This document shows positions 1 to 64,000 of a stretch of 64,000 bases of DNA, piece by piece. The position numbers and the translations under genes are program-made. The number at the start of each line of letters is the position of its first letter. Positions within the stretch are counted from its first letter, which is position 1. Under the pieces are notes generated by a model that was given only the letters and a program-made list of their open reading frames with translations, searched no databases and was not told where the DNA came from. The stretch is taken from contig CM072341.1 of assembly GCA_036874045.1 (NCBI GenBank), positions 2,058,501 to 2,122,500 of the forward strand. Direction: 5' to 3'. The stretch comes from Cymodocea nodosa. Lineage: Eukaryota > Streptophyta > Magnoliopsida > Alismatales > Cymodoceaceae.

Positions 1-67
1 TTAACTAAGTAAAAATAGAAGTAACAAATCCAAGTTTTTCTAGTGTAGTGCTGGGAAAATACAAATA
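1..67 (+). mobile_element. 3' end of an Athila-like LTR (rest lies upstream)
   Basis: The first 67 bases match the last bases of the Athila-like LTR that ends at 28722 (shared: AGAAGTAACAAATCCAAG, TTTTTCTAGTGT). The sequence then switches directly into an additional ORF. The homologous uninterrupted site in element B (35792-35796, minus strand) reads ATGCT at the same point, so ATGCT at 68-72 is probably one half of a 5-bp target duplication. No primer site follows, so this is either a solo LTR or a 3' LTR inserted in element A. The other flank is outside the window. Confidence 0.75.
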
Positions 68-96
68 ATGCTCATCTAATAAAATTCAAAAATTTG

Positions 97-912
97 ATGG
101 AAATAAAAGATCTTTTTGAGTATCAAGGCCTCATTCAATTCTTGCTAGTTAGAATGAAATGGAAGCAATACAAAGAGCTTATTGCAGCTTTTTATAGCAA
201 TCTGGTCAAGAATGAAAATATAATGAAAACTTAAATAAATAAATAGGAGCTAATATTGTCTCTTGAATTAATTTTTGAAGTTTTGGGATTAAAGAATAAA
301 GGTGTTGTTGTTACAAACAGATTTGACATGTTTAGACAACTGGAATGGAACATTTAGTCTTTATCAAAAATTCCAAATGTATATACTGAAATGAGATTAA
401 TGGAAAATCTGAATGCAGAGGCAAGGTTTATTGCAAATATATTGCATGCCAATTTATTTCAGAGAGTTGGACACAATATGGAAGTCAGTAGAAGTTGTTT
501 ATATGCAACTTATGGTCTGCTGAATAGAATTCAAATCAATTGATTTGATGTTTTTACATCTCAACTATAGCATATGAGTTCAAAGTTATTTTATGGTGAT
601 GCTGTATGTAGACTCCTTGCAAGCCAATTGAATTTATCCGACTAGCCCTCTGAAACTAAAGGCATGAGAGCTTTTAGTGTAAATGATTTGCAAAAATTCC
701 AGGCTATGCATCAACCTTAATGACAACAACAACAACCTAATTGTATAGACCACATACAACAACAACAACCAAGTTATTCAATTCAAGCAAAACAGCAACC
801 CTAGATACCTCCTGACCTAGATGATGTGCTTAACGACATCAGAAATGATATTAGGCATCTAGGAGATAAAATATGTACTACTATAAGTGATATACTTAGG
901 AGGAACAGATGA
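97..912 (+). pseudogene. Additional ORF (env-position) of copia element A, C-terminal part, degenerate
   Basis: One reading frame of 272 codons collinear with the aORF of element B (34949-37243). Core motifs visible: FYSNLVKN near the start, LELIFEVLGLKN, RFIANILHANLFQRVGH, SCLYATY, SKLFYGDAVCRL, then a Gln-rich stretch (QQQ/HIQQQQ) and a C-terminal helix ending SDILRR. About ten in-frame stops break it; several stand where B has CAA, CAG or TGG. The LG-LKN ... ILHA-L--R-GH ... SKLFYGD layout resembles the domain annotated as 'putative plant transposon protein' in plant retrotransposon additional ORFs (recognition by eye, not searched). Function of this ORF class is unknown. Its N-terminal half is missing upstream of the Athila LTR end. 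Confidence 0.7.
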
Positions 913-1431
913 CTATCTGTTTGCTAGTATCTGAATACAAAATGTAATGTTTGTATTCCTTGTTTGATTCATTGAACAATACATTTTTCTATAAATGTTT
1001 ACAATTCTTATTATTGTTTACAAAAAGTGTTATTGTAAATATATCTCTTACTATATATATATATATATATTCTGTGTAATTATCTTTTTGATTAATGACA
1101 AAAAGGGGGAGAAATGTTATAAAAAAATGATTATGATTTTAATTGCATATATTATAAAGGGAAATGATATTTAAGTGGTTATTGCAATCTGACAGATGAT
1201 AATGTAATCTGAAAGATATTTATATGATTATTATAATCTAAAAGATACTTACATAATTATTGACATCTAAAAGTTTTATTTTTGAGAGGTGAAATTTACG
1301 CAAACAATAGAAATAAGCTTAAGTGAACTTAAGTCAACAAACTTGTTTGTTGAATTAGAAGTTAACCCAACGAAGGTGCTTTGTTGAGTTAAATATATTT
1401 CATAATTGATTTAATATGGTTTTTTCATCAT

Positions 1432-1446
1432 AAAAAAGGGGGAGAT
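1432..1446 (+). promoter_or_regulatory. Polypurine tract of element A
   Basis: AAAAAAGGGGGAGAT directly abuts the LTR start TGTTGAG. This is the expected plus-strand primer for second-strand DNA synthesis, and the same motif precedes the 3' LTRs of B (34452-34466) and C (31547-31560) on the minus strand. Confidence 0.9.
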
Positions 1447-4400
1447 TGTTGAGTATTTTGTTTTGATGATGTGTGCTGAATGAAAATAATCATATTTGCT
1501 CAATTACTATTGCTTGTGAAAAGAAATTAAAATCATCAATTAATACAGAAAAAGCTTACTAATATAAATACTTGTCTGTATTAGATCTGAGATTATACTA
1601 AGTTAATAATTAGTCATTTTGTTGCATTAATTTCTCATTTAACTAAACGTTAAGTTAACGTGTATTTTTTTATTGAAAAACATGATATATTTTAAAGTTA
1701 TATTTTTTATATCATGTACAGTGCACATTTAGACAACTCGTTAAGTTAGAGTTTTATTTGTATAGAAGTCACGTGAGAACTCGTTAAGTTAAAGGCTTAA
1801 AGGTTAAAATAGGTCATGTGAGAACTCGTTGAGTTAGTGAATAAAAGAAGAGACGAACTCGTTAAGTTAGTGATGTACACGTGATGAAATTATAAGTTAC
1901 AAATGTTATATTGTATCACGTGAGGTGCACATGTTTAACTCGTTAAGATAACATAACTAAACGCGTTGAGTTGCTATATTGAACACTAACGCAACACGTT
2001 AGGTTAGCATTATAAAACTTAAGTTGTTATTTTTTGTAGGATCGTATGGCTACACAAGAGGGGGGTGAATTGTGTATTTTTAATATTTTCTGAAATATAA
2101 TTGAAACTTTAAGACTCAAAAACAAGTCGAGACATTGTTTTCATAAAATCATTTTTATTCAAGGTTTCAATACAATATACAATTCAATTCTCCTTAGAAA
2201 TTGTAGATGCAATTATATTTCGATACCATGTATCATCTAAACAATTTCATAACTACAAACAGAGAAAACTAATTTGCGGAATTTAAAACTTTTCTCCCTG
2301 TTTAAGATCTTTCTTCTTCTTCATCAATTCTTCAGTGACGAATATCTTGTCTTTTCATGCTTCACTGAATTTGCTTTCTTCTGATACTTCAAATCTTTAG
2401 TAACGAAAATTTTACCTTTTTATGCTTCACTGAACTTTCTTCCACTTGAGAGATTTTTCCCGAAGAGGTGTTTTTGATCCTTGAAAAAGATTTTTCTTTT
2501 GGTGTGCAGGGATGGTTTGATCCTTGAAAAGATTTTTCTTTTTGTGTGCAAGGATAAATTGATCAACGAGAATTCTATGCCTTTTATACTGTATCTTCAT
2601 TTCATGCATATCCTTCATGTTTAACCACTACCAATTTTCCACTTCTCCACGTCTTTTCTTTTTCCTTCATCGAAACACACACGTTCTAACCCACGTTTAT
2701 ATTTCGAATTTTCTTTAATCATCAGTCTTGGATCTCTGAAAAATTTCCTACAAAATAACCTTTCTCGTCCAAAAGTTTTTCATCAGTGTAATAAGAAGTC
2801 GTTACTTTAATGTTAACTAAACAAGTAACACAAGTATATATATAACTTAATGTTTCTAACTTAACGAGTTCCTCATGTGCCATTTCACGTGACAAGTACT
2901 GTAGCTAATTCAACGAACTAAGTCTGTAGTGTTATGCTATCTCAACGAACCATCTCCATTGTGTTATGATAACTCAACGAACCATTTCCGTTGTGTTATG
3001 ATAACTCAACGAACCATTAATAAACAAATGTTTTTATAATAAGAATTTTACCACGTGCAAAAAATAACAACTTAAGTTTATAACGCTAACCTAACGCGTT
3101 GCCTTAGTGTTCAATATAGCAACTCAACGCGTTTAGTTATGTTAACTTAACGAGTTAAACATGTGTACCTCACGTGATACAATACAACATTCGTAATTTA
3201 TAATTTCACCACGTGTATAACGCTAATTTAACGAGTTCGTCTCTTCTTTTACTCACTAACTTAACGAGTTATCACGTGACCTATTTTAACCTTTAAGCCT
3301 CTAACTTAACGAGTTCTCACGTGACCTCTATACAAACAAAACTCTAACTTAACAAGTTGTCTAAACGTGCACTGTTCATGATACAGAAGATATAACATTA
3401 AAACATATCATGTTTTTCAATAAAAACACACGTTAACTTAACGTTTAGCAAAATGAGAAATTAATGCAACGAAATGACTAGTTATTAACTTCAGATCCAA
3501 TACAGACAAGTATTTATATCAGTAAGCTTTTTCTGTATTAATTGATGATTTTAATTTCTTTTCACAAGCAATAGTAATTGAGGAAATATAATTATTTTCA
3601 TTCAGCACACATCATCAAAACAAAAATACTCAACATTTTTGCACGTGGTAAAATTCTTATTATAAAAAACATTTGTTTATTACTGGTTCATTGAGTTATC
3701 TGTAATACAACGGAGATGGTTTGTTGAGTTATCTGTAACACAACGGAGATAGTTCGTTGAGTTATCTGTAACACCACAGAGATAATTCGTTGAGTTAGCT
3801 AGAACACTTTTCACGTGAGTTGGCACATGAGAAACTCATTAAGTTAGAAACGTTAAGTTAATATCTACTTGTGTTACTCGTTTAGTTAACATTAAAGTAA
3901 CGACTTCTTATTACACTTGATGAAAATAGACGAGAAAGTTTATTTTGTAGGAAATTTTTCAGAGATTCAGGATTGATGGTTAAAGAAAAATTTGAAATGT
4001 AAATGTTGGTCAAAACGTGTGTATTTCGATGAAGGAAAAAGAAAAGACGTGAAGAAGTGGAAAACTGGTAGTGATTAAATGTGGAGGATATACATGAAAT
4101 GAAAATACAATATAAAAGGCATAGAATTCTTGTTGATCAGTTATCCCTGTACATCAAACAAAAAATCTTTTCAGGGATCAAAAACACCTCTTCGGGGAAA
4201 AGCTCTTAGGTGGAAGAAAATTCAGTGAAGCAGAAAAAAGGTCAGATTTATGTCACTGAAGATCTGAAGTATCAAGAGAAAGCAAATTCGGTGAAACATA
4301 AAAAGACAAAATATTTGTCATTGAAGAATTGCTGAAAAAGAAAAAGAAGAAAGATCTCAAATAGGAAGAAATGTTTTAAATTCTACAAATTAGTTTTCTC

Positions 4401-4625
4401 TATTTGTAGTTATGAAATTGTATAAATGAAACATAGTATCGATATATAATTGCATCTACAATTTTTTAGGAGAATTGAATTGTATATTGTAATTGAAACC
4501 TTGAATAAAAATGATTTTATGAAAACAGTGTCTCGACTTGTTTTTAAGTTTTAAAGTTTCAATTATATTCGAAAATGTTGAAAAACACAATTCACCCCCC
4601 TCTTGTGTAGCCATACAATCCTACA
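1447..4625 (+). repeat. 3' LTR of copia element A, split by a nested LTR
   Basis: The LTR runs 1447-2034 and resumes at 3641-4625, about 1.57 kb without the insert. It starts TGTTGAG and ends CCTACA. The U3 half is packed with short motifs: CACGTGAGAACTCGTTAAG (around 1766), further CACGTG at about 1876 and 1914, and repeated AACTCGTTAAGTTAG. The second part has repeats of GTTGAGTTATCTGTAACACA. The end, with CCCCCCTCTTGTGTAGCC, is typical of this copia group. Flanking bases 4626-4630 (TCAAT) would be the target duplication, whose partner is off-window. Confidence 0.85.
2035..3635 (-). mobile_element. Solo LTR of the A/B copia family nested inside the LTR of A
   Basis: A full 1.6-kb LTR in reverse orientation: plus-strand ends TGTAGG and CTCAACA are the complements of the normal 3' and 5' ends. 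It is bounded by TTTTT at 2030-2034 and 3636-3640, a 5-bp target duplication, and the host LTR sequence is continuous across the insert. No internal domain or primer site is present, so the element was reduced to a solo LTR by LTR-LTR recombination. It matches the LTR at 32773-34451 closely. Confidence 0.88.
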
Positions 4626-4856
4626 TCAATAGAATACTTAAGGTAAGTCCATGGACTTTGTTTGTGGAGTTAACTATAACTTCACGAAGTAGTACGTGTT
4701 AGTAGTGAAAGATTGCATAGGAAATGACTCGATTACTTGCCAAAAATTTAGGGTTTATTTGAACTAAAACTTAGGATTTAGGGGCATTATTTGTAGAAAT
4801 CATTTAGTACTTAGAACAACAAAGATCAACCCTATTCCATTCCGTTCCGTAATACC
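4626..4856 (+). other. Spacer after element A
   Basis: AT-rich sequence without a gene. It contains short hairpin-type repeats (GTGGAGTTAACTATAACTTC around 4667) like those in the Athila LTRs and at 10088-10345. Probably non-coding retroelement interior upstream of the ORF at 4857. Confidence 0.4.
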
Positions 4857-5455
4857 ATGAAGGCTAAGATAATGCAAAACTTATGGGATTCGACTGACAC
4901 TACAAGATTCCTTAGAAAATTAGAAGAATGGCATTCAAGGCAAAAAATCAGAAATACAACTAGAGAAAAAGAGCTAGAAAAGGTAGAGGCTGACATTTTT
5001 CATTTTATGAGGGTATTAGTAGATTTAAATGTCATAATACCTGCGATAATGGAAACTAGAATAAGAGTGGCAACAAAGACTACTATTAATAGGGAGAAAA
5101 ATATCAAACCTAATAATGAAGTTGCCCTAGAACTCATTTGGAGAAAGTCAAGACTATGGTTCATATGAAGTATAGTTGCACATGCAAGGATTCAACAAGA
5201 GAGAGAACAAACTGTTGTGTCTACAGAAGTAGAGCAACAAGCAGGACCTTTAGTTCGACCACCCCAACCAATAGAAAGGGTAGTATTCATGAGCCCAACC
5301 TTTGAAGAAGAATTAAAGGAATTTGAAGAATTAGTCCAATTTAGAAGAAGTCAAGGAAACTCAAAAGATATGGTAGTAGCAAAAGCACACTTTTTGTTTG
5401 ATGCACTTTAGAAAAGACGGGCTAAAGAAAAGTTGAAAGCTTAGTATCAAATTAA
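4857..5455 (+). pseudogene. Charged helical ORF fragment, probably the N-terminal half of a retroelement additional ORF
   Basis: A 103-codon ORF (4857-5168) continues in a neighbouring frame at about 5169-5455, one stretch being open at 5217-5411. The protein is highly charged and helix-rich (REKELEKVEADIFHF; EEELKEFEELVQFRR) and has no motif I can name. It stops abruptly near 5460, where minus-strand Athila sequence begins. The plus-strand aORF at 8504-9628 begins exactly on the far side of that Athila block, so the two pieces are likely halves of one ORF separated by the insertion. This is inference from order and orientation only. Confidence 0.45.
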
Positions 5456-5484
5456 AATTAAACAACACTAGGAAGTAGTTGTTT

Positions 5485-6316
5485 GATCATTTTTAGATTC
5501 AGATTTTTCTTCATTGATTTCTAAATTTTCAGACATTACATTTTCATTATCATTTTAGATTTTGTTCTTATCCACCTTCATATTACTTTCTTTTTGAATT
5601 CTTGGTGGTATATCAGTTTCAGATCTTAATGTTATACATACATCTTCCAGATTTTCATTACTTTTGTGATGTTCTTGTATTTCATTTTCGTGATTATGAT
5701 CTTCAACTATTATTAGTTTTAAATTGCATTCTTTAAATTCTATTGCATTGGTATTTTCTTTTATCTATTTATCTTGCAAATTATGCAATTCTGTAACATT
5801 AAAGTTTTTATTTATGTTTTCTTGTTGCATAACTTGTAATTTCTTTGTAAATTCATCCAATACTTTTAATTTTCTTTCTAGATCATCTAATCTCATTGCA
5901 TTCAATTTTTGATCGATTTTCATTATGATTTTTTCAGTTTCGTAAATGATATCAATTTTAGGTTCTAAATATGCTTCCTTATAGTTTAATTGGTAGACTT
6001 CTTGTTGCTGACACATATATTGTTCCAGTTTGTCCATGTTTTGCTCTAAGCTACGCTCCAGTCTGTCATACCTATCCCAAACTTCCTTGTCTCTCAACAT
6101 ATTACACATTCTAAGCTGACCATCAGGTGGGTAAACTATAGGATTTTCATACTCAACTCTATTATATTGAATATAATTCATTTGTTGTTCATGTGATCTA
6201 ACCATCTACAATCGTCTCAGTATCAAACAATCAGAGATGTCATGACCTTCCAAATTGCAGAATTCACATATGCTAACTACAAGTTTCAGAAATCTTGGAG
6301 CATAAGCATATGTCAT
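5485..6316 (-). pseudogene. Athila-like gag C-terminal region (zinc knuckle and coiled coil)
   Basis: The frame from the ATG at 6316 has a stop at 6206-6208, then an open stretch of 146 codons (6205-5765), then continues in frame through further stops to about 5485. Near the N-terminus CEFCNLEGHDISDC fits a CX2CX4HX4C zinc knuckle. It is followed by VRSHEQQMNY, a long charged coiled-coil-like region (DRLERSLEQNMDKLEQYM; KLNAMRLDDLERKLKVLDEF) and a TLRSETDIPPRIQ segment resembling the TLRSG motif near the end of Athila gag. The knuckle begins only about 25 codons after the first ATG, so a capsid domain is missing. The same arrangement occurs at 28857-29036. Confidence 0.6.
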
Positions 6317-6400
6317 ATTCTCAATTATAGAATAAAACACACAACACTCCTCTTACTATTAAAATAAAACAGCACTCACAGTTGCTTAGCTTCTCAATCC

Positions 6401-6540
6401 CCAGCAACGACGCTAGAAAACTTGTTTGTTGTGAAAAGTTAAATCAGAAACTAGTCCTTAGCAACGGCACCAAAAAACTTGTTTGTTGTGAAAAGTTAAA
6501 TCAGAAACTAGTCCCAAACAACGGCGCCAGAAAACTTGTT
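6401..6540 (-). repeat. Triplicated primer-binding-site region
   Basis: Two full units of about 57 bp and a partial third lie in tandem. Each holds a primer-site variant followed by ACTAGTTTCTGATTTAAC and CTTTTCACAACAAACAAG (minus strand). The variant next to the LTR is TGGCGCCGTTGTTTGGGA, the middle one TGGTGCCGTTGCTAAGGA, the distal one AGCGTCGTTGCTGGGGA. None is a perfect match along its whole length: the proximal copy keeps the 5' half, the distal copy keeps more of the 3' half. Other LTRs here (28722) have a single site. Confidence 0.75.
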
Positions 6541-8493
6541 TGGGTTTTGTTAACTTCTGTAACTTGTTTATATTATTAATTCCTTTTAGAAGTAAACAAA
6601 CAACCTTTCATAGAAATTAGATATTAATTCTAATTTGTATTTTTAACTACAAGTGCACAATGTATATTGTATTTTTGTGCAAGTGCAGGTCAATCCCATA
6701 AAGATTGAGTAAGAATTATGTACTGTTCTGATTTTTATATTGAAGTATAAATGTGTTCAGTAAGCACTTCGTTGAGTTACAATTAACACAACGAACCTAG
6801 TTCGTGGAGTTATGGCTAACTCAACGGACTAACCTCGTAGACTTAAGTTAACTCCACAAGCCTATTTTTTCCAATTGAATATTGTTAATTATAGAGGAAT
6901 TCGACCAACCATTGGGCGGTTCCACAGATTGTAAATAACATCAATTAAGCTCTTTAATGTTAGTTAGTATTAGATTTATCATTAAGCAACACTAACAGTC
7001 AGATATTTCAAACATTAACCATTAAAATATTTAAGTATTTGGAATGAATCAATTTCAGTAAACTATAAAACTATTTTCTATTTTCTAAATCAAACAAACA
7101 TAAAACATTCACAATACTAACAATGATACCATTAATCATGATACAAAACAAATAATACAACACTTTAATACTAAACGTAAACATAGATAATTTGTTGTTT
7201 TTGGTATTTTTGTTTTGATATATTCTTGAAGATGAATGAAAGGTGAAATGTAAAAATCTCTATCGACAGTAAATGATTCTGTCACTACATGCGACGTGAT
7301 TACACCACTAAAAACTTAATCACTTACAATCTTGCCTCCTCTCCCTATAAAATCGTGAGTCCAAAATTACAAGATGATCTCCTCTTCAGCATACTAGCAT
7401 CAACCCGAAACCAAGGCTAGAAGCTTTACAATCTCCTACGATATGAGTCGGTGCTCGGTGAAAATGGCTTCCCTTCTCGCAACGCGATCACTCCTCACAG
7501 TAGTTGTCAGGCACCGTGTTTGGCTCGAAATCGACCCAACATCAGGAAAGTATTCTCACGGACCTCCAATGGTTGGTGATTTTGGTGGTGGTATAGAGCT
7601 TCAAGGAACTTCCGACGCTACCTACAGTTAGCGTGGTTCTCCACTACTACTCACACAATTTTTCTTCATCTTTTATATTTGTTATAGTAGTAACTACTCC
7701 TGCTTAGATGATCGGTTGGATTTCCTTCATTCATATTAGCGATGGTGATTTCTTCTTCATTCCACGAGTGAGTTCCTACGTGATACGTGCAATAGTGGTT
7801 TTCCTTCGAATGTCCTATTTCTGTAACTGCTATAGTGGCATATTAGAAAATATATGGTCCGTGGAGTTATAGATAACTCAACAGACTTACTTCGTTGATT
7901 TAACTATAAAACATGTGCAATAAAGAAATAAGCTGCTAGCATAACGCATTACCTTAGTGTGTATTCATATAACTCAATGCGTATAGTTATGCTAACTTAA
8001 CAAGTTATACATGTGCAACTCACGTGATATACTAAAGCATTTAAATTCAACACGTGCATAATTCTAACTTAACAAGTTCAGATATTTCGGAAACTTGCAA
8101 ACCTAACTATCTGATGCTCAGATGCATTTTGGATAGTTAACAAATAACTTACCGAACATTCACTTAAGTCATGCATTGATGTTTCAACACGTGTACTCTA
8201 GAAAATAATAAAATATTCTTTAAGGATTTAAAACATAACTGTCCGATACATGTAATATAACTCTCCAAAATAACAGAAAATTTGGATACTTAAGAATTAA
8301 AAACCTACAACTTACCGATAGTTCAGAAATGTACTAAATTAACATTAATTCCCTGAAATTATGCAGATTCTTTCATTAAAGCATATTACAATGCAATTAT
8401 AACATAATGGCTTAATTCTTATATGATAAGCTAAATATTATGCAATTAACCATCATTTAACCGTTAATATTATGCACTTTTTCATTCTAAACA
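6537..8493 (-). repeat. Athila-like LTR L1
   Basis: The minus-strand LTR runs from TGTTTAGAATG (8493) to CCCAAACA (6537), 1957 bp. Its 5' part (8490-8030) matches the LTRs at 12390, 26532 and 55848 and also the interior of copia C at 43765-44290. Its middle (about 7905-8060) matches the copia A/B LTR block with CACGTG and TTAACAAGTT/TTAACGAGTT motifs. Around 6770-6870 are hairpin repeats (GTTGAGTTACAATTAACACA). Confidence 0.85.
7443..7631 (+). other. Antisense ORF conserved in Athila-like LTRs (copy in L1)
   Basis: A 62-codon ORF on the strand opposite to its LTR. It begins MSRCSVKMASLLATRSLL and shares the frame and start with ORFs in the three other Athila LTRs (13728-13916, 27367-27801, 54473-54901). 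No known domain. It may simply be chance open sequence kept by recent common ancestry; see findings. Confidence 0.35.
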
Positions 8494-8503
8494 AACAGTA
8501 ATA

Positions 8504-9628
8504 ATGGAGATTGGTTGTGAGGAGGAAGAAAAAAGAGAAGAAGCTGAACAAGAAGAAAAGAATTCAATAGATTCCATTGAAGAGTATAAAACTCTTTAGT
8601 AGTTGCATAAAGAATTACAAGATAAAAGAGTGGAAAGTTCTGTAAGCTCTCTACCACTAATAAAAACTGAAATGCAGGAATCTTTAGATTATTTTCAGCA
8701 ATCACAACAACAAGTTCAGCAATTTGAAGAAGAAATTCAAGAACAAACCCTTGAAGAGCAACAAATTCAACTTCCTAATCCGACTCAAGCAACAATTCTA
8801 AATGAAGTTTGTTTTTGGAGTTAGGAAGCATACAATAAGTATCAAGAAATAAAGGGGTATGATATCATTTACAGTAGGCTAGTAAATTAGACTAGAATGG
8901 ATGATATTAGAGAATTATTTGAATTCCAAGGCCTACTGGAATTTATTTCAAAAACTAAAGGGCATGTAATTTATGAAAACATAGTGCCTAGTTTTTATGC
9001 AAATCTAAGAGAAGAAGAAGGAACATTAATTTCTAGTGTGGAGCAAGTTAATATTCAGATAACACTCAATCTTCTCCACAACTTATTTGGATTAAGGAAT
9101 GAAGGGTTTGAAATTCTAGAAGAAACAACTATAGTAGAGTGGACTAAACAGGAAATAAAACAGTACATAGCCAATGACCCTTGTGTGCCATTACTTAACA
9201 GAATGAAGTACTTAAATGGAAAGGCACACATGGTGGCAACTATACTAGTGAAGACTGTTTATCAAAGACAATGCTACAACATTGAATTAAGTCAATTTGT
9301 CAAATGGGCCCACATATGTAGTTGTCAATAGAATTCAAGTAAATTGGTCAAAAGTAATAATCTCCAAGCTATAAAGAAGAAATTATTTTATAGAGATTTA
9401 ATTCTACTGCTGATGGTGGAAGGAATAGATTTCACAAAATAGACATCAAAAAGGATGAGATCCAAGGCCATTCTAATGAAGGAATATAGAAATTATGTTT
9501 TTGCTACTACTGCTGATATTTTTGAACCTTCTGGAGACTTTACAAGAGCTGTAGAATGGATAAATCAATTGGAACATCAATTAGAAAAGCTCTAGAAGGA
9601 AGTAGATGAATTAATGAAGAAAGATTAA
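8504..9628 (+). pseudogene. Additional ORF, central and C-terminal part, degenerate
   Basis: Starts in frame at the ATG at 8504, passes stops around 8599 and 8822, and continues in the same frame to 9331. A frameshift near 9300 carries the homology on (VVVNRIQVNWSKVI), ending at the TAA at 9626-9628. A Glu/Lys-rich start and a Gln-rich stretch (QQSQQQVQQFEEE) precede the core: MDDIRELFEFQGLLEFI, FYANLREE, LLHNLFGLRNEG, LNGKAHMVATILVKT. These align with the aORFs of A, B and C. The C-terminus is coiled-coil-like (VEWINQLEHQLEKL). It directly follows the 5' end of the Athila LTR at 8493, so the Athila insertion probably split this ORF from 4857-5455. Confidence 0.65.
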
Positions 9629-10689
9629 ATGTATTATTCATCTACTTGTAATGCAAAATATCTGATTGAATGTAATGTAAACAATATAAATATATATATA
9701 TAATATATAAATGTTTGAAAATCAATATGCTTTTGAATTTGTATATTTGTGAATGAATGATTTAATTTAGAACTGTATTAAAGATAAATTTTGTATATAT
9801 ATTTGTTTAAAGCTTTGCAAGACAAGTTTTTAAAATTTTATAAATGACGTGGTTAAATGCATGATGATTTGATAATGTCTGAATATATCTACATAATAAA
9901 AAGTAAAATCTATTTTCTATATAATAGGAAATAAACTATGAGTTAAATATACACATAATGTTTAGATTTAATGAATTTAAATTGGAACATTGCATTAATT
10001 CTATGTATTTAAATATATTTAAGTTGATAATATGTAGGAAAAGAAAAGTAGAAGTTAATATGAGAAGTAAGTTTCTTAGGAAAATTTGCTAACTGTGAAA
10101 TCAACGAAGTTAGTTCGTGGAGTTAACCTTAACTCCACGAAGGTAGTAAAAAAATACAGTCACTCCATTGAGTTAACTATAACTTAACAAAGTTAGTCTG
10201 TGAAGTTAGCAAATAGAAGCCTAAAACTAGTCCGTTGAGTTAGCTGTAACTCAACGAGGTTAGTTCATTAAGTTAGGAATAGTAATTGAGGTCACTCTGT
10301 TGAGTTACCTATAACTCAACAAAGTTAGTCTGTGGAGTTAGCTGAACGGTTATTCTTTTCTTCATGAATAAGACTTTGTGGGTTTAGCAATTACTAAAAT
10401 TTAAAAATTAGAAGTGGAACACGTATCCATAAAAATAGGAACCATACTATATGTTACAAGATACGTTCTTGCAACAAGATTCATTTGCCTTATAGACGTG
10501 CATTATAAATACAAAACAGAATGTTATTTACTAGTTACCTGCAATTGAGAAGAGAAAAGAGAACTTGTTGGAGGAACTAGAAGGAGAAGCAATTGATTCA
10601 ACTTCATCCATCAATAACTATTTATTTAGAGCAAAGCTTTAGACTGATATGTAATTAATTTTCTACAATTTACTATATGTTAAGAGTTT
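9629..10689 (+). other. Non-coding spacer between aORF remnant and Athila gag
   Basis: AT-rich, no gene. It contains a short AT microsatellite near 9690 and the hairpin array at 10088-10345. It ends just before a gag ATG at 10690, so its distal part is probably an Athila leader, but no LTR end or primer site could be recognised in it. Confidence 0.5.
10088..10345 (+). repeat. Array of short inverted repeats (GTTGAGTTA / TAACTCAAC type)
   Basis: Four to five imperfect hairpin units in about 260 bp, for example GTGGAGTTAACCTTAACTCC, GTTGAGTTAGCTGTAACTCA and GTTGAGTTACCTATAACTCA, each followed by AAGTTAGT or AGGTTAGT. Similar units occur in the Athila LTRs (14505-14590, 28360-28460, 53815-53920) and in the copia A/B LTRs (3700-3800). 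Confidence 0.7.
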
Positions 10690-12030
10690 ATGAGCACATG
10701 GACTAATTCTCCTAGCACTAAACGATTAGTAAGAACACCTACAGAGGATTATTCAATATAGAGGAGTATTGAAGTATTTTCTGAAACAGACTTTAACGAA
10801 ATCCTTAGGGGTGTAGCTAACCTTTCTTTAAAGGAGAACGAAGACATCACTGCTCCAGTAGAAAAATCATTAGGGGAAATTTTGTATCTTGAACTACCTA
10901 ATGAACCTTCATGTATTCGACAACCAAACTTTGAGGGAGATAGGTTTGAACTGAAATCTAATTATATTAGTCAATTACTATACTTTCATGAATTAGAAAG
11001 GGAAGACGCCTATTATTTCCTTAGAGAATTTAATGAAGTTTGTCAAATGATGAAAATGCCGAACATGAGTATTGATGCTATCAAACTTAGATATATTCAT
11101 TTTGCTTTAAAAGACAGCTAAGAGATGGTTATATAGTTTGTCGCCTAATTCAATTTCTACATGGAATGAATTTTGCTTTCTTTTTCTAGAAAAATATTAT
11201 CCAACACATCAAATAATTAAAAAGAAAAAGGAAATATTAATGTGTAGCCAAAAACAGGGAGAATCATTTTGGAAATATTTTAAACGATTTAAAAATTTAT
11301 TGACTCAATGTACACATCATACAATGAGTAAACCATAATTAATAGGTATAATTTATGAAGGTATAGATGTTTCAATTAAATCTTTATTAGAATCTACCTG
11401 TTAGAATGGATTTCTGAAACTATGTAGTGAGGAAGCCTAAGCTTATTTAGAAAACTTTGCAAAAAGAACTACTCAATGGGAGAACTTAGTTGAAGTTATT
11501 ACAGATAAGAAAATATTGCCAAGGGGAATACATGAAATAGATTCGAACACTATGCTTGAAGTTAAATTAATTGAGTTAATAAAGAAAATAGAAGAGTTAT
11601 CATTAAATCAAAAGCTAGCAGAAAAGAATGTAAATATTAATGACTTAGATATTATTTATGCTAGAAACCAAAAAGATAACTTTGGTAATTTTTATAACAC
11701 TCATTGGAGAAATCACCCAAATTTATCTTGGAGAAATAACAATTTCCAAGGAGGAGAAAATATAAATGATAGAAACGCAAGTTATGAAGCATTAATTGAA
11801 CAAGGATCTAGAATAGAGAAATTAGAAAAGATAATTCAATAATTAAACAATCATCTAGATCATGTGTTTGGAAATGCTACCATTCAAAATCAGAACATGA
11901 ATAGAAATATACCCCCTAGATAGAAGGAATCAATAGAAGTTACACCAACAGGAGGACTGCCAATTCAAGTAGTATTGAACCCTTTAAACAGAACTGTTAA
12001 TGAAATTGATACCTCTTATGGGAGGGAAGC
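10690..12030 (+). pseudogene. Athila-like gag (capsid region), degenerate
   Basis: Begins at the ATG at 10690 (stop at codon 24) and continues in frame to 11121. A +1 shift then carries homology through 11117-11842 with stops at 11336, about 11402 and 11440, and past 11842 to about 12030. Recognisable Retrotrans_gag features in order: FELKSNYISQLLYFHE, REDAYYFLREFNEVCQ, ALKDSAKRWLYSLSPNSIS (across the shift), EKYYPTHQIIKKKKEI, QGESFWKYFKRFKNLL. A later motif, THWRNHPNLSW, is diagnostic of Athila-type gag. No zinc knuckle was found between capsid and this motif. It lies upstream of LTR L2 in the same orientation but is separated from it by unrelated ORF sequence. Confidence 0.75.
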
Positions 12031-12180
12031 TAAATGAATCAACAAAATTATTAACAACTATGTATAATATAGTAAGCAAAAAAAAACAGATAGAAAACAT
12101 AAATATATATATATATATAGAAGTTTTAGTTATATTTAGTAGTATCGTAGAGTTATTACTCAGAAGGAATAGATCATATT

Positions 12181-12389
12181 ATGGGAAAAGATGAAGGATT
12201 GATTGTTTATAGAACTAAACCAAGGTGTGTTATTCTATTACCAGATATTTTTATTAGAAATCCTATCACTAGAGAAGAATGGAATATAAGAAGACCTAAT
12301 ATGTTTGAAGTACCAATTGAAAATTATGGGTTAGCTTTAACATTTCTAATAAGATTCGACTATTCTTGAAAATTTGGTTTATTGGAGAC
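12181..12389 (+). pseudogene. Unrecognised ORF fragment upstream of LTR L2
   Basis: A 62-codon ORF (MGKDEGLIVYRTKPRCVILL...) ending in LALTFLIRFDYS just before LTR L2. It resembles no domain I can name. After the LTR, at about 14860, a frame with LTFHIKNRDQ resumes similar-looking sequence, so this may be the front of the ORF remnant at 14868-15560. Low confidence. Confidence 0.35.
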
Positions 12390-14823
12390 TGTTTAGAATG
12401 AAAAAGTGCATAATATTAATAGTTAAATGATGGTTAATTGCATAATATTTAGCTTATCATATGAGAATTAAGTCATTATGTTATAATTGCACCGTTATAT
12501 GCTTTAACAAAGGAATCTACATAATTTTAAGGAATTAGCATTAATTAAGTACATTTCTGAACTGTTAAATGATGGTTTATTGGAGACTATTTAGAATGAA
12601 AAAGTGCATAATATTAACGATTAAATGATGGTTAATTGCATAATATTTAGCTTATCATATGAGAATTAAGCCATTATGTTATAATTGCATTATTATATAC
12701 TTTAATGAAGGAATCTGCATAATTTCAAGGAATTAGCGTTAATTAAGTACATTTTTGAACTGTCGGTAAGTTACAGGCTTTGAAATTCTTAAGTATCTGA
12801 ATTTTTTATTATTTCAGAGAGTTATATTGCATATACCGGACAATTATGTTTTAAATATTTAAAGAATATTTTATTATTTCCTGGAGTACATGTGTTGAAA
12901 CATCAATGCATGATTTAAGTGGATTTTCGATAAGTTATCTGGTAACTATCTAAAATGCATCTAGGCATCGGATAGTTAGATTTGTAAGTATTCAAAATAT
13001 CCTTTTATTTATAAAACTTATTAAGGACACGTGTCGTGATATGAAAACCTGATTTAAGTGTGGTTTTATAATATTAAGCATGATCCATTTTATTTGCATA
13101 TATTTATATCATGTATAGGTGAACAGTAACAACTTGTTGAGTTAGTGTTCTTTTTGTTAAAAGATCGCATGCCAACTCATTGAGTTATAGGTTTAAAGGT
13201 ATAAAAAGATCACGTGAGAACTCGTTGAGTTATTGAGTAAAAACCGTAAATTATATATACGAACTCGTTAGGTTAGATTTATGCATGTGTTGAATTTAAA
13301 TGTTTTATTATGTCACATGAGTTGTACATGTATAACTCGTTAAGTTAGCATAACTATACACGTTGAGTTACTTGAATATACACTAAGGTAACACATTATA
13401 TTAGTAAGCTTATAAGTTATTTCTTTATTGCACGTGTTTTATAGTTAAATCAACGAAGTAAGTCCATTGAGGTATCTGTAACTCTACGGACCATTTATTT
13501 TCTAATATGCCACTGTAGCAGTTGCAGAAATAGGAAATTCGAAGGAAAACCATAATTGCATGTATCATGTAGGAATTCACTTGTGGAATGAAGAAGAAAT
13601 CACCATCATTGATATGAATAAAGGAAATCCAACTGATCATTTAAGTAGAAGCAGTTATTACTGAAAGAAATATAAAAGAGGAGAAAAAAACATGAATAAG
13701 GTGTGTGTACAAAGGTGGAGAATCGTGCTAACTATAGGAAACGTCAAAAGTTCCCTGAAGCTCCACACCACCACCAAAATCACCAACCATCGGAGGTCTG
13801 CGAGGATACTTTCTTGATGTCAGGTCGATTCTGAGCCAAACACAGTACTTGACAACCATTGTGAGGAGTGATCGCGTCGCGGGAAGGGAAACCATTTTCA
13901 CCAAGCACCAACTCATATCTCAAGAGATCGTAAAGCTTCTAGCCTTGGTTTCGGGTTGATGCTAACATACTGAAGAAGAGATCATCTTACAATTCTTGAT
14001 TCGCAATTCTATAGGGAGAGGAAGCAAGATTATAAGTGATTAAGTTTTCAATGGTGTAATTGCATCACATGTAGTGACAGAAGTTTTTACTATCGATAGA
14101 GATTTTTACATTTCACCTTTCGCTCATCTTCAAGAACATATGAAAACAAAAATATCAAAAACAACAAATTATCTATGTTTACATTTAGTATTAAAGTATT
14201 GTATTATCTGTTTTGTATCGTGATTAATGCTATCATTGTCAGTATTGTGATTGTTTTACATTTGCTTGATTCAGAAAATAGAAAATAGTTTTATTGTTTA
14301 TTGAAATTAATTCGTTCCAAATACTTAAAGATTTTAATAGTTAATGTTTGAAATATCTGAATGTTAGTGTTGCTAAATGATAAATCTAATATTAACTAAT
14401 ATTAAAGAGCTTAATTGATATTATTTGCATTCTATGGAACCACCCAATGGTTGGCCAAATTCCTCTGTAAATAACAGTATTTAACTGGAAAGATAGGCTC
14501 GTGGAGTTAACTCAAGTCCACGAGGTTAGTCTGTTGAGTTAACTGTAACTCCATGAACTAAGTTTGTTGTGTTAATTGTAACTCAACGGAGTGCTTAACT
14601 GAACACATATAAACTCCAATATAAAAATTGAAACAGTACACAATTCTTACTCCATCTCTTTGTGGGATCAACATATCCTTGCATACAAATACAATATACA
14701 CTGTGCACTTGTAGTTAAAATACAAATTGGATTTAATATCTAATTTGTGTGAAAGATTGTTTGTTTACTTCTAAAAATAATTATTGATATAATCATAAAA
14801 ACAGAAGTAACAAGGCCAAATCA
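12390..14823 (+). repeat. Athila-like LTR L2 with a duplicated start
   Basis: Begins TGTTTAGAATG at 12390. About 198 bp later (12588) the LTR start repeats (TATTTAGAATG) after a repeated TTTATTGGAGAC, so the first about 170 bp of U3 are tandemly duplicated. It ends CCAAATCA at 14823, followed by a degraded primer site (CTATCGTCGTTT). U3 carries the block shared with copia A/B (13080-13450), with GATCACGTGAGAACTCGTTG at about 13209. Hairpin units lie at 14505-14590. An antisense ORF occupies 13728-13916. No target duplication was found. Confidence 0.8.
13728..13916 (-). other. Antisense ORF in Athila LTR L2
   Basis: Sixty-two codons, start MSWCLVKMVSLPATRSLL, collinear with the ORF at 7443-7631 and ending with the similar tail GGGVELQGTFD (7443 copy: GGGIELQGTSD). 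Same caveats as that entry. Confidence 0.35.
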
Positions 14824-14867
14824 AGTTTTCTATCGTCGTTTACACCAGTTTACATATTTAACCTTTC

Positions 14868-15560
14868 ACATCAAGAATAGAGACCAACGGAAAATTGGGA
14901 TGAAGGACTCTGTTTAAGTGTGTATAATTTTATAAATAAATCTTGGAATGAAAATATTATGATATATCTAGGAGGGAAAGAATTAGTTAACAACACTCTT
15001 GTGATACTTGATGCATATATATATCAAGTTACAGATATATCGGTTGCATTTAGATCAAATTTACACAATGTCAGCATAGATAGTTATGATGAATTTATAG
15101 AAATATTACCTATACCTAAAGCTATAGCTAAATCACTATCTACATAATATGATAAAATTCAATTAGGAGTATGGTATAATGAATCTAATGATCCTACTTT
15201 ATGTCTAGTAAGATGGTGGGATGAATTGATGAAATTTCAAATATAGATTATGAAAGACCTGAATGAATGGAAATGGGAAGAGGAATACATTGAAATATTT
15301 GTGGAAATAGAAACAACTACATTATCTTAGAACAAAACCATTTCTACATTTTAATTCATTAATGGTAATACACTCATATTTAGTGTTCATAACAAACTAA
15401 AAGTTTATAAATTAAAAAGGAAAGTGTATTGCATTAAAACAAAATTAATAGCAGGAAGAATTATGCCTAAAGGTTTTGTTTAGATTGATACGTTTATTCC
15501 ATTTGTCACTACTTTTCAGTCATGTTCTTAAACTGTGATTTTGTATTTTTAATGTTTTGC
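14868..15560 (+). pseudogene. Unrecognised retroelement-associated ORF remnant
   Basis: Open stretch 14920-15147 (75 codons), extended in the same or neighbouring frames to about 15560 with several stops. Visible segments: MIYLGGKELVNNTLVILDAY, SYDEFIEILPIPKAIAKSLS, CLVRWWDELMKFQ, RIMPKGFV, TFIPFVTTF. Predominantly short hydrophobic strands, with no cysteine motif and no polymerase motif. It lies directly after LTR L2 on the same strand. It may be an Athila-type additional ORF; I cannot assign a family. Confidence 0.35.
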
Positions 15561-17098
15561 ATATGCTGCATTTATTTTAAGAAAAGAAAAGGATGAATTT
15601 TTTTTAGTTTATGTTTTAATTATCTTACAAGAAAAAATATATATATATATTAATCTAATTTGTTGGTATCTGTTCTAAGAAACCAATTAGGTTGCTTGTA
15701 AACCATCAAAGGCATAGGAGTTTAGACTCCACACAAGACACATATTTAACAATTTATGTTTTGTTGTTAGTTGTTATTTTATTATATCTTTTACTTTTAT
15801 TTATGAATGAAAAACTTTTCAGAATCAAAAGTCGAAAGATATTAACGAATATACAAAAGAACAAAGTATGTAATTGATTACTTATTCTGAAATTAAATAT
15901 ATACACAGTGTAAGTTGAAATTAAAAACAAGTGTAAACAAGATTCAAGGTGACCATGATGCCACTTATTGTTAATAAAAATGGATATGTAGATTGAAATT
16001 TTGATTTTTCTTTTTAAAATAGATCTACAAATAGAATTCAACTATTAATTTTTTTCTTTTTTTAAAATCACATTATATTCAGTTCAACCAAACTCTCGTT
16101 TAGTCAAATCAAACATCTTATCCACTCAAATTCAACTATTATTTAATTTAAATTTAAATTATCTTTTCTCTTTTTTTCATCACATTAATTTGATTTTACT
16201 AAACTTTTGTTCAATCAAATCCAATTCTTTATTAGTATAAAATTTTTATTCTATTGATCATTACATTTTTATTATTGATTAATGCATGAATGTTGTATTG
16301 ATTATTATTATTATTTTTTTTTTATTGTTTTTTTTTTAACCAATCTGCCATTGGAATTTCCGATCTCTACATTAGAATTTCTAAATTTTTCATTTTTTTA
16401 GTAATAAAAGGCATACGTGGAAAATTAAAAAAACAATACTATCATATTTGAACATTTTATTTTAAAAATTAAAAATAATTTCATAATTAATTAATTGATG
16501 ATATAAGCTATTATATATAAATTCTAATAATGATTCGAGTTATATTTGTTGTTATTGTATTTGGTAAAAAATTAATGATTAAAAGTTAACATAAAAACAT
16601 TAAATATTAAAATCTTTAGATAAAAAAATTATCGAACATTGCATTTAAAAGATTATATGGCAAGATCATTTTTTTTTTGAAATTTTAAAATCTTTAAATA
16701 AAAAAATATATCTAACGTAGAACTTTTAAAACTAAAAAGAAAGAAAAAAATAAATATATTTCAGTACACATGTGTTAGACAAATAGATTATATTTTATCT
16801 ATGTGAGTGTGTGTATATATACGCTTGAATGCATGTTGAATATTAGTAAACCCATCACATCCAATCGGTCCATAGCCTTCTCGAGACCCCAACTGCTACT
16901 TACATGCTTTCGGGTTTCCGTCCATTCGCATTTGACTTTGAATACATACGTTGGACTCTGTTGACAAATGCTGAGAGTAGTCCAAGAAGCACTTGACGTA
17001 ATTTTGTCCTGAGTTTCTATGTCTTGGAGTTTCTTGCGGTATTGTTTTTATTATTCTTATTTCTTCCTTTATCTCAAGAAATACTTACTTTTAGAAAG
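15561..17098. other. AT-rich intergenic region
   Basis: No gene supported. Poly-A/T runs and AT microsatellites (15640-15650). The last about 200 bases (TTGACAAATGCTGAGAGTAG around 16961) resemble the region at 59305-59340 beside GRP3, so the duplicated GRP block extends about this far downstream of GRP1. Confidence 0.5.
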
Positions 17099-17204
17099 TT
17101 AACTTTCTCTTTTAAACATCATGACCAAATCATCAATATATGTATGCGAACAAGGATGAATAAATGTATGTGACGTATGAGTTGCCAGATCGTCGTGTGA
17201 AGTT

Positions 17205-17864
17205 TCAATAATATCCACCACGGCCATGTCCGTAGCCAGAGCCCGAACCAGACCCGTACCCAGAGCCACCGTGGCTGCCACCACCTCCACCTCCTCCGCC
17301 ACCGCCACCTCCGGCTCTTGCGTAGCCGCCGTTGCCAACACCATATCCGGAGCCACTACCGGATCCATGGCCGGAGCCACTTCCGCCATGGGATCCACCG
17401 CCACCTCCACCACCACCACCTCCCCCGCTGGCGTATCCACCACGTCCTCCACCGTGTCCATAACCAGAGCCAGAACCGTAGCCGCCTCCAGATCCGTGAC
17501 CGGAGCCACCCCCTCCACCACCACCTCCACCGCCACCTCCTCCTTGGGCATATGCGCCACCACCTCTTGCATATCCACTTCCATGGCCAGAGCCATATCC
17601 GTAGCCTTCTCCGTGGCCGCCGCCGCCGCCACGACCACCACCACCTCCGCCACCTCCTCCTTTGGCATATGCCCCACCACCTCTTGCATATCCACTCCCA
17701 TGGCCAGAGCCATATCCGTAGCCTTCTCCATGGCCGCCACCGCCACCACCACCACCTCCGCCTCCTCCACTGGCATATGCTGTCAACACCCTAGTGGCAG
17801 TGGTCATGCCCACACAAAGCATGACCAAAAGGGTGACACTTAGGAATTTGCCGGACCTAGCCAT
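17205..17864 (-). CDS. Secreted glycine-rich protein, copy 1 (GRP1)
   Basis: Intact, intronless, 219 codons. Residues 1-23 form a signal peptide (basic N-end MARSGK, hydrophobic core FLSVTLLVMLCVGM, likely cut after TTA-23). The mature chain is almost entirely Gly with Ser, Tyr, His, Ala and Arg. Five modules can be seen: two GHGEGYGYGSGHGSGYARGG units, one GYGSGSGYGHGGGRGGYA unit, one GSGHGSGSGSGYGVGNGGYA unit and a final GYGSGSGSGYGHGRGGYY, separated by runs of 8-13 Gly. No Cys remains in the mature protein. This fits class I plant glycine-rich cell-wall proteins, exported and possibly cross-linked through Tyr; the role is inferred from composition. It differs from GRP2 at a few sites (for example AYAKGG for AYAQGG). 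The ATG is the only one preceding the signal peptide. Four reading frames across the gene are open because of Gly-codon bias. Confidence 0.93.
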   Translation of the reverse strand: MARSGKFLSVTLLVMLCVGMTTATRVLTAYASGGGGGGGGGGGGHGEGYGYGSGHGSGYARGGGAYAKGGGGGGGGGRGGGGGHGEGYGYGSGHGSGYARGGGAYAQGGGGGGGGGGGGGSGHGSGGGYGSGSGYGHGGGRGGYASGGGGGGGGGGGSHGGSGSGHGSGSGSGYGVGNGGYARAGGGGGGGGGGGGSHGGSGYGSGSGSGYGHGRGGYY

Positions 17865-18264
17865 TTTCTTGGTTGGTTTTGTGATGAATGGAGTGGAGCG
17901 ATGTAAGAGTTGAGTTGGGTTGTGGAGATGGGATTCTCATGGGTATTTATAGGAATTTGACGTCGCCTGTGTGCTTACAGTTGTTGTTGTGAAAATTTTA
18001 ATCTCTTTCAGCGTTCGGAGAGGTGAAGCTTGACTTGGGAATACGCGTTTAAGGGCAATTGCAACTGCTAAGTCATGGTTTGTCCGTTGTATCTGCTGGA
18101 CAAGATGAGGCATATGGACATTTGTTGGGTATTGACTTCTTGTGTCGAAAGGAACCCCGAGCTAATTAACTAAAAAACTTTGCTTCACCTTTCACGGATT
18201 TGCAATACCGTGTTGTCGTATGCACGCTTCCCCAGCGGACGTATGTATTATTAGACGCACGTTT
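17865..18264 (-). promoter_or_regulatory. GRP1 promoter region with TATA box
   Basis: TATTTATA on the plus strand at 17944-17951 (TATAAATA in gene direction) lies 80 bp upstream of the ATG, as in GRP2 and GRP3. The about 400 bp upstream match the other two promoters, including the conserved TTTGTTGGGTATTGACTTCT, but GRP1 carries about 45 extra bases near 18060-18105. Similarity to GRP2/GRP3 ends near 18263, where a copia LTR fragment begins. Confidence 0.75.
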
Positions 18265-18426
18265 AATCACGAAAGCTGAAAGTAGAGAAAGAAAATTGAA
18301 AAATAAGGACAGATCTATATGTTTCTTAACGTACAATTACATATTTATATTATCATTATAACTGTAGTAGCTGTAACAAGAATAACAAACATTATTTGTA
18401 AAACATTACATTTACATATTCTAACA
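18265..18426 (-). mobile_element. Truncated copia LTR start
   Basis: TGTTAGAATATG on the minus strand at 18426 follows the 3' end of a copia RNase H reading frame and continues about 160 bp toward GRP1 before joining the GRP1 promoter. It is the 5' end of a 3' LTR, truncated at the GRP block. Confidence 0.6.
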
Positions 18427-18436
18427 TTCGTCCTCA

Positions 18437-19400
18437 TGCAGATGGTGGTGGTATATTAACAACACCAAGCTTACTACAAAATCAATTAAATATTTGAGTA
18501 CCAACAGGTTTGGTCAATGCATTGTACTTGATATCTGGTTGGAATGTATTTAATTATCAATCGATGTTGAACATGATCTCTAACAAAATAAATGTCAATT
18601 TCAATGTGCTTTGACGAAGAATGTAACACTGGATTGGTAGTCAAATATATTGAGCTAATATTATCTCACCAAATGACAGGTATGGTAATTGAAATATGAA
18701 GTTTATGTAATAACATTCTCAATCAAAGTAATTTACAAGTTACATTTGCGGTAGCGAAGGCGTGTGCGTGGGCAGCGAGGGCGGCAAGGGTGGCGAGAGC
18801 AGCCATGCACGTAGGTGGCGAGAGCAACTGTGCACGTGGGCAACGAAGGCGATGAGAGCAGTCATGCGCGAGGGTGGGGAGAGTAGCTGTGCATGAAGGC
18901 GGCGAGAGCAGCCATGTGCGTGGGTGGTGAGGGCGGCGATAGCAGTCATGCGCGAGGGCGTGTGCGAGCAAGAGCAACCGTGCACAAGCAAGAGTGAAAA
19001 ATTTTCAGAGCTTTCTCAACTCACAAGTGAGAAAAATTTTTAGGTAACGAGAGAAAAGTTTGAAACTTAGGGAATTACATTACCTAAGTTTACTACATGC
19101 AACTAACAAAAAAAAAACAAAATTTCTTACCCTTCTTTTTCCTCTACTTTCCTCTACTTTCTCACTTGCACTAACCCTCTCCATGAAGTTCATGTAATAA
19201 CATTCTCAACCAAAGTAATTTACAAGCTACATTTGCAATTGTTCAATATTCTATCTCTATATTGGAACGAGATACAACACGTTGCTTTCTAGAAATAAGA
19301 TTTCCATCATAGAATGTAAAAAATCCAGAATGTGAATGACGATCATCAACATCTCTTTCCCACTCTGCATCTGAATATACTTATAAACCAGTAGAATTAG
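18437..19400 (-). pseudogene. Ty1/copia RNase H remnant, split by an insertion
   Basis: In two pieces. 19400-19185 encodes YSDAEWERDVDDRHS..., SRKQRVVSRSNIEIEY and ANVACKLLWLRMLLHELH. 18749-18437 encodes the following part: HIEIDIYFVRDHV, YIPTRYQV, and the tail LGVVN. These are RNase H motifs of copia pol. Many stops and shifts. Between the pieces lies a GC-rich insertion (18750-19236). The element type differs from copia A-E. The N-terminal part recurs in the right arm at 63561-63770. Confidence 0.75.
18750..19236. repeat. GC-rich minisatellite insertion flanked by a 52-bp duplication
   Basis: The 52 bases at 18698-18749 recur at 19185-19236 with few changes (GAAGTTCATGTAATAACATT...). Between them, 18750-18985 is an imperfect minisatellite of about 25-33 bp units (GGCGAGAGCAGCCATGCACG and variants), strikingly GC-rich for this window. 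It is followed by AT-rich sequence with a pyrimidine-rich stretch (CCTCTACTTTCCTCTACTTT). The ORFs readable in the repeat are Ala/His-rich artefacts. Part is repeated at the right window edge (63960-64000). Confidence 0.65.
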
Positions 19401-19550
19401 ATCTACGATACAATAAAATAAGATATAAATCAAAATATTTTATATATCAAAACATAAATATCTAAAATAAAATCAAAAGAGATTCTTAGGCATAATATAT
19501 AAATGTCTAAGAATCTTAAAAGGTTTAAAATGAAAGTTAAGGCATTTTAG

Positions 19551-20918
19551 ACAAAAAAGAAGAAGAAAAAAAAAAAGACTTTGGTTCAACTATATAGCTA
19601 ACCTTAGATTTAACTCAAGATCTTAAAAAAAAAAAGTTTCAGTGGAATCGAAGCCATGCTTTGATTTAGACTTTGGTTCTAAAAAATAGAATTTAGTTGA
19701 AAGGAAGTCATGCTTCAATTTGATCAAACGTTGAAATAAAATAGGCTTTAAACAAACTAAAGTCATACTTTGCTTCAATCGAAAGAACAAAAAAACATAA
19801 AATAATAACAATAATGGAAAAATAATATATGATGACGGAAAATATATATGGTATATATATATAATATATAATAAACAAGGTAGTGAAATGATAAAGAAGA
19901 AAAGAAAGACGTAAAAAAAGTGATGTTAAAAAAAATGACAATATGTTTAGGCATTTTAAAAAAAAGAATATTTTATCAAATCTAAACAAATTTCTTATAA
20001 CATATAGGCATCTAAGGTAACTAAATATTTTAGATGAGAAATATAACAACTAAAATAAAAAATTAAATTAAATTAATATATTTCAGATATGAAATACAAA
20101 TATCTAAAATAATAATAATAAATGTAAAATCAAATTAATATATTTTAGATATGAAATATAAATATCTAAAATAATAATAATAAAAGGTAAAATCAAATTC
20201 TTTAGAAATAACATATAGATATCTAAAGTAAGAAAACATTAAATTCTCCCAAATAAGAGTATAAACTATTTACATGATTTATATTTTAGCTTAAAACAAA
20301 TGTGATGATGTCAAAATATATAAAAAACATTAAATAAAATAAGAATATAAACTGTCTACAAAATTTATATTTTAACTCAACGAGAATTGTAATGATGTCA
20401 AAATATATAAAAGATATTAACTATATCTAGATAAGAATATAAATTGTCAACAAAATTTATATTTTGTCTCAAACAAAATGAGACATCAAAATATATAAAA
20501 GATATTAAATACTCCTAATAAGAGTACAAAATATGTGTAAAGGAAAATATATATATATAAAATATAAAATGCTCTTAGGTAAGAGCCTAAATTATCCATA
20601 TAATATGTATTTTGTTATTAAAAATAAAATATTAAATATTCCCCAATAAGAATCCAAGTCATACAAGTTCCCGTCATAATAGCATGAGTAGTCTGACAAA
20701 AAAAATTTACATTTTTGTTGTTGTCTTTATTTGCAAAAATTATATTGTACAACATCAACTTATATTTTCAAATTGCAAATGTTAATTAAATTTGATTTGT
20801 CTAGATATATACTTAGTATGTTTGATGTGATTGATATAATGCATATGAGACATCTTTCCTACAAAAAGGTGTAAGACGTTGAATTAGTTGATAAGACCTT
20901 AAGATGTATAAATATCTA
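19551..20918. other. 1.37-kb AT-rich segment present only in the left arm
   Basis: The right arm reads straight across (GGCATTTTAG then TATAATGAGATG, near 63400). No clear terminal repeats or target duplication, so I cannot tell insertion from deletion in the other arm. It contains two tandem repeat clusters: about 66-bp units at 20060-20190 (TCTAAAATAATAATAATAAA) and about 85-90-bp units at 20262-20530 (GATGTCAAAATATATAAAA), with partial units to 20640. No gene. Confidence 0.7.
20262..20640. repeat. AT-rich tandem repeat, about 85-90 bp unit
   Basis: Three to four imperfect units, each with AATAAGAGTATAAACT or a variant, a TTTATATTTTA segment and ATGTCAAAATATATAAAA. The last units are more diverged. 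Confidence 0.6.
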
Positions 20919-21379
20919 TATAATGAGATGCATTTCTCGTTCTGAGGAATCACAAAGAAGCTCATAAGTTCATCCACTTAATCATAAGTGATTTTTTGAT
21001 TTATTTGATTCAAAAGGTACCACATTGAGTATAAGAGTGATGTAACACAAGGTTTTAAGTTAAAATCTTACATGGTATTACAAAAGGTTTTGCATACATT
21101 TACCCATATATAGAAAATTTATATATATTTATCTATGCATATATAATAAGTCATAAGTTAGGAAAAGTTTTCAAAAAGCCTTACAACGAATATGAAAGGG
21201 TTGAAACCTTGACTTATATAAAATACACCGCTCTGCTCACAACCTACCAATTTTAAGTTGTAATTTCATACATTGCATTAGAGTTTGGCTCATCTACAAT
21301 ACCATTCGAAAATTGAGAAAAACAAGATTGAGTCAAAACTCTCGTAAATAGAGTTTCCAAGTTATGCAGTAGCGTTAGG

Positions 21380-22203
21380 TGTCAATGCATTCGTCGAGTG
21401 AGTCAAAGCTTACATACATTTCTCAAGTGCAAATGGATGGAAATCTAAATCCATGTACTTATCTATTTTTCTTTTGGATGAAAAGGCAGACAAATTCATG
21501 TACAAAGTCAAGAAAGTAATGTCCACTACCTCAAGTTTCCATCTCCTAGAGAAAACCAAACAACTGACCAAGTGTCTCATCTCATCCAGCAGGTGCATGG
21601 GGTTCATGTGCGTAGCAATATTAAGTGCTGGTATTTGATCAATATGATTATTCCGTGAATTCAACACCTACCACCCATTCAACTCGCTAGTATTTCCATG
21701 CATAAAGTCCAGATGTAGCCGACAAACCATGCATCTGTATCTACAGTGACTTGTCATCTATATATTTTGTTAATTAATTTCCATACACGTTATACTTTAA
21801 TATGCCATTATTCCCTACAAAGTCGTATCTGATCACTTGTATACTCCATCTGGCAACTCAATAGTAGTCACATACATGTATTCGTCTTTGTTTTAATTTG
21901 ATATGGCACATAATTTTCTTTTCCTGCTCATAAAAGAAATAATTGTATGGCCTAAATATGTGCAATTACTACTTTTACCTATTTAAACCTATCATAAATG
22001 CAAAACAAGTAAAATAATCAGTATTGAAATAAATATAAAAACTTTGTTATAATCCATGTATTACAAATAACTCTAGTAAGCTTAGAATTGATCCTGATAT
22101 CTTTGAAAACGTTACAATTATCCCACTTAGAGTAGATCCATGCAAAAGGTCCTTGATGCAAAAGATAAGTTTGATTTTGTGGTTGATTTAATTTCTTAAC
22201 CAT
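21380..22203 (+). pseudogene. Decayed GRP locus lacking its coding sequence (left arm)
   Basis: Bases 21380-21660 match distant upstream sequence of GRP2 (GTTAGGTG-C-ATGCATT-GTC, GTGAGTCAAAG, AATGGATGGAAATC). Bases 21850-22203 match the GRP2 3' flank: CATCTGGCAACTCA at 21848, CACATACAT, GGCACATAATTTTC, TTGTTATAATCCATG, TTAGAGTAGATCCATGCA, in the same order as 25379-25930. Between them only about 190 bp of unrelated sequence stand where promoter core and coding region should be. I infer an old tandem copy of the GRP gene whose coding part was deleted. The mirror copy is at 62000-62840. Confidence 0.65.
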
Positions 22204-22233
22204 TTATTAAGATTGATTCTAAAAGACACTATA

Positions 22234-23418
22234 GGAGGGGTTTGTGCTTACAAGAAATCTTAGAAAACCTTAGGAAAATAAACATTGGGAAAAGATTTCC
22301 CAAGGTTTCTTGTGTTTGTGCCTCTTGGAAAACTTGGGAAATCTTTTCCCAAGATTTCCGAAGATAGTCAAAACATTTTTCCTTCGTTGTTGACATCCTA
22401 AGTTTCGAAAGAAGGGGAAACCTGGGAACATTGCCAGCCTACACACTCACATTGCCCTCGCCTGCATTTGCCTTGTGTCAACTGCTTGCTGTTCATCACT
22501 TGCGCTCATCCACTCGTCGCTTGTGCTCATCCGCTTGTCGCTCGCACTCACCGCTTGCTACTCATCACTCATCGCTTGTCGCTCGTTGCTCACCACTCAT
22601 CCCTCATCACTCGCACTCATCACTTGTCGCTTGTCCCTCGCACTCACCACTCGCCACTTGTCACTTGTCACTTGTACTCACCGCTCGTCGCTAGCACTCG
22701 CTGCTCATCGCTAGCACTCGCTGCTCATCGCTCATCACTCTTGCTCATCTAGGCTTGTGGCTCATCACTCCTACTCACCACTTGTCGCTCCTGCTTGAGT
22801 GAATGTTGTTGGAGAAGATGAATGATCGATTGTGAAAAAGAAAAAATTTGATAAAAGAAATAAAAGTTATATGTGAGAAAGAATGAAAGAAAATAAAACT
22901 ATATGTAAGTATTATTATCTTTTTGATATATTTTATTTTCTTTACCATTGTAAGCATAGGAAATTAGTTATATGTATCTTTGTATGTTTGCATTGTATGT
23001 TTGTGATGAAAAGATTATTCATAACAAAGTAATTGTGTACTATATATTATATTATATTATATTATATTATTTAAAATATAATTAATATATACTATTATTA
23101 TTTAAAATATTACTTTCAAGTTATACAATTATTTACTATTTCAAAAATTATAAAAAATTTTATTTCTCATTATTTCTATTTCTCATCATTTTCTATTATG
23201 CACAAACACATTAAAATTTCATGTCATTACTGATCATTTTATTTCCTATTCTACATAAACATGTCAAAATTTATTATCATTTCTCGTCATTTTCCAACTT
23301 GCACAAACACTTAAATTATTCTGTCATCTCTTATCATTTCTTAAATTTTTCATTTTCCAACATTTTATGTAATTCTCGTCATTTTCTTTCTTGACGAGAA
23401 TTGTGCACAAACACCTCC
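22234..23418. mobile_element. Non-autonomous TIR element present only in the left arm
   Basis: Terminal inverted repeats GGAGGGGTTTGTGC (22234-22247) and GCACAAACACCTCC (23405-23418) differ at one base. They are flanked by TATA (22230-22233) and TATG (23419-23422). The right arm has the uninterrupted site CACTATATTACC, so a 3-4 bp target duplication fits. No transposase ORF. The interior has a 20-bp perfect inverted repeat (TTGGGAAAAGATTTCCCAAG, about 22294-22313, and its complement about 22344-22363), a GC-rich minisatellite and AT-rich sequence. Short TSD and TIR style suggest a PIF/Harbinger-like MITE, but the superfamily is uncertain. Confidence 0.75.
22431..22790. repeat. Minisatellite inside the TIR element
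   Basis: About 360 bp of degenerate repeats built from CTCATCACT, CGTCGCTTG and CGCACTCAC words, including an exact 18-bp tandem (CTAGCACTCGCTGCTCAT) near 22691. It is open in three frames (His/Ser/Leu-rich), which I treat as repeat artefacts. Confidence 0.6.
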
Positions 23419-23489
23419 TATGTTACCACTTGCAAGGTTGAAGATCACCACTTTAATTTTAAATTCAATAGAACCTAAAATAGTTAAAA

Positions 23490-23652
23490 GTGTCACGAAA
23501 GAAGTGACGAACTTTATTGTTTGTAACTATTGCATATATATGGTGACATACATTGAGTAAAAAAGTGACAGACTTTAGTGATCATAACTATAGATTATAT
23601 ATAACGGTAATTACAAATATATGTCGATTCGTCACTACATACTTGTAGTGAA
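23490..23652. mobile_element. Possible CACTA-type MITE remnant
   Basis: Repeated GTGACGAACTTTATTG/GTGACAGACTTTAGTG words end in a hairpin TCACTACA-TACT-TGTAGTGA (about 23630-23650). The mirror in the right arm (about 61725) reads CTACAAGAATACTGAGATGTAG. CACTACAAGAA-type ends with GTGACGA-type interiors are common in small non-autonomous CACTA elements. Only one end is clear. Confidence 0.3.
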
Positions 23653-24204
23653 GAGTGATATAACTTGACCTTATATAATAAGGATCTTTTTAATCACAAC
23701 TAATTCATTTTGAGTTAAAATTTTACGTGATATTAGAATAGGTTTATATATATCTATCCATAAATATTTGTGGTTTATATGATCTTTTTAAATATTTGGA
23801 GGATGGTTTTGACACCCACAGTGTTCGCAGGGGCCATGATTCTTCTAGGCAGACCGTCCTTGACCACGAGAAGAGTTATTACTGCGTGCACTTGAATCAC
23901 TAGTCATAAAAAGTAAGGCAAACAATTGAGGCGCAAAGACAGGCATTGCGTGCACCAGTCACAAGTGACAATGTATTTGCCAAGCAAGTCAAAGCTCACA
24001 TACACCTCTCAAATGTGAATGGATGGAAATCCGATTAGATGATGGCATAAGGTGCCAATGGGTTATCTATTTGACTTATTGACTATTCTTTCTTATAATG
24101 GACCGCTGTACTCGAATTAGGCTTGCTTACAATACCATACGATGACGGAACAAAGACGTGAATAGATCAAAGCTCTTGTACCATACTGGCGTTAGGTGCC
24201 GATG

Positions 24205-24702
24205 CATTTGTCAAGTGAGTCAAAGTTCAAATACACTACTTAAGTGTGAATGGATTTGGATACGAAGTAGTTTTTTAATTTAATGAAAAGGCCCCAGGAA
24301 AAAAAGGCGATGCAGTAGTGCAAGCATTATCATACTCCAAGTCAAACTTGCGTCTAATAATACATACGTCAGCTGGGGAGGCATGCATGCGACAACACGG
24401 TATTGCAAATCCGTGAAAGGTGAAGCAAAGTCTTTTAGCTATGGGTTTCCTTTCGTCACAAGAAGTCAATACCCAACAAATGTCCAACTGCCTCATCTTG
24501 TCTAGCTGTTGCCCTTAAACGCGTATTTCCAAGTCATGCTTCACCTCTCATAACACTGAAAGAGATTCAAATTTTCACACCAACAAATGTAAGCATACAG
24601 GCATCGTCAAATTCCTATAAATATCCCTGAGAATCCCATCTCCACAACCCAAATCAACTCTTACATCGCTCCACTCCATTCATCACAAAACCAACCAAGA
24701 AA
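24205..24702 (+). promoter_or_regulatory. GRP2 promoter region with TATA box
   Basis: TATAAATA at 24616-24623, 80 bp before the ATG. Upstream sequence to about 24260 is nearly identical to the GRP3 promoter (60661-61110). Blocks of the type TGAGTCAAAG-T--AATACA...GTGAATGGAT recur at 24205-24255, 23975-24030 and 21395-21450, so the upstream region grew by local duplication. The untranslated leader is CT-rich (CCATCTCCACAACCCAAATC). Confidence 0.75.
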
Positions 24703-25362
24703 ATGGCTAGGTCCGGCAAATTCCTAAGTGTCACCCTTTTGGTCATGCTTTGTGTGGGCATGACCACTGCCACTAGGGTGTTGACAGCATATGCCAGTGG
24801 AGGAGGCGGAGGTGGTGGTGGTGGTGGCGGTGGCGGCCATGGAGAAGGCTACGGATATGGCTCTGGCCATGGGAGTGGATATGCAAGAGGTGGTGGGGCA
24901 TATGCCCAAGGAGGAGGTGGCGGAGGTGGTGCTGGTCGTGGCGGCGGCGGCGGCCATGGAGAAGGTTACGGATATGGTTCTGGCCATGGAAGTGGATATG
25001 CAAGAGGTGGTGGCGCATATGCCCAAGGAGGAGGTGGCGGTGGAGGTGGTGGAGGGGGTGGCTCCGGTCACGGATCTGGAGGCGGCTACGGTTCTGGCTC
25101 TGGTTACGGACACGGTGGAGGACGTGGTGGATACGCCAGCGGGGGAGGTGGTGGTGGTGGAGGTGGCGGTGGATCCCATGGCGGAAGTGGCTCCGGCCAT
25201 GGATCCGGTAGTGGCTCCGGATATGGTGTTGGCAACGGCGGCTACGCAAGAGCCGGAGGTGGCGGTGGCGGAGGAGGTGGAGGTGGTGGCAGCCACGGTG
25301 GCTCTGGGTACGGGTCTGGTTCGGGCTCTGGCTACGGACATGGCCGTGGTGGATATTATTGA
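24703..25362 (+). CDS. Secreted glycine-rich protein, copy 2 (GRP2)
   Basis: Intact 219-codon single-exon gene, same architecture as GRP1: signal peptide (1-23), short linker TRVLTAYASG, then Gly runs separating five Tyr/His/Ser modules and ending HGRGGYY. It encodes AYAQGG in both first modules and GAGRGG after the first one. It is in head-to-head orientation with GRP1 about 6.8 kb away and inverted relative to GRP3. The near-complete identity of all three coding regions, promoters and TATA positions implies recent duplication or conversion. Presumed apoplastic structural protein; no enzymatic or metal-binding motif. Confidence 0.93.
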   Translation: MARSGKFLSVTLLVMLCVGMTTATRVLTAYASGGGGGGGGGGGGGHGEGYGYGSGHGSGYARGGGAYAQGGGGGGGAGRGGGGGHGEGYGYGSGHGSGYARGGGAYAQGGGGGGGGGGGGSGHGSGGGYGSGSGYGHGGGRGGYASGGGGGGGGGGGSHGGSGSGHGSGSGSGYGVGNGGYARAGGGGGGGGGGGGSHGGSGYGSGSGSGYGHGRGGYY

Positions 25363-25939
25363 AACTTCACACGACGATCTGGCAACTCATACGTCACATA
25401 CATTTAATCATCCTTGTTCTAATTCGCTCTGGGCATAATTTCCATTCCCTAATATAAATAAAGTAGTGGATGCTTGCAATCTACAATATGTACGCACACA
25501 ACATTACAAATAAACTCTTCATTGTTGAGATCAAACAATTAATTACCTGCTCTTTTTGTTTTCTTGTTTATTGTTGGTTTAAACACAGGCAATTTATTAT
25601 GTTTCATATTGGAATTTGGATATACATATATTACCCAAGTTAGATGTTGGGATTTCAAAATCATACTAAGTGATTTACATGTACATTGGTGTTGTCCATA
25701 AAAGTAATAATTGCACGTCTTAAATACATGAAATAGTTGTACTTATCTAAAACTGTCTTAAGAGCAAGACAAATAAAATAATATATAACAACCTTGTTAT
25801 AATCCATAAGTTATAAATAGTTTTAACAAACTTAGAATTTTTATATTTACTAAAAGGTTTAGAATTACCCTACTCAGAGTAGACCCATGCATAAGGCCCT
25901 TAATATAATAAGTAAGTTTTGTTTTCTAGATGATTCACA
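25363..25939 (+). other. GRP2 3' flank
   Basis: No further gene. It shares order and sequence with the 3' flank of GRP3 (59420-60009) and, more diverged, with 21850-22203. Contains the polyadenylation signal at 25457. At about 25937 it jumps into a copia gag fragment, where the right arm still has about 2 kb more. Confidence 0.7.
25457..25462 (+). terminator. Polyadenylation signal of GRP2
   Basis: AATAAA 95 bases after the stop codon, in TATAAATAAAGTAG. GRP3 has the same motif (TTTATT on the plus strand at 59909-59914). Confidence 0.6.
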
Positions 25940-26531
25940 TTGTTTGATTGTTCAAATCATGCTTATAAGAAAAGAAGAATGATTATGTTTATAAAATCAA
26001 TAGATTTTAAATTATGGAGCATAGTTAGTGAACCATTGACTATTTTAAATGTCTTACATTAGTTGGACATTAGACGAAAAAGAAAAAAAAGCTTAAATGC
26101 TAAGGGAATAAATATTTTATCATGTGCATTACCTTTTGATAAATTTAATAAAATATCTACATATGATTCTGGTTATGAAGTTTGACTTGCGTTAAAAATT
26201 ACAAATGAAAGAACCAATCAAAGTTAAAGAATCAAAAATCAATATGTTGATTCATAAATATGAGTTGTTCAAAATGCATGAAGGAGAGTCAATTTCTATC
26301 ATGTTTTCAAGGTTTCTTGAAATTACAAATACTTTAAAAAGTTTAGGGAAATTGTTTGAAGAAAGTGATATTATCAGAAAAATTTTAAGATCTCTAACTA
26401 GCTCATCGACTCATAAAACTACATCTATAGAGTAATAAAAAAATTAAATTTATATTCTTTAGATGAATTGATTGGGGATCTCACAACATGTGAAGTATAT
26501 GTAGGAAAAGCTAGAGAAATCAAAAGGAAAT
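25940..26531 (+). pseudogene. Copia element E gag fragment, left-arm copy
   Basis: Frames from about 25960 give fragments of a copia gag start (WTFDEKEKKA-type sequence). The open stretch 26205-26435 carries KESKINMLIHKYELFKMHEG, MFSRFLEITNTLKSLG and IIRKILRSLTSS, standard UBN2/copia gag motifs. It is collinear with 57460-56880 on the opposite strand. The 5' LTR and the gag start present in the right arm are missing here. The fragment is cut at 26531 by Athila LTR L3. Confidence 0.75.
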
Positions 26532-28722
26532 TGTTTAGAATGAAAAGTGCATATTATTAACAGTTAAATGATGGTTAATTGCATAATATTTAGCTTATCA
26601 TATGAGAATTAAGCCATTATGTTATAATTGCACTATTATATGCTTTAATTAGAATTACTACTTAATTTTAGGGAATTAATGTTAATTTAGTACATTTATG
26701 AACTGTCAGTAAGTTGCAGGCTGTGAAATTCTTAAGTATCTGAATTTTCTGATATTTCGAACAGTTATGTTTAACATACCGAACATATTTTGAACAGTTA
26801 TGTTTAATAGACCGAACATGTCGGATAGTTATGTTTACATTGCTAAATAGTTATGTTTTGAAAAAATATTTTATTATTTCCTGAAGTACACATGTCAAAA
26901 TCATAATGCATGACTTAAGTGAACTTTTGGTGAGTTATCTATAACTATCCGAAATTGCAGTTGGGCATCGGATAGTTATATGTGTAACTCTCCGAAATCT
27001 CTTTTCATTTATAAAATAGATGTGAACACGTGTCATGTTCTGGTAAAGTGACTTAAGTGGATTTTCAGTGAGTTATCTCTAACTATCCGAAATACATCTG
27101 AGCATCGGATAGTTAGCCCTGTAACTCTTCGAAATGTTTATTTTATTATTAAACTACTACTGACACGTCTCGAGATTTTGTAGATTTATTTAAGTTATAT
27201 ATCGGTGAGTTATCTATAACTATCCGAAATGCATCTGAGCATTGGATAGTTAAGTTTATAAGTATCCGAAATGCACCTAAGCATCGAATAGTTAAATTTA
27301 TGCATGTGTTTTATAGTTAAATCAACGAAGAAAGTCCATTGAGTTATCTGTAACTCCATGGACTATTTATTTTCTAATATGCCACTGTAGTGGTTGTAGA
27401 AACAGGACAGTTGGAAGAAAAACCACGATTGCATGTATCGCGCAGGGAGAAGAAAGCATTGCCGTTGATATAAATGAAGGAAATCCAACCGACCAATTCA
27501 AGTAGAAGCAATTACTACTGAAGAAATATAAAAGAAAAGAAGAAAAAGAAGAAAAGTGTGTGATCGATGGACAGACAGTGTGTACAGAGGAGCACCGAGC
27601 TTTCTGCAGACAGTATTGGCAATTCTCCAAAGTACTATACCAACCATCGTTACCACCACCATAATCATCAACCATCGAAGGTCTGTGAGAATACTTTCTT
27701 GATGTCGGGTCGATTCCGAGCCAAACATGGTGTCTAACAATCACTATGAGGAATGATCGTGTCGCAGGAAGGGAAACCATTTTCACCAAGCGCCGACTCA
27801 TATTTCAGGAGATCGTAAAGCTTTTAGCCTTGGCTTCGAGTTGATGTCTGTATGCTGAAGAGAAGATCATCTTGCAATTCTGGACTCTCGATTCTATAGG
27901 GAGAGGAGACATGATTGTAAGTGGTTTAATTTTCAGTGGTGTAATCGCGTTGCAAGTAGTGACGGAAGTATTTTCTATCGAGTGAGATTACTTTACATTT
28001 CACCTTTCGCCCATTTCCATGTTCATATTAAAACAAAAATACCAAAAATAATTTATCTATATTTGTATGTTTTATTTGAGTGTTGTATTGTTTGTGTTGT
28101 ATCGTGATTAATGTTATCTTTGTTAGTGTTGTGATTGTTTTATATTTGTTTTAGTTTTACAATTTACTGAAATTGTTTCGTTCAAAAGACTTAAAGATTT
28201 TAATGGTTACTATTTGAATTATCTGAATGTTAGTATTGCTTAATGATAAATCCAGTGTTTACTAACATTAAAAAGCTAAATTGATGTTATTTACAATCTG
28301 TGGAATCGCCCAATGGTTGGCCGAATTCCTTTGTAAATAGCAATATTAAAAAGAAAAGGGAGGCTCGTAGAGTTAACTTAAGTCTACGAGGTTAGTCCGT
28401 TGAGTTAGCCATAACTCAACGAACTTTGTTCATTGAGTTAACTGTAATTCAACGGAGAGCTTATTGAATATATAAATTTGATTGTTAACAAACGAACAGT
28501 TCTCAAGTTCTTCAGCAATTCCCTATGAGATCGACCTATACTTGCACACTGATACAATAGACATTGTGCACTTGCATTTAAAGTACAAATTGGAATTAAT
28601 ATCTAAATTGTATTAAAGGTTGTTTGTTTACTTTTGAAAAGAATGGGCATAAAGATAAATTAAGTAAAAACAGAAGTAACAAATCCAAGTTTTTCTAGTG
28701 TTGTGCTAGGAAAACACAAACA
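26532..28722 (+). repeat. Athila-like LTR L3 (5' LTR)
   Basis: 2191 bp from TGTTTAGAATG to AAACACAAACA, followed 7 bases later by an intact primer site, so it is a 5' LTR. U3 holds about three tandem 135-150-bp units (26905, 27050, 27187), each with ACTTAAGT(G), GTGAGTTATCTATAACTATC and a 10-bp hairpin AACTATCCGA...TCGGATAGTT; CACGTG lies at about 27027. Hairpin units GTTGAGTTAGCCATAACTCA lie at 28360-28460. It is inserted in the gag of copia E. Confidence 0.88.
27367..27801 (-). other. Antisense ORF in Athila LTR L3, 144 codons
   Basis: Starts MSRRLVKMVSLPATRSFL and continues much further than in L1/L2, with a Phe/Ser-rich hydrophobic stretch (FSSFLLYFFSSNCFYLN) that L4 shares (54473-54901). 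No known domain or signal-anchor rule satisfied. Coding status uncertain. Confidence 0.35.
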
Positions 28723-28729
28723 AGTTTTA

Positions 28730-28747
28730 TGGCGCCGTTGCCAGGGA
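28730..28747 (+). promoter_or_regulatory. Athila primer-binding site
   Basis: TGGCGCCGTTGCCAGGGA, close to the tRNA-Asp-type primer site used by Athila/Tat elements. It marks the start of the internal domain. Confidence 0.88.
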
Positions 28748-29039
28748 ATTGAATTGAATTGAATAGAATTGAATTAAATTAATATAAGCAACTATTAGAG
28801 TTGTTTTGTTTTAATAGCCAGAGTTGTGTGTTTTCTTCTGCAATTGAGAATATGACATATGTTTATGCTCAAAGATTTCTGAAACTTGTAATTAGCATAT
28901 GTGAATTTTGCAATTCTGAAGGATACGACATTTCTGACTATTTGAAATTGAGACGTTTACAGATGGTTAGATCCCATGAACAACAAATGAATTATCCTTA
29001 GTATAATAGAGCTGAGTATGAGAATCCTATAGTTTAGCC
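28748..29039 (+). pseudogene. Athila-like gag start, zinc knuckle region, truncated
   Basis: After an AATTG-repeat leader, an ORF around 28801-29001 contains MTYVYAQRFLKL and CEFCNSEGYDISDY, the same segment as the zinc knuckle at 6316-5485 but with His and the last Cys replaced by Tyr. It continues VRSHEQQMNY and breaks at 29039, where copia D begins. Confidence 0.65.
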
Positions 29040-30336
29040 TGTTAGGACCCTAGTATTTTGATAATACAAAACCTATGTGAGGAAACATATTGTATTTCAC
29101 AGTTAAGTTAGTATAGCATTAGATCAGAAGGCAGATAGAACAAATTCCAAACAGACAAACAGATGGAGGAAGTTCTAGAAGATACTGCCTTAAAGCTACA
29201 AGAAAATCGAACAGTTACAGGTCCAAGTATTCGAAGAGTAAAACAGCTGCAAGACTATCGGACAGTTAGAAGGATAACTATCTGAATTTTTCAAAGTCTT
29301 CAGAGAGTTAAATAATCGGACAGTTAAGTTGGTTGAATGATTGGAGAGTTAAGGAGTTAACTATCCGAAAGGAAAAGGAAAATCAAAAAGTTAGAAAGGC
29401 TAACTATCCGAAACTTAAGTCATTCAATAAATCACGTACAGAAATACAAAATGGAAGCTTAAAGGACTTGTCAGAGAGTTAGATAACTATCCGAGTTTTC
29501 TTTTCAGAGAGTTAGATAACTATTCGAGTTTTTCGGTAAGTTACAGGTATAACTATCCGAAACTTAAGTCATTCAATAAATCACGTGTAAAAATACAGAA
29601 CAGAAGCTTAAAGGACTTGTCGGAGAGTTAGATAACTTTCTGAGTTTTCTTTTCGGAGAGTTAGATAACTATTCGAGTTTTTTGGTAAGTTACAGGTATA
29701 ACTTTCCAGAACTTAAGTCATTTTATTACGCACGTGCAAAATGGAGAAGTCGGCAGTTGAAAGCTTAAAAGGGAAAAACAGAGAGTTAGATAATTATCCG
29801 AAATTTCAAAGAGAGTTTCGGTAAGTTACAGTTTAACTATCCGAAACTTAAGTCATTGAATTTCCCACGTGCAGAATTCTAGAGAGAAGCTCAAATAAGT
29901 TTTCGGAGAGTTAGAAAGATAACTATCCCAAATCCTGAAGTGTTTCGGTAAGTTACAAGGATAACCATCCGAAACTTAAGTCAGCCTTTTATGCACATGC
30001 TGAATTGAAGCAATCAGAAAGTTAACAGAGGGTTACTGTAGCCAACTATCCGATAGTTATATAACTATTGGGTGAGTTATAGTTATAAGTATCTGACTAA
30101 ATGACAGCTCGCAGTAAATATTCTGGAATCCTACCTGGTAGAAAGGTTTAAGTGATCTTTAGGTGAGTTACATATTTTCTTCGACGAGTTACACAGCTAA
30201 CTATCCGAAAGGTTAGGAAAATCGATAAGACATCTTGAAATAACTTTCTGAATGGTAACTTACCGTATTTGACTAGTGTCTAATCAAGTACAATAGAATA
30301 CATCCGTTGACAGAGAAATATGATCATTATACCTTT
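29040..30336 (+). repeat. 5' LTR of copia D, first part
   Basis: Starts TGTTAGGACCCTAG. Mostly made of the tandem repeat at 29414-30115. It ends at CCTTT (30332-30336), the target site of element C, and resumes at 50890. Total LTR length without C is about 1.84 kb. Confidence 0.85.
29414..30115 (+). repeat. Five-unit tandem repeat in the LTR of copia D
   Basis: Units begin CTTAAGTCA at 29414, 29563, 29712, 29847 and 29975 (149, 149, 135 and 128 bp apart). Each has a CACGTG-type box about 20 bp in (CACGTA, CACGTG, CACGTG, CACGTG, CACATG), then AGAGAGTTAGATAACTATCC-type, TTTCGGTAAGTTACAG and TAACTATCCGAAA boxes. The layout suggests repeated enhancer units of U3. Related boxes occur in Athila LTRs. 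Confidence 0.85.
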
Positions 30337-31546
30337 TGTAGGATGGTCTCTATCACAAGAGGGGGGGTGAATTGTGTATTTAGTAATTAAACTAGCGGAT
30401 AAAACAAGAGCACAAAACACTCGTAAATGAAATTCTATTCTTTTATTTCAAGACAGAATTTACAATATCTTTTCAGCTCAATTCCCTTCTTGACGGTTTT
30501 GATATAGTAATTTTTGATATACAATTCAAATAGGAAAACAAAGCTCTTTTTCAAAACTAATTTTGAATTGTATAAAACCTGATCTTTATGCACACAGCTC
30601 TTTTCTTTCTCTTTGCTCAACTTCTGTATCTCTTCTTTTCTAGTTGTCGAATTTTCAGACTTCTTGCGTTTGCACCTCCTTTTCTAAAATTGCTTGGAAT
30701 TTCAAACTTCTTTTGATGTTGGAGAACTTTTCAAAATATGAATATTCAAACTTAACTTTTCAGTTAGGCATCCAGATTGAATATTCAGACTTGGTTTTTT
30801 TTTTGAGATTGGGATCCTCTGTTGTAATGTAGCTCGTACTCTCTATTAGTAGTCGAACTCTGTTGTCTTTCACGTTCAGCATGTTCATCCACTTGGTCCA
30901 CAATCCATAATCCATAATCCACGTACTAATTTTCTCTTTAATCCAAATCACTTTCTATTTAAATTTCCACTTTCTTTACTAACATTTTGAGTTTTCACGA
31001 TCTCCACTCGTAGATTCACCGAAACTTCATCTTCTTGGAGTCTTGTAGAATATCTTCTAACTCTTCGATTTAGTCGAATATTTATCCTTTAACTCCTATA
31101 AAAACTCGAACACTTATTCTTTAACTCTTCGAGTTTTTGCACCTGCAAAACACGTGACTAAACAAGGAAACTTATCTGTTCGTTAGTCCTTTTACAAAAC
31201 TCGAACAGTTATCTATCCATGCATATAAAAACTCGAACAATTATCTAACTATTTGATTTTTTATTACTGAATGCACATGGAAACACGTGACAACTTAAAA
31301 CATTAAAAACACACGTGCAGATAACTTAACTATATGAGTTTTTAACATAAAGTATTCGACAAAAACGAAACGTTAACTATCTAAAAGTTTAACTATTCCA
31401 AATCTAGCTCTTTAGAAATCTTTAATTTATCCGACATAAAAATGAAACTTTCCGATAATCTGTTAACTATTATACTTAGAGAATATTATGTAGACTTATT
31501 TAAATACGTTAATAAAGCATATATCATCAAAATTAAATACCTAACA
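30337..31546 (-). repeat. 3' LTR of copia C
   Basis: 1210 bp, TGTTAGGTATTT to ATCCTACA (minus strand). U3 has repeated ACTCGAA(C)A-TTATCTAACTAT boxes and CACGTG at about 31154 and 31286. The end CACCCCCCCTCTTGTGATAG is shared with the 5' LTR at 49660-50884. Confidence 0.9.
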
Positions 31547-31560
31547 ATCTCCCCCTTTTT
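31547..31560 (-). promoter_or_regulatory. Polypurine tract of element C
   Basis: AAAAAGGGGGAGAT on the minus strand immediately before the LTR start TGTTAGG. Confidence 0.9.
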
Positions 31561-31859
31561 GATGATGTCAAGACCTAATAAGTCACATAATTTATATCTC
31601 CCCCTTTTTGGCATTATAAAAAAGTAAACAAACTATTTTCTCCCCCTTTAGGATGTTAAGTTTTATAAATGCAAGGAAGGATATCTTACTAAGTATATAT
31701 TAATCAAAACGATAGTGTCAACCATACATAGGATTTATGGATTAAGAAAAAAATGTTTAATATCATAAATTGTGAAAAAAAATCACGTAACATTAAAATC
31801 AGTAAATAGTTTACATAATGGTTTTGGTTACAAATTACAAAAAATAAATCATGTAATAC

Positions 31860-32772
31860 ATAATTTGTATAATCACAAGCCTCTTTGTCTTTGAAAAATA
31901 TCAATCAGAGTATTTGAAATTTTCTTTGCAATATCTGTACTAACTCTATTTATCTGATCAAGTAATGCCTGATCTAAATCATTTTGAGAAACTTGTGATG
32001 GTTGCTGTAAAAATTCAATATGTATGTCTGTATCTATACCTGTATGTATTTCTCTATGTATACCTTATTGTATATCTGTATGTATATCTATATGTTACTG
32101 TGTTTCTCTAAATTTTGTGGATTGTTGCTGTGTTTGCCAAACTTGTTATTGTTGTTGTCTAAGGATAGGTGTATCTGCCGCTTGGTATTTTTGGAGTTCC
32201 TTCGCAGAGAAAGATCGTGACTTTAATCTTTTCTATGGCCAAGGTGTAATATCTATTTGACTTACCACAATTCTCAAAATTGTATCACCATAAAATAATT
32301 TACTCTGCAAATGTAAGATATGAGAAACAAAAATATCATACCAGTTCACCTGTATATGGTTGATTAATGCGTATGTAGCATAAAGACAACATCTGCCAAC
32401 TTCTGCCCCATGACCAAACCTCTGAAACAATGTAGCATGCAATATTTTTGCAATAAAATGTGCTTGGCCATTTAAGTAATTTAGTAATGTCAATGGTTTG
32501 TTGGCAGTTGGATCTTTGGCTAAACTTATAATGTCCCATCCCAATCGATAAACCTGTTTTCTTTTTGATAATTTAACTCCATTTTTCAGACCAAGTACCT
32601 GATGAAGTAAATCTGGAGTTAAATATATGTCATTTTCTTGTATATTAGAAATAGGAATACATTCTTCCACTATTAAGTTTGAGTAAAAACAACTGAGAAG
32701 TTCGGGTATAGCAAGATGGCCTAGCTGTTGTGGAAGTAGAGTCAACAAGCCTTGAAATTCAAACAGTTCACG
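31860..32772 (-). pseudogene. Additional ORF of copia C, C-terminal part
   Basis: Frame open from 32748 to 32233 (171 codons) and extended to 32772 (ELFEFQGLL) at the B junction. Core: PELLSCFYSNLIVEE, YLTPDLLHQVLGLKNG, LNYLNGQAHFIAKILHATLF, QRFGHGAEVGRCCLYATY, INHIQVNWYDIF, SKLFYGDTIL. After the stop at 32233 the homology continues with Gln-rich sequence and a His/Ile/Asp repeat (the GTATATCTATAT microsatellite at 32020-32100), ending in an Asp/Ile-rich helix near 31870. The N-terminal half is at 42446-43368. Confidence 0.7.
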
Positions 32773-34451
32773 TGTAGGATCGTATGGCTACACAAGAGGG
32801 GGGTGAATTGTGTATTTTTAATATTTTCTGAAATATAATTGAAACTTTAAAACTCAAAAACAAGTCGAGACATTGTTTTCATAAAATCATTTTTATTCAA
32901 GGTTTCAATTACAATATACAATTCAATTCTCCTTAGAAATTGTAGATGCAATTATATTTCGATACCTTGTATCATCTAAACAATTTCATAACTACAAATA
33001 GAGAAAACTAATTTGCGGAATTTAAAACTTTTCTCCCTGTTTGAGATCTTTCTTCTTCTTCTTTTTCTTCTTCAGCAATTCTTCAGTGACGAATATCTTG
33101 TCTTTTCATGCTTCACTGAATTTGCTTTCTTCTGATACTTCAAATCTTCAGTGACGAAAATCTTACCTTTTTATGCTTCACTGAATTTGCTTTCTTCTGA
33201 TACTTCAAATCTTCAATGACGAAAATCTTACCTTTTTATGCTTCACTGAATTTGTTTCTTCCACTTGAGAGATTTTCCCCGAGAAGGTGTTTTTGATCCC
33301 TGAAAAAGATTTTTCTTTTGGTGTGCAGGGATAGTTTGATCCTTGAAAAGATTTTTCTTTTTGTGTGCAATGATAAATTGATCAACGAGAATTCTATGCC
33401 TTTTATACTATATCTTCATTTCATGCATATCCTTCACGTTTAACCACTACTAGTTTTCCACTTCTCCACGTCTTTTTTTTTCTTTCATCGAAACACACAC
33501 GTTCTAACCCACGTTTATATTTCGAATTTTCTTTAATCATCAGTCCTGGATCTCTGAAAAATTTCCTGCAAAATAAACTTTCTCGTCCAAAAGTTTTTCA
33601 TCAGTGTAATAAGAAGTCGTTACTTTAATGTTAACTAAACAAGTAACACAAGTATATATATAACTTAACGTTTCTAACTTAACGAGTTCCTCATGTGCCA
33701 TTTCACGTGACAAGTACTGTAGCTAACTCAACGAACTAAGTCTGTGGTGTTATGCTAATTCAACGAACCATCTCCGTTGTGTTATGATAACTCAATGAAC
33801 CATCTCCGTTGTTTTATGATAACTCAACGAACCAGTAATAAACAAATGTTTTTATAATAAGAATATTACCACGTGCAAAAATAACAACTTAAGTTTATAA
33901 CGCTAACCTAACGCGTTGCCTTAGTGTTCAATATAGCAACTCAACGTGTTTAGTTATGTTAACTTAACGAGTTAAACATGTGCACCTCACGTGATATAAT
34001 ACAACATTCGTAACTTATAATTTCACCACGTATATAACACTAACTTAACGAGTTCGTCTCTTCTTTTACTCACTAACTTAACGAGTTATCACGTGACCTA
34101 TTTTAACCTTTAAGCCTCTAACTTAACGAGTTCTCACGTGACCTCTATACAAACAAAACTCTAACTTAACGAGTTGTCTAAACGTGCACTGTTCATGATA
34201 CAGAAGATATAATATTAAAACATATCATGCTTTTCAATAAAAACACACGTTAACTTAACATTTAGCTAATGAGAAATTAATGCAACGAAACGACTAGTTA
34301 TTAACTTTAGATCCAATACAGACAAGTATTTATATCAGTAAGCTTTTTCTGTATTAATTGATGATTTTAATTTTTTTTCACAAGCAATAGTAATTGAGCA
34401 AATATGATTATTTTCATTCAGCACACATCATCAAAACAAAAATACTCAACA
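32773..34451 (-). repeat. 3' LTR of copia B
   Basis: 1679 bp, TGTTGAGTATTT to GATCCTACA. Same family as the LTRs at 1447-4625 and 2035-3635. U3 carries CACGTGA plus CTCGTTAAGTTAG repeats (33655-34250) and the block shared with Athila LTRs. Confidence 0.9.
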
Positions 34452-34466
34452 ATCTCCCCCTTTTTG
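34452..34466 (-). promoter_or_regulatory. Polypurine tract of element B
   Basis: CAAAAAGGGGGAGAT on the minus strand directly before the LTR start. Confidence 0.9.
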
Positions 34467-34948
34467 ATGATGACAAAACCATATTAAATCAATTATGAAA
34501 TATGTATAACTCAACAAAGCACCTTCGTTGGTTTAACTTTTAATTCAACAAACTTGTTTGTTGACTTAAGTTCATTTAAGCTTATTTTTATTGTTTGTGT
34601 AAATTTTACCTCTCAGAACTAAAACTCTCAAATGTCAATAATTATATAAGTATCAGTTTTCTAATTATCATCTATCAGATTATAATAACCATTTAAATAG
34701 CATCTCCTTTTATAATATATATATACAATTAAGATCATAATCATCCTTTTATAATATTTCTCCCCCTTTTTGTCATTAATCAAAAAGATAATTACAAAGA
34801 ATATATATACATATATAAGAGATATAATTACAACTCTTTCTGTAAACAAGAATAATAATTGAAGACATTTACAGAAAAATGTATTGTTCAATGAATCAAA
34901 CAAGTAATACAAACTTTACATTTTGTATTCAGAAACAAATAAAAACAA

Positions 34949-37243
34949 TTAGCGACCCCTCCTAAGTATATCACTTATAGCATTACATATTTTATCTCCT
35001 AGATGCCTAATATCATTTCTGATGTCGTTAAGCACTGCATCTAAGTTAGAAGGTAGCTGCGTTTGCTGTTCTACTTGAACTGAATAACTTTGTTGTTGTT
35101 GTTGTTGTATATGGTCTGTATCAGGTTGTTGTTGTTGTTGTCGTTGAGGTTTATGCATGTCTTGGAACTTTTGCAAATCTTTGACACTAAATGCTCTCAT
35201 GCCTTTAGTTTCAGAGGGCCAGTCGGATAAATTCAATTGACTTGCAATGAGTCTACATACAGCATCACCATAAAATAACTTTGAACTCATATGCAGTAGT
35301 TGAGAAGTGAAAACATCAAACCAATTGATTTGAATTCTATTCAACAAGCTATAAGTTGCATATAAACAACTTCTGCTGACTTCCATATTGTGTCCAACTC
35401 TCTGAAATAAATTTGCATGCAATATATTTGCAATAAACCTTACCTCTACATTCAAATTTTCCATTAATCTCATTTCAGAATATACATTTGGAATTTTTGA
35501 TAAAGACTAAATGTTCCATTCTAGTTGTCTTATCATGTCAAATCTGTTGGTAACAACAACACCTTCATTCTTTAATCCTAAAACTTCAAAAATTAACTCA
35601 GGAGACAATATAAACTCTTGTTCATTTATTTGAGTTTTCAGAAAATTTCCATTCTTGACCAGATTGCTATAAAAAGCTGCAATAAGCTCTTTGTATTGCT
35701 TCCATTTCATTCTAACTAGCAAGAATTGAATGAGGCCTTAAAACTCAAATAGATCTCTTATGTCCATCAAATTTCTAAATTTTATTGGACGAGCATGCAG
35801 AATCTGACATGTAATCATATTATTGTATTTCTACAATGCTTCTTCATATCTAAAATGAATTGTATTACCTTGAATGTTTAACATTGTACACAAAGAAGGT
35901 GATACCTGAAGCCGTGATTCAGATTTTAATTCATCTTTAGGAACCTCTTCTTCAAAATGAATGTCATGTTGTTCCTCTTCCAAAATATTATCTTGAAGCT
36001 GCTCAGGTAAGCTTGATTCTTCAACTTCAACAGTGTTAGGAACATTGTCAATATGCTCAACATTCATCTGTTCAGTCTCTATAGAATGTTTAGAGTACAA
36101 TTTTTCTACAAATTCTACAGCCGGTGTATCTGTCTGTAATTGTTCATTTTGTTCAACAAATATTTCCATTGATTCATGCTGTGAATTCTCAGACTCTGCT
36201 TCTATAGATTCTGTAGAAGGCTGGTTAACTTTTAGCTCTTCTAGAGTCTTAACAATTTCAATATCTGCTACTCCAGACAATTCAACCTTTGGACTAGTTA
36301 CTACCTCAACATTGTCAATTATATCTGCAATAACTTGTTCAATGTTAGGTGCCTGATGCTCTAATTTGTCAATTTCTGCATCATCAGGACTTCTACTAAT
36401 AGAAAAACTTGAGCTCATATTTGACTTGTATTTCTTCTCAAGCTTTCTAGCAAGGGAAAATAAAGTTTCATTATCTTCATCAGTTTCAGTGTGTTCGGAA
36501 CTGATGAGTTTATCAGATGCACAAAAAGGTACAATGTCTAGACATACATTGTCCTTTGGAAATAAATTTTCATCTGATTTTCCTTGTTCAAAAGACTTTG
36601 TTTCCTTAGACATAATTTTTCTGACTTTCCTTCTTCTATAACATTTCTGTTTCTCCTTTTCAAGTATTGCTGTTTTCTTTTCAAATTGCTCCATAAAAGT
36701 TTTCTGCTTTAATTCTTCTAAGGCACTTTCTATTGCAACGGTCTTTCGAAGACTATCAACTTTTGTTTTGTCTACAGCAATATTTGATTTTACTTGTTTT
36801 GAATATAAAGGAGTAGGGATAGTTGATTCATGTTCTTCCTCAAATGCATGTAGTCTTGTACCGTTTATAGGAGTTTGAGGAGTTCTATTTGATGAACCTA
36901 CACCTTTTTCCAAATATTTTGCATATTGTTCCAAAAATGCAATCTCTGCACGTTTCATACTATATTCTCTATCATATTTACTTCGAATACCCATTTATTT
37001 AATACTTGCATCAGTATGTTGAAGTTCTTGTCTAACTTCATCTAATATATCTTGAGAAAAGAAGTAATCTCTATAAAGTTCTTCTAACCTTTTGTCCACT
37101 CGAAATATTTTCTTGAACCAAGTACGTGGAACTTCATCATTCTCTATTTCTTTTACTTTTGCATCTCTTCTGCTTTTGCCTTTTCCTCTGCCACGACCTT
37201 TGTAGAACTTGGAGACCATCGTCACAGGTTGTAACAGCAACAA
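34949..37243 (-). pseudogene. Additional ORF of copia B, nearly full length
   Basis: All open pieces (37243-36995, 36994-35831, 35722-35507, 35473-34949) lie in one frame of about 765 codons, with about four in-frame stops. N-terminus basic (GRGRGKGKSRRDAK), then RLEELYRDYFFSQDILDE. The middle, about 390 codons, is acidic and low-complexity (Glu/Ser/Thr-rich) with one basic patch (KQKCYRRRKVRKI). The core follows: LVRMKWKQYKELIAAFYSNL, LIFEVLGLKNEG, RFIANILHANLFQRVGH, SCLYATY, IQINWFDVF, SKLFYGDAVCR. A poly-Gln stretch and a C-terminal helix IRHLGDKICNAISDILRR close it. It occupies the env position of SIRE elements, but no signal peptide or transmembrane segment was seen. The best copy of this ORF family in the window. 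Confidence 0.75.
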
Positions 37244-38802
37244 GCGGGAAAGATTTTCTTGACAAAGTTTACAAATAACCTAAGTCCCCGTGTTATAAGT
37301 GTTTAAATAGAGTTTTTAGGCGAATAACTCAACGTGAAGATAAGTCGGGTTTAGAAATTAAATAAATATTGAATAAAGTTTATTCAATCAAGGTACCCGA
37401 AATATTCAAGTATAACTCGTTGAGTTAACTAACCTAACGAGTAAAACGCTGTCTAGAGGAAGTTTTACACGTTACCTTATCTAATATAACGTCTAGTTAG
37501 TACACTTAAACAAGTTTTGGATGCTTCCAACTAAAACGTTGCGAAAACAACACACATGCTAAAACTTAACATTATCTTGAGAACATAGTAAACTATTTGA
37601 ACATTTTGTCCTTTGAATCTTAAATAGTTTATTTGTCTTTTTAAATTATTTCATCAAGATTTTAAGAGGACATTAATTCAGATTAACTAAGATTTGTATT
37701 TTAAATTATATTAATCTGTTTTTGACATTGTTAATGCTCCCCCTACAAATATACTTCAAATATATTCAATCAAAATACAAAATATACTTGTAGTGACAAC
37801 AGATGTTAAGTATAACTATACTTTTACATTTTCTTTTAAAAGACTTCTGTTATCCTGACATCATCAAAAATGATTTCCAGAATCAATTCCTACTGTATAT
37901 GAATCAAAACACAACTTTGAACTCAATTCGATTAATTCAAGGAGAATAAAAGAATGTATCTCAAATAAACGTTTTCAAAAGTACTAATGTTGATTCAATA
38001 AATCAATAGTCATATTGGTATAAACTATATGCGATTCAAAGATATCTGTAATTAATGAAATAACTTTTTCTTTTCAAAACAGTATATATTGATAATTTTC
38101 TTTAAAAGTTAGTTTGAAAAGCTTGAATCATACAAGAGCTTTCTAATGTACCCGTGTAATGAGCTTTCAATCAACAATTCCAGATCTGATCAGGACCTTA
38201 GGTTGCCAGATTTAAAGAATCTTTTTTCAGGACAACAACCCTTACCTATCTGCTCAAGTACAAAAGACTCGTGATCAAACTAATCAATAAACTCTCAAAG
38301 ATTTTCACTTTGTAAGCACTTTTCATTTTAAGCCAGTATATATGTATTCCATTAATACAGATGTAATAAAACACAAATCTCATACAATTTTTACTTCTAT
38401 GATTGTACTAAGAATATGAATCAGTTTCAATAAGCTTATACTTTAGATTAACAGTTTAAGATGAGTTACATATAACTTATTCTACAAGTTTAATCAATTA
38501 AGTCAAATTTATGCATGATCATATGCATTTTCCTTGATTCAGAGAAAACATTTAATTAAAATTTCAGAATGTCAGAAGTATTTAATGTTTTTCATTTACA
38601 CTTCCACTTAAAATCGTAAAAACCATTAAAATTGATAAACTACTTAAAATCAAAAAGATACTACTATGATTTTACAATAAATACATAGTATCTTAAGCAG
38701 CAGTTTAGATATTACTTTAGATATTTATAATAAGTATATAATATCTGTGAGGTGAACAACAACATCAATAATATTTATCTTTTTATGTGGAGTTTAAGCA
38801 TT
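37244..38802 (-). other. Spacer between pol and aORF of copia B, with internal polypurine motif
   Basis: About 1.56 kb without coding sequence. GTAGGGGGAGCA lies at 37735-37746 (minus strand), about 1.06 kb after the pol stop. Downstream of it are palindromic boxes: TTACTCGTTAGGTTAGTTAA then CTCAACGAGTTA (37410-37445). Element C has the same motif at the same relative place. Confidence 0.7.
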
Positions 38803-41800
38803 TTACACATCACATAGCCTACAAATACCTAAATTTAATCTAATGTTGCAAAATGTATTTTCGTCTAGAGGTTTTGTACTTAATTTATTTTTACTAGACA
38901 CAAATTCTAATTGAATTTTTCCTTTAATTACGTTATCTCTTAGAAAATGATGTCTAACCTCTATATGCTTTGCTCTTGAATGTAATACAGGATTTTTGGA
39001 AAGATTTATTGCAGAACTACTATCAAAATAAATCTCAATTGTATCATAAGATAATCCAAAATCTTTTAAAGTTTGCCTTATCCATAGAATCTGAGTGCAA
39101 CACAGTGCAGCGGCAACATATTCAGCTTCTGTAGTAGAAAGTGTTACACAGTTTTGCTTTTTACTAAACCATGACACCAAATTATTTCCCAATAATTGAC
39201 ATGTGACACTGGTACTTTTTCTATCAGATTTAGATCCTGCATAATCAGCATCAGTATATCCTATAAGATCTATTGAACTATCCTTAGAATAATACAATCC
39301 GAAATTTTTAGTTCCTTGTATATATCTAAATATTCTTTTAACTGCAATTAAGTGTAATTCTTTAGGATTAGATTGAAATCTAGCACAAACACACACAGCA
39401 AACATAATATCAGTTCTACTAGCAGTCAAATAAAGTAAAGAACTAATCATACTTCTGTATTTTATTTGATCTATAGATTTTCCTATGTCATCAATATCTA
39501 ACTTTAAAGTAGTACTCATAGGAGTTCCTCGAATCCTTGTATCATTAAAATTAAATTTCTTAAGCATTTCATCTACATATTTTTCCTGATTTAAGAATAT
39601 ACCTTTATCCATTTGCTTAATTTGAAGTCCTAGAAAATATGAAAGTTCTCCTATCATACTCATTTCAAACTGATTAGTCATCTCTTCAGAGAATATTTCT
39701 ATCAACTTATCAGAGGTTGCTCCAAAGATTATATCATCCATGTATATTTGAACAACAATCTGATCTTTACCATCTCTCTTAATAAATAGAGTATGATCCA
39801 CTTTTCCCATGATATAGCCTTTTTCTATTAAAAAAGTAGACAATCTTTCATACCATGATCTAGGTGCTTGCTTCAAACCATATAAGGCTTTCTTGAATTT
39901 ATACACAAAGTCAGGATTTTTAATATCTTCAAATCCAGGTGGTTGTTTTACATAGACTTCTTCATTAATTAAACCATTTAGAAATGCACTCTTTGCATCC
40001 ATTTGATATAATTTAAAATCCATATAACAAGCATAGGCCAATAATATTCTAATACTTTCTAACCTAGCCACAAGAGCAAATGTTTCATCAGAATCTAATC
40101 CTTCTTCCTGTGTATACCCTTGTGCAACTAATCTAGCTTTATTCCTTATAATTTGACCAGTTTCGTTAGTTTTGTTTCTAAAGATCCACTTTGTACCTAT
40201 TATGGACTGATTTTCTGGTGGAGAGACTAATTCCCATACATCATTTCTGATGAATTGATTTAGTTCTTCTTGCATTGCCACTATCTAATTTTCATCAGAT
40301 GATGCTTCTTGTATATTCCTTGGTTCCACCATAGAAACAAACATACACATACTATTTAAATTTACTGAAGCTCTAGTTTTAACTCCCTCATTAATATTAC
40401 CAATGACTTGAGTAATGGGATGTGATGAAAAATAACGCCAATTTCTCTAATTTTCCTCAATATTCTCATCAACATCTGAAAGTCCATCACTTTCATCATT
40501 AGTTTGATCATTTAAGTTCATATTTTTGATTTTCTCAGATAAATCATCAATCTCTCTATTGATCTCTAACTCATTTGGAAAATTGATCATATCATCATTA
40601 TCAGCTTTAGATTGAGATTCTCTAAGAGAATTTTCATTGAAGCTTACATGGAGGGTTTCTTCAATAGTGCTAGAAGTCTTGTTATATACTCTATAGGCTT
40701 TACTTCTAGTAGAGTAACTTACAAAAATTCCTTCATCCGATTTGGCTTGAAATTTATCCCTTTTATCCTTAGTATTAAGAATAAAACACTTGCAGCCAAA
40801 TGGTTTCTTATAGGAAATTTTTGGAACCCTATTAAACATAATTTCAAAAGGAGTTTTATTAACATGAGGTCTTAAATGACTTCTGTTAATAACATAACAA
40901 GATGTATTTACTACTTCAGCCCAAAGATTTTGAGGTAACTTATGTTCATTCAACATAGTTCTGGCCATTTCTTGAAGTGATCTATTCTTTCTCTCAACAA
41001 CACCATTTTGACACGGTGCTCTTGGAAAAGAAAATCTGTGATCAATGCCATGCTCATTACAATAGTTATCCATTTGATCATTATCAAATTCAGTTCCATG
41101 ATCACTCCTAAGTTTTTGAATAGAGACACTTTGCTCATTTTGAACAAAATTGCAAAACATTTTAAATTTTTCAAAAACTTATGTCTTAGATGTTAGAAAA
41201 TATACCCAAGAGTATCTAGAGAAGTCATCTACTAAAACAAATACATACCGTTTACCACCAATACTCATGATTCTTGTTGGTCCAAATAGATCCATATGTA
41301 TAAGTTCTAAGACTCTCTTGCTTGAAATATCAGTTTTGGATTTAAAAGAGTTTTTGTGAAGTTTACCTAACTCACATGCATCACACATAAAGTTCTTTGA
41401 GTATTTAATCTTTGGTAAACCTCTCACTAAATGTTTTCTAGATAGTTTATGTAACAGTCTCATATTTATATGCCCAATCCTTCTATGCCATAGATATGCA
41501 TCACTAGTTTCAGCTAGCAAATATGAATTTAAATCAACTGCACCAGAAGGTAAAGATAAAATACATACAGAACATTTTCTTTTAGCAATAAACTTAATTT
41601 CATCTGTATTTTTATCAATTATTTTGCATACATTATCTTCAAACACTACATAATATCTATTTTCAGTTAGTTTTATGACACTCAGCAAATTAAATCCTAG
41701 GTTTTCTACATATAGTACATTCAGAATAACACAAGTAGGAGTTATTTGAACATTGCCCATACCTATGATTTTATCTTTGCTTCTGTTTCCAAATGTTACA

Positions 41801-42445
41801 CTTCCTTTCATGGTATTTGTAAAATTTTGTAATAGACTTTTTTGTCCGGTCATGTGACTTGACGCTCCACTATCCAAGATCCATTTTGATGTTGTTTCCT
41901 CCTCAGACTCATCTGCCATGAAGCACACATGAGCAACGTCTTCTAACTCTTGTTCTCCTTCTGAATGTGAAGATTTTGATGTTGATTCCTCAGATTCAGA
42001 CTCTTCAGATGTGTCATTCCAAGTGACCTTCAAAGTCTTTTTTTTGTAAAACTTTTTCTGAGTTTTCTAAGCCGTCTTCTTCTAATTTGTCCTACTTTGC
42101 TTTTCATTTTTCCTCATAGGACAGTCTAGAGAAAGATAACCAGGTTTCTTACAGTTGTAACATACATACTTTCTAGATGAAGAATTCTTGTCATTCAATG
42201 ATTTTGACGTTGAGGGTTTATCATTTTTGTTCCTTTGCTGTTTCCTAGCTTTCCATGCTTTCTTGAATTTCCTAGTCAGCAAAATCAAATCCTCGTTAGA
42301 ATCAGTAGATATATCAGAATCTGAATTAATTTCGAAGACTATTTCTTTCTTCATTTTTAGTTTGTTGTGACTCAGTGATTCATTTAATTGAACTTCATAA
42401 GCTGTTAAATTTCCTATAAGTTCATTCATAGAATAAATATTGAAA
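38803..42445 (-). pseudogene. gag-pol of copia element B
   Basis: One frame from about 42445 to the TAA at 38803, broken by about five stops (near 42080, 42062, 41180, 40448, 40288) with no shift. Domains in order: gag end with zinc knuckle CYNCKKPGYLSLDC (His replaced by Tyr); protease ILDSGASSHMTG; GAG-pre-integrase with WHRRIGH and CDACELGK (HHCC kept); integrase with HMDLFGP, RSDHGTEF and VVERKNRS (D, D, E kept); chromodomain-like linker; reverse transcriptase ([36 protein letters not shown]); RNase H (GYTDADYAGS, STTEAEY, VLHSRAKHIEVRHHFLRD). Stops correspond to Gln, Trp or Glu codons in C. SIRE-like by RT and RNase H sequence. The start of gag and the 5' LTR are missing. Confidence 0.9.
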
Positions 42446-43368
42446 TCTCACTTTCCGTAGGAAAAGAATGTGTGCTTGCAGTATTGTATGAAAAACTGTC
42501 CATTGTATTAAAAGATACATTATGCACTAATGTGACACAATACCTTAGAGTATATGCTTGTAAGCCAATATTTGTCACATCTGCTGGGATTCCTAAACAA
42601 AAATGTCTGTCCAGCTTCTGCAATGGAGCATAGTTTTCCATTTTTCACTGATTCTTCTTTTTGCTGCAATATTCCTTGTACACTTGTAGTTAGTCCAAAA
42701 TATTCAATTGTCTTTTTCTTTGTCTAACTATATGTTTACAGTGTTTCAGGTTGTTTAGGAGATTCTAAAATTGTCTTAATTTCTCCTATTAAAGGCACCT
42801 GTTGTCTTGATGGTCCTTCACCATGATGCCTAGGTGGTAATAATAGAATATAGAGTTTTAAGCTCTCCACCTCTGCCATTTTGAGTTGATAAACTCTTTG
42901 TCCTTCACTTTGAAGGCCTATTTTGCTAATGGCAGTTTTCTGTTCATCGATATACCGTTTAATATCATCTAAAATAGCTGGGGGGAAATAATGTTGGGAA
43001 TACAAGGATTGTAATTCCCTGTTTGCATTTTTGATCATTGGTCCCCACTTCTTTCCATAATAAGTGATAGACTGTACCGATGTCTCTGGTACATGTCCAG
43101 AACTTACAACCACAGGGTTAGGTTGTAAATTTCTTTTCCATAAATGCAATGCGGAAAGTTTAGTCTGTTTTAGTCCAAACTGTGTTTCAGCATAATTTCG
43201 AATAAATTTCCAATAGAAATTTTTCTCATCTTGAACAGCTTTTCTTATTTCATGCAGTATTTCATTTGAAAAAGTGTACCTTGAATAGATGTCGTTGATT
43301 TCATTTTGCATTTTCTGAAGTTCCAACTCTCTTTTCTGCACTTTGGTCATTCTACCACGTCCTGACAT
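42446..43368 (-). pseudogene. Additional ORF of copia C, N-terminal part
   Basis: Intact stretch 43368-42736 (210 codons), start MSGRGRMTKVQKRELELQKM, two similar helical segments (DIYSRYTFSNEILHEIRKAV and LQSLYSQHYFPPAILDDIKR) recalling LYRDYFFSQDILDEVRQEL in B, so the N-terminus seems built of repeats. After a stop and frame change, 42641-42446 encodes ENYAPLQKLDRHFCLGIP..., ending at the junction with B. The remainder is at 32772-31860. Confidence 0.7.
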
Positions 43369-43764
43369 TATTGATTAATCTTTGCTTTGCACTGTAGAAC
43401 TTAGTGGAAGGAAAGATTGTGAAACTAGGGTTTTACCAAGGTAGAAACACGAAAGGTTGTTAAGAAAACATTCATAACTCTTTGAGTTTATAAATGGATA
43501 AATGGATTCAATCATTGAAATCATAAATAGAAGATTCGTTATCGATAAATAACTCGAGTGCTTGCAATAACTATATAAGTTTTACAACCAACAATTGCAG
43601 AATACTTAGCGTAATTGTGCATATAAAGAAAATAACTTCAGGCTAAGTGAAAAAGTGAGAAAACTCGAAGACTTATGATAACTGTTCGAGTTTCTCGAAG
43701 GAATAGGTGTGAAAAGTCGAAGATTTAAACATAACTGTTCGAGTTTCGACTGAGACATTATAAA
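43369..43764 (-). other. Leader of the aORF in copia C
   Basis: Non-coding. ACTCGAA and TTCGAGTT boxes occur several times (43545-43560, 43672-43700, 43735-43750), the same words as in the C LTR U3. It lies between the Athila-like segment and the aORF ATG. Confidence 0.5.
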
Positions 43765-44290
43765 GCAGTGAAATTCAACACGTGCACAATCTGAACTTAA
43801 GGTGTTCAGAAAGTTTCGGAGACTTATAAACCTAACTATCCGATGCTCAGGTGCATTTCAAAGAGTTACAGATAACCTTCCGAAAGATAACTTAAGTCAA
43901 TCATCCAGATCACGACACGTGTACTTAAGCAATTTTATAATAAAGAGATGTTTCAGACAGTTACAAATCTAACTTTCCGATGCCCAAACACATTTCGGAG
44001 AGTTACAGATAACTTACCAAAAATCCACTTAAGTCATGCATTATGGTTTTGACACGTGTACTACAGGAAATAATAAAATAGTTTATTGAACGTTTTAAAA
44101 CACAACTGTCCGATACTTGTAATATAACTTGCCGAAACAATAGAAAATTCGGATACTTAAGAATTAAAATACTTGCAAGTCACTGACAATTTAGAAATGT
44201 ACTTAATTAAGGTGTATTTCTTGAAATTATGCAGATTCTTTCATGAAAGCATATAATAGTTCAAAAGTTATGAATTATTATACGAGAAAT
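43765..44290 (-). repeat. Athila-U3-like segment inside copia C
   Basis: On the minus strand this follows the first part of Athila LTRs base for base with modest divergence: GAATCTGCATAATTTCAAG, TTAATTAAGTACATTTCT, TTCTTAAGTATCCGAATTTT, ATTTTATTATTTCCTG, ACACGTGTCAAAACCATAAT, GCATGACTTAAGTGGATTTT, hairpin boxes around ACTATCCGA..., down to GTTGAATTTCAC. Matches L1 8030-8400, L2 12690-12990 and L4 55070-55740. The matching region starts right after the internal polypurine motif and ends upstream of the aORF. Confidence 0.8.
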
Positions 44291-44302
44291 TGCTCCCCCT
44301 AC
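44291..44302 (-). promoter_or_regulatory. Internal polypurine motif of copia C
   Basis: GTAGGGGGAGCA on the minus strand, about 1.08 kb downstream of the pol stop. Identical to the motif at 37735-37746 in B. Confidence 0.65.
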
Positions 44303-45385
44303 ATAAATGTAGTGTAAAGAATCTATGGCGTACTTAATCTAGGTTGCCAAGCCCTAGGTAGAGTTGGCTTAAAAAGGTCAAATAGCTTACTTAAAGAGGA
44401 TGCTAAGCCTTAAATAGATTTGAGTCTCTCCTTTTTTTCTTTTTTTTTTAATTTGAATGAAATACAGAAATAAGTAGTAGAGTTAACAATTTATACTTTC
44501 TGGTTTTTATCTTATTCAGTTTACAAAAGATAATTCATAGAGATATACCTATAGAAACTTAAAAGATTTCAATAATGAGTACACAACTTAAGATAAATAA
44601 ATATCGTACATTATGTGTAAAGAGTAGATAATAACAAAAATAACAAGGATTATATACACAGATTATGTCAGGATTGTTATAACACCTTGAAAGATAAATT
44701 AAGCTTGAGTACATTGCCCCCTTTTTTTCTTTTTATTATTATTATATTCATATATATATATTTTATGTATTACCTCCCACAATATCATCTTTTTATGTGA
44801 TCATAATCCCTTGCTTAGGGGAAAGATAACCAGTTACTCAATGACAAGTGAGAACAGGTAATTTTTTTTTTATTTAAATATAATCTGAATTACTTGCAAA
44901 ATGTGTTTTCAGTCAACACATCCCAAACTAGTTGGTTTAAGTGACTAAGGTTTAAGATCCCCCAACAGACTTAATTACTCAAGTAATTATTGACAAAAAA
45001 TAAACAAAAATAAAACAAGACAGTAAATTAAATTAGAGGCAACCGCAAGACTTAATTTTTCTAACAGAATGTTAATAACTTTCCTTTAATAAAAAGTACA
45101 TACTTTCTATGTATTTTCCTGTTAAAATCTCTGTAATAGTATATACATAAATAACAAAAATATAGTTGGCACTCACATTGAATCAATTTAACTTTTCCTT
45201 AAGTAATCTTTTCTGAATTTTTCTTAAATAAATTGACTTCAATAAAAATCAAAATTTCATAAATTCTTAACTACTAGAAAACTGTAATTCGAAAATAGAT
45301 ATGTTGTTTTTTTTTTTTTTAATAATAAAGACATTAAATTCTAAAACTACCTTATAACAAACCAAAATACAATGAATAGGACCAT
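44303..45385 (-). other. Spacer after pol of copia C
   Basis: AT-rich, non-coding, with homopolymer runs (44430-44450, 45305-45320). Nothing else recognised. Confidence 0.6.
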
Positions 45386-48300
45386 TTAAATATCAGATAA
45401 CCTACAGATACCAAGTTTTAATCGTAATTTTGAGAATGTATTTTCATCTAAGGGTTTTGTAAATAGATTTGCTAATTGTTCTGTGGTAGGATCAAAATTT
45501 AATACTAATTTTCCTTTTATAACATTATCCCTTAGAAAATGATGTCGAACTTCTATATGTTTTGCTCGTGAATGTAAGACAGGAATTTTAGATAAACTAA
45601 TTGCAGAATTACTATCACATAAAATCTTAGTTGGTTCATAGTCTAAATTAAAATCTTTTAAGGTTTGTCTGATCCACAAGATTTGAGCACAGCAAAGTGT
45701 AGCAGCTATATATTCAGCTTCAGTTGTAGATAATGCTACATAATTTTACTTTTTGCTAAACCATGACACTAAGGAATTACCTAACAATTGACAAGTGCCA
45801 CTGGTGTTTCTTCTTTCAGACTTACATCCTGTGAAATCAACATCACTATAACCTACTAAGTTTAAAGAATTGTGTTTAAAGTAAAACAGTCCGAAATTGA
45901 TGGTTCCTAATAGATATTTAAAAATTCATTTAACAGCAAGTAGGTGTGATTCCTTAGGATTTGATTGATATCTAGCACAAGTACACACACTAAACATAAT
46001 ATCTGGTCGGCTAGCTGTTAAATAGAGTAATGAACCAATCATACTTCTATATTGTTTTACATCTACAGTTTTTCCAGAGTTATCTTTATCCAACTTGGTG
46101 ATAGTACTCATTGGTGTATTTTTTGTTTTAGTGTTGTCTAAACCAAACCTCTTTAATAAATCTTGAGTATATTTTTCTTGTGAAATAAAAGTACCCTAAT
46201 CTAATTGCTTAATTTGTAAGCCTAGGAAAAATGATAGTTCACCCATCATACTCATTTCAAATTGATTAGTCATGTCTTTCGAAAAGGACTCAATTAATTT
46301 ATCATTTATTGCTCCAAATATGATGTCATCTACATAGATTTGAACTACTAATATATCTTTTTCGATCTTCTTAATAAAAAGAGTGTGATCTACCTTTCCC
46401 ATAGAATACCCTTTTTCCATAAGAAATTTAGATAATCTTTCATACCAAGACCTAGGAGCTTGTTTAAGGCCATATAGTGCCTTCTTAAGCTTGTAAACAT
46501 ACTCAGGATGTTTTGAATCTTCAAAACCTGTAGGTTGTTTTACATACACTTCTTTTATATATCCATTTAAAAAAGCAGACTTAACATCCATTTGATATAA
46601 TTTGAAATCTATATAACAAACATATGCTAACAAAATTCATATTGATTCTAGTCTAGCAACAAGAGAAAATGTTTCATCATAATCAATTCCTTCCTCTTGC
46701 TTGTAACCTTGAGCAACTAATCTAGCTTTATTTTTAACTATATGTCCATCTTGATCTACTTTGTTTCTAAATACCCACCTTGTTCCTATTATGGATTGAT
46801 TTTCAAGTGGTGAAACTAGATCCCATACCTCATTTCTTGTAAATTGATTTAGCTCATCTTGCATAGCTAAATACCAAAATTCATCTTCTAAGGCATCTTC
46901 AATTATCTTAGGTTCTATTAAAGAAACAAATGAATAAGCACCACAAATGTTGACTACTGATGACCTAGTCCTAACTCCTTGATTAGGATCGCCTATTATC
47001 TAATCAATAGGATGAGATGAAGCATAACGCCAATTTCTATGTTGTTCCATATTTTCTATAGGTATGACATTATTTTCTTCTAAATTTTCATCATTCAAAC
47101 TTAGATTTCTTATTCCGTCAGATAATCTATCAATTTCTCTGTCAACATCATTTGGTACTATTTCTAGGAGAATTTCTGAATCAAAGTTTTCAGCATGTCT
47201 TAAATCCAAATGAGAATTTTCATGAAATTTCACATGCAGGGTTTCCTCAATGGTTTTTGTTGATTTATTATAAACTCTATATGCTTTACTTCTAATGGAA
47301 TAACCAACAAAAATCCCTTCATCTGATTTGGCTTTAAATTTGTCTCTTCGTTCCTTAGTGTTTAAAATAAAACATTTACAGCCAAAGGGTTTTAAATAAC
47401 TTATTTTGGGAACCCTATTATACCATATCTCATAAGGAGTTTTATCTAAAATTGGTCTTAGATGTACTCTATTTATAACATAGCATGCTGTATGAACTAC
47501 TTCTACCTAGAGAAAAAGGGGTAACTTATTCTCATTTAACATGGTTCTGGACATTTCCTGAAGTGATCTGTTTTTACATTCTACTATCCCATTTTGTGAA
47601 GGAGCTCTTGAAAATTAGTACCTATGATCTATGCCTAATTCTTCACAAAAGGTGTCCATTTGATTATTATCAAATTTTGTACCATGATCACTCCTAAGTT
47701 TTTGAATTTTAACATTTTGCTCATTCTAAACTTTATTACAGAATATCTTAAATATTTCAAAAACTTCAGTTTTATTAGCTAGAAAATAGACCCAAGTAAA
47801 TCTAGAATAGTCATCAACTAGTACAAAAGCATAATGTTTACCTCCTAGACTGGTTGTTCTAGTGGGTCCAAATAAATCCATATGCACTAGTTCTAATACT
47901 CTTTTGCTTGTTATTTCATTTAAGCTTTTAAAGGATGTTTTATGTAATTTACCTAGTTGACACGCATCACACATAAACTTTTTCGAGTACTTAATACTAG
48001 GTAAACCTCTAACTAGATTCTTTTTAGACAGCTTTTGTAATAATTTTAAGTTTGAGTGTCCTAGCCTTCTATGCCATAAAATGACTTCATCCGATTTTGC
48101 AATTAAGCAAGCATTGTCTTTAATAATATCAGAAGGCAAATTTAGAATACAAACAAATCCTTTCTTGTATGTAGTGAATAAAATTTCGTTTGTAGTCATG
48201 TCCATAATTTTATAGGAATCTTTTTCAAAAATTACTTTTTAAATCTTCATTAAAACAGGAACACTCAATAAATTAAAACCTAAGTTTTCAAATAATAAGA

Positions 48301-49555
48301 CATCATTTATAAAACATTTCTCAGTTACCTGAACCTTGCTAGACCCAAGGATATTTGTTTTGCTTTTATTTCCAAAGGTAACTTGTCCATTCTTGGTCTT
48401 TGTTATTTCTGTAAGTAACCGTATATCTCCAATCATGTGGTTGGATGCTCCACTGTCCATTATCCATTTTGATTTGTGTACCTCATTGGATTTTTCCATA
48501 AAGCATACATTTGCCAGATTTTCTTCTGAATCTGATGTTGATGAGGATTCATTGCCTGATGTTGAATCATTTGTTTCTTCACTTTGTGAAGTTGAAGAGT
48601 CATCCCATGTCACTTTAAGCGCCCTTCTCTTTCTGAATTTCTTATTCCTGAAATTCCTCCTCGAATTCTTCTTATCTTTGTTGAGAGGACAATTAGTTTG
48701 AAAGTGACCTAGCCTGCTGCACTTGTACCATATACTTTTGTCTTTCGTGAATGACTTCTTCTCCATATCTCTAGATGTCTTTGCTGACCTAAAGTTCCTA
48801 TGTTTCTTCAACAGATTTCTAAATTTTCTGGTCAACAATAATAAATCATCGTTAGAATCACTAGTGACTTCTAAGACTTTATCAGCCTCAAAAGCTATAT
48901 CCCTTCTAGGATTTTTCCCTTTTGGATCTAAATGTTGTACTTCATAGCCTGTTAGATTTTCTATGAGATCATCGAGAGTATATGTATTTTTGTCTTTGGA
49001 CTCTTCAATAGATGTTGTCTTTTGAGCCCAAATTTTAGTTAAAGATCTAAGGATCTTTCTTACCAAGTCTTTTTCCTCGAATTTCTTGCCTAAAGATTTT
49101 AATGAATTTACAATCCCAAGAAAATGGGAAAACATGTCAGAGATACATTCATTTTCGTGCATTTTAAAAAGCTCATATTTATGTACTAACATATTGATCT
49201 TAGATTCCTTGACTTGATTAATACCTTCGTTGGCAACTTCTAATGCATGTCATATCTCATATGCAGTTTGATATGCAGAAACTTTATTAAATTGATCATG
49301 AGATAAAGCACAAAACAAGATTTTTAAACCTTTAGCATTCAGTGTCATTCGCTCCTTTTCATCAAAAGTTCAAGTATCATATGGAGTCGTAACTAACACT
49401 ATAGGATTGCTAATTATATGCCATAATTTGAAATCGATTGACTGAAAGAATACTTTCATCCTATATTTCTAGTAGCCATAATTGCTACCTTCGAACATAG
49501 GAGGATGATTAGTGGTCTGTACTTCAGTCATAACTAAGATTTCAGAATTATCCAT
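45386..49555 (-). pseudogene. gag-pol of copia element C
   Basis: ATG at 49555 (MDNSEILVMTEVQ), stop at 45386, about 1390 codons with numerous stops and a few shifts. gag: NMLVHKYELFKMHENE, FLGIVNSLKSLGKKFEEKDL, RKILRSLT; zinc knuckle WYKCSRLGHFQTNC with the first Cys replaced by Trp. Protease IMDSGASNHMIG. WHRRLGH and CDACQLGK; integrase HMDLFGP, RSDHGTKF and [49 protein letters not shown]. RNase H: GYSDVDFTG, STTEAEY, VLHSRAKHIEVRHHFLRD, ending LGICRLSDI. Closest relative in the window is B; more broken than B despite similar LTRs. Confidence 0.9.
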
Positions 49556-49645
49556 TTTAAACAGATGATCTGAAGTAAATGACAGGAAAAACCAATTCCT
49601 AAATAGAGAAATGAAGGCTTTTCGGATGCTTTAAACAGTTTAATT

Positions 49646-49657
49646 GCTCTGATACCA
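49646..49657 (-). promoter_or_regulatory. Primer-binding site of copia C
   Basis: TGGTATCAGAGC on the minus strand, two bases inside the 5' LTR end. It matches the 3' end of initiator tRNA-Met, the usual copia primer. Confidence 0.92.
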
Positions 49658-49659
49658 GT

Positions 49660-50884
49660 TGTAGGATCGTTTGTATCACAAGAGGGGGGGTGAATTGTGT
49701 CTTTAGTAATTAAACTAGCGGATAAAACAAGAGCACAAAACACTCGTAAATGAAATTCTATTCTTTTATTTCAAGACAGAATTTACAATATCTTTTCAGC
49801 TTAATTCCCTTCTTGACGGTTTTGATACAGTAATTTTTGATATACAAATCAAATAAGAAAACAAAGCTCTTTTTCAAAACTAATTTTGAATTATATAAAA
49901 CCTGATCTTTATGCACACAGCTCTTTTCTTTCTCTTTGCTCAGCTTTTATATCTCTTCTTTTCTAGTTGTCGAATTTCCAGACTTCTTGCGTTTGCAGCT
50001 CCTTTTCTAAAATTGCTTAGAATTTCGAACTTCTTCTAATGTTGGAGAACTTTTCAGAATATGAATATTCAAACTTAACTTTTCAATTAGGGATCCAGAT
50101 TGAATATTCAGACTTGGTTTTTTTTTTGAGATTGGGATCCTCTGTTGTAATGTAGCTCGTACTCTCTATTAGTAGTCAAACTCTGTTGTCTTTCACGTTC
50201 AGCTTGTTCATCCACTTGATCCACAATCCATAATCCATAATCCACGTACTAATTTTCTCTTTAATCCAAATTACTTTCTATTTAAATTTCTACTGTCTTT
50301 ACTAACATTTTGAGTTTCCACGATCTCTACTCGTAGATTCACCGAAACTTCATCTTCTTGGAGTCTTGTAGAATATCTTCTAACTCTTCGATTTAGTCGA
50401 ACATTTATCCTTTAACTCTTGTAAAACCTCGAACACTTATTCTTTAACTCTTCGAGTTTTTGCACCTACAAAACACGTGACTAAACAAGGAAACTTATCT
50501 ATTCGTTAGTCCTTTTACAAAACTCGAACAGATATCTATCCATGCGTATAAAAACTCAAAAAGTTATCTAACTATTCGATTTTTCATTACTAAACGCACA
50601 TAGAAAACACGTGACAACTTAAAACATTAAAAACACATGTGCAGATAACTTAACTATACGAGTTTTTAACATAAAGTATTCAACAAAAATGAAACGTTAA
50701 CTATCTAAAAGTTTAACTACTGCAAATCTAGCTCTTCGGAAATCTTTAATTTATCCGACATAAAAATGAAACTTTCCGATAATCTGTTGACTATTATACT
50801 TAGAGAAATATACTTAGAGAATATTATGTAGACTTATTTAAATACATTAATAAAGCATATATCATCAAAATTAAATACCTAACA
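49660..50884 (-). repeat. 5' LTR of copia C
   Basis: 1225 bp, TGTTAGGTATTT to CGATCCTACA on the minus strand. Collinear with 30337-31546 with scattered substitutions and a small duplication near 50800-50815 (TATACTTAGAGAA). Confidence 0.92.
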
Positions 50885-50889
50885 CCTTT

Positions 50890-51436
50890 GGTATAAATAT
50901 GAGGAGTTTAAGAAAGGAAAAGATAGAGATAACGAATATACCACATATAGTGAGCTACACTCCAATTCCAATTACACTCAAGTCTACAAACAATGAAGAA
51001 TATTCTAAAGATCTACTGTAGAAATAGCTCTGTGCGCCAAAACTCTGATTGAAAGATTCAAGCTATTGGTTCGTGGCTTCAACCTGAAAGCTACATTCAG
51101 TGTTGGTTTGAGTTTTGACCTGAAAACTCTAAGAGGTTGGTTTACTGAAGTTTATACCTGAAAACTTCTGTGTAGTTGGTTCTTGCTTTGACCTGAAAGC
51201 AAGTGTGTAAGTGTTGAAACACTTAGTGAACCCCAAGTGAATCTTGGGGGTGGACTAGCCAAGTTGGTGAACCACCTAAAAATTTGCTGTGTGTTTCTTT
51301 TCTCTCTGATTTGCATTCGTTTAATTTCATCTCATTACATTTCTATTGAATCATTAGATTCAACATCGAAAGAATTTTTAAAAACTATACACTTTCACCA
51401 TTCACCCCCCCTTTGGTGAGCCTACCGATCCTAACA
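50890..51436 (+). repeat. 5' LTR of copia D, second part
   Basis: Continuation of the D LTR after element C: TATAAATA at about 50893 as probable TATA box, a region of repeats around TTGGTT and ACCTGAAA (51070-51205), and the end TTCACCCCCCCTTTGGTGAG ... CCTAACA at 51436. The TATA box is separated from the upstream repeat units by the 20.5-kb insertion C. Confidence 0.85.
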
Positions 51437-51438
51437 AT

Positions 51439-51450
51439 TGGTATCAGAGC
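51439..51450 (+). promoter_or_regulatory. Primer-binding site of copia D
   Basis: TGGTATCAGAGC, two bases after the LTR end, matching initiator tRNA-Met. Confidence 0.93.
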
Positions 51451-51487
51451 TTGGTTAATCCTTCATAAGATTTAACCATCTGGATTT

Positions 51488-53544
51488 ATGGCTCAATTTG
51501 CTGAGAGACAAAACATTCACAGACGTCCTCTATTCGATGGTTCCAATTATAACTATTGGAAGAATAGAATGGAGTGCTTCCTTAGGAGTTCTGATGTTAA
51601 ACTCTAGAAGATTGTTGTTCTTGGAACTACACTTCCAACCAGTGATGTTATGAACTGGTCTGAGGAGGATGAGAAACTCATCCAGTTTAATGCTAGAGGG
51701 CTGAATGCCATTTATTGTGCACTAATTGCTGATCAATATAATGAAGTATCTACATGTAAGTCTGCTCATGAGGCTTGGAAAATCCTTCAAGTTACTTACG
51801 AAGGTACAAACCAAGTTAAGGATACAAAAATCAGTATCCTGTTGAGAAAACTTGAACTGTTTAAAATGAATGATAATGAAAACATAACTGAAATGTTTTC
51901 AAGATTTACTAAAATTATTAATAGTTTGAAAGGCTTGGGAAAGGAATTCTCTTCACGTGAACAGGTACAGAAGATCTTGAGGAGCTTAACTGTTGAGTGG
52001 AAATAGAAGTCCACATCTATTCAAGATTCCAAGGATCTCAACAACTACACAGTTGAAGAACTGTTGGACAATCTTCTGGCCCACGAAGTTCAGATGAAGG
52101 ACTGGAAAGAGCATGAAGGAGCTACTGAAAAGAAAACTGAAAAGAAAAAGGAAATGACATTTCCATCTACAAAAGAAGCTCCAACCTCAAATGATGATGA
52201 GATCATGTTGTTGGCAAGGAACTTCAGAAAGTTTATGTAGAAAAAGAATAAGCCTAGCTCTTTTAAAAGAACTATCCCTACATGTTTCAAATGTAAAAAG
52301 CAAAGGCACATACAGACCTTCTGTCCATTTCAGACAGAAGAGTATCAAGGAGATAAGAAGAAGAGATTGAAGGATAAAAAGAAGATGGCTCTGAAAGCTA
52401 TGTGGGATGACAGTAGCTCTTCAAGCTGTTCATCAGATTCTGAAGATGAAGCTACAGCCAATGTTTGTTTTGCAGCACAAGAGGTATACTCTACTTCCTC
52501 TAGTTCAGAAAATGAGCATGATGATTTAGACATAAATAGTCTTCTGTCTACTGTAGATAATTTATATGTGAAGTGTAGAGATTTTAAGAAAGAAATTAAA
52601 AGATTAAATCATTGCTTAGAAAATTCATTTGCTGAATTAGAATCAACTATAGTTGAAAATAGAAATCTAAAATCAAATTTAGATAAGTATAGTTGTGTTA
52701 ATGGTGAATTAAAAGATGAAAATAAAAATCTATTAACTACTATATCAGATTTGAAAGATACCATATGTAAATTTACTCAAGGTCAAAAAGGATTAAATAA
52801 AATAATAGGATCTCAATGATCAAATGGGAATAAATATGGCCTAGGGTATGCTACACCACAAGAAATACCTTATTGTGGTGGAGTGATTCGATCTTATAGA
52901 GATGGCACCACTGTGTTTGCCATCAAACAAAGATCAAGTCATATGTGGCTGCTAAGAGGCAATAGATTTAATGTTTTAAGGACTAACTCTACTAGACCCA
53001 AGAAGATTTGGGTACCAAAAGTTTTAATTTCAGTATGATTTGTAGGGTAATAAGGAGTTTCAAGCACGTTCAATGAAATCGATCATGGACAGTGGATGCT
53101 CAAAGCACATGACAGGTAAGAAAAGTTTTCTTGACTCTGTTAAAAACTTAAGTTCAAGATCTGTTAAGTTTGGAAATAATGAAAAGTGTAAAATAACTGC
53201 AATAGGAAATATTACATCTGAAAATGGTATAATTGAGAATGTTTTGCATGTAAATGGATTAAAACAAAATTTGTTAAGTGTAGGACAATTATGTGATAAA
53301 GGTTATATTGTTTCTTCTAATGCTGAAAATTTTTTCATTATTGATCTAGCCTCGAATGAAACAAAATTTACTAATTTTAGAAATTGCTCAATTTATACAT
53401 TAAACTTTCCATGTAAAAATTCTGCAAGCAATTCTTGTTTGGTAGCAATTGGTGAAGATGATTGGGTGTGGCATAGAAGACTTGGCCATATCAGTATGAA
53501 GAATATCAGGAAGCTATCCACAGGTGATCTTGTCAGGGGTCTAC
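51488..53544 (+). pseudogene. Copia D gag and start of pol
   Basis: ATG at 51488 (MAQFAERQNIHRRPLFDGSN). The gag frame continues with stops near 51606, 52004 and 52238 to the stop near 52817. Motifs: SAHEAWKILQVTYEGT, DTKISILLRKLELFKMND, FTKIINSLKGLGKEF, intact zinc knuckle CFKCKKQRHIQTFC, acidic Ser-rich stretch, then a coiled coil (52560-52800). After a frame change, 53073-53544 carries protease IMDSGCSKHMTG, VLHVNGLKQNLLSVGQL, and GAG-pre-integrase WHRRLGHISMKNIRKL up to LVRGL. The pol frame is interrupted there by Athila LTR L4 and resumes at 55849. Confidence 0.88.
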
Positions 53545-55848
53545 TATTTGGTTTTTCCCAGCACTACACTAGAAAAACTTGGATTTGTTACTTCTGTTTT
53601 TACTTAGTTAATTTATCTTTATGCCTATTCTTTCTTTTAGAAGTAAACAAACAACCTTTAATACAATTTAGATATTAATTCTAATTTGTACTTTAACTGC
53701 AAGTGTATAGTGCCTATTGTATCAGTGTGCAAGTACAAGTCGATCCCACAGGGAATTGCTGACGAACTTGAGAACTATTTGCTTGTTAAAAATCAAATTT
53801 ATATATTCAATAAGCTCTCCGTTGAATTTTAGTTAACTCAACGAACTTAGTTCATTGAGTTATGGCTAACTCAATGGACTAACGTCCTGGACTTAAGTTA
53901 ACTCCACGAGCCTGACTTTTCTTTTTAATACTGCTATTTACAGAGGAATTCAGACAACCATTGGGCAATTCCACAGATTGTAAATAACATCAATTAAACT
54001 CTTTAATGTTAGTTAACATTGGATTTATCATTGAGCAATACTAACATTCAGATAATTCAAACAGTATCCATTAAAATCTTTAAGTCTTTTGAACGAGCCA
54101 ATTTCAGTAAACTGTAAAACTAAAATAAACATAAAACAATCACAACACTAACAAAGATAACATTAATCACGATACAACACAAACAATACAACACTCAAAT
54201 ACAACATACAAACATGGATAAATTGTTTTTGGTATTTTTGTTTTAATATGAACATGGAAATGGGCGAAAGGTGAAATGTAAAGTAATCTCACTTGACAGT
54301 AAATACTTCCAACACTACTTGCAATGCGATCACACCACTGAAAATTAAACCACTTACAATTCTGTCTCTTCTCCCTATAGAATCGCGAGTCCAGAATTGC
54401 AAGATGATCTCCTCTTCAGCATACAGGCATCAACCTGAAGCCAAGGCTAAAAGCTTTACGATCTCCTGAAATATGAGTCGGCGTTTGGTGAAAATGGCTT
54501 CCCTTCTCGCGACGCGATCACTCCTCACAGTGGTTGTCAGGCACTATGTTTGGCTCGGAATCGACCCGACATCAGGCAAGTATCCTCACAGACCTTCAAT
54601 GGTTGGTGATTATGGTGGTGATGATGATGGTTGGTGTGGTACTTCAGAGAATTGTGACGTCGATCCTCCTCTGCACACACTGTTCGTCCATCGATCACAC
54701 ACTTTCTTCTTTTTTTCTTCTTTTCTTTTATTTTTCGTCAGTAGTAACTGCTTCTGCTTGAATGGTCGGTTGGATTTCCTTCATTCATATCAACGACGAT
54801 GCTTTCTTCTCCCTACGCGATTGAATTCCTGTGTGATACATGCAAACATGGTTTTTCTCTTCCAACTATCTGTTCCTGCAACCGCTACAGTGGCATATTA
54901 GAAAATATAAAGAAATAAGCTGCTAACATAACGTGTTACCTTAGTGTAATATTCATGTAACTCAGCGCATACAGTTATGCTAACTTAACGAGTTAAGCAT
55001 ATGCATCTCACGTGATATTCTAAAGCATTTAAATTCAACACGTGCATAAATTTAACTATCTGATGCTCAGGTGCATTTCAGATACTTATAAACTTAACTA
55101 TCTGATGCTCAGATGCATTTCGGATAGTTACAAATAACTCACCGATATATAACTTAAGTAAATCTACCAGATCTCAACACGTGTTAGCAGTAGTTTAATC
55201 ATAAAATAACATTTCGGAGAGTTACAAGTCTAACTATTCGATGCTTAGATGCATTTCAGATAGTTACAGCTAACTCACCGAAAATCCACTTAAGTCACTT
55301 TCCCAGAACATGACACGTGTCCTCAGCTATTTTATAAATAAAAAGAGATTTCGGAGAGTTACAAGGATAACTATCCGATGCCTAGCTGCAATTTCGGATA
55401 GTTATAGATAACTCACTGAAAGTTCACTTAAGTCATTCATTATGGTTTCGACACGTGTACTTCAGGAAACAATAAAATATTCTCTCATAACATAACTGTT
55501 TGACAATTTAAACATAACTATCCAATACATGTTTGGTCTGTTAAACATAATTGTCTGAATATGTTCGGTATGTTAAACATAATTGTCCGAATATGTTCGG
55601 TATGTTAAACATAACTGTCCGAAATATCAAAAAATTCGGATACTTAAGAATTTCACAGCCTACAACTTACCGACAGTTCATAAATGTACCAAATTAACAT
55701 TAATTCCCCCAAATTAAGCAAATTCTTCAATTAAAGCATATAACAATGCAATTATAACATAATGGCTTAATTCTTATATGATAAGCTAAATATTATGCAA
55801 TTAACCATCATTTAACCGTTAATAATATGCACTTTTTCATTCTAAACA
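53545..55848 (-). mobile_element. Athila-like solo LTR L4 in pol of copia D
   Basis: 2304 bp on the minus strand, TGTTTAGAATG (55848) to the 3' end at 53545. It is flanked by TCTAC at 53540-53544 and 55849-55853, a perfect 5-bp target duplication. No primer site or internal sequence, so a solo LTR. U3 contains AACTATCTGATGCTCAG hairpins (55060-55400), the block shared with copia A/B (54905-55045), and the segment also found in copia C. Hairpin units at 53815-53920. Antisense ORF 54473-54901. Confidence 0.95.
54473..54901 (+). other. Antisense ORF in Athila LTR L4, 142 codons
   Basis: Starts MSRRLVKMASLLATRSLL; the longest conserved version together with 27367-27801. C-terminal half Phe/Ser-rich (FFFFSSFLLFFVSSNCFCLN). 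The frame matches L3 through most of its length despite small indels. No known domain. Confidence 0.35.
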
Positions 55849-56322
55849 TCTACCTAAACTCACTTTTAAGAAAGATAGAGTATGCAGTGAGTGTATGCTA
55901 GGGAAGCAGAAGAGAACTACCATTCACAGCAAAAATGCTTTTACCACCAAAAGGCTATTGGAACTATTACATTTGGATTTATTTGGTCCCTCTCAAGTTT
56001 CAAGTCTTGGGGGTCGAAAATATACCTTTGTTATTGTTAATGATTTCTCTAGATTAACTTGGGTAATATTTTTGACACATAAAAATGAAACTTGCAATGA
56101 GTTTAGAATCAGAAGGAACTAATAGTGAAGAAAATCAGAAGTGATCATGGAGAAGAATTTGAAAACTATGAATTTGAAAACCTTTGCAATTCATTTGGAA
56201 TTCTACATAAATTCTCTTGTCCTAGAACTCCTGCTCAAAATGAAGTTGTGGAAAGGAAAAATAGGACATTATAAGAAATAGCTAGAACTATGTTAAATGC
56301 CACGAATCTACCTAAATTTCTG
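55849..56322 (+). pseudogene. Copia D integrase fragment
   Basis: Continues the pol frame after L4: CSECMLGKQKRTTIH (HHCC Cys pair), LLHLDLFGPSQVSSLGG, TFVIVNDFSRLTWVIFL, then after a shift RSDHGEEF, CPRTPAQNEVVERKNRTL, ARTMLNATNLPKFL. Catalytic D, D and E are recognisable. Cut at about 56322 where minus-strand element E starts. Confidence 0.88.
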
Positions 56323-56324
56323 TA

Positions 56325-57517
56325 TAGTAGAACTTTCCAAATTTTATTCTTAGTTTTAGCCTTTTTATACTTCTAAGCAAGCTTATTATAACTCATCAAT
56401 AATTCATCATAATCATCAAAATTTATATCAAAATTAGAGGTTACCTTATTTGACTTTTCCATTAAGCACAGGTTGGCCACTTCTTTCTTCTCAGATTTTG
56501 AGGTTGATGAGGCTTCTTTAGAATTGATTATATCTAAACTCTCACTAGAATCATCTCATGAGACCTTCAAGGCTCCCTTCTTCTTGAAAATCCTCTTGTT
56601 TTTCTGCTTTTTGAACTTTGTTCCAACTTTCTCCATTTTCAACAACAGACAACTTTTTTAGAAGTGTTTTGGCTTATTGCGTTTGTAGCAAATTGTCTTC
56701 TCAACTTTTGCATATTGATCCTAATTTTTTCTATTGATTCTTGTAACTTTGTTAGCTCTTCTTTTCTTCCAAACCTTCTTGAACTTTCTAGTTAGCAACA
56801 ATAAGTCCTCATTTGAATTTGACAGTATCTTAGATTTTGAGATAACTTCAAAAGCCAAATCCTTCCTTACATGCTTTCCTTTTGATTTCTCTAGCTTTTC
56901 CTACATATATACTTCACATGTTGTGAGATCCCCAATCAATTCATCTAAAGAATATAAATTTAAAATTTTTTTTTATTCTATAGATGTAGTTTTATGAGTC
57001 AATGAGCTAGTTAAAGATCTTAAAATTTTTCTGATAAGTTCACTTTCTTCAAACGATTTCCCTAAACTTTTTAAAGTATTTGTAATTTCAAGAAACCTTG
57101 AAAACATGTCAGAAATTGACTCTCCTTCATCTATTTTGAACAACTCATATTTATGAATCAACATATTGATTTTTGATTCTTTAACTTGATTGGTTCCTTC
57201 ATTTGTAATTTTTATTGCAAGACAAACTTCATAACCAGAATCATATGTAGATATTTTATTAAATTTATCAAAAGATAATGCACATGATAGAATATTCAGT
57301 CCCTTAGCATGTAAGCTTTTTTTTCTTTTTCATCAAATGTCCAACTAATGTAAGACATTTAAAATAGTCAATGGTTCACTATGCTCCATAATTTACAATC
57401 TATTGATTTTATAAACATAATCATTCTTCTTTTCCTATAAGCATAATTTGAACCGTCAAACAATGGTGGACTATTTAAGTTCTACCTCTTAGATAAAAAA
57501 TTATTATTAGAAGCCAT
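56325..57517 (-). pseudogene. Copia E gag, degenerate
   Basis: ATG at 57517 (MASNNNFLSKR), PLFDGSNYAYRKRRM, WTFDEKEKKA, then the open stretch 57164-56973 with NMLIHKYELFKIDEGESISD and LIRKILRSLTSS. Further frames show DLLLLTRKFKKVWKK, a damaged zinc knuckle CYKRNKPKHF-KSC (second Cys is Arg, plus a stop) and KGALKVS, ending KYKKAKTKNK near the junction. Confidence 0.75.
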
Positions 57518-57573
57518 TTCTATGTAAGATCGTTAAGTTCTCTATTAAATTAATCTAATACTCTGATATCAAT

Positions 57574-58641
57574 TGAAAGTGAGGATCATAAATAACTGCA
57601 TAAGAAAGAGGTGAATTGTAACTATAAAAATTTAACCTTAAAATCTTAGAAAATATACTATAAAAATCTTTTGTAAAATCTTTATCTATTATGCACACAA
57701 TTTTTATAATTTATTACAACAAGGTATAATTTATAACACTTTTAGAATTTACCCTTAAGTAATAAGAAATATCTACATAGAAAACTTTTCACCTTTTCTT
57801 CTAATTCCCTACACAAAACCTTTTCACCTTCTTTCTTGAAGCTTTTCCTTAGCAATTGTTGGAACTTTGCTCTTCTGAATTTTCTCATTGATCTTTAGCA
57901 TTGATTCCTTCTGACCTTCAGCTCTTTAGATTAATCTTGTGTGATATAAGCAATTGTTGGTGTATGTAGAAGTTTTCTCTCATACTCTAAATTGGGACAC
58001 TATACTAAATTTAGAATTCTTTAGTATTAAATTTAGGATTCCTTTGTATTGGATTGGGATAGCTTAAAGTGCAACTTATACCCCCTATTTACAGTAGTTG
58101 AATTGGAGTTGTATGTTCAACACGTTCATCTACTTTTTTCATAATTCTATGATTCATGTTCTTTCGAAATTCAAAATACCCATGTTCGTCATGTCCTTGC
58201 ATGATGTCCACGTTCTACTATTGTAGATCCATTGAGAATGCTCTTTCTAGAGAATTACAAATTTATCTCCTAAGTTAATACTTTAGTCAAATACTTATCT
58301 TTTAATGTTTATAAAAATTCAAACACTTGTCGATTACTCTTAGAGTTTTTCACTTGCAAAATACTTAACTAAGAAAGAAAACTTAATGTTAAATTAATCA
58401 CTTATAAAACTCAAATAATTATCTAATTCATGCGTAAAAACTTGAACAATTATCTAACTCTTTGATTTTCTTTAAAGAATATACATGAAAAAACATGAAA
58501 ACTTAAACTGTTAAAAACAAACATGCAAATAATTATACGAGTTTTTAATATAATTATACAACTAAGGTAAAAACTTAAACTTATTTAGACCTATTTTCAA
58601 ACTAAGTAAAAACATACATCATCAAAACAAAATTCCTAATA
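57574..58641 (-). repeat. 5' LTR of copia E
   Basis: 1068 bp. Start TATTAGGAATTTTG (first G mutated) and ACTCAAATAATTATCTAA-type boxes like those of the C LTR. Older and more diverged than C. Confidence 0.65.
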
Positions 58642-59900
58642 TTTCATCTTAGATATTTATACTCTTAATTTTAAAGACTTATATTTTAATTCACTTCCCC
58701 ACTTTTCCCTCTCTTCACTTTTTTAATCTCTTTTCTTAAAACAAAAAAAGGGTCTAAATTGTGTTTCGATTAGACTTACCTTTCCTTTTATTTAAAAGGT
58801 TCAACTTAACCAAACTAATGTTTCAACTGGATTGACCTTAAAAAAAGTTTAATTTTATTGAACTTATGCTTTCGTCAAATCGATCTTCCCACTTTCCTTG
58901 TTTAATTTTGTCTAAGATGAAATTACCATATTTGAGATATCAAATATAAAAGCCTAGAATATGAAGATCTCCATTTAATTTAAACATATATGTTCCTCTT
59001 GTATTTTACATTTAAATTTATTTTACTTTAGATATTTATGTCATTTTTTTTTTTTAATGTTTATTTTTTTACTTAAACATTTTAATTTCTTTTTTTAAGT
59101 ATTTCGCCTGAACCTTTTAGATATTAATTCTTAGATTTAAAGCATTTTAATTCCTTTCATGCCTTCATTGTTAATATATGTTTATTGAGACTAGTGAAAA
59201 TATAGATGAGATGATAAGCAGCACCCACAACTTTAGCAGGAGGTCTGGACCCATATATATATATATATATATGTATTTGTATGCTTAAATGCATAATGAA
59301 CATGCACGTTTGACTCTATTGACAAATGACGAGAGTAGAATTCCATTGAATTTAAAATTCAAGCGATGATTATGTCATTGTATTTTTTCTGGTAATGTCT
59401 TTTAGAATCAATCTTAATGAATGGTTGAGGTATTGAATCATCAAGAAAACAAAACTTACTTATTATATTAAGGGCCTTATGCATGGATGTACTCTGAGTA
59501 GGGTAATTTTAAACCTTTTAGTAACTATAAAAATTCCAAGTTTGTTAAAACTATTTATAACTTATGGATTATAACAAGGTTGTTATATATTATTTTATTT
59601 GTCTTGCTATTAAGACAGTTTTAGATAAGTACAACAATTTCATGTATTTAAGACGTGCAATTATTACTTTTATGGACAACACCAATGTACATGTAAATCA
59701 CTTAGTATGATTTTGAAATCCCAACATCTAACTTGGGTAATATATGTATATCCAAATTCCAATATGAAACATAATAAATTGCCTGTGTTTAAACCAAAAA
59801 TAAACAAGAAAACAAAAAGAGCAGGTAATTAATTATTTGATCTCAACAATGAAGAGTTTATTTGAAATGTCGTGTGCGTACATATCGTAGATTGCAAGCA
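58642..59900. other. AT-rich flank between element E and GRP3
   Basis: No gene. Poly-T tracts (59045-59075), an (AT)n run at about 59252-59271, and a segment at 59305-59420 similar to the far downstream flank of GRP1 (16950-16980) and to the decayed locus flank (GATTCTAAAAGACATTA). From about 59420 it is the GRP3 3' flank. Confidence 0.6.
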
Positions 59901-59908
59901 TCCACTAC

Positions 59909-59914
59909 TTTATT
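59909..59914 (-). terminator. Polyadenylation signal of GRP3
   Basis: AATAAA on the minus strand, about 95 bases after the stop codon, identical in context to GRP2. Confidence 0.6.
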
Positions 59915-60009
59915 TATATTAGGGAATGGAAATTATGCCCCAGGGCGAATTAGAACAAGGATGATTAAATGTATGTGACGTATGAGTTGCCAGATCGTCG
60001 TGTGAAGTT

Positions 60010-60660
60010 TCAATAATATCCACCACGGCCATGTCCGTAGCCAGAGCCCGAACCAGACCCGTACCCAGAGCCACCGTGGCTGCCACCACCTCCACCTCCT
60101 CCGCCACCGCCACCTCCGGCTCTTGCGTAGCCGCCGTTGCCAACACCATATCCGGAGCCACTACCGGATCCATGGCCGGAGCCACTTCCGCCATGGGATC
60201 CACCGCCACCTCCACCACCACCACCTCCCCCGCTGGCGTATCCACCACGTCCTCCACCGTGTCCATAACCAGAGCCAGAACCGTAGCCGCTTCCAGATCC
60301 GTTACCGGAGCCACCACCTCCACCGCCACCTCCTCCTTGGGCATATGCGCCACCACCTCTTGCATATCCACTTCCATGGCCAGAACCATATCCGTAGCCT
60401 TCTCCATGGCCGCCGCCGCCGCCACGACCAGCACCACCTCCGCCACCTCCTCCTTGGGCATATGCCCCACCACCTCTTGCATATCCACTCCCATGGCCAG
60501 AGCCATATCCGTAGCCTTCTCCATGGCCGCCACCGCCACCACCACCACCACCTCCGCCTCCTCCACTGGCATATGCTGTCAACACCCTAGTGGCAGTGGT
60601 CATGCCCACACAAAGCATGACCAAAAGGGTGACACTTAGGAATTTGCCGGACCTAGCCAT
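60010..60660 (-). CDS. Secreted glycine-rich protein, copy 3 (GRP3)
   Basis: Intact 216-codon single-exon gene. Same signal peptide and module order as GRP1 and GRP2. Differences are concentrated in the third module, where the Gly run is shortened and the sequence reads GSGNGSGSGYGSGSGYGH instead of GSGHGSGGGYGSGSGYGH. Otherwise it follows GRP2 (AYAQGG, GAGRGG), in line with their being arm counterparts. The signal peptide and C-terminal GHGRGGYY are unchanged. Glycine-run length change suggests replication slippage. Function as for GRP1. Confidence 0.93.
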   Translation of the reverse strand: MARSGKFLSVTLLVMLCVGMTTATRVLTAYASGGGGGGGGGGGGGHGEGYGYGSGHGSGYARGGGAYAQGGGGGGGAGRGGGGGHGEGYGYGSGHGSGYARGGGAYAQGGGGGGGGGSGNGSGSGYGSGSGYGHGGGRGGYASGGGGGGGGGGGSHGGSGSGHGSGSGSGYGVGNGGYARAGGGGGGGGGGGGSHGGSGYGSGSGSGYGHGRGGYY

Positions 60661-61110
60661 TTTCTTGGTTGGTTTTGTGATGAATGGAGTGGAGCGATGT
60701 AAGAGCTGAGTTGGGTTGCGGAGATGGGATTCTCAGGGGTATTTATAGGAATTTTACGATGCCTGTGTGCTTACATTTGTTGGTGTGAAAATTTGAATCT
60801 CTTTCAGTGTTATGAGAGGTGAAGCATGACTTGGAAATACGCGTTTAAGGGCAACAGCTGGACAAGATGAGGCAGTTGGACATTTGTTGGGTATTGACTT
60901 CTTGTGACGAAAGGAAACCCATAGCTAAAAGACTTTGCTTCACCTTTCACGGATTTGCAATACCGTGTTGTCGCATGCATGCCTCCCCAGCTGACGTATG
61001 TATTATTAGACGCAAGTTTGACTTGGAGTATGATAATGCTTGCACTACTGCATCGCCTTTTTTTCCTGGGGCCTTTTCATTAAATTAAAAAACAACTTCG
61101 TATCCAAATC
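60661..61110 (-). promoter_or_regulatory. GRP3 promoter region with TATA box
   Basis: TATTTATA on the plus strand at 60740-60747, 80 bp before the ATG. Nearly identical to 24255-24702. The 73-codon ORF readable here (60867-61088) is conserved only because the promoters are recent duplicates. Confidence 0.75.
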
Positions 61111-61999
61111 CATTCACACTTAACTAGTGTATTTGAACTTTGACTCACTTGACAAATGCATCGGCACCTAACGCCAGTATGGTACAAGAGCTTTGATCTA
61201 TTCACGTCTTTGTTCCGTCATCGTATGGTATTGTAAGCAAGCCTAATTCGAGTATAGCGGTCCATTATAAGAAAGAATAGTCAATAAGTCAAAAGAGATA
61301 ACCCATTGGCACCCTATGCCATCATCTAATCGGATTTCCATCCATTCACATTTGAGAGGTGTATGTGAGCTTTGACTTCCTTGACAAATACATTGTCACT
61401 TGTGACTGGTGCACGCAATGCCTGTCTTTGCGCCTCATTTGTTTGCCTTACTTTCTATGACTAGTGATTCAAGTGCACGCAGTGATAACTCTTCTCGTGG
61501 TCAAGGACGGTCTGCCTAGAAGAATCATGGCCCCTGCGAACACTGTGGGAGTCAAAACCATACTCCAAATATTTAAAAAGATCATGTAAACCACAAATAT
61601 TTATGGATAGATATATATATAAACCTATTCTAATATCACGTAAATTTTTAACTCCAAAATGAATTAGTTGTGATTAAAAAGATCCATATTATACAAGGTC
61701 AAGCTATATCACTCTTCGCTACAAGAATACTGAGATGTAGTGACGAATCGACATATATTTGTAATTACCGTTATATATAATCTATAGTTATGATCACTAA
61801 AGTGTGTCACTTTTTTACTCAATGTATGTCACCATATATATTCAATAGTTACAGACAATAAAGTTCGTCACTTTGTTCGTGACACTTTTAACTATTTTAG
61901 GTTCTATTGAATTTAAAATTAAAGTGATGATCTTAAACCTTACAAGTGGTAATATAGTGTCTTTTAGGATCAATCTTAATAAATGGTTAAGAGATTAAA
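61111..61999. other. Mirror of the GRP2 upstream flank
   Basis: Reverse complement of 23420-24250, including the AATGGATGGAAATC-type repeats (61335, 61130) and the possible CACTA remnant (61720-61890). It reads continuously across the site where the left arm carries the TIR element (61965-61972). Confidence 0.7.
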
Positions 62000-62840
62000 C
62001 CATCCACAAAATCAAACTTATCTTTTGCATCAAGGACCTTTTGCATGGATCTACTGTAAGTGAGATAATTGTAACGTTTTCGAAGATATCAGAAACAATT
62101 CTAAGCTTATTAGAGTTATTTGTAATACACGGAGTATAACAAAGTTTTTATATTTTTTTTAATACTGATTATTTTACTTGTTTTACATTTATGATAGGTT
62201 TAAATAGGTAAAAGTAGTAATTGCACATATTTAGGCCATACAATTATTTCTTCTATGAACAGGAAAAGAAAATTATGCACCATATCAAATTAAAACAAAG
62301 ACGAATACATGTATGTGACTACTATTGAGTTGCCAGATGGAGTATACAAGTGATCAGATACGACTTTGTAGGGAATAATGGCATATTAAAGTATAACGTG
62401 TATGGAAATTAATTAACAAAATATATAGATGACAAGTCACTGTAGATACAGATGCAAGGTTTGTCGGCTACAAGTCATCTGGACTTTATGCATGGAAATA
62501 CTAGCGAGTTGAATGGGTGGTAGGTGTTGAATTCACGGAATAATCATATTGATCAAATACCAGCGCTTAATATTGCTACTCACATGAGCCCCATGCACCT
62601 GCTGGATGAGATGAGACACTTGGTCAGTTGTTTGGTCATGAGATGAATACTTGTTTTCTCTGGGAGATGGAAACTTGAGGTGGTGGACATTGCTTTCTTG
62701 ACTTTGTACATGAATTTGTCTGCCTTTTCATCCAAAAGAAAAATAGATAAGTACATGGATTTGGATTTCCATCCATTCGCACTTGAGAAATGTATGTAAG
62801 CTTTGACTCACTCGACGAATGTATCGACACCTAACGCTAT
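62000..62840 (-). pseudogene. Decayed GRP locus (right arm)
   Basis: Mirror of 21380-22203 with the same coding-region loss: GRP 3'-flank-like sequence at 62030-62350 and upstream-like sequence at 62540-62840. Since both arms have it, the decay predates the inverted duplication. Confidence 0.62.
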
Positions 62841-63249
62841 TGCATAACTTGGAAACTCTATTTGCAAGAGTTTTGACTCAGTCTTCTTTTTCTCAATTTT
62901 CGAATGGTATTGTAGATGAGCCGAACTCTAATGCAATGTATCAAATTACAACTTAAAATTGGTAGGTTGTGAGTAGAGCGGTGCATTTTATATAAGTTAA
63001 AGTTTCAACCCTTTCATATTCATTGTAAGGCTTTTTGAAAACTTTTCCTAACTTATGACTTATTGTATATGCATAGATAAATGTATATAAATTTTCTATA
63101 TATGGGTAAATGTATGCAAACCTTTTGTAATACCACGTAAAATTTTAACTTAAAACCTTGTGTTACATCACTCTTATACTCAATGTGGTACATTTTGAAT
63201 CTCATAAATCAATAAATCACTTATAATTAAGTGGATGAATTAAGGGATT

Positions 63250-63385
63250 CTTTGTGATTCTTCAAATTGAACAATTGTGAATTTAATTCCATTAATAAAA
63301 GTCACTTTTAACTTATGTTGGTCGCCAAAATAAAGTCTTATTTAATTTGAATTTTTCTTAATCATTGATATCTCCTCAGAACAAG
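63250..63385. other. About 130-bp segment present only in the right arm
   Basis: Between TTCTTTGTGATTC and CCTCAGAACAAGAAATG the right arm has extra AT-rich sequence (GTCGCCAAAATAAAGTC); the left arm reads CTGAGGAATCACAAAGAAG directly (20950). No terminal repeats seen. Confidence 0.55.
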
Positions 63386-63560
63386 AAATGCATCTCATTA
63401 TACTAAAATGCCTTAACTTTCATTTTAAACCTTTTAAGATTCTTAGACATTTATATATTATGCCTAACAATCTCTTTTGATTTTATTTTAGATATTTATG
63501 TTTTGATATATAAAATATTTTGATTTATATCTTATTTTGTTGTATCGTAGATCTAATTCT

Positions 63561-63770
63561 ACTAGTTTATAAGTATATTCAGATGCAGAGTAGGGAAGAG
63601 ATGTTGATGATCGTCATTCACATTTTGGAGTTTTTACATTCTACGGTGAAAATCTTATTTCTAGAAAGCAACGTGTTGTATCTCGTTCCAATATAGAGAT
63701 ACAATATTGAACAATTGCAAATGTAGCTTGTAAATTACTTTGGTTGAGAATATTATTACATGAACTTCAT
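63561..63770 (+). pseudogene. Ty1/copia RNase H remnant, right-arm copy
   Basis: Mirror of 19400-19185, with frames for the TDAEW-like start, SRKQRVVSRSNIE and CKLLWLR. The downstream part and the GC-rich insertion begin near 63770 and run to the window end. Confidence 0.7.
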
Positions 63771-64000
63771 GGGAGGGGGAGAGGGTTAGTGCAGGTGAGA
63801 AAGTAGAATAAAGTAGAGGAAAAATAAAGGTAAGAAATTTTCGTGTTTTTTTTTTGTGTTAATTCATGTAAGAAACTTAGGTAATGTAATTCCTTAGATT
63901 TTAAATTTTTCTCCCGTTACTTAAAAAATTTTCTCAGCTGAGAAAGTTCTGAAAATTTTTCGCTCTCGCTTGTGCACAGTTGCTCTTGCTCGCACACGCC

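Follow-up and report, generated by a model that had tools for sequence, protein, structure and literature searches.

Exchange of parts of LTRs is already known among related retrotransposons. In work from 2010, Du et al. reportedly found LTR swapping between autonomous and non-autonomous elements of soybean. High-frequency recombination within an LTR family during bursts is described in PMC5668417, and for the Triticeae template switching is given as a process that makes complex elements (PMC1950507). For RLG_Cereba and RLG_Quinta of einkorn centromeres, PMC11302176 attributes an exchange between RLG_Quinta lineages to template switching, and exchange of regulatory sequence between elements is reported for endogenous pararetroviruses (PMC5491270). 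Among titles and abstract openings, mostly outside the subscription journals, no U3 exchange between Ty1/copia and Ty3/gypsy elements was recognised.

The DNA analysed here (the window: 64,000 nucleotides of Cymodocea nodosa, C13:2058501-2122500, from a genome of 374.6 Mb in 28 contigs) contains a nest of LTR retrotransposons. A protein search gave at least 120 matches; those listed have 52-67% identity, and the ones that bear a name come from angiosperms. A U3 segment of about 380 bp is homologous between a SIRE-type copia family and an Athila-like gypsy family in this genome, and has very probably been transferred at least twice, first in an old event and later from copia to gypsy. The features of the window are collected in Table 1.

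Table 1. Positions of LTRs, coding regions and copies of the shared block in the window.
Feature	Position	Strand	Remarks
Shared U3 block, full length (383 bp), in gypsy LTR L2	13054..13436	+	alignment to 33870-34253 (-)
Shared U3 block in SIRE-type copia LTR	33870..34253	-	alignment, shuffles
Block in copia solo LTR (2035-3635, -)	3052..3436	-	nested inside another copia LTR
Block in interrupted copia LTR (1447-2034 + 3636-4625, +)	1655..2034	+	
3' part of block (positions 202-383) in gypsy LTR L1 (about 6535-8493, -)	7912..8085	-	
3' part of block (219-360) in gypsy LTR L4 (about 53570-55848, -)	54915..55056	-	
Ty3/gypsy (Athila-like) LTR L2	12390..14823	+	starts TGTTTAGAATG; 3' end approximate
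Gypsy LTR L3, of the family of L2, without block	26532..28700	+	alternative GGATAGTTA repeats; 3' end approximate
Gypsy primer binding site region of L1 (TGGCGCCGTTG...)	6403..6542	-	tandem repeat about every 57 bp
SIRE-type copia LTR, TGTTGAG...CCTACA	32773..34451	-	preceded by polypurine tract AAAAAGGGGGAGAT
Copia pol upstream of that LTR	38803..42066	-	gag_pre-integrase, integrase core, SH3-like, then RVT_2
Two ORFs (387 and 185 aa) between copia pol and 3' LTR	34949..36994	-	

The two retrotransposon families

The copia family is taken to be SIRE-type from its polypurine tract, LTR end and structure. From 42066 to 38803 (-) and onwards, the coding domains are followed by the two ORFs, the polypurine tract and the block-bearing LTR. 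Neither ORF gave a Pfam match above the cut-off; their place fits the extra 3' ORF of SIRE elements, which PMC6317226 reports 3' of pol in 74% of them. Primer sites were read in 11 copia LTR rows, all of which except L014, L017, L018 and L022 are 3' LTRs, solo LTRs or cut. The sequence TGGTATCAGAGC lies within a few bases 3' of the block-bearing LTRs in L014, L018 and L022, and a degenerate form follows the one in L017. This 12-base sequence is of the type of a primer binding site that matches tRNA-Met. Most Ty1/copia groups use a tRNA-Met primer, according to PMC6317226. The copia solo LTR at 2035-3635 (-) sits on the opposite strand within the same-family LTR at 1447-4625 (+); it is flanked by the 5-bp duplication TTTTT, and its insertion point is the 3' end of the shared block.

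The lineage name Athila for the gypsy family is our assignment, from structure and motifs, and we take a primer binding site of the TGGCGCCGTTGCCGGGGA type to be that of Athila elements, tied to tRNA-Asp. Locus L015 has a block-bearing LTR (block at 3198-3585), then TAGCGCCGTTGCTGGGGA, then the domains RVT_1, RT_RNaseH, Integrase_H2C2 and rve; reverse transcriptase and RNaseH domains are also found in L090. The primer site reads TGGCGCCGTTG near window position 6538 (-) and in L091, and TAGCGCCGTTG (TAGCGCC) in L015. The best solved-structure match of the RNaseH-integrase ORF of L015 is Ty3 Gag-Pol. A general domain scan found no archaeal-type RNaseH, described in PMC6317226 as a mark of Tat elements, in the scanned ORFs of L015. 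The ATHILA ORF-1 domain is absent from the matches of nine proteins scanned up to E 5; the same source reports it in only 16% of Athila elements (PMC6317226). The domain order (integrase before RVT_2 in one family, RT-RNaseH-integrase in the other) and the primer site bear out the preliminary description, which had assigned the two families to different superfamilies.

The first ~190 bp of L2 are tandemly duplicated (12375-12565 and 12573-12763, 92% identical). The tandem arrangement of the primer-site region recurs in L009 (6923-7058), and some elements have two or three primer-site-like copies. Elsewhere in the window there are three copies of a diverged repeat in which several reading frames are open over long stretches simultaneously (17099-17936, 24631-25438 and 59919-60732).

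A U3 block common to both families

In a comparison of the window with itself, 13054-13436 (+) aligns collinearly with 33870-34253 (-) over 401 columns at 71.8% identity (E 9e-52). The local score of this pair is 222, while the maximum among 200 dinucleotide shuffles of the block is 30. The gypsy block also aligns with 3052-3436 (-) and 1655-2034 (+), the second of these up to 2007 in the self-comparison. A collinear block common to gypsy and copia LTRs had been claimed from reading alone, with 150 bp as the least length for it to be credible; the alignment of L2 with the copia LTR at 32773-34451 well exceeds this. The claim that L1 and L4 carry the block stands in part, both holding block sequence but solely from its 3' part, and L3 (26532 on) has no match to it at E 1e-8. 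Among the strings that had been listed as shared, CACGTGAGAACTCGTTGAGT occurs exactly only once in the window.

The block occupies positions 196-579 of the copia LTR when counted from base 34448 (199-582 from 34451) and 665-1047 of L2. Direct reading finds a TATA-like sequence 3' of it in both, TATAAAAGGCATAG at ~33406 in the copia LTR and ATATAAAAGAGG at ~13670 in L2. Outside the block, an LTR-to-LTR comparison of the two yields short motif matches only. Common descent of the whole LTRs, which had been considered implausible from the start, is rejected on this ground: long homology is limited to the U3 segment, and therefore the transfer of a module fits the data while descent of the entire LTR does not. 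Assembly chimerism had also been named as a possible source of the resemblance; the recurrence of the block in numerous copies and on numerous contigs makes this unlikely.

Six or seven copies of AACTCGTTRAGTTA (allowing up to three mismatches) and several G-boxes (CACGTG) lie within the block, the latter at positions that mostly match between the families. A second motif class, GGATAGTTA, is common to several LTR families: it is enriched in the LTRs L024 (1-1700, -) and L026 (1-1690, -) and in gypsy L3 and L4, each with at least 4 copies against an expectation, from 50 simulated sequences, of at most 0.02. It may be that a small set of motif arrays serves different LTR families in this genome.

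Such arrays raise the alternative that both families gained similar binding motifs independently, the block having no common descent. GTTRAGTTA, GGATAGTTA and CACGTG are indeed enriched in several LTR families, including the block-less SIRE-type L024 and L026, and motif columns are more alike (124/145 identical) than the remaining ones (164/221, 74%), with a Fisher p of 0.013 that is to be read with the motif columns having been picked for likeness to the motif. Against this, the order is collinear across 383 bp, identity outside the motifs is still 74%, the spacers alone score 59 where the maximum among 500 letter shuffles is 29, and the copia segment in L071 (see below) is identical up to 96%. 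Convergence is thus rejected on spacer identity and is extremely unlikely. Spacer score and spacer identity indicate homology of the whole block, beyond the isolated low-complexity words that had been feared, with the motifs somewhat better conserved. From its position, motif density and modest extra conservation, the block is a candidate enhancer.

Distribution in the genome

The copia junction of polypurine tract and LTR, AAGGGGGAGATTGTTGAGTA, occurs exactly 2096 times in the genome (control 0). In the first 30 of these sites in genome order, all on C1, the block is in place in 27 LTRs, among which L029 matches block positions 1-253 only and L041 has an internal deletion. The three others are L035, which matches the copia LTR only to position 64, L046, which runs into a gypsy LTR, and L049, which is rearranged. 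Block divergence tracks that of the adjoining LTR start, and the block has therefore been inherited with the copia family.

For the gypsy LTR start TGTTTAGAATGAAAAAGTGCATA the genome count is 6835 (control 0). The sample consists of 32 LTRs with this exact 23-base start, taken in genome order (12 at 1.5 kb and the next 20 at 651 bases) from C1 below 5.23 Mb. Block sequence is found in 21 of them: 13 have at least 97 bp of gypsy-type block (L057, L061, L062, L066, L067, L068, L073, L076, L078, L082, L086, L088 and L089) and eight have copia-type block sequence (L060, L064, L065, L071, L074, L075, L080 and L083). The remaining 11 (L058, L059, L063, L070, L072, L077, L079, L081, L084, L085 and L087) have none or only 25 bp. 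Four random 10-kb stretches gave two other SIRE-type LTRs, both lacking the block (L024 and L026), a gypsy LTR (L025) and, in L023, no matches.

Divergence of the block and a probable old exchange

Block distances average 3.5% among members of the first copia set, 10.6% among gypsy copies and 23.5% from one family to the other; with a wider copia set, which includes the poorly aligned L029, the values are 8.0%, 10.7% and 24.7%. In trees that leave out the mosaic gypsy copies, the gypsy blocks form one clade (support 100) attaching beside the deepest copia copies. This placement indicates that the split of the two blocks predates the sampled spread of either family, and it gives no direction for the old event. 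As to which family the block is older in, a point raised by the preliminary description together with the search for copies reported above, the trees name neither. The first transfer would be old, at ~24% divergence, and could have gone either way.

Mosaic gypsy LTRs

Within the last 105 bp of the block, 18 sites are informative for the two families. About half of these are inside or next to an indel, which makes their alignment less secure. All 38 copia tails have fewer than three gypsy states at these sites. Of the gypsy tails, 25 keep to the gypsy type and show no more than two copia states apiece, scattered (three of these tails are incomplete, and one is labelled N at the edge of its stretch). 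The ten mosaics among the gypsy rows come from eight of the 32 loci and, as L092 and L093, from both LTRs of one other element. Apart from L071, their tails begin as gypsy and end as copia, with the change at either of two points: L060 and L080 have two gypsy states and then 16 copia states, and L083 does likewise with one exception, while in L064, L065, L074, L075, L092 and L093 the copia states follow site 7 or 8.

The tail of L071 is copia at 17 of the 18 sites, and the replacement extends much further. This LTR, which was read by itself and is the one locus of its type in the sample, starts as gypsy, continues with copia LTR positions 142-582 and returns to gypsy at the block end. An 81-bp deletion, counted from overlapping matches, lies between two motif copies. 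By direct reading, the change on the left falls inside CTGAAGT, 7 bp that gypsy has in common with some copia copies, 2035-3635 and L046 among them; the copia copy at 32773-34451 reads CTAAAGT there. Since positions 142-198 of the copia LTR are part of the replacement and precede the shared block, copia is the donor. The copia stretch of L071 comes closest to L051 and L052 (96.1% identity); identity with the window copy is 95.0%, and the values for the two deepest copies are 86.7% (L033) and 85.3% (L047). With the best-scoring gypsy block, identity is 85.1% and covers only 262 of 361 bases.

Could the mosaic tails instead be ancestral sequence retained since a single ancient transfer? An AU test holding all gypsy tails together does not reject one clade for the 105-bp tail (p 0.548), the held tree being 0.96 log units better than a quick free tree, so the tail tree alone is no proof and a second transfer has to be argued from the ordered mosaic sites and L071. 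In the gypsy-flank tree, L060 and L064, both mosaics, branch first in a subfamily that also holds the gypsy-tailed L061, L062, L067 and L025, as retention would have it. Retention does not, however, account for copia sequence upstream of the shared block in L071, nor for its being nearer to young copia copies than to deep ones (96.1% against 85-87%). By direct reading, moreover, there are 2 differences in about 75 positions between the tail of L060 and the window copia, where whole blocks of the families are ~24% apart, and most mosaics have young-copia tail states that are missing in the deep copia copies and the other gypsy copies that were read; L083 has one of these in the old state. A single transfer is therefore unlikely, though for the shortest tails some gypsy lineages may have retained an old copia-like tail. 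The history preferred here would include a second, more recent transfer, in which a recent-type copia U3 segment replaced the matching part of a gypsy U3; copia-type tails would then have spread to many gypsy elements, in part by further recombination that left a shorter copia tail.

Amplification of the mosaic LTRs

The junction between copia tail and gypsy flank, GTTGTTATTTTTGCACGTGTTTTATAGTTAA, is found at 888 sites with at most one mismatch (control 0). Among 100 listed places, all exact and on C1 to C3, neighbours less than 20 kb apart share a strand in 21 cases and lie on opposite strands in 4; in 18 of the 21 the spacing is 12.4-16.7 kb. Paired LTRs of full-length elements would produce such a pattern. 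One such pair (C1:13987328 and 14001984) has LTR pieces identical at 574 of 601 positions, both mosaic, the primer site TGGCGCCGTTGCTGGGGA and an interior with RVT_1 and RT_RNaseH. Here sequence of a foreign family is present in the LTRs of an element with a coding region of its own family. Since both LTRs are mosaic and the interior is gypsy, a gypsy element carrying copia-type U3 sequence has transposed.

The same junction bears on the possibility that a copia solo LTR was inserted in a gypsy LTR and later trimmed. Nested solo LTRs do occur, as with 2035-3635 inside 1447-4625, but such an origin is highly unlikely: the right boundary recurs at 888 places, and in L2, the one gypsy LTR compared in this respect, no ends of a copia LTR were found next to the block.

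Possible routes of exchange

The U3 region is present once in retrotransposon RNA, near the 3' end, and is copied to both LTRs; one switched patch therefore yields two chimeric LTRs. We lean slightly towards an exchange by template switching of reverse transcriptase. A double switch within U3 would account for the matching LTRs and agrees with the short match where L071 turns to copia sequence; it would require RNAs of both families to be packaged together.

An exchange at the DNA level, by gene conversion or microhomology repair between nested or neighbouring copies and followed by amplification of the converted gypsy copy, is plausible though not the route we favour. The two families have copies nested next to one another, and the right junction coincides with the point where the homologous block ends, which is what gene conversion would leave. 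L047 and L046, discussed below, have copia-LTR-to-gypsy-LTR junctions of the kind left by deletion between nested copies. Against this route, L071 changes to copia sequence on its left at a point beyond the homologous block, and in the pair examined the same patch is present in both LTRs, so it passed through an RNA stage at least afterwards. This alternative concerns the route only and overlaps with the explanation given above. The earlier proposal that a promoter module moved between superfamilies, by recombination or template switching, is accordingly upheld as to the transfer, by homology confined to U3 in two superfamilies; either route would fit.

The copia LTRs of L047 (C1:7006309, -) and L046 (C1:6981219, -) run into a gypsy LTR at about L2 positions 1194-1201, in L047 directly after the copia TATA-like box. 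They were considered as chimeric LTR families and set aside: L069 shows a further gypsy LTR downstream of L047, and the junctions may be deletion scars.

A more general picture, put forward tentatively, is that of a common pool of exchanged U3 enhancer modules, in which the RNAs of the families would meet in one particle and switching would occur at repeated motifs or short matches, with the acquired copia segment perhaps aiding gypsy amplification.

Comparison with known systems

If the history proposed here is true, repeated exchange across superfamilies, followed by amplification, would spread promoters genome-wide rather than by descent within each lineage. It would also mean either that the RNAs of two superfamilies share a compartment in which strands can be transferred, or that recombination between nested DNA copies is frequent enough to found new families. 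LTR similarity alone would be an unsafe basis for classifying elements, and natural promoter swaps of this kind would offer material for testing the causes of element-family expansion.

As in the LTR swapping of soybean, LTR sequence appears to have moved between retrotransposon families by recombination; the soybean partners were reportedly related, whereas here they are Ty1/copia and Ty3/gypsy elements and only a U3 segment moved. The recombinant LTR elements of an active family in PMC5668417 are a further likeness, with the difference that recombination there is described within one family. The Triticeae elements share the joining of two parent sequences by template switching during reverse transcription, but are presented in PMC1950507 as large fused elements, in contrast to an exchanged U3 module in an amplified family. 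Sequence exchange is likewise common to RLG_Quinta, where, in the account of PMC11302176, it is between lineages of one family, around gag, and crosses no superfamily boundary. The endogenous pararetroviruses of PMC5491270 resemble the present case in repeated, region-specific exchange of regulatory sequence between different elements of one host, and differ from it in not being LTR retrotransposons of different superfamilies.
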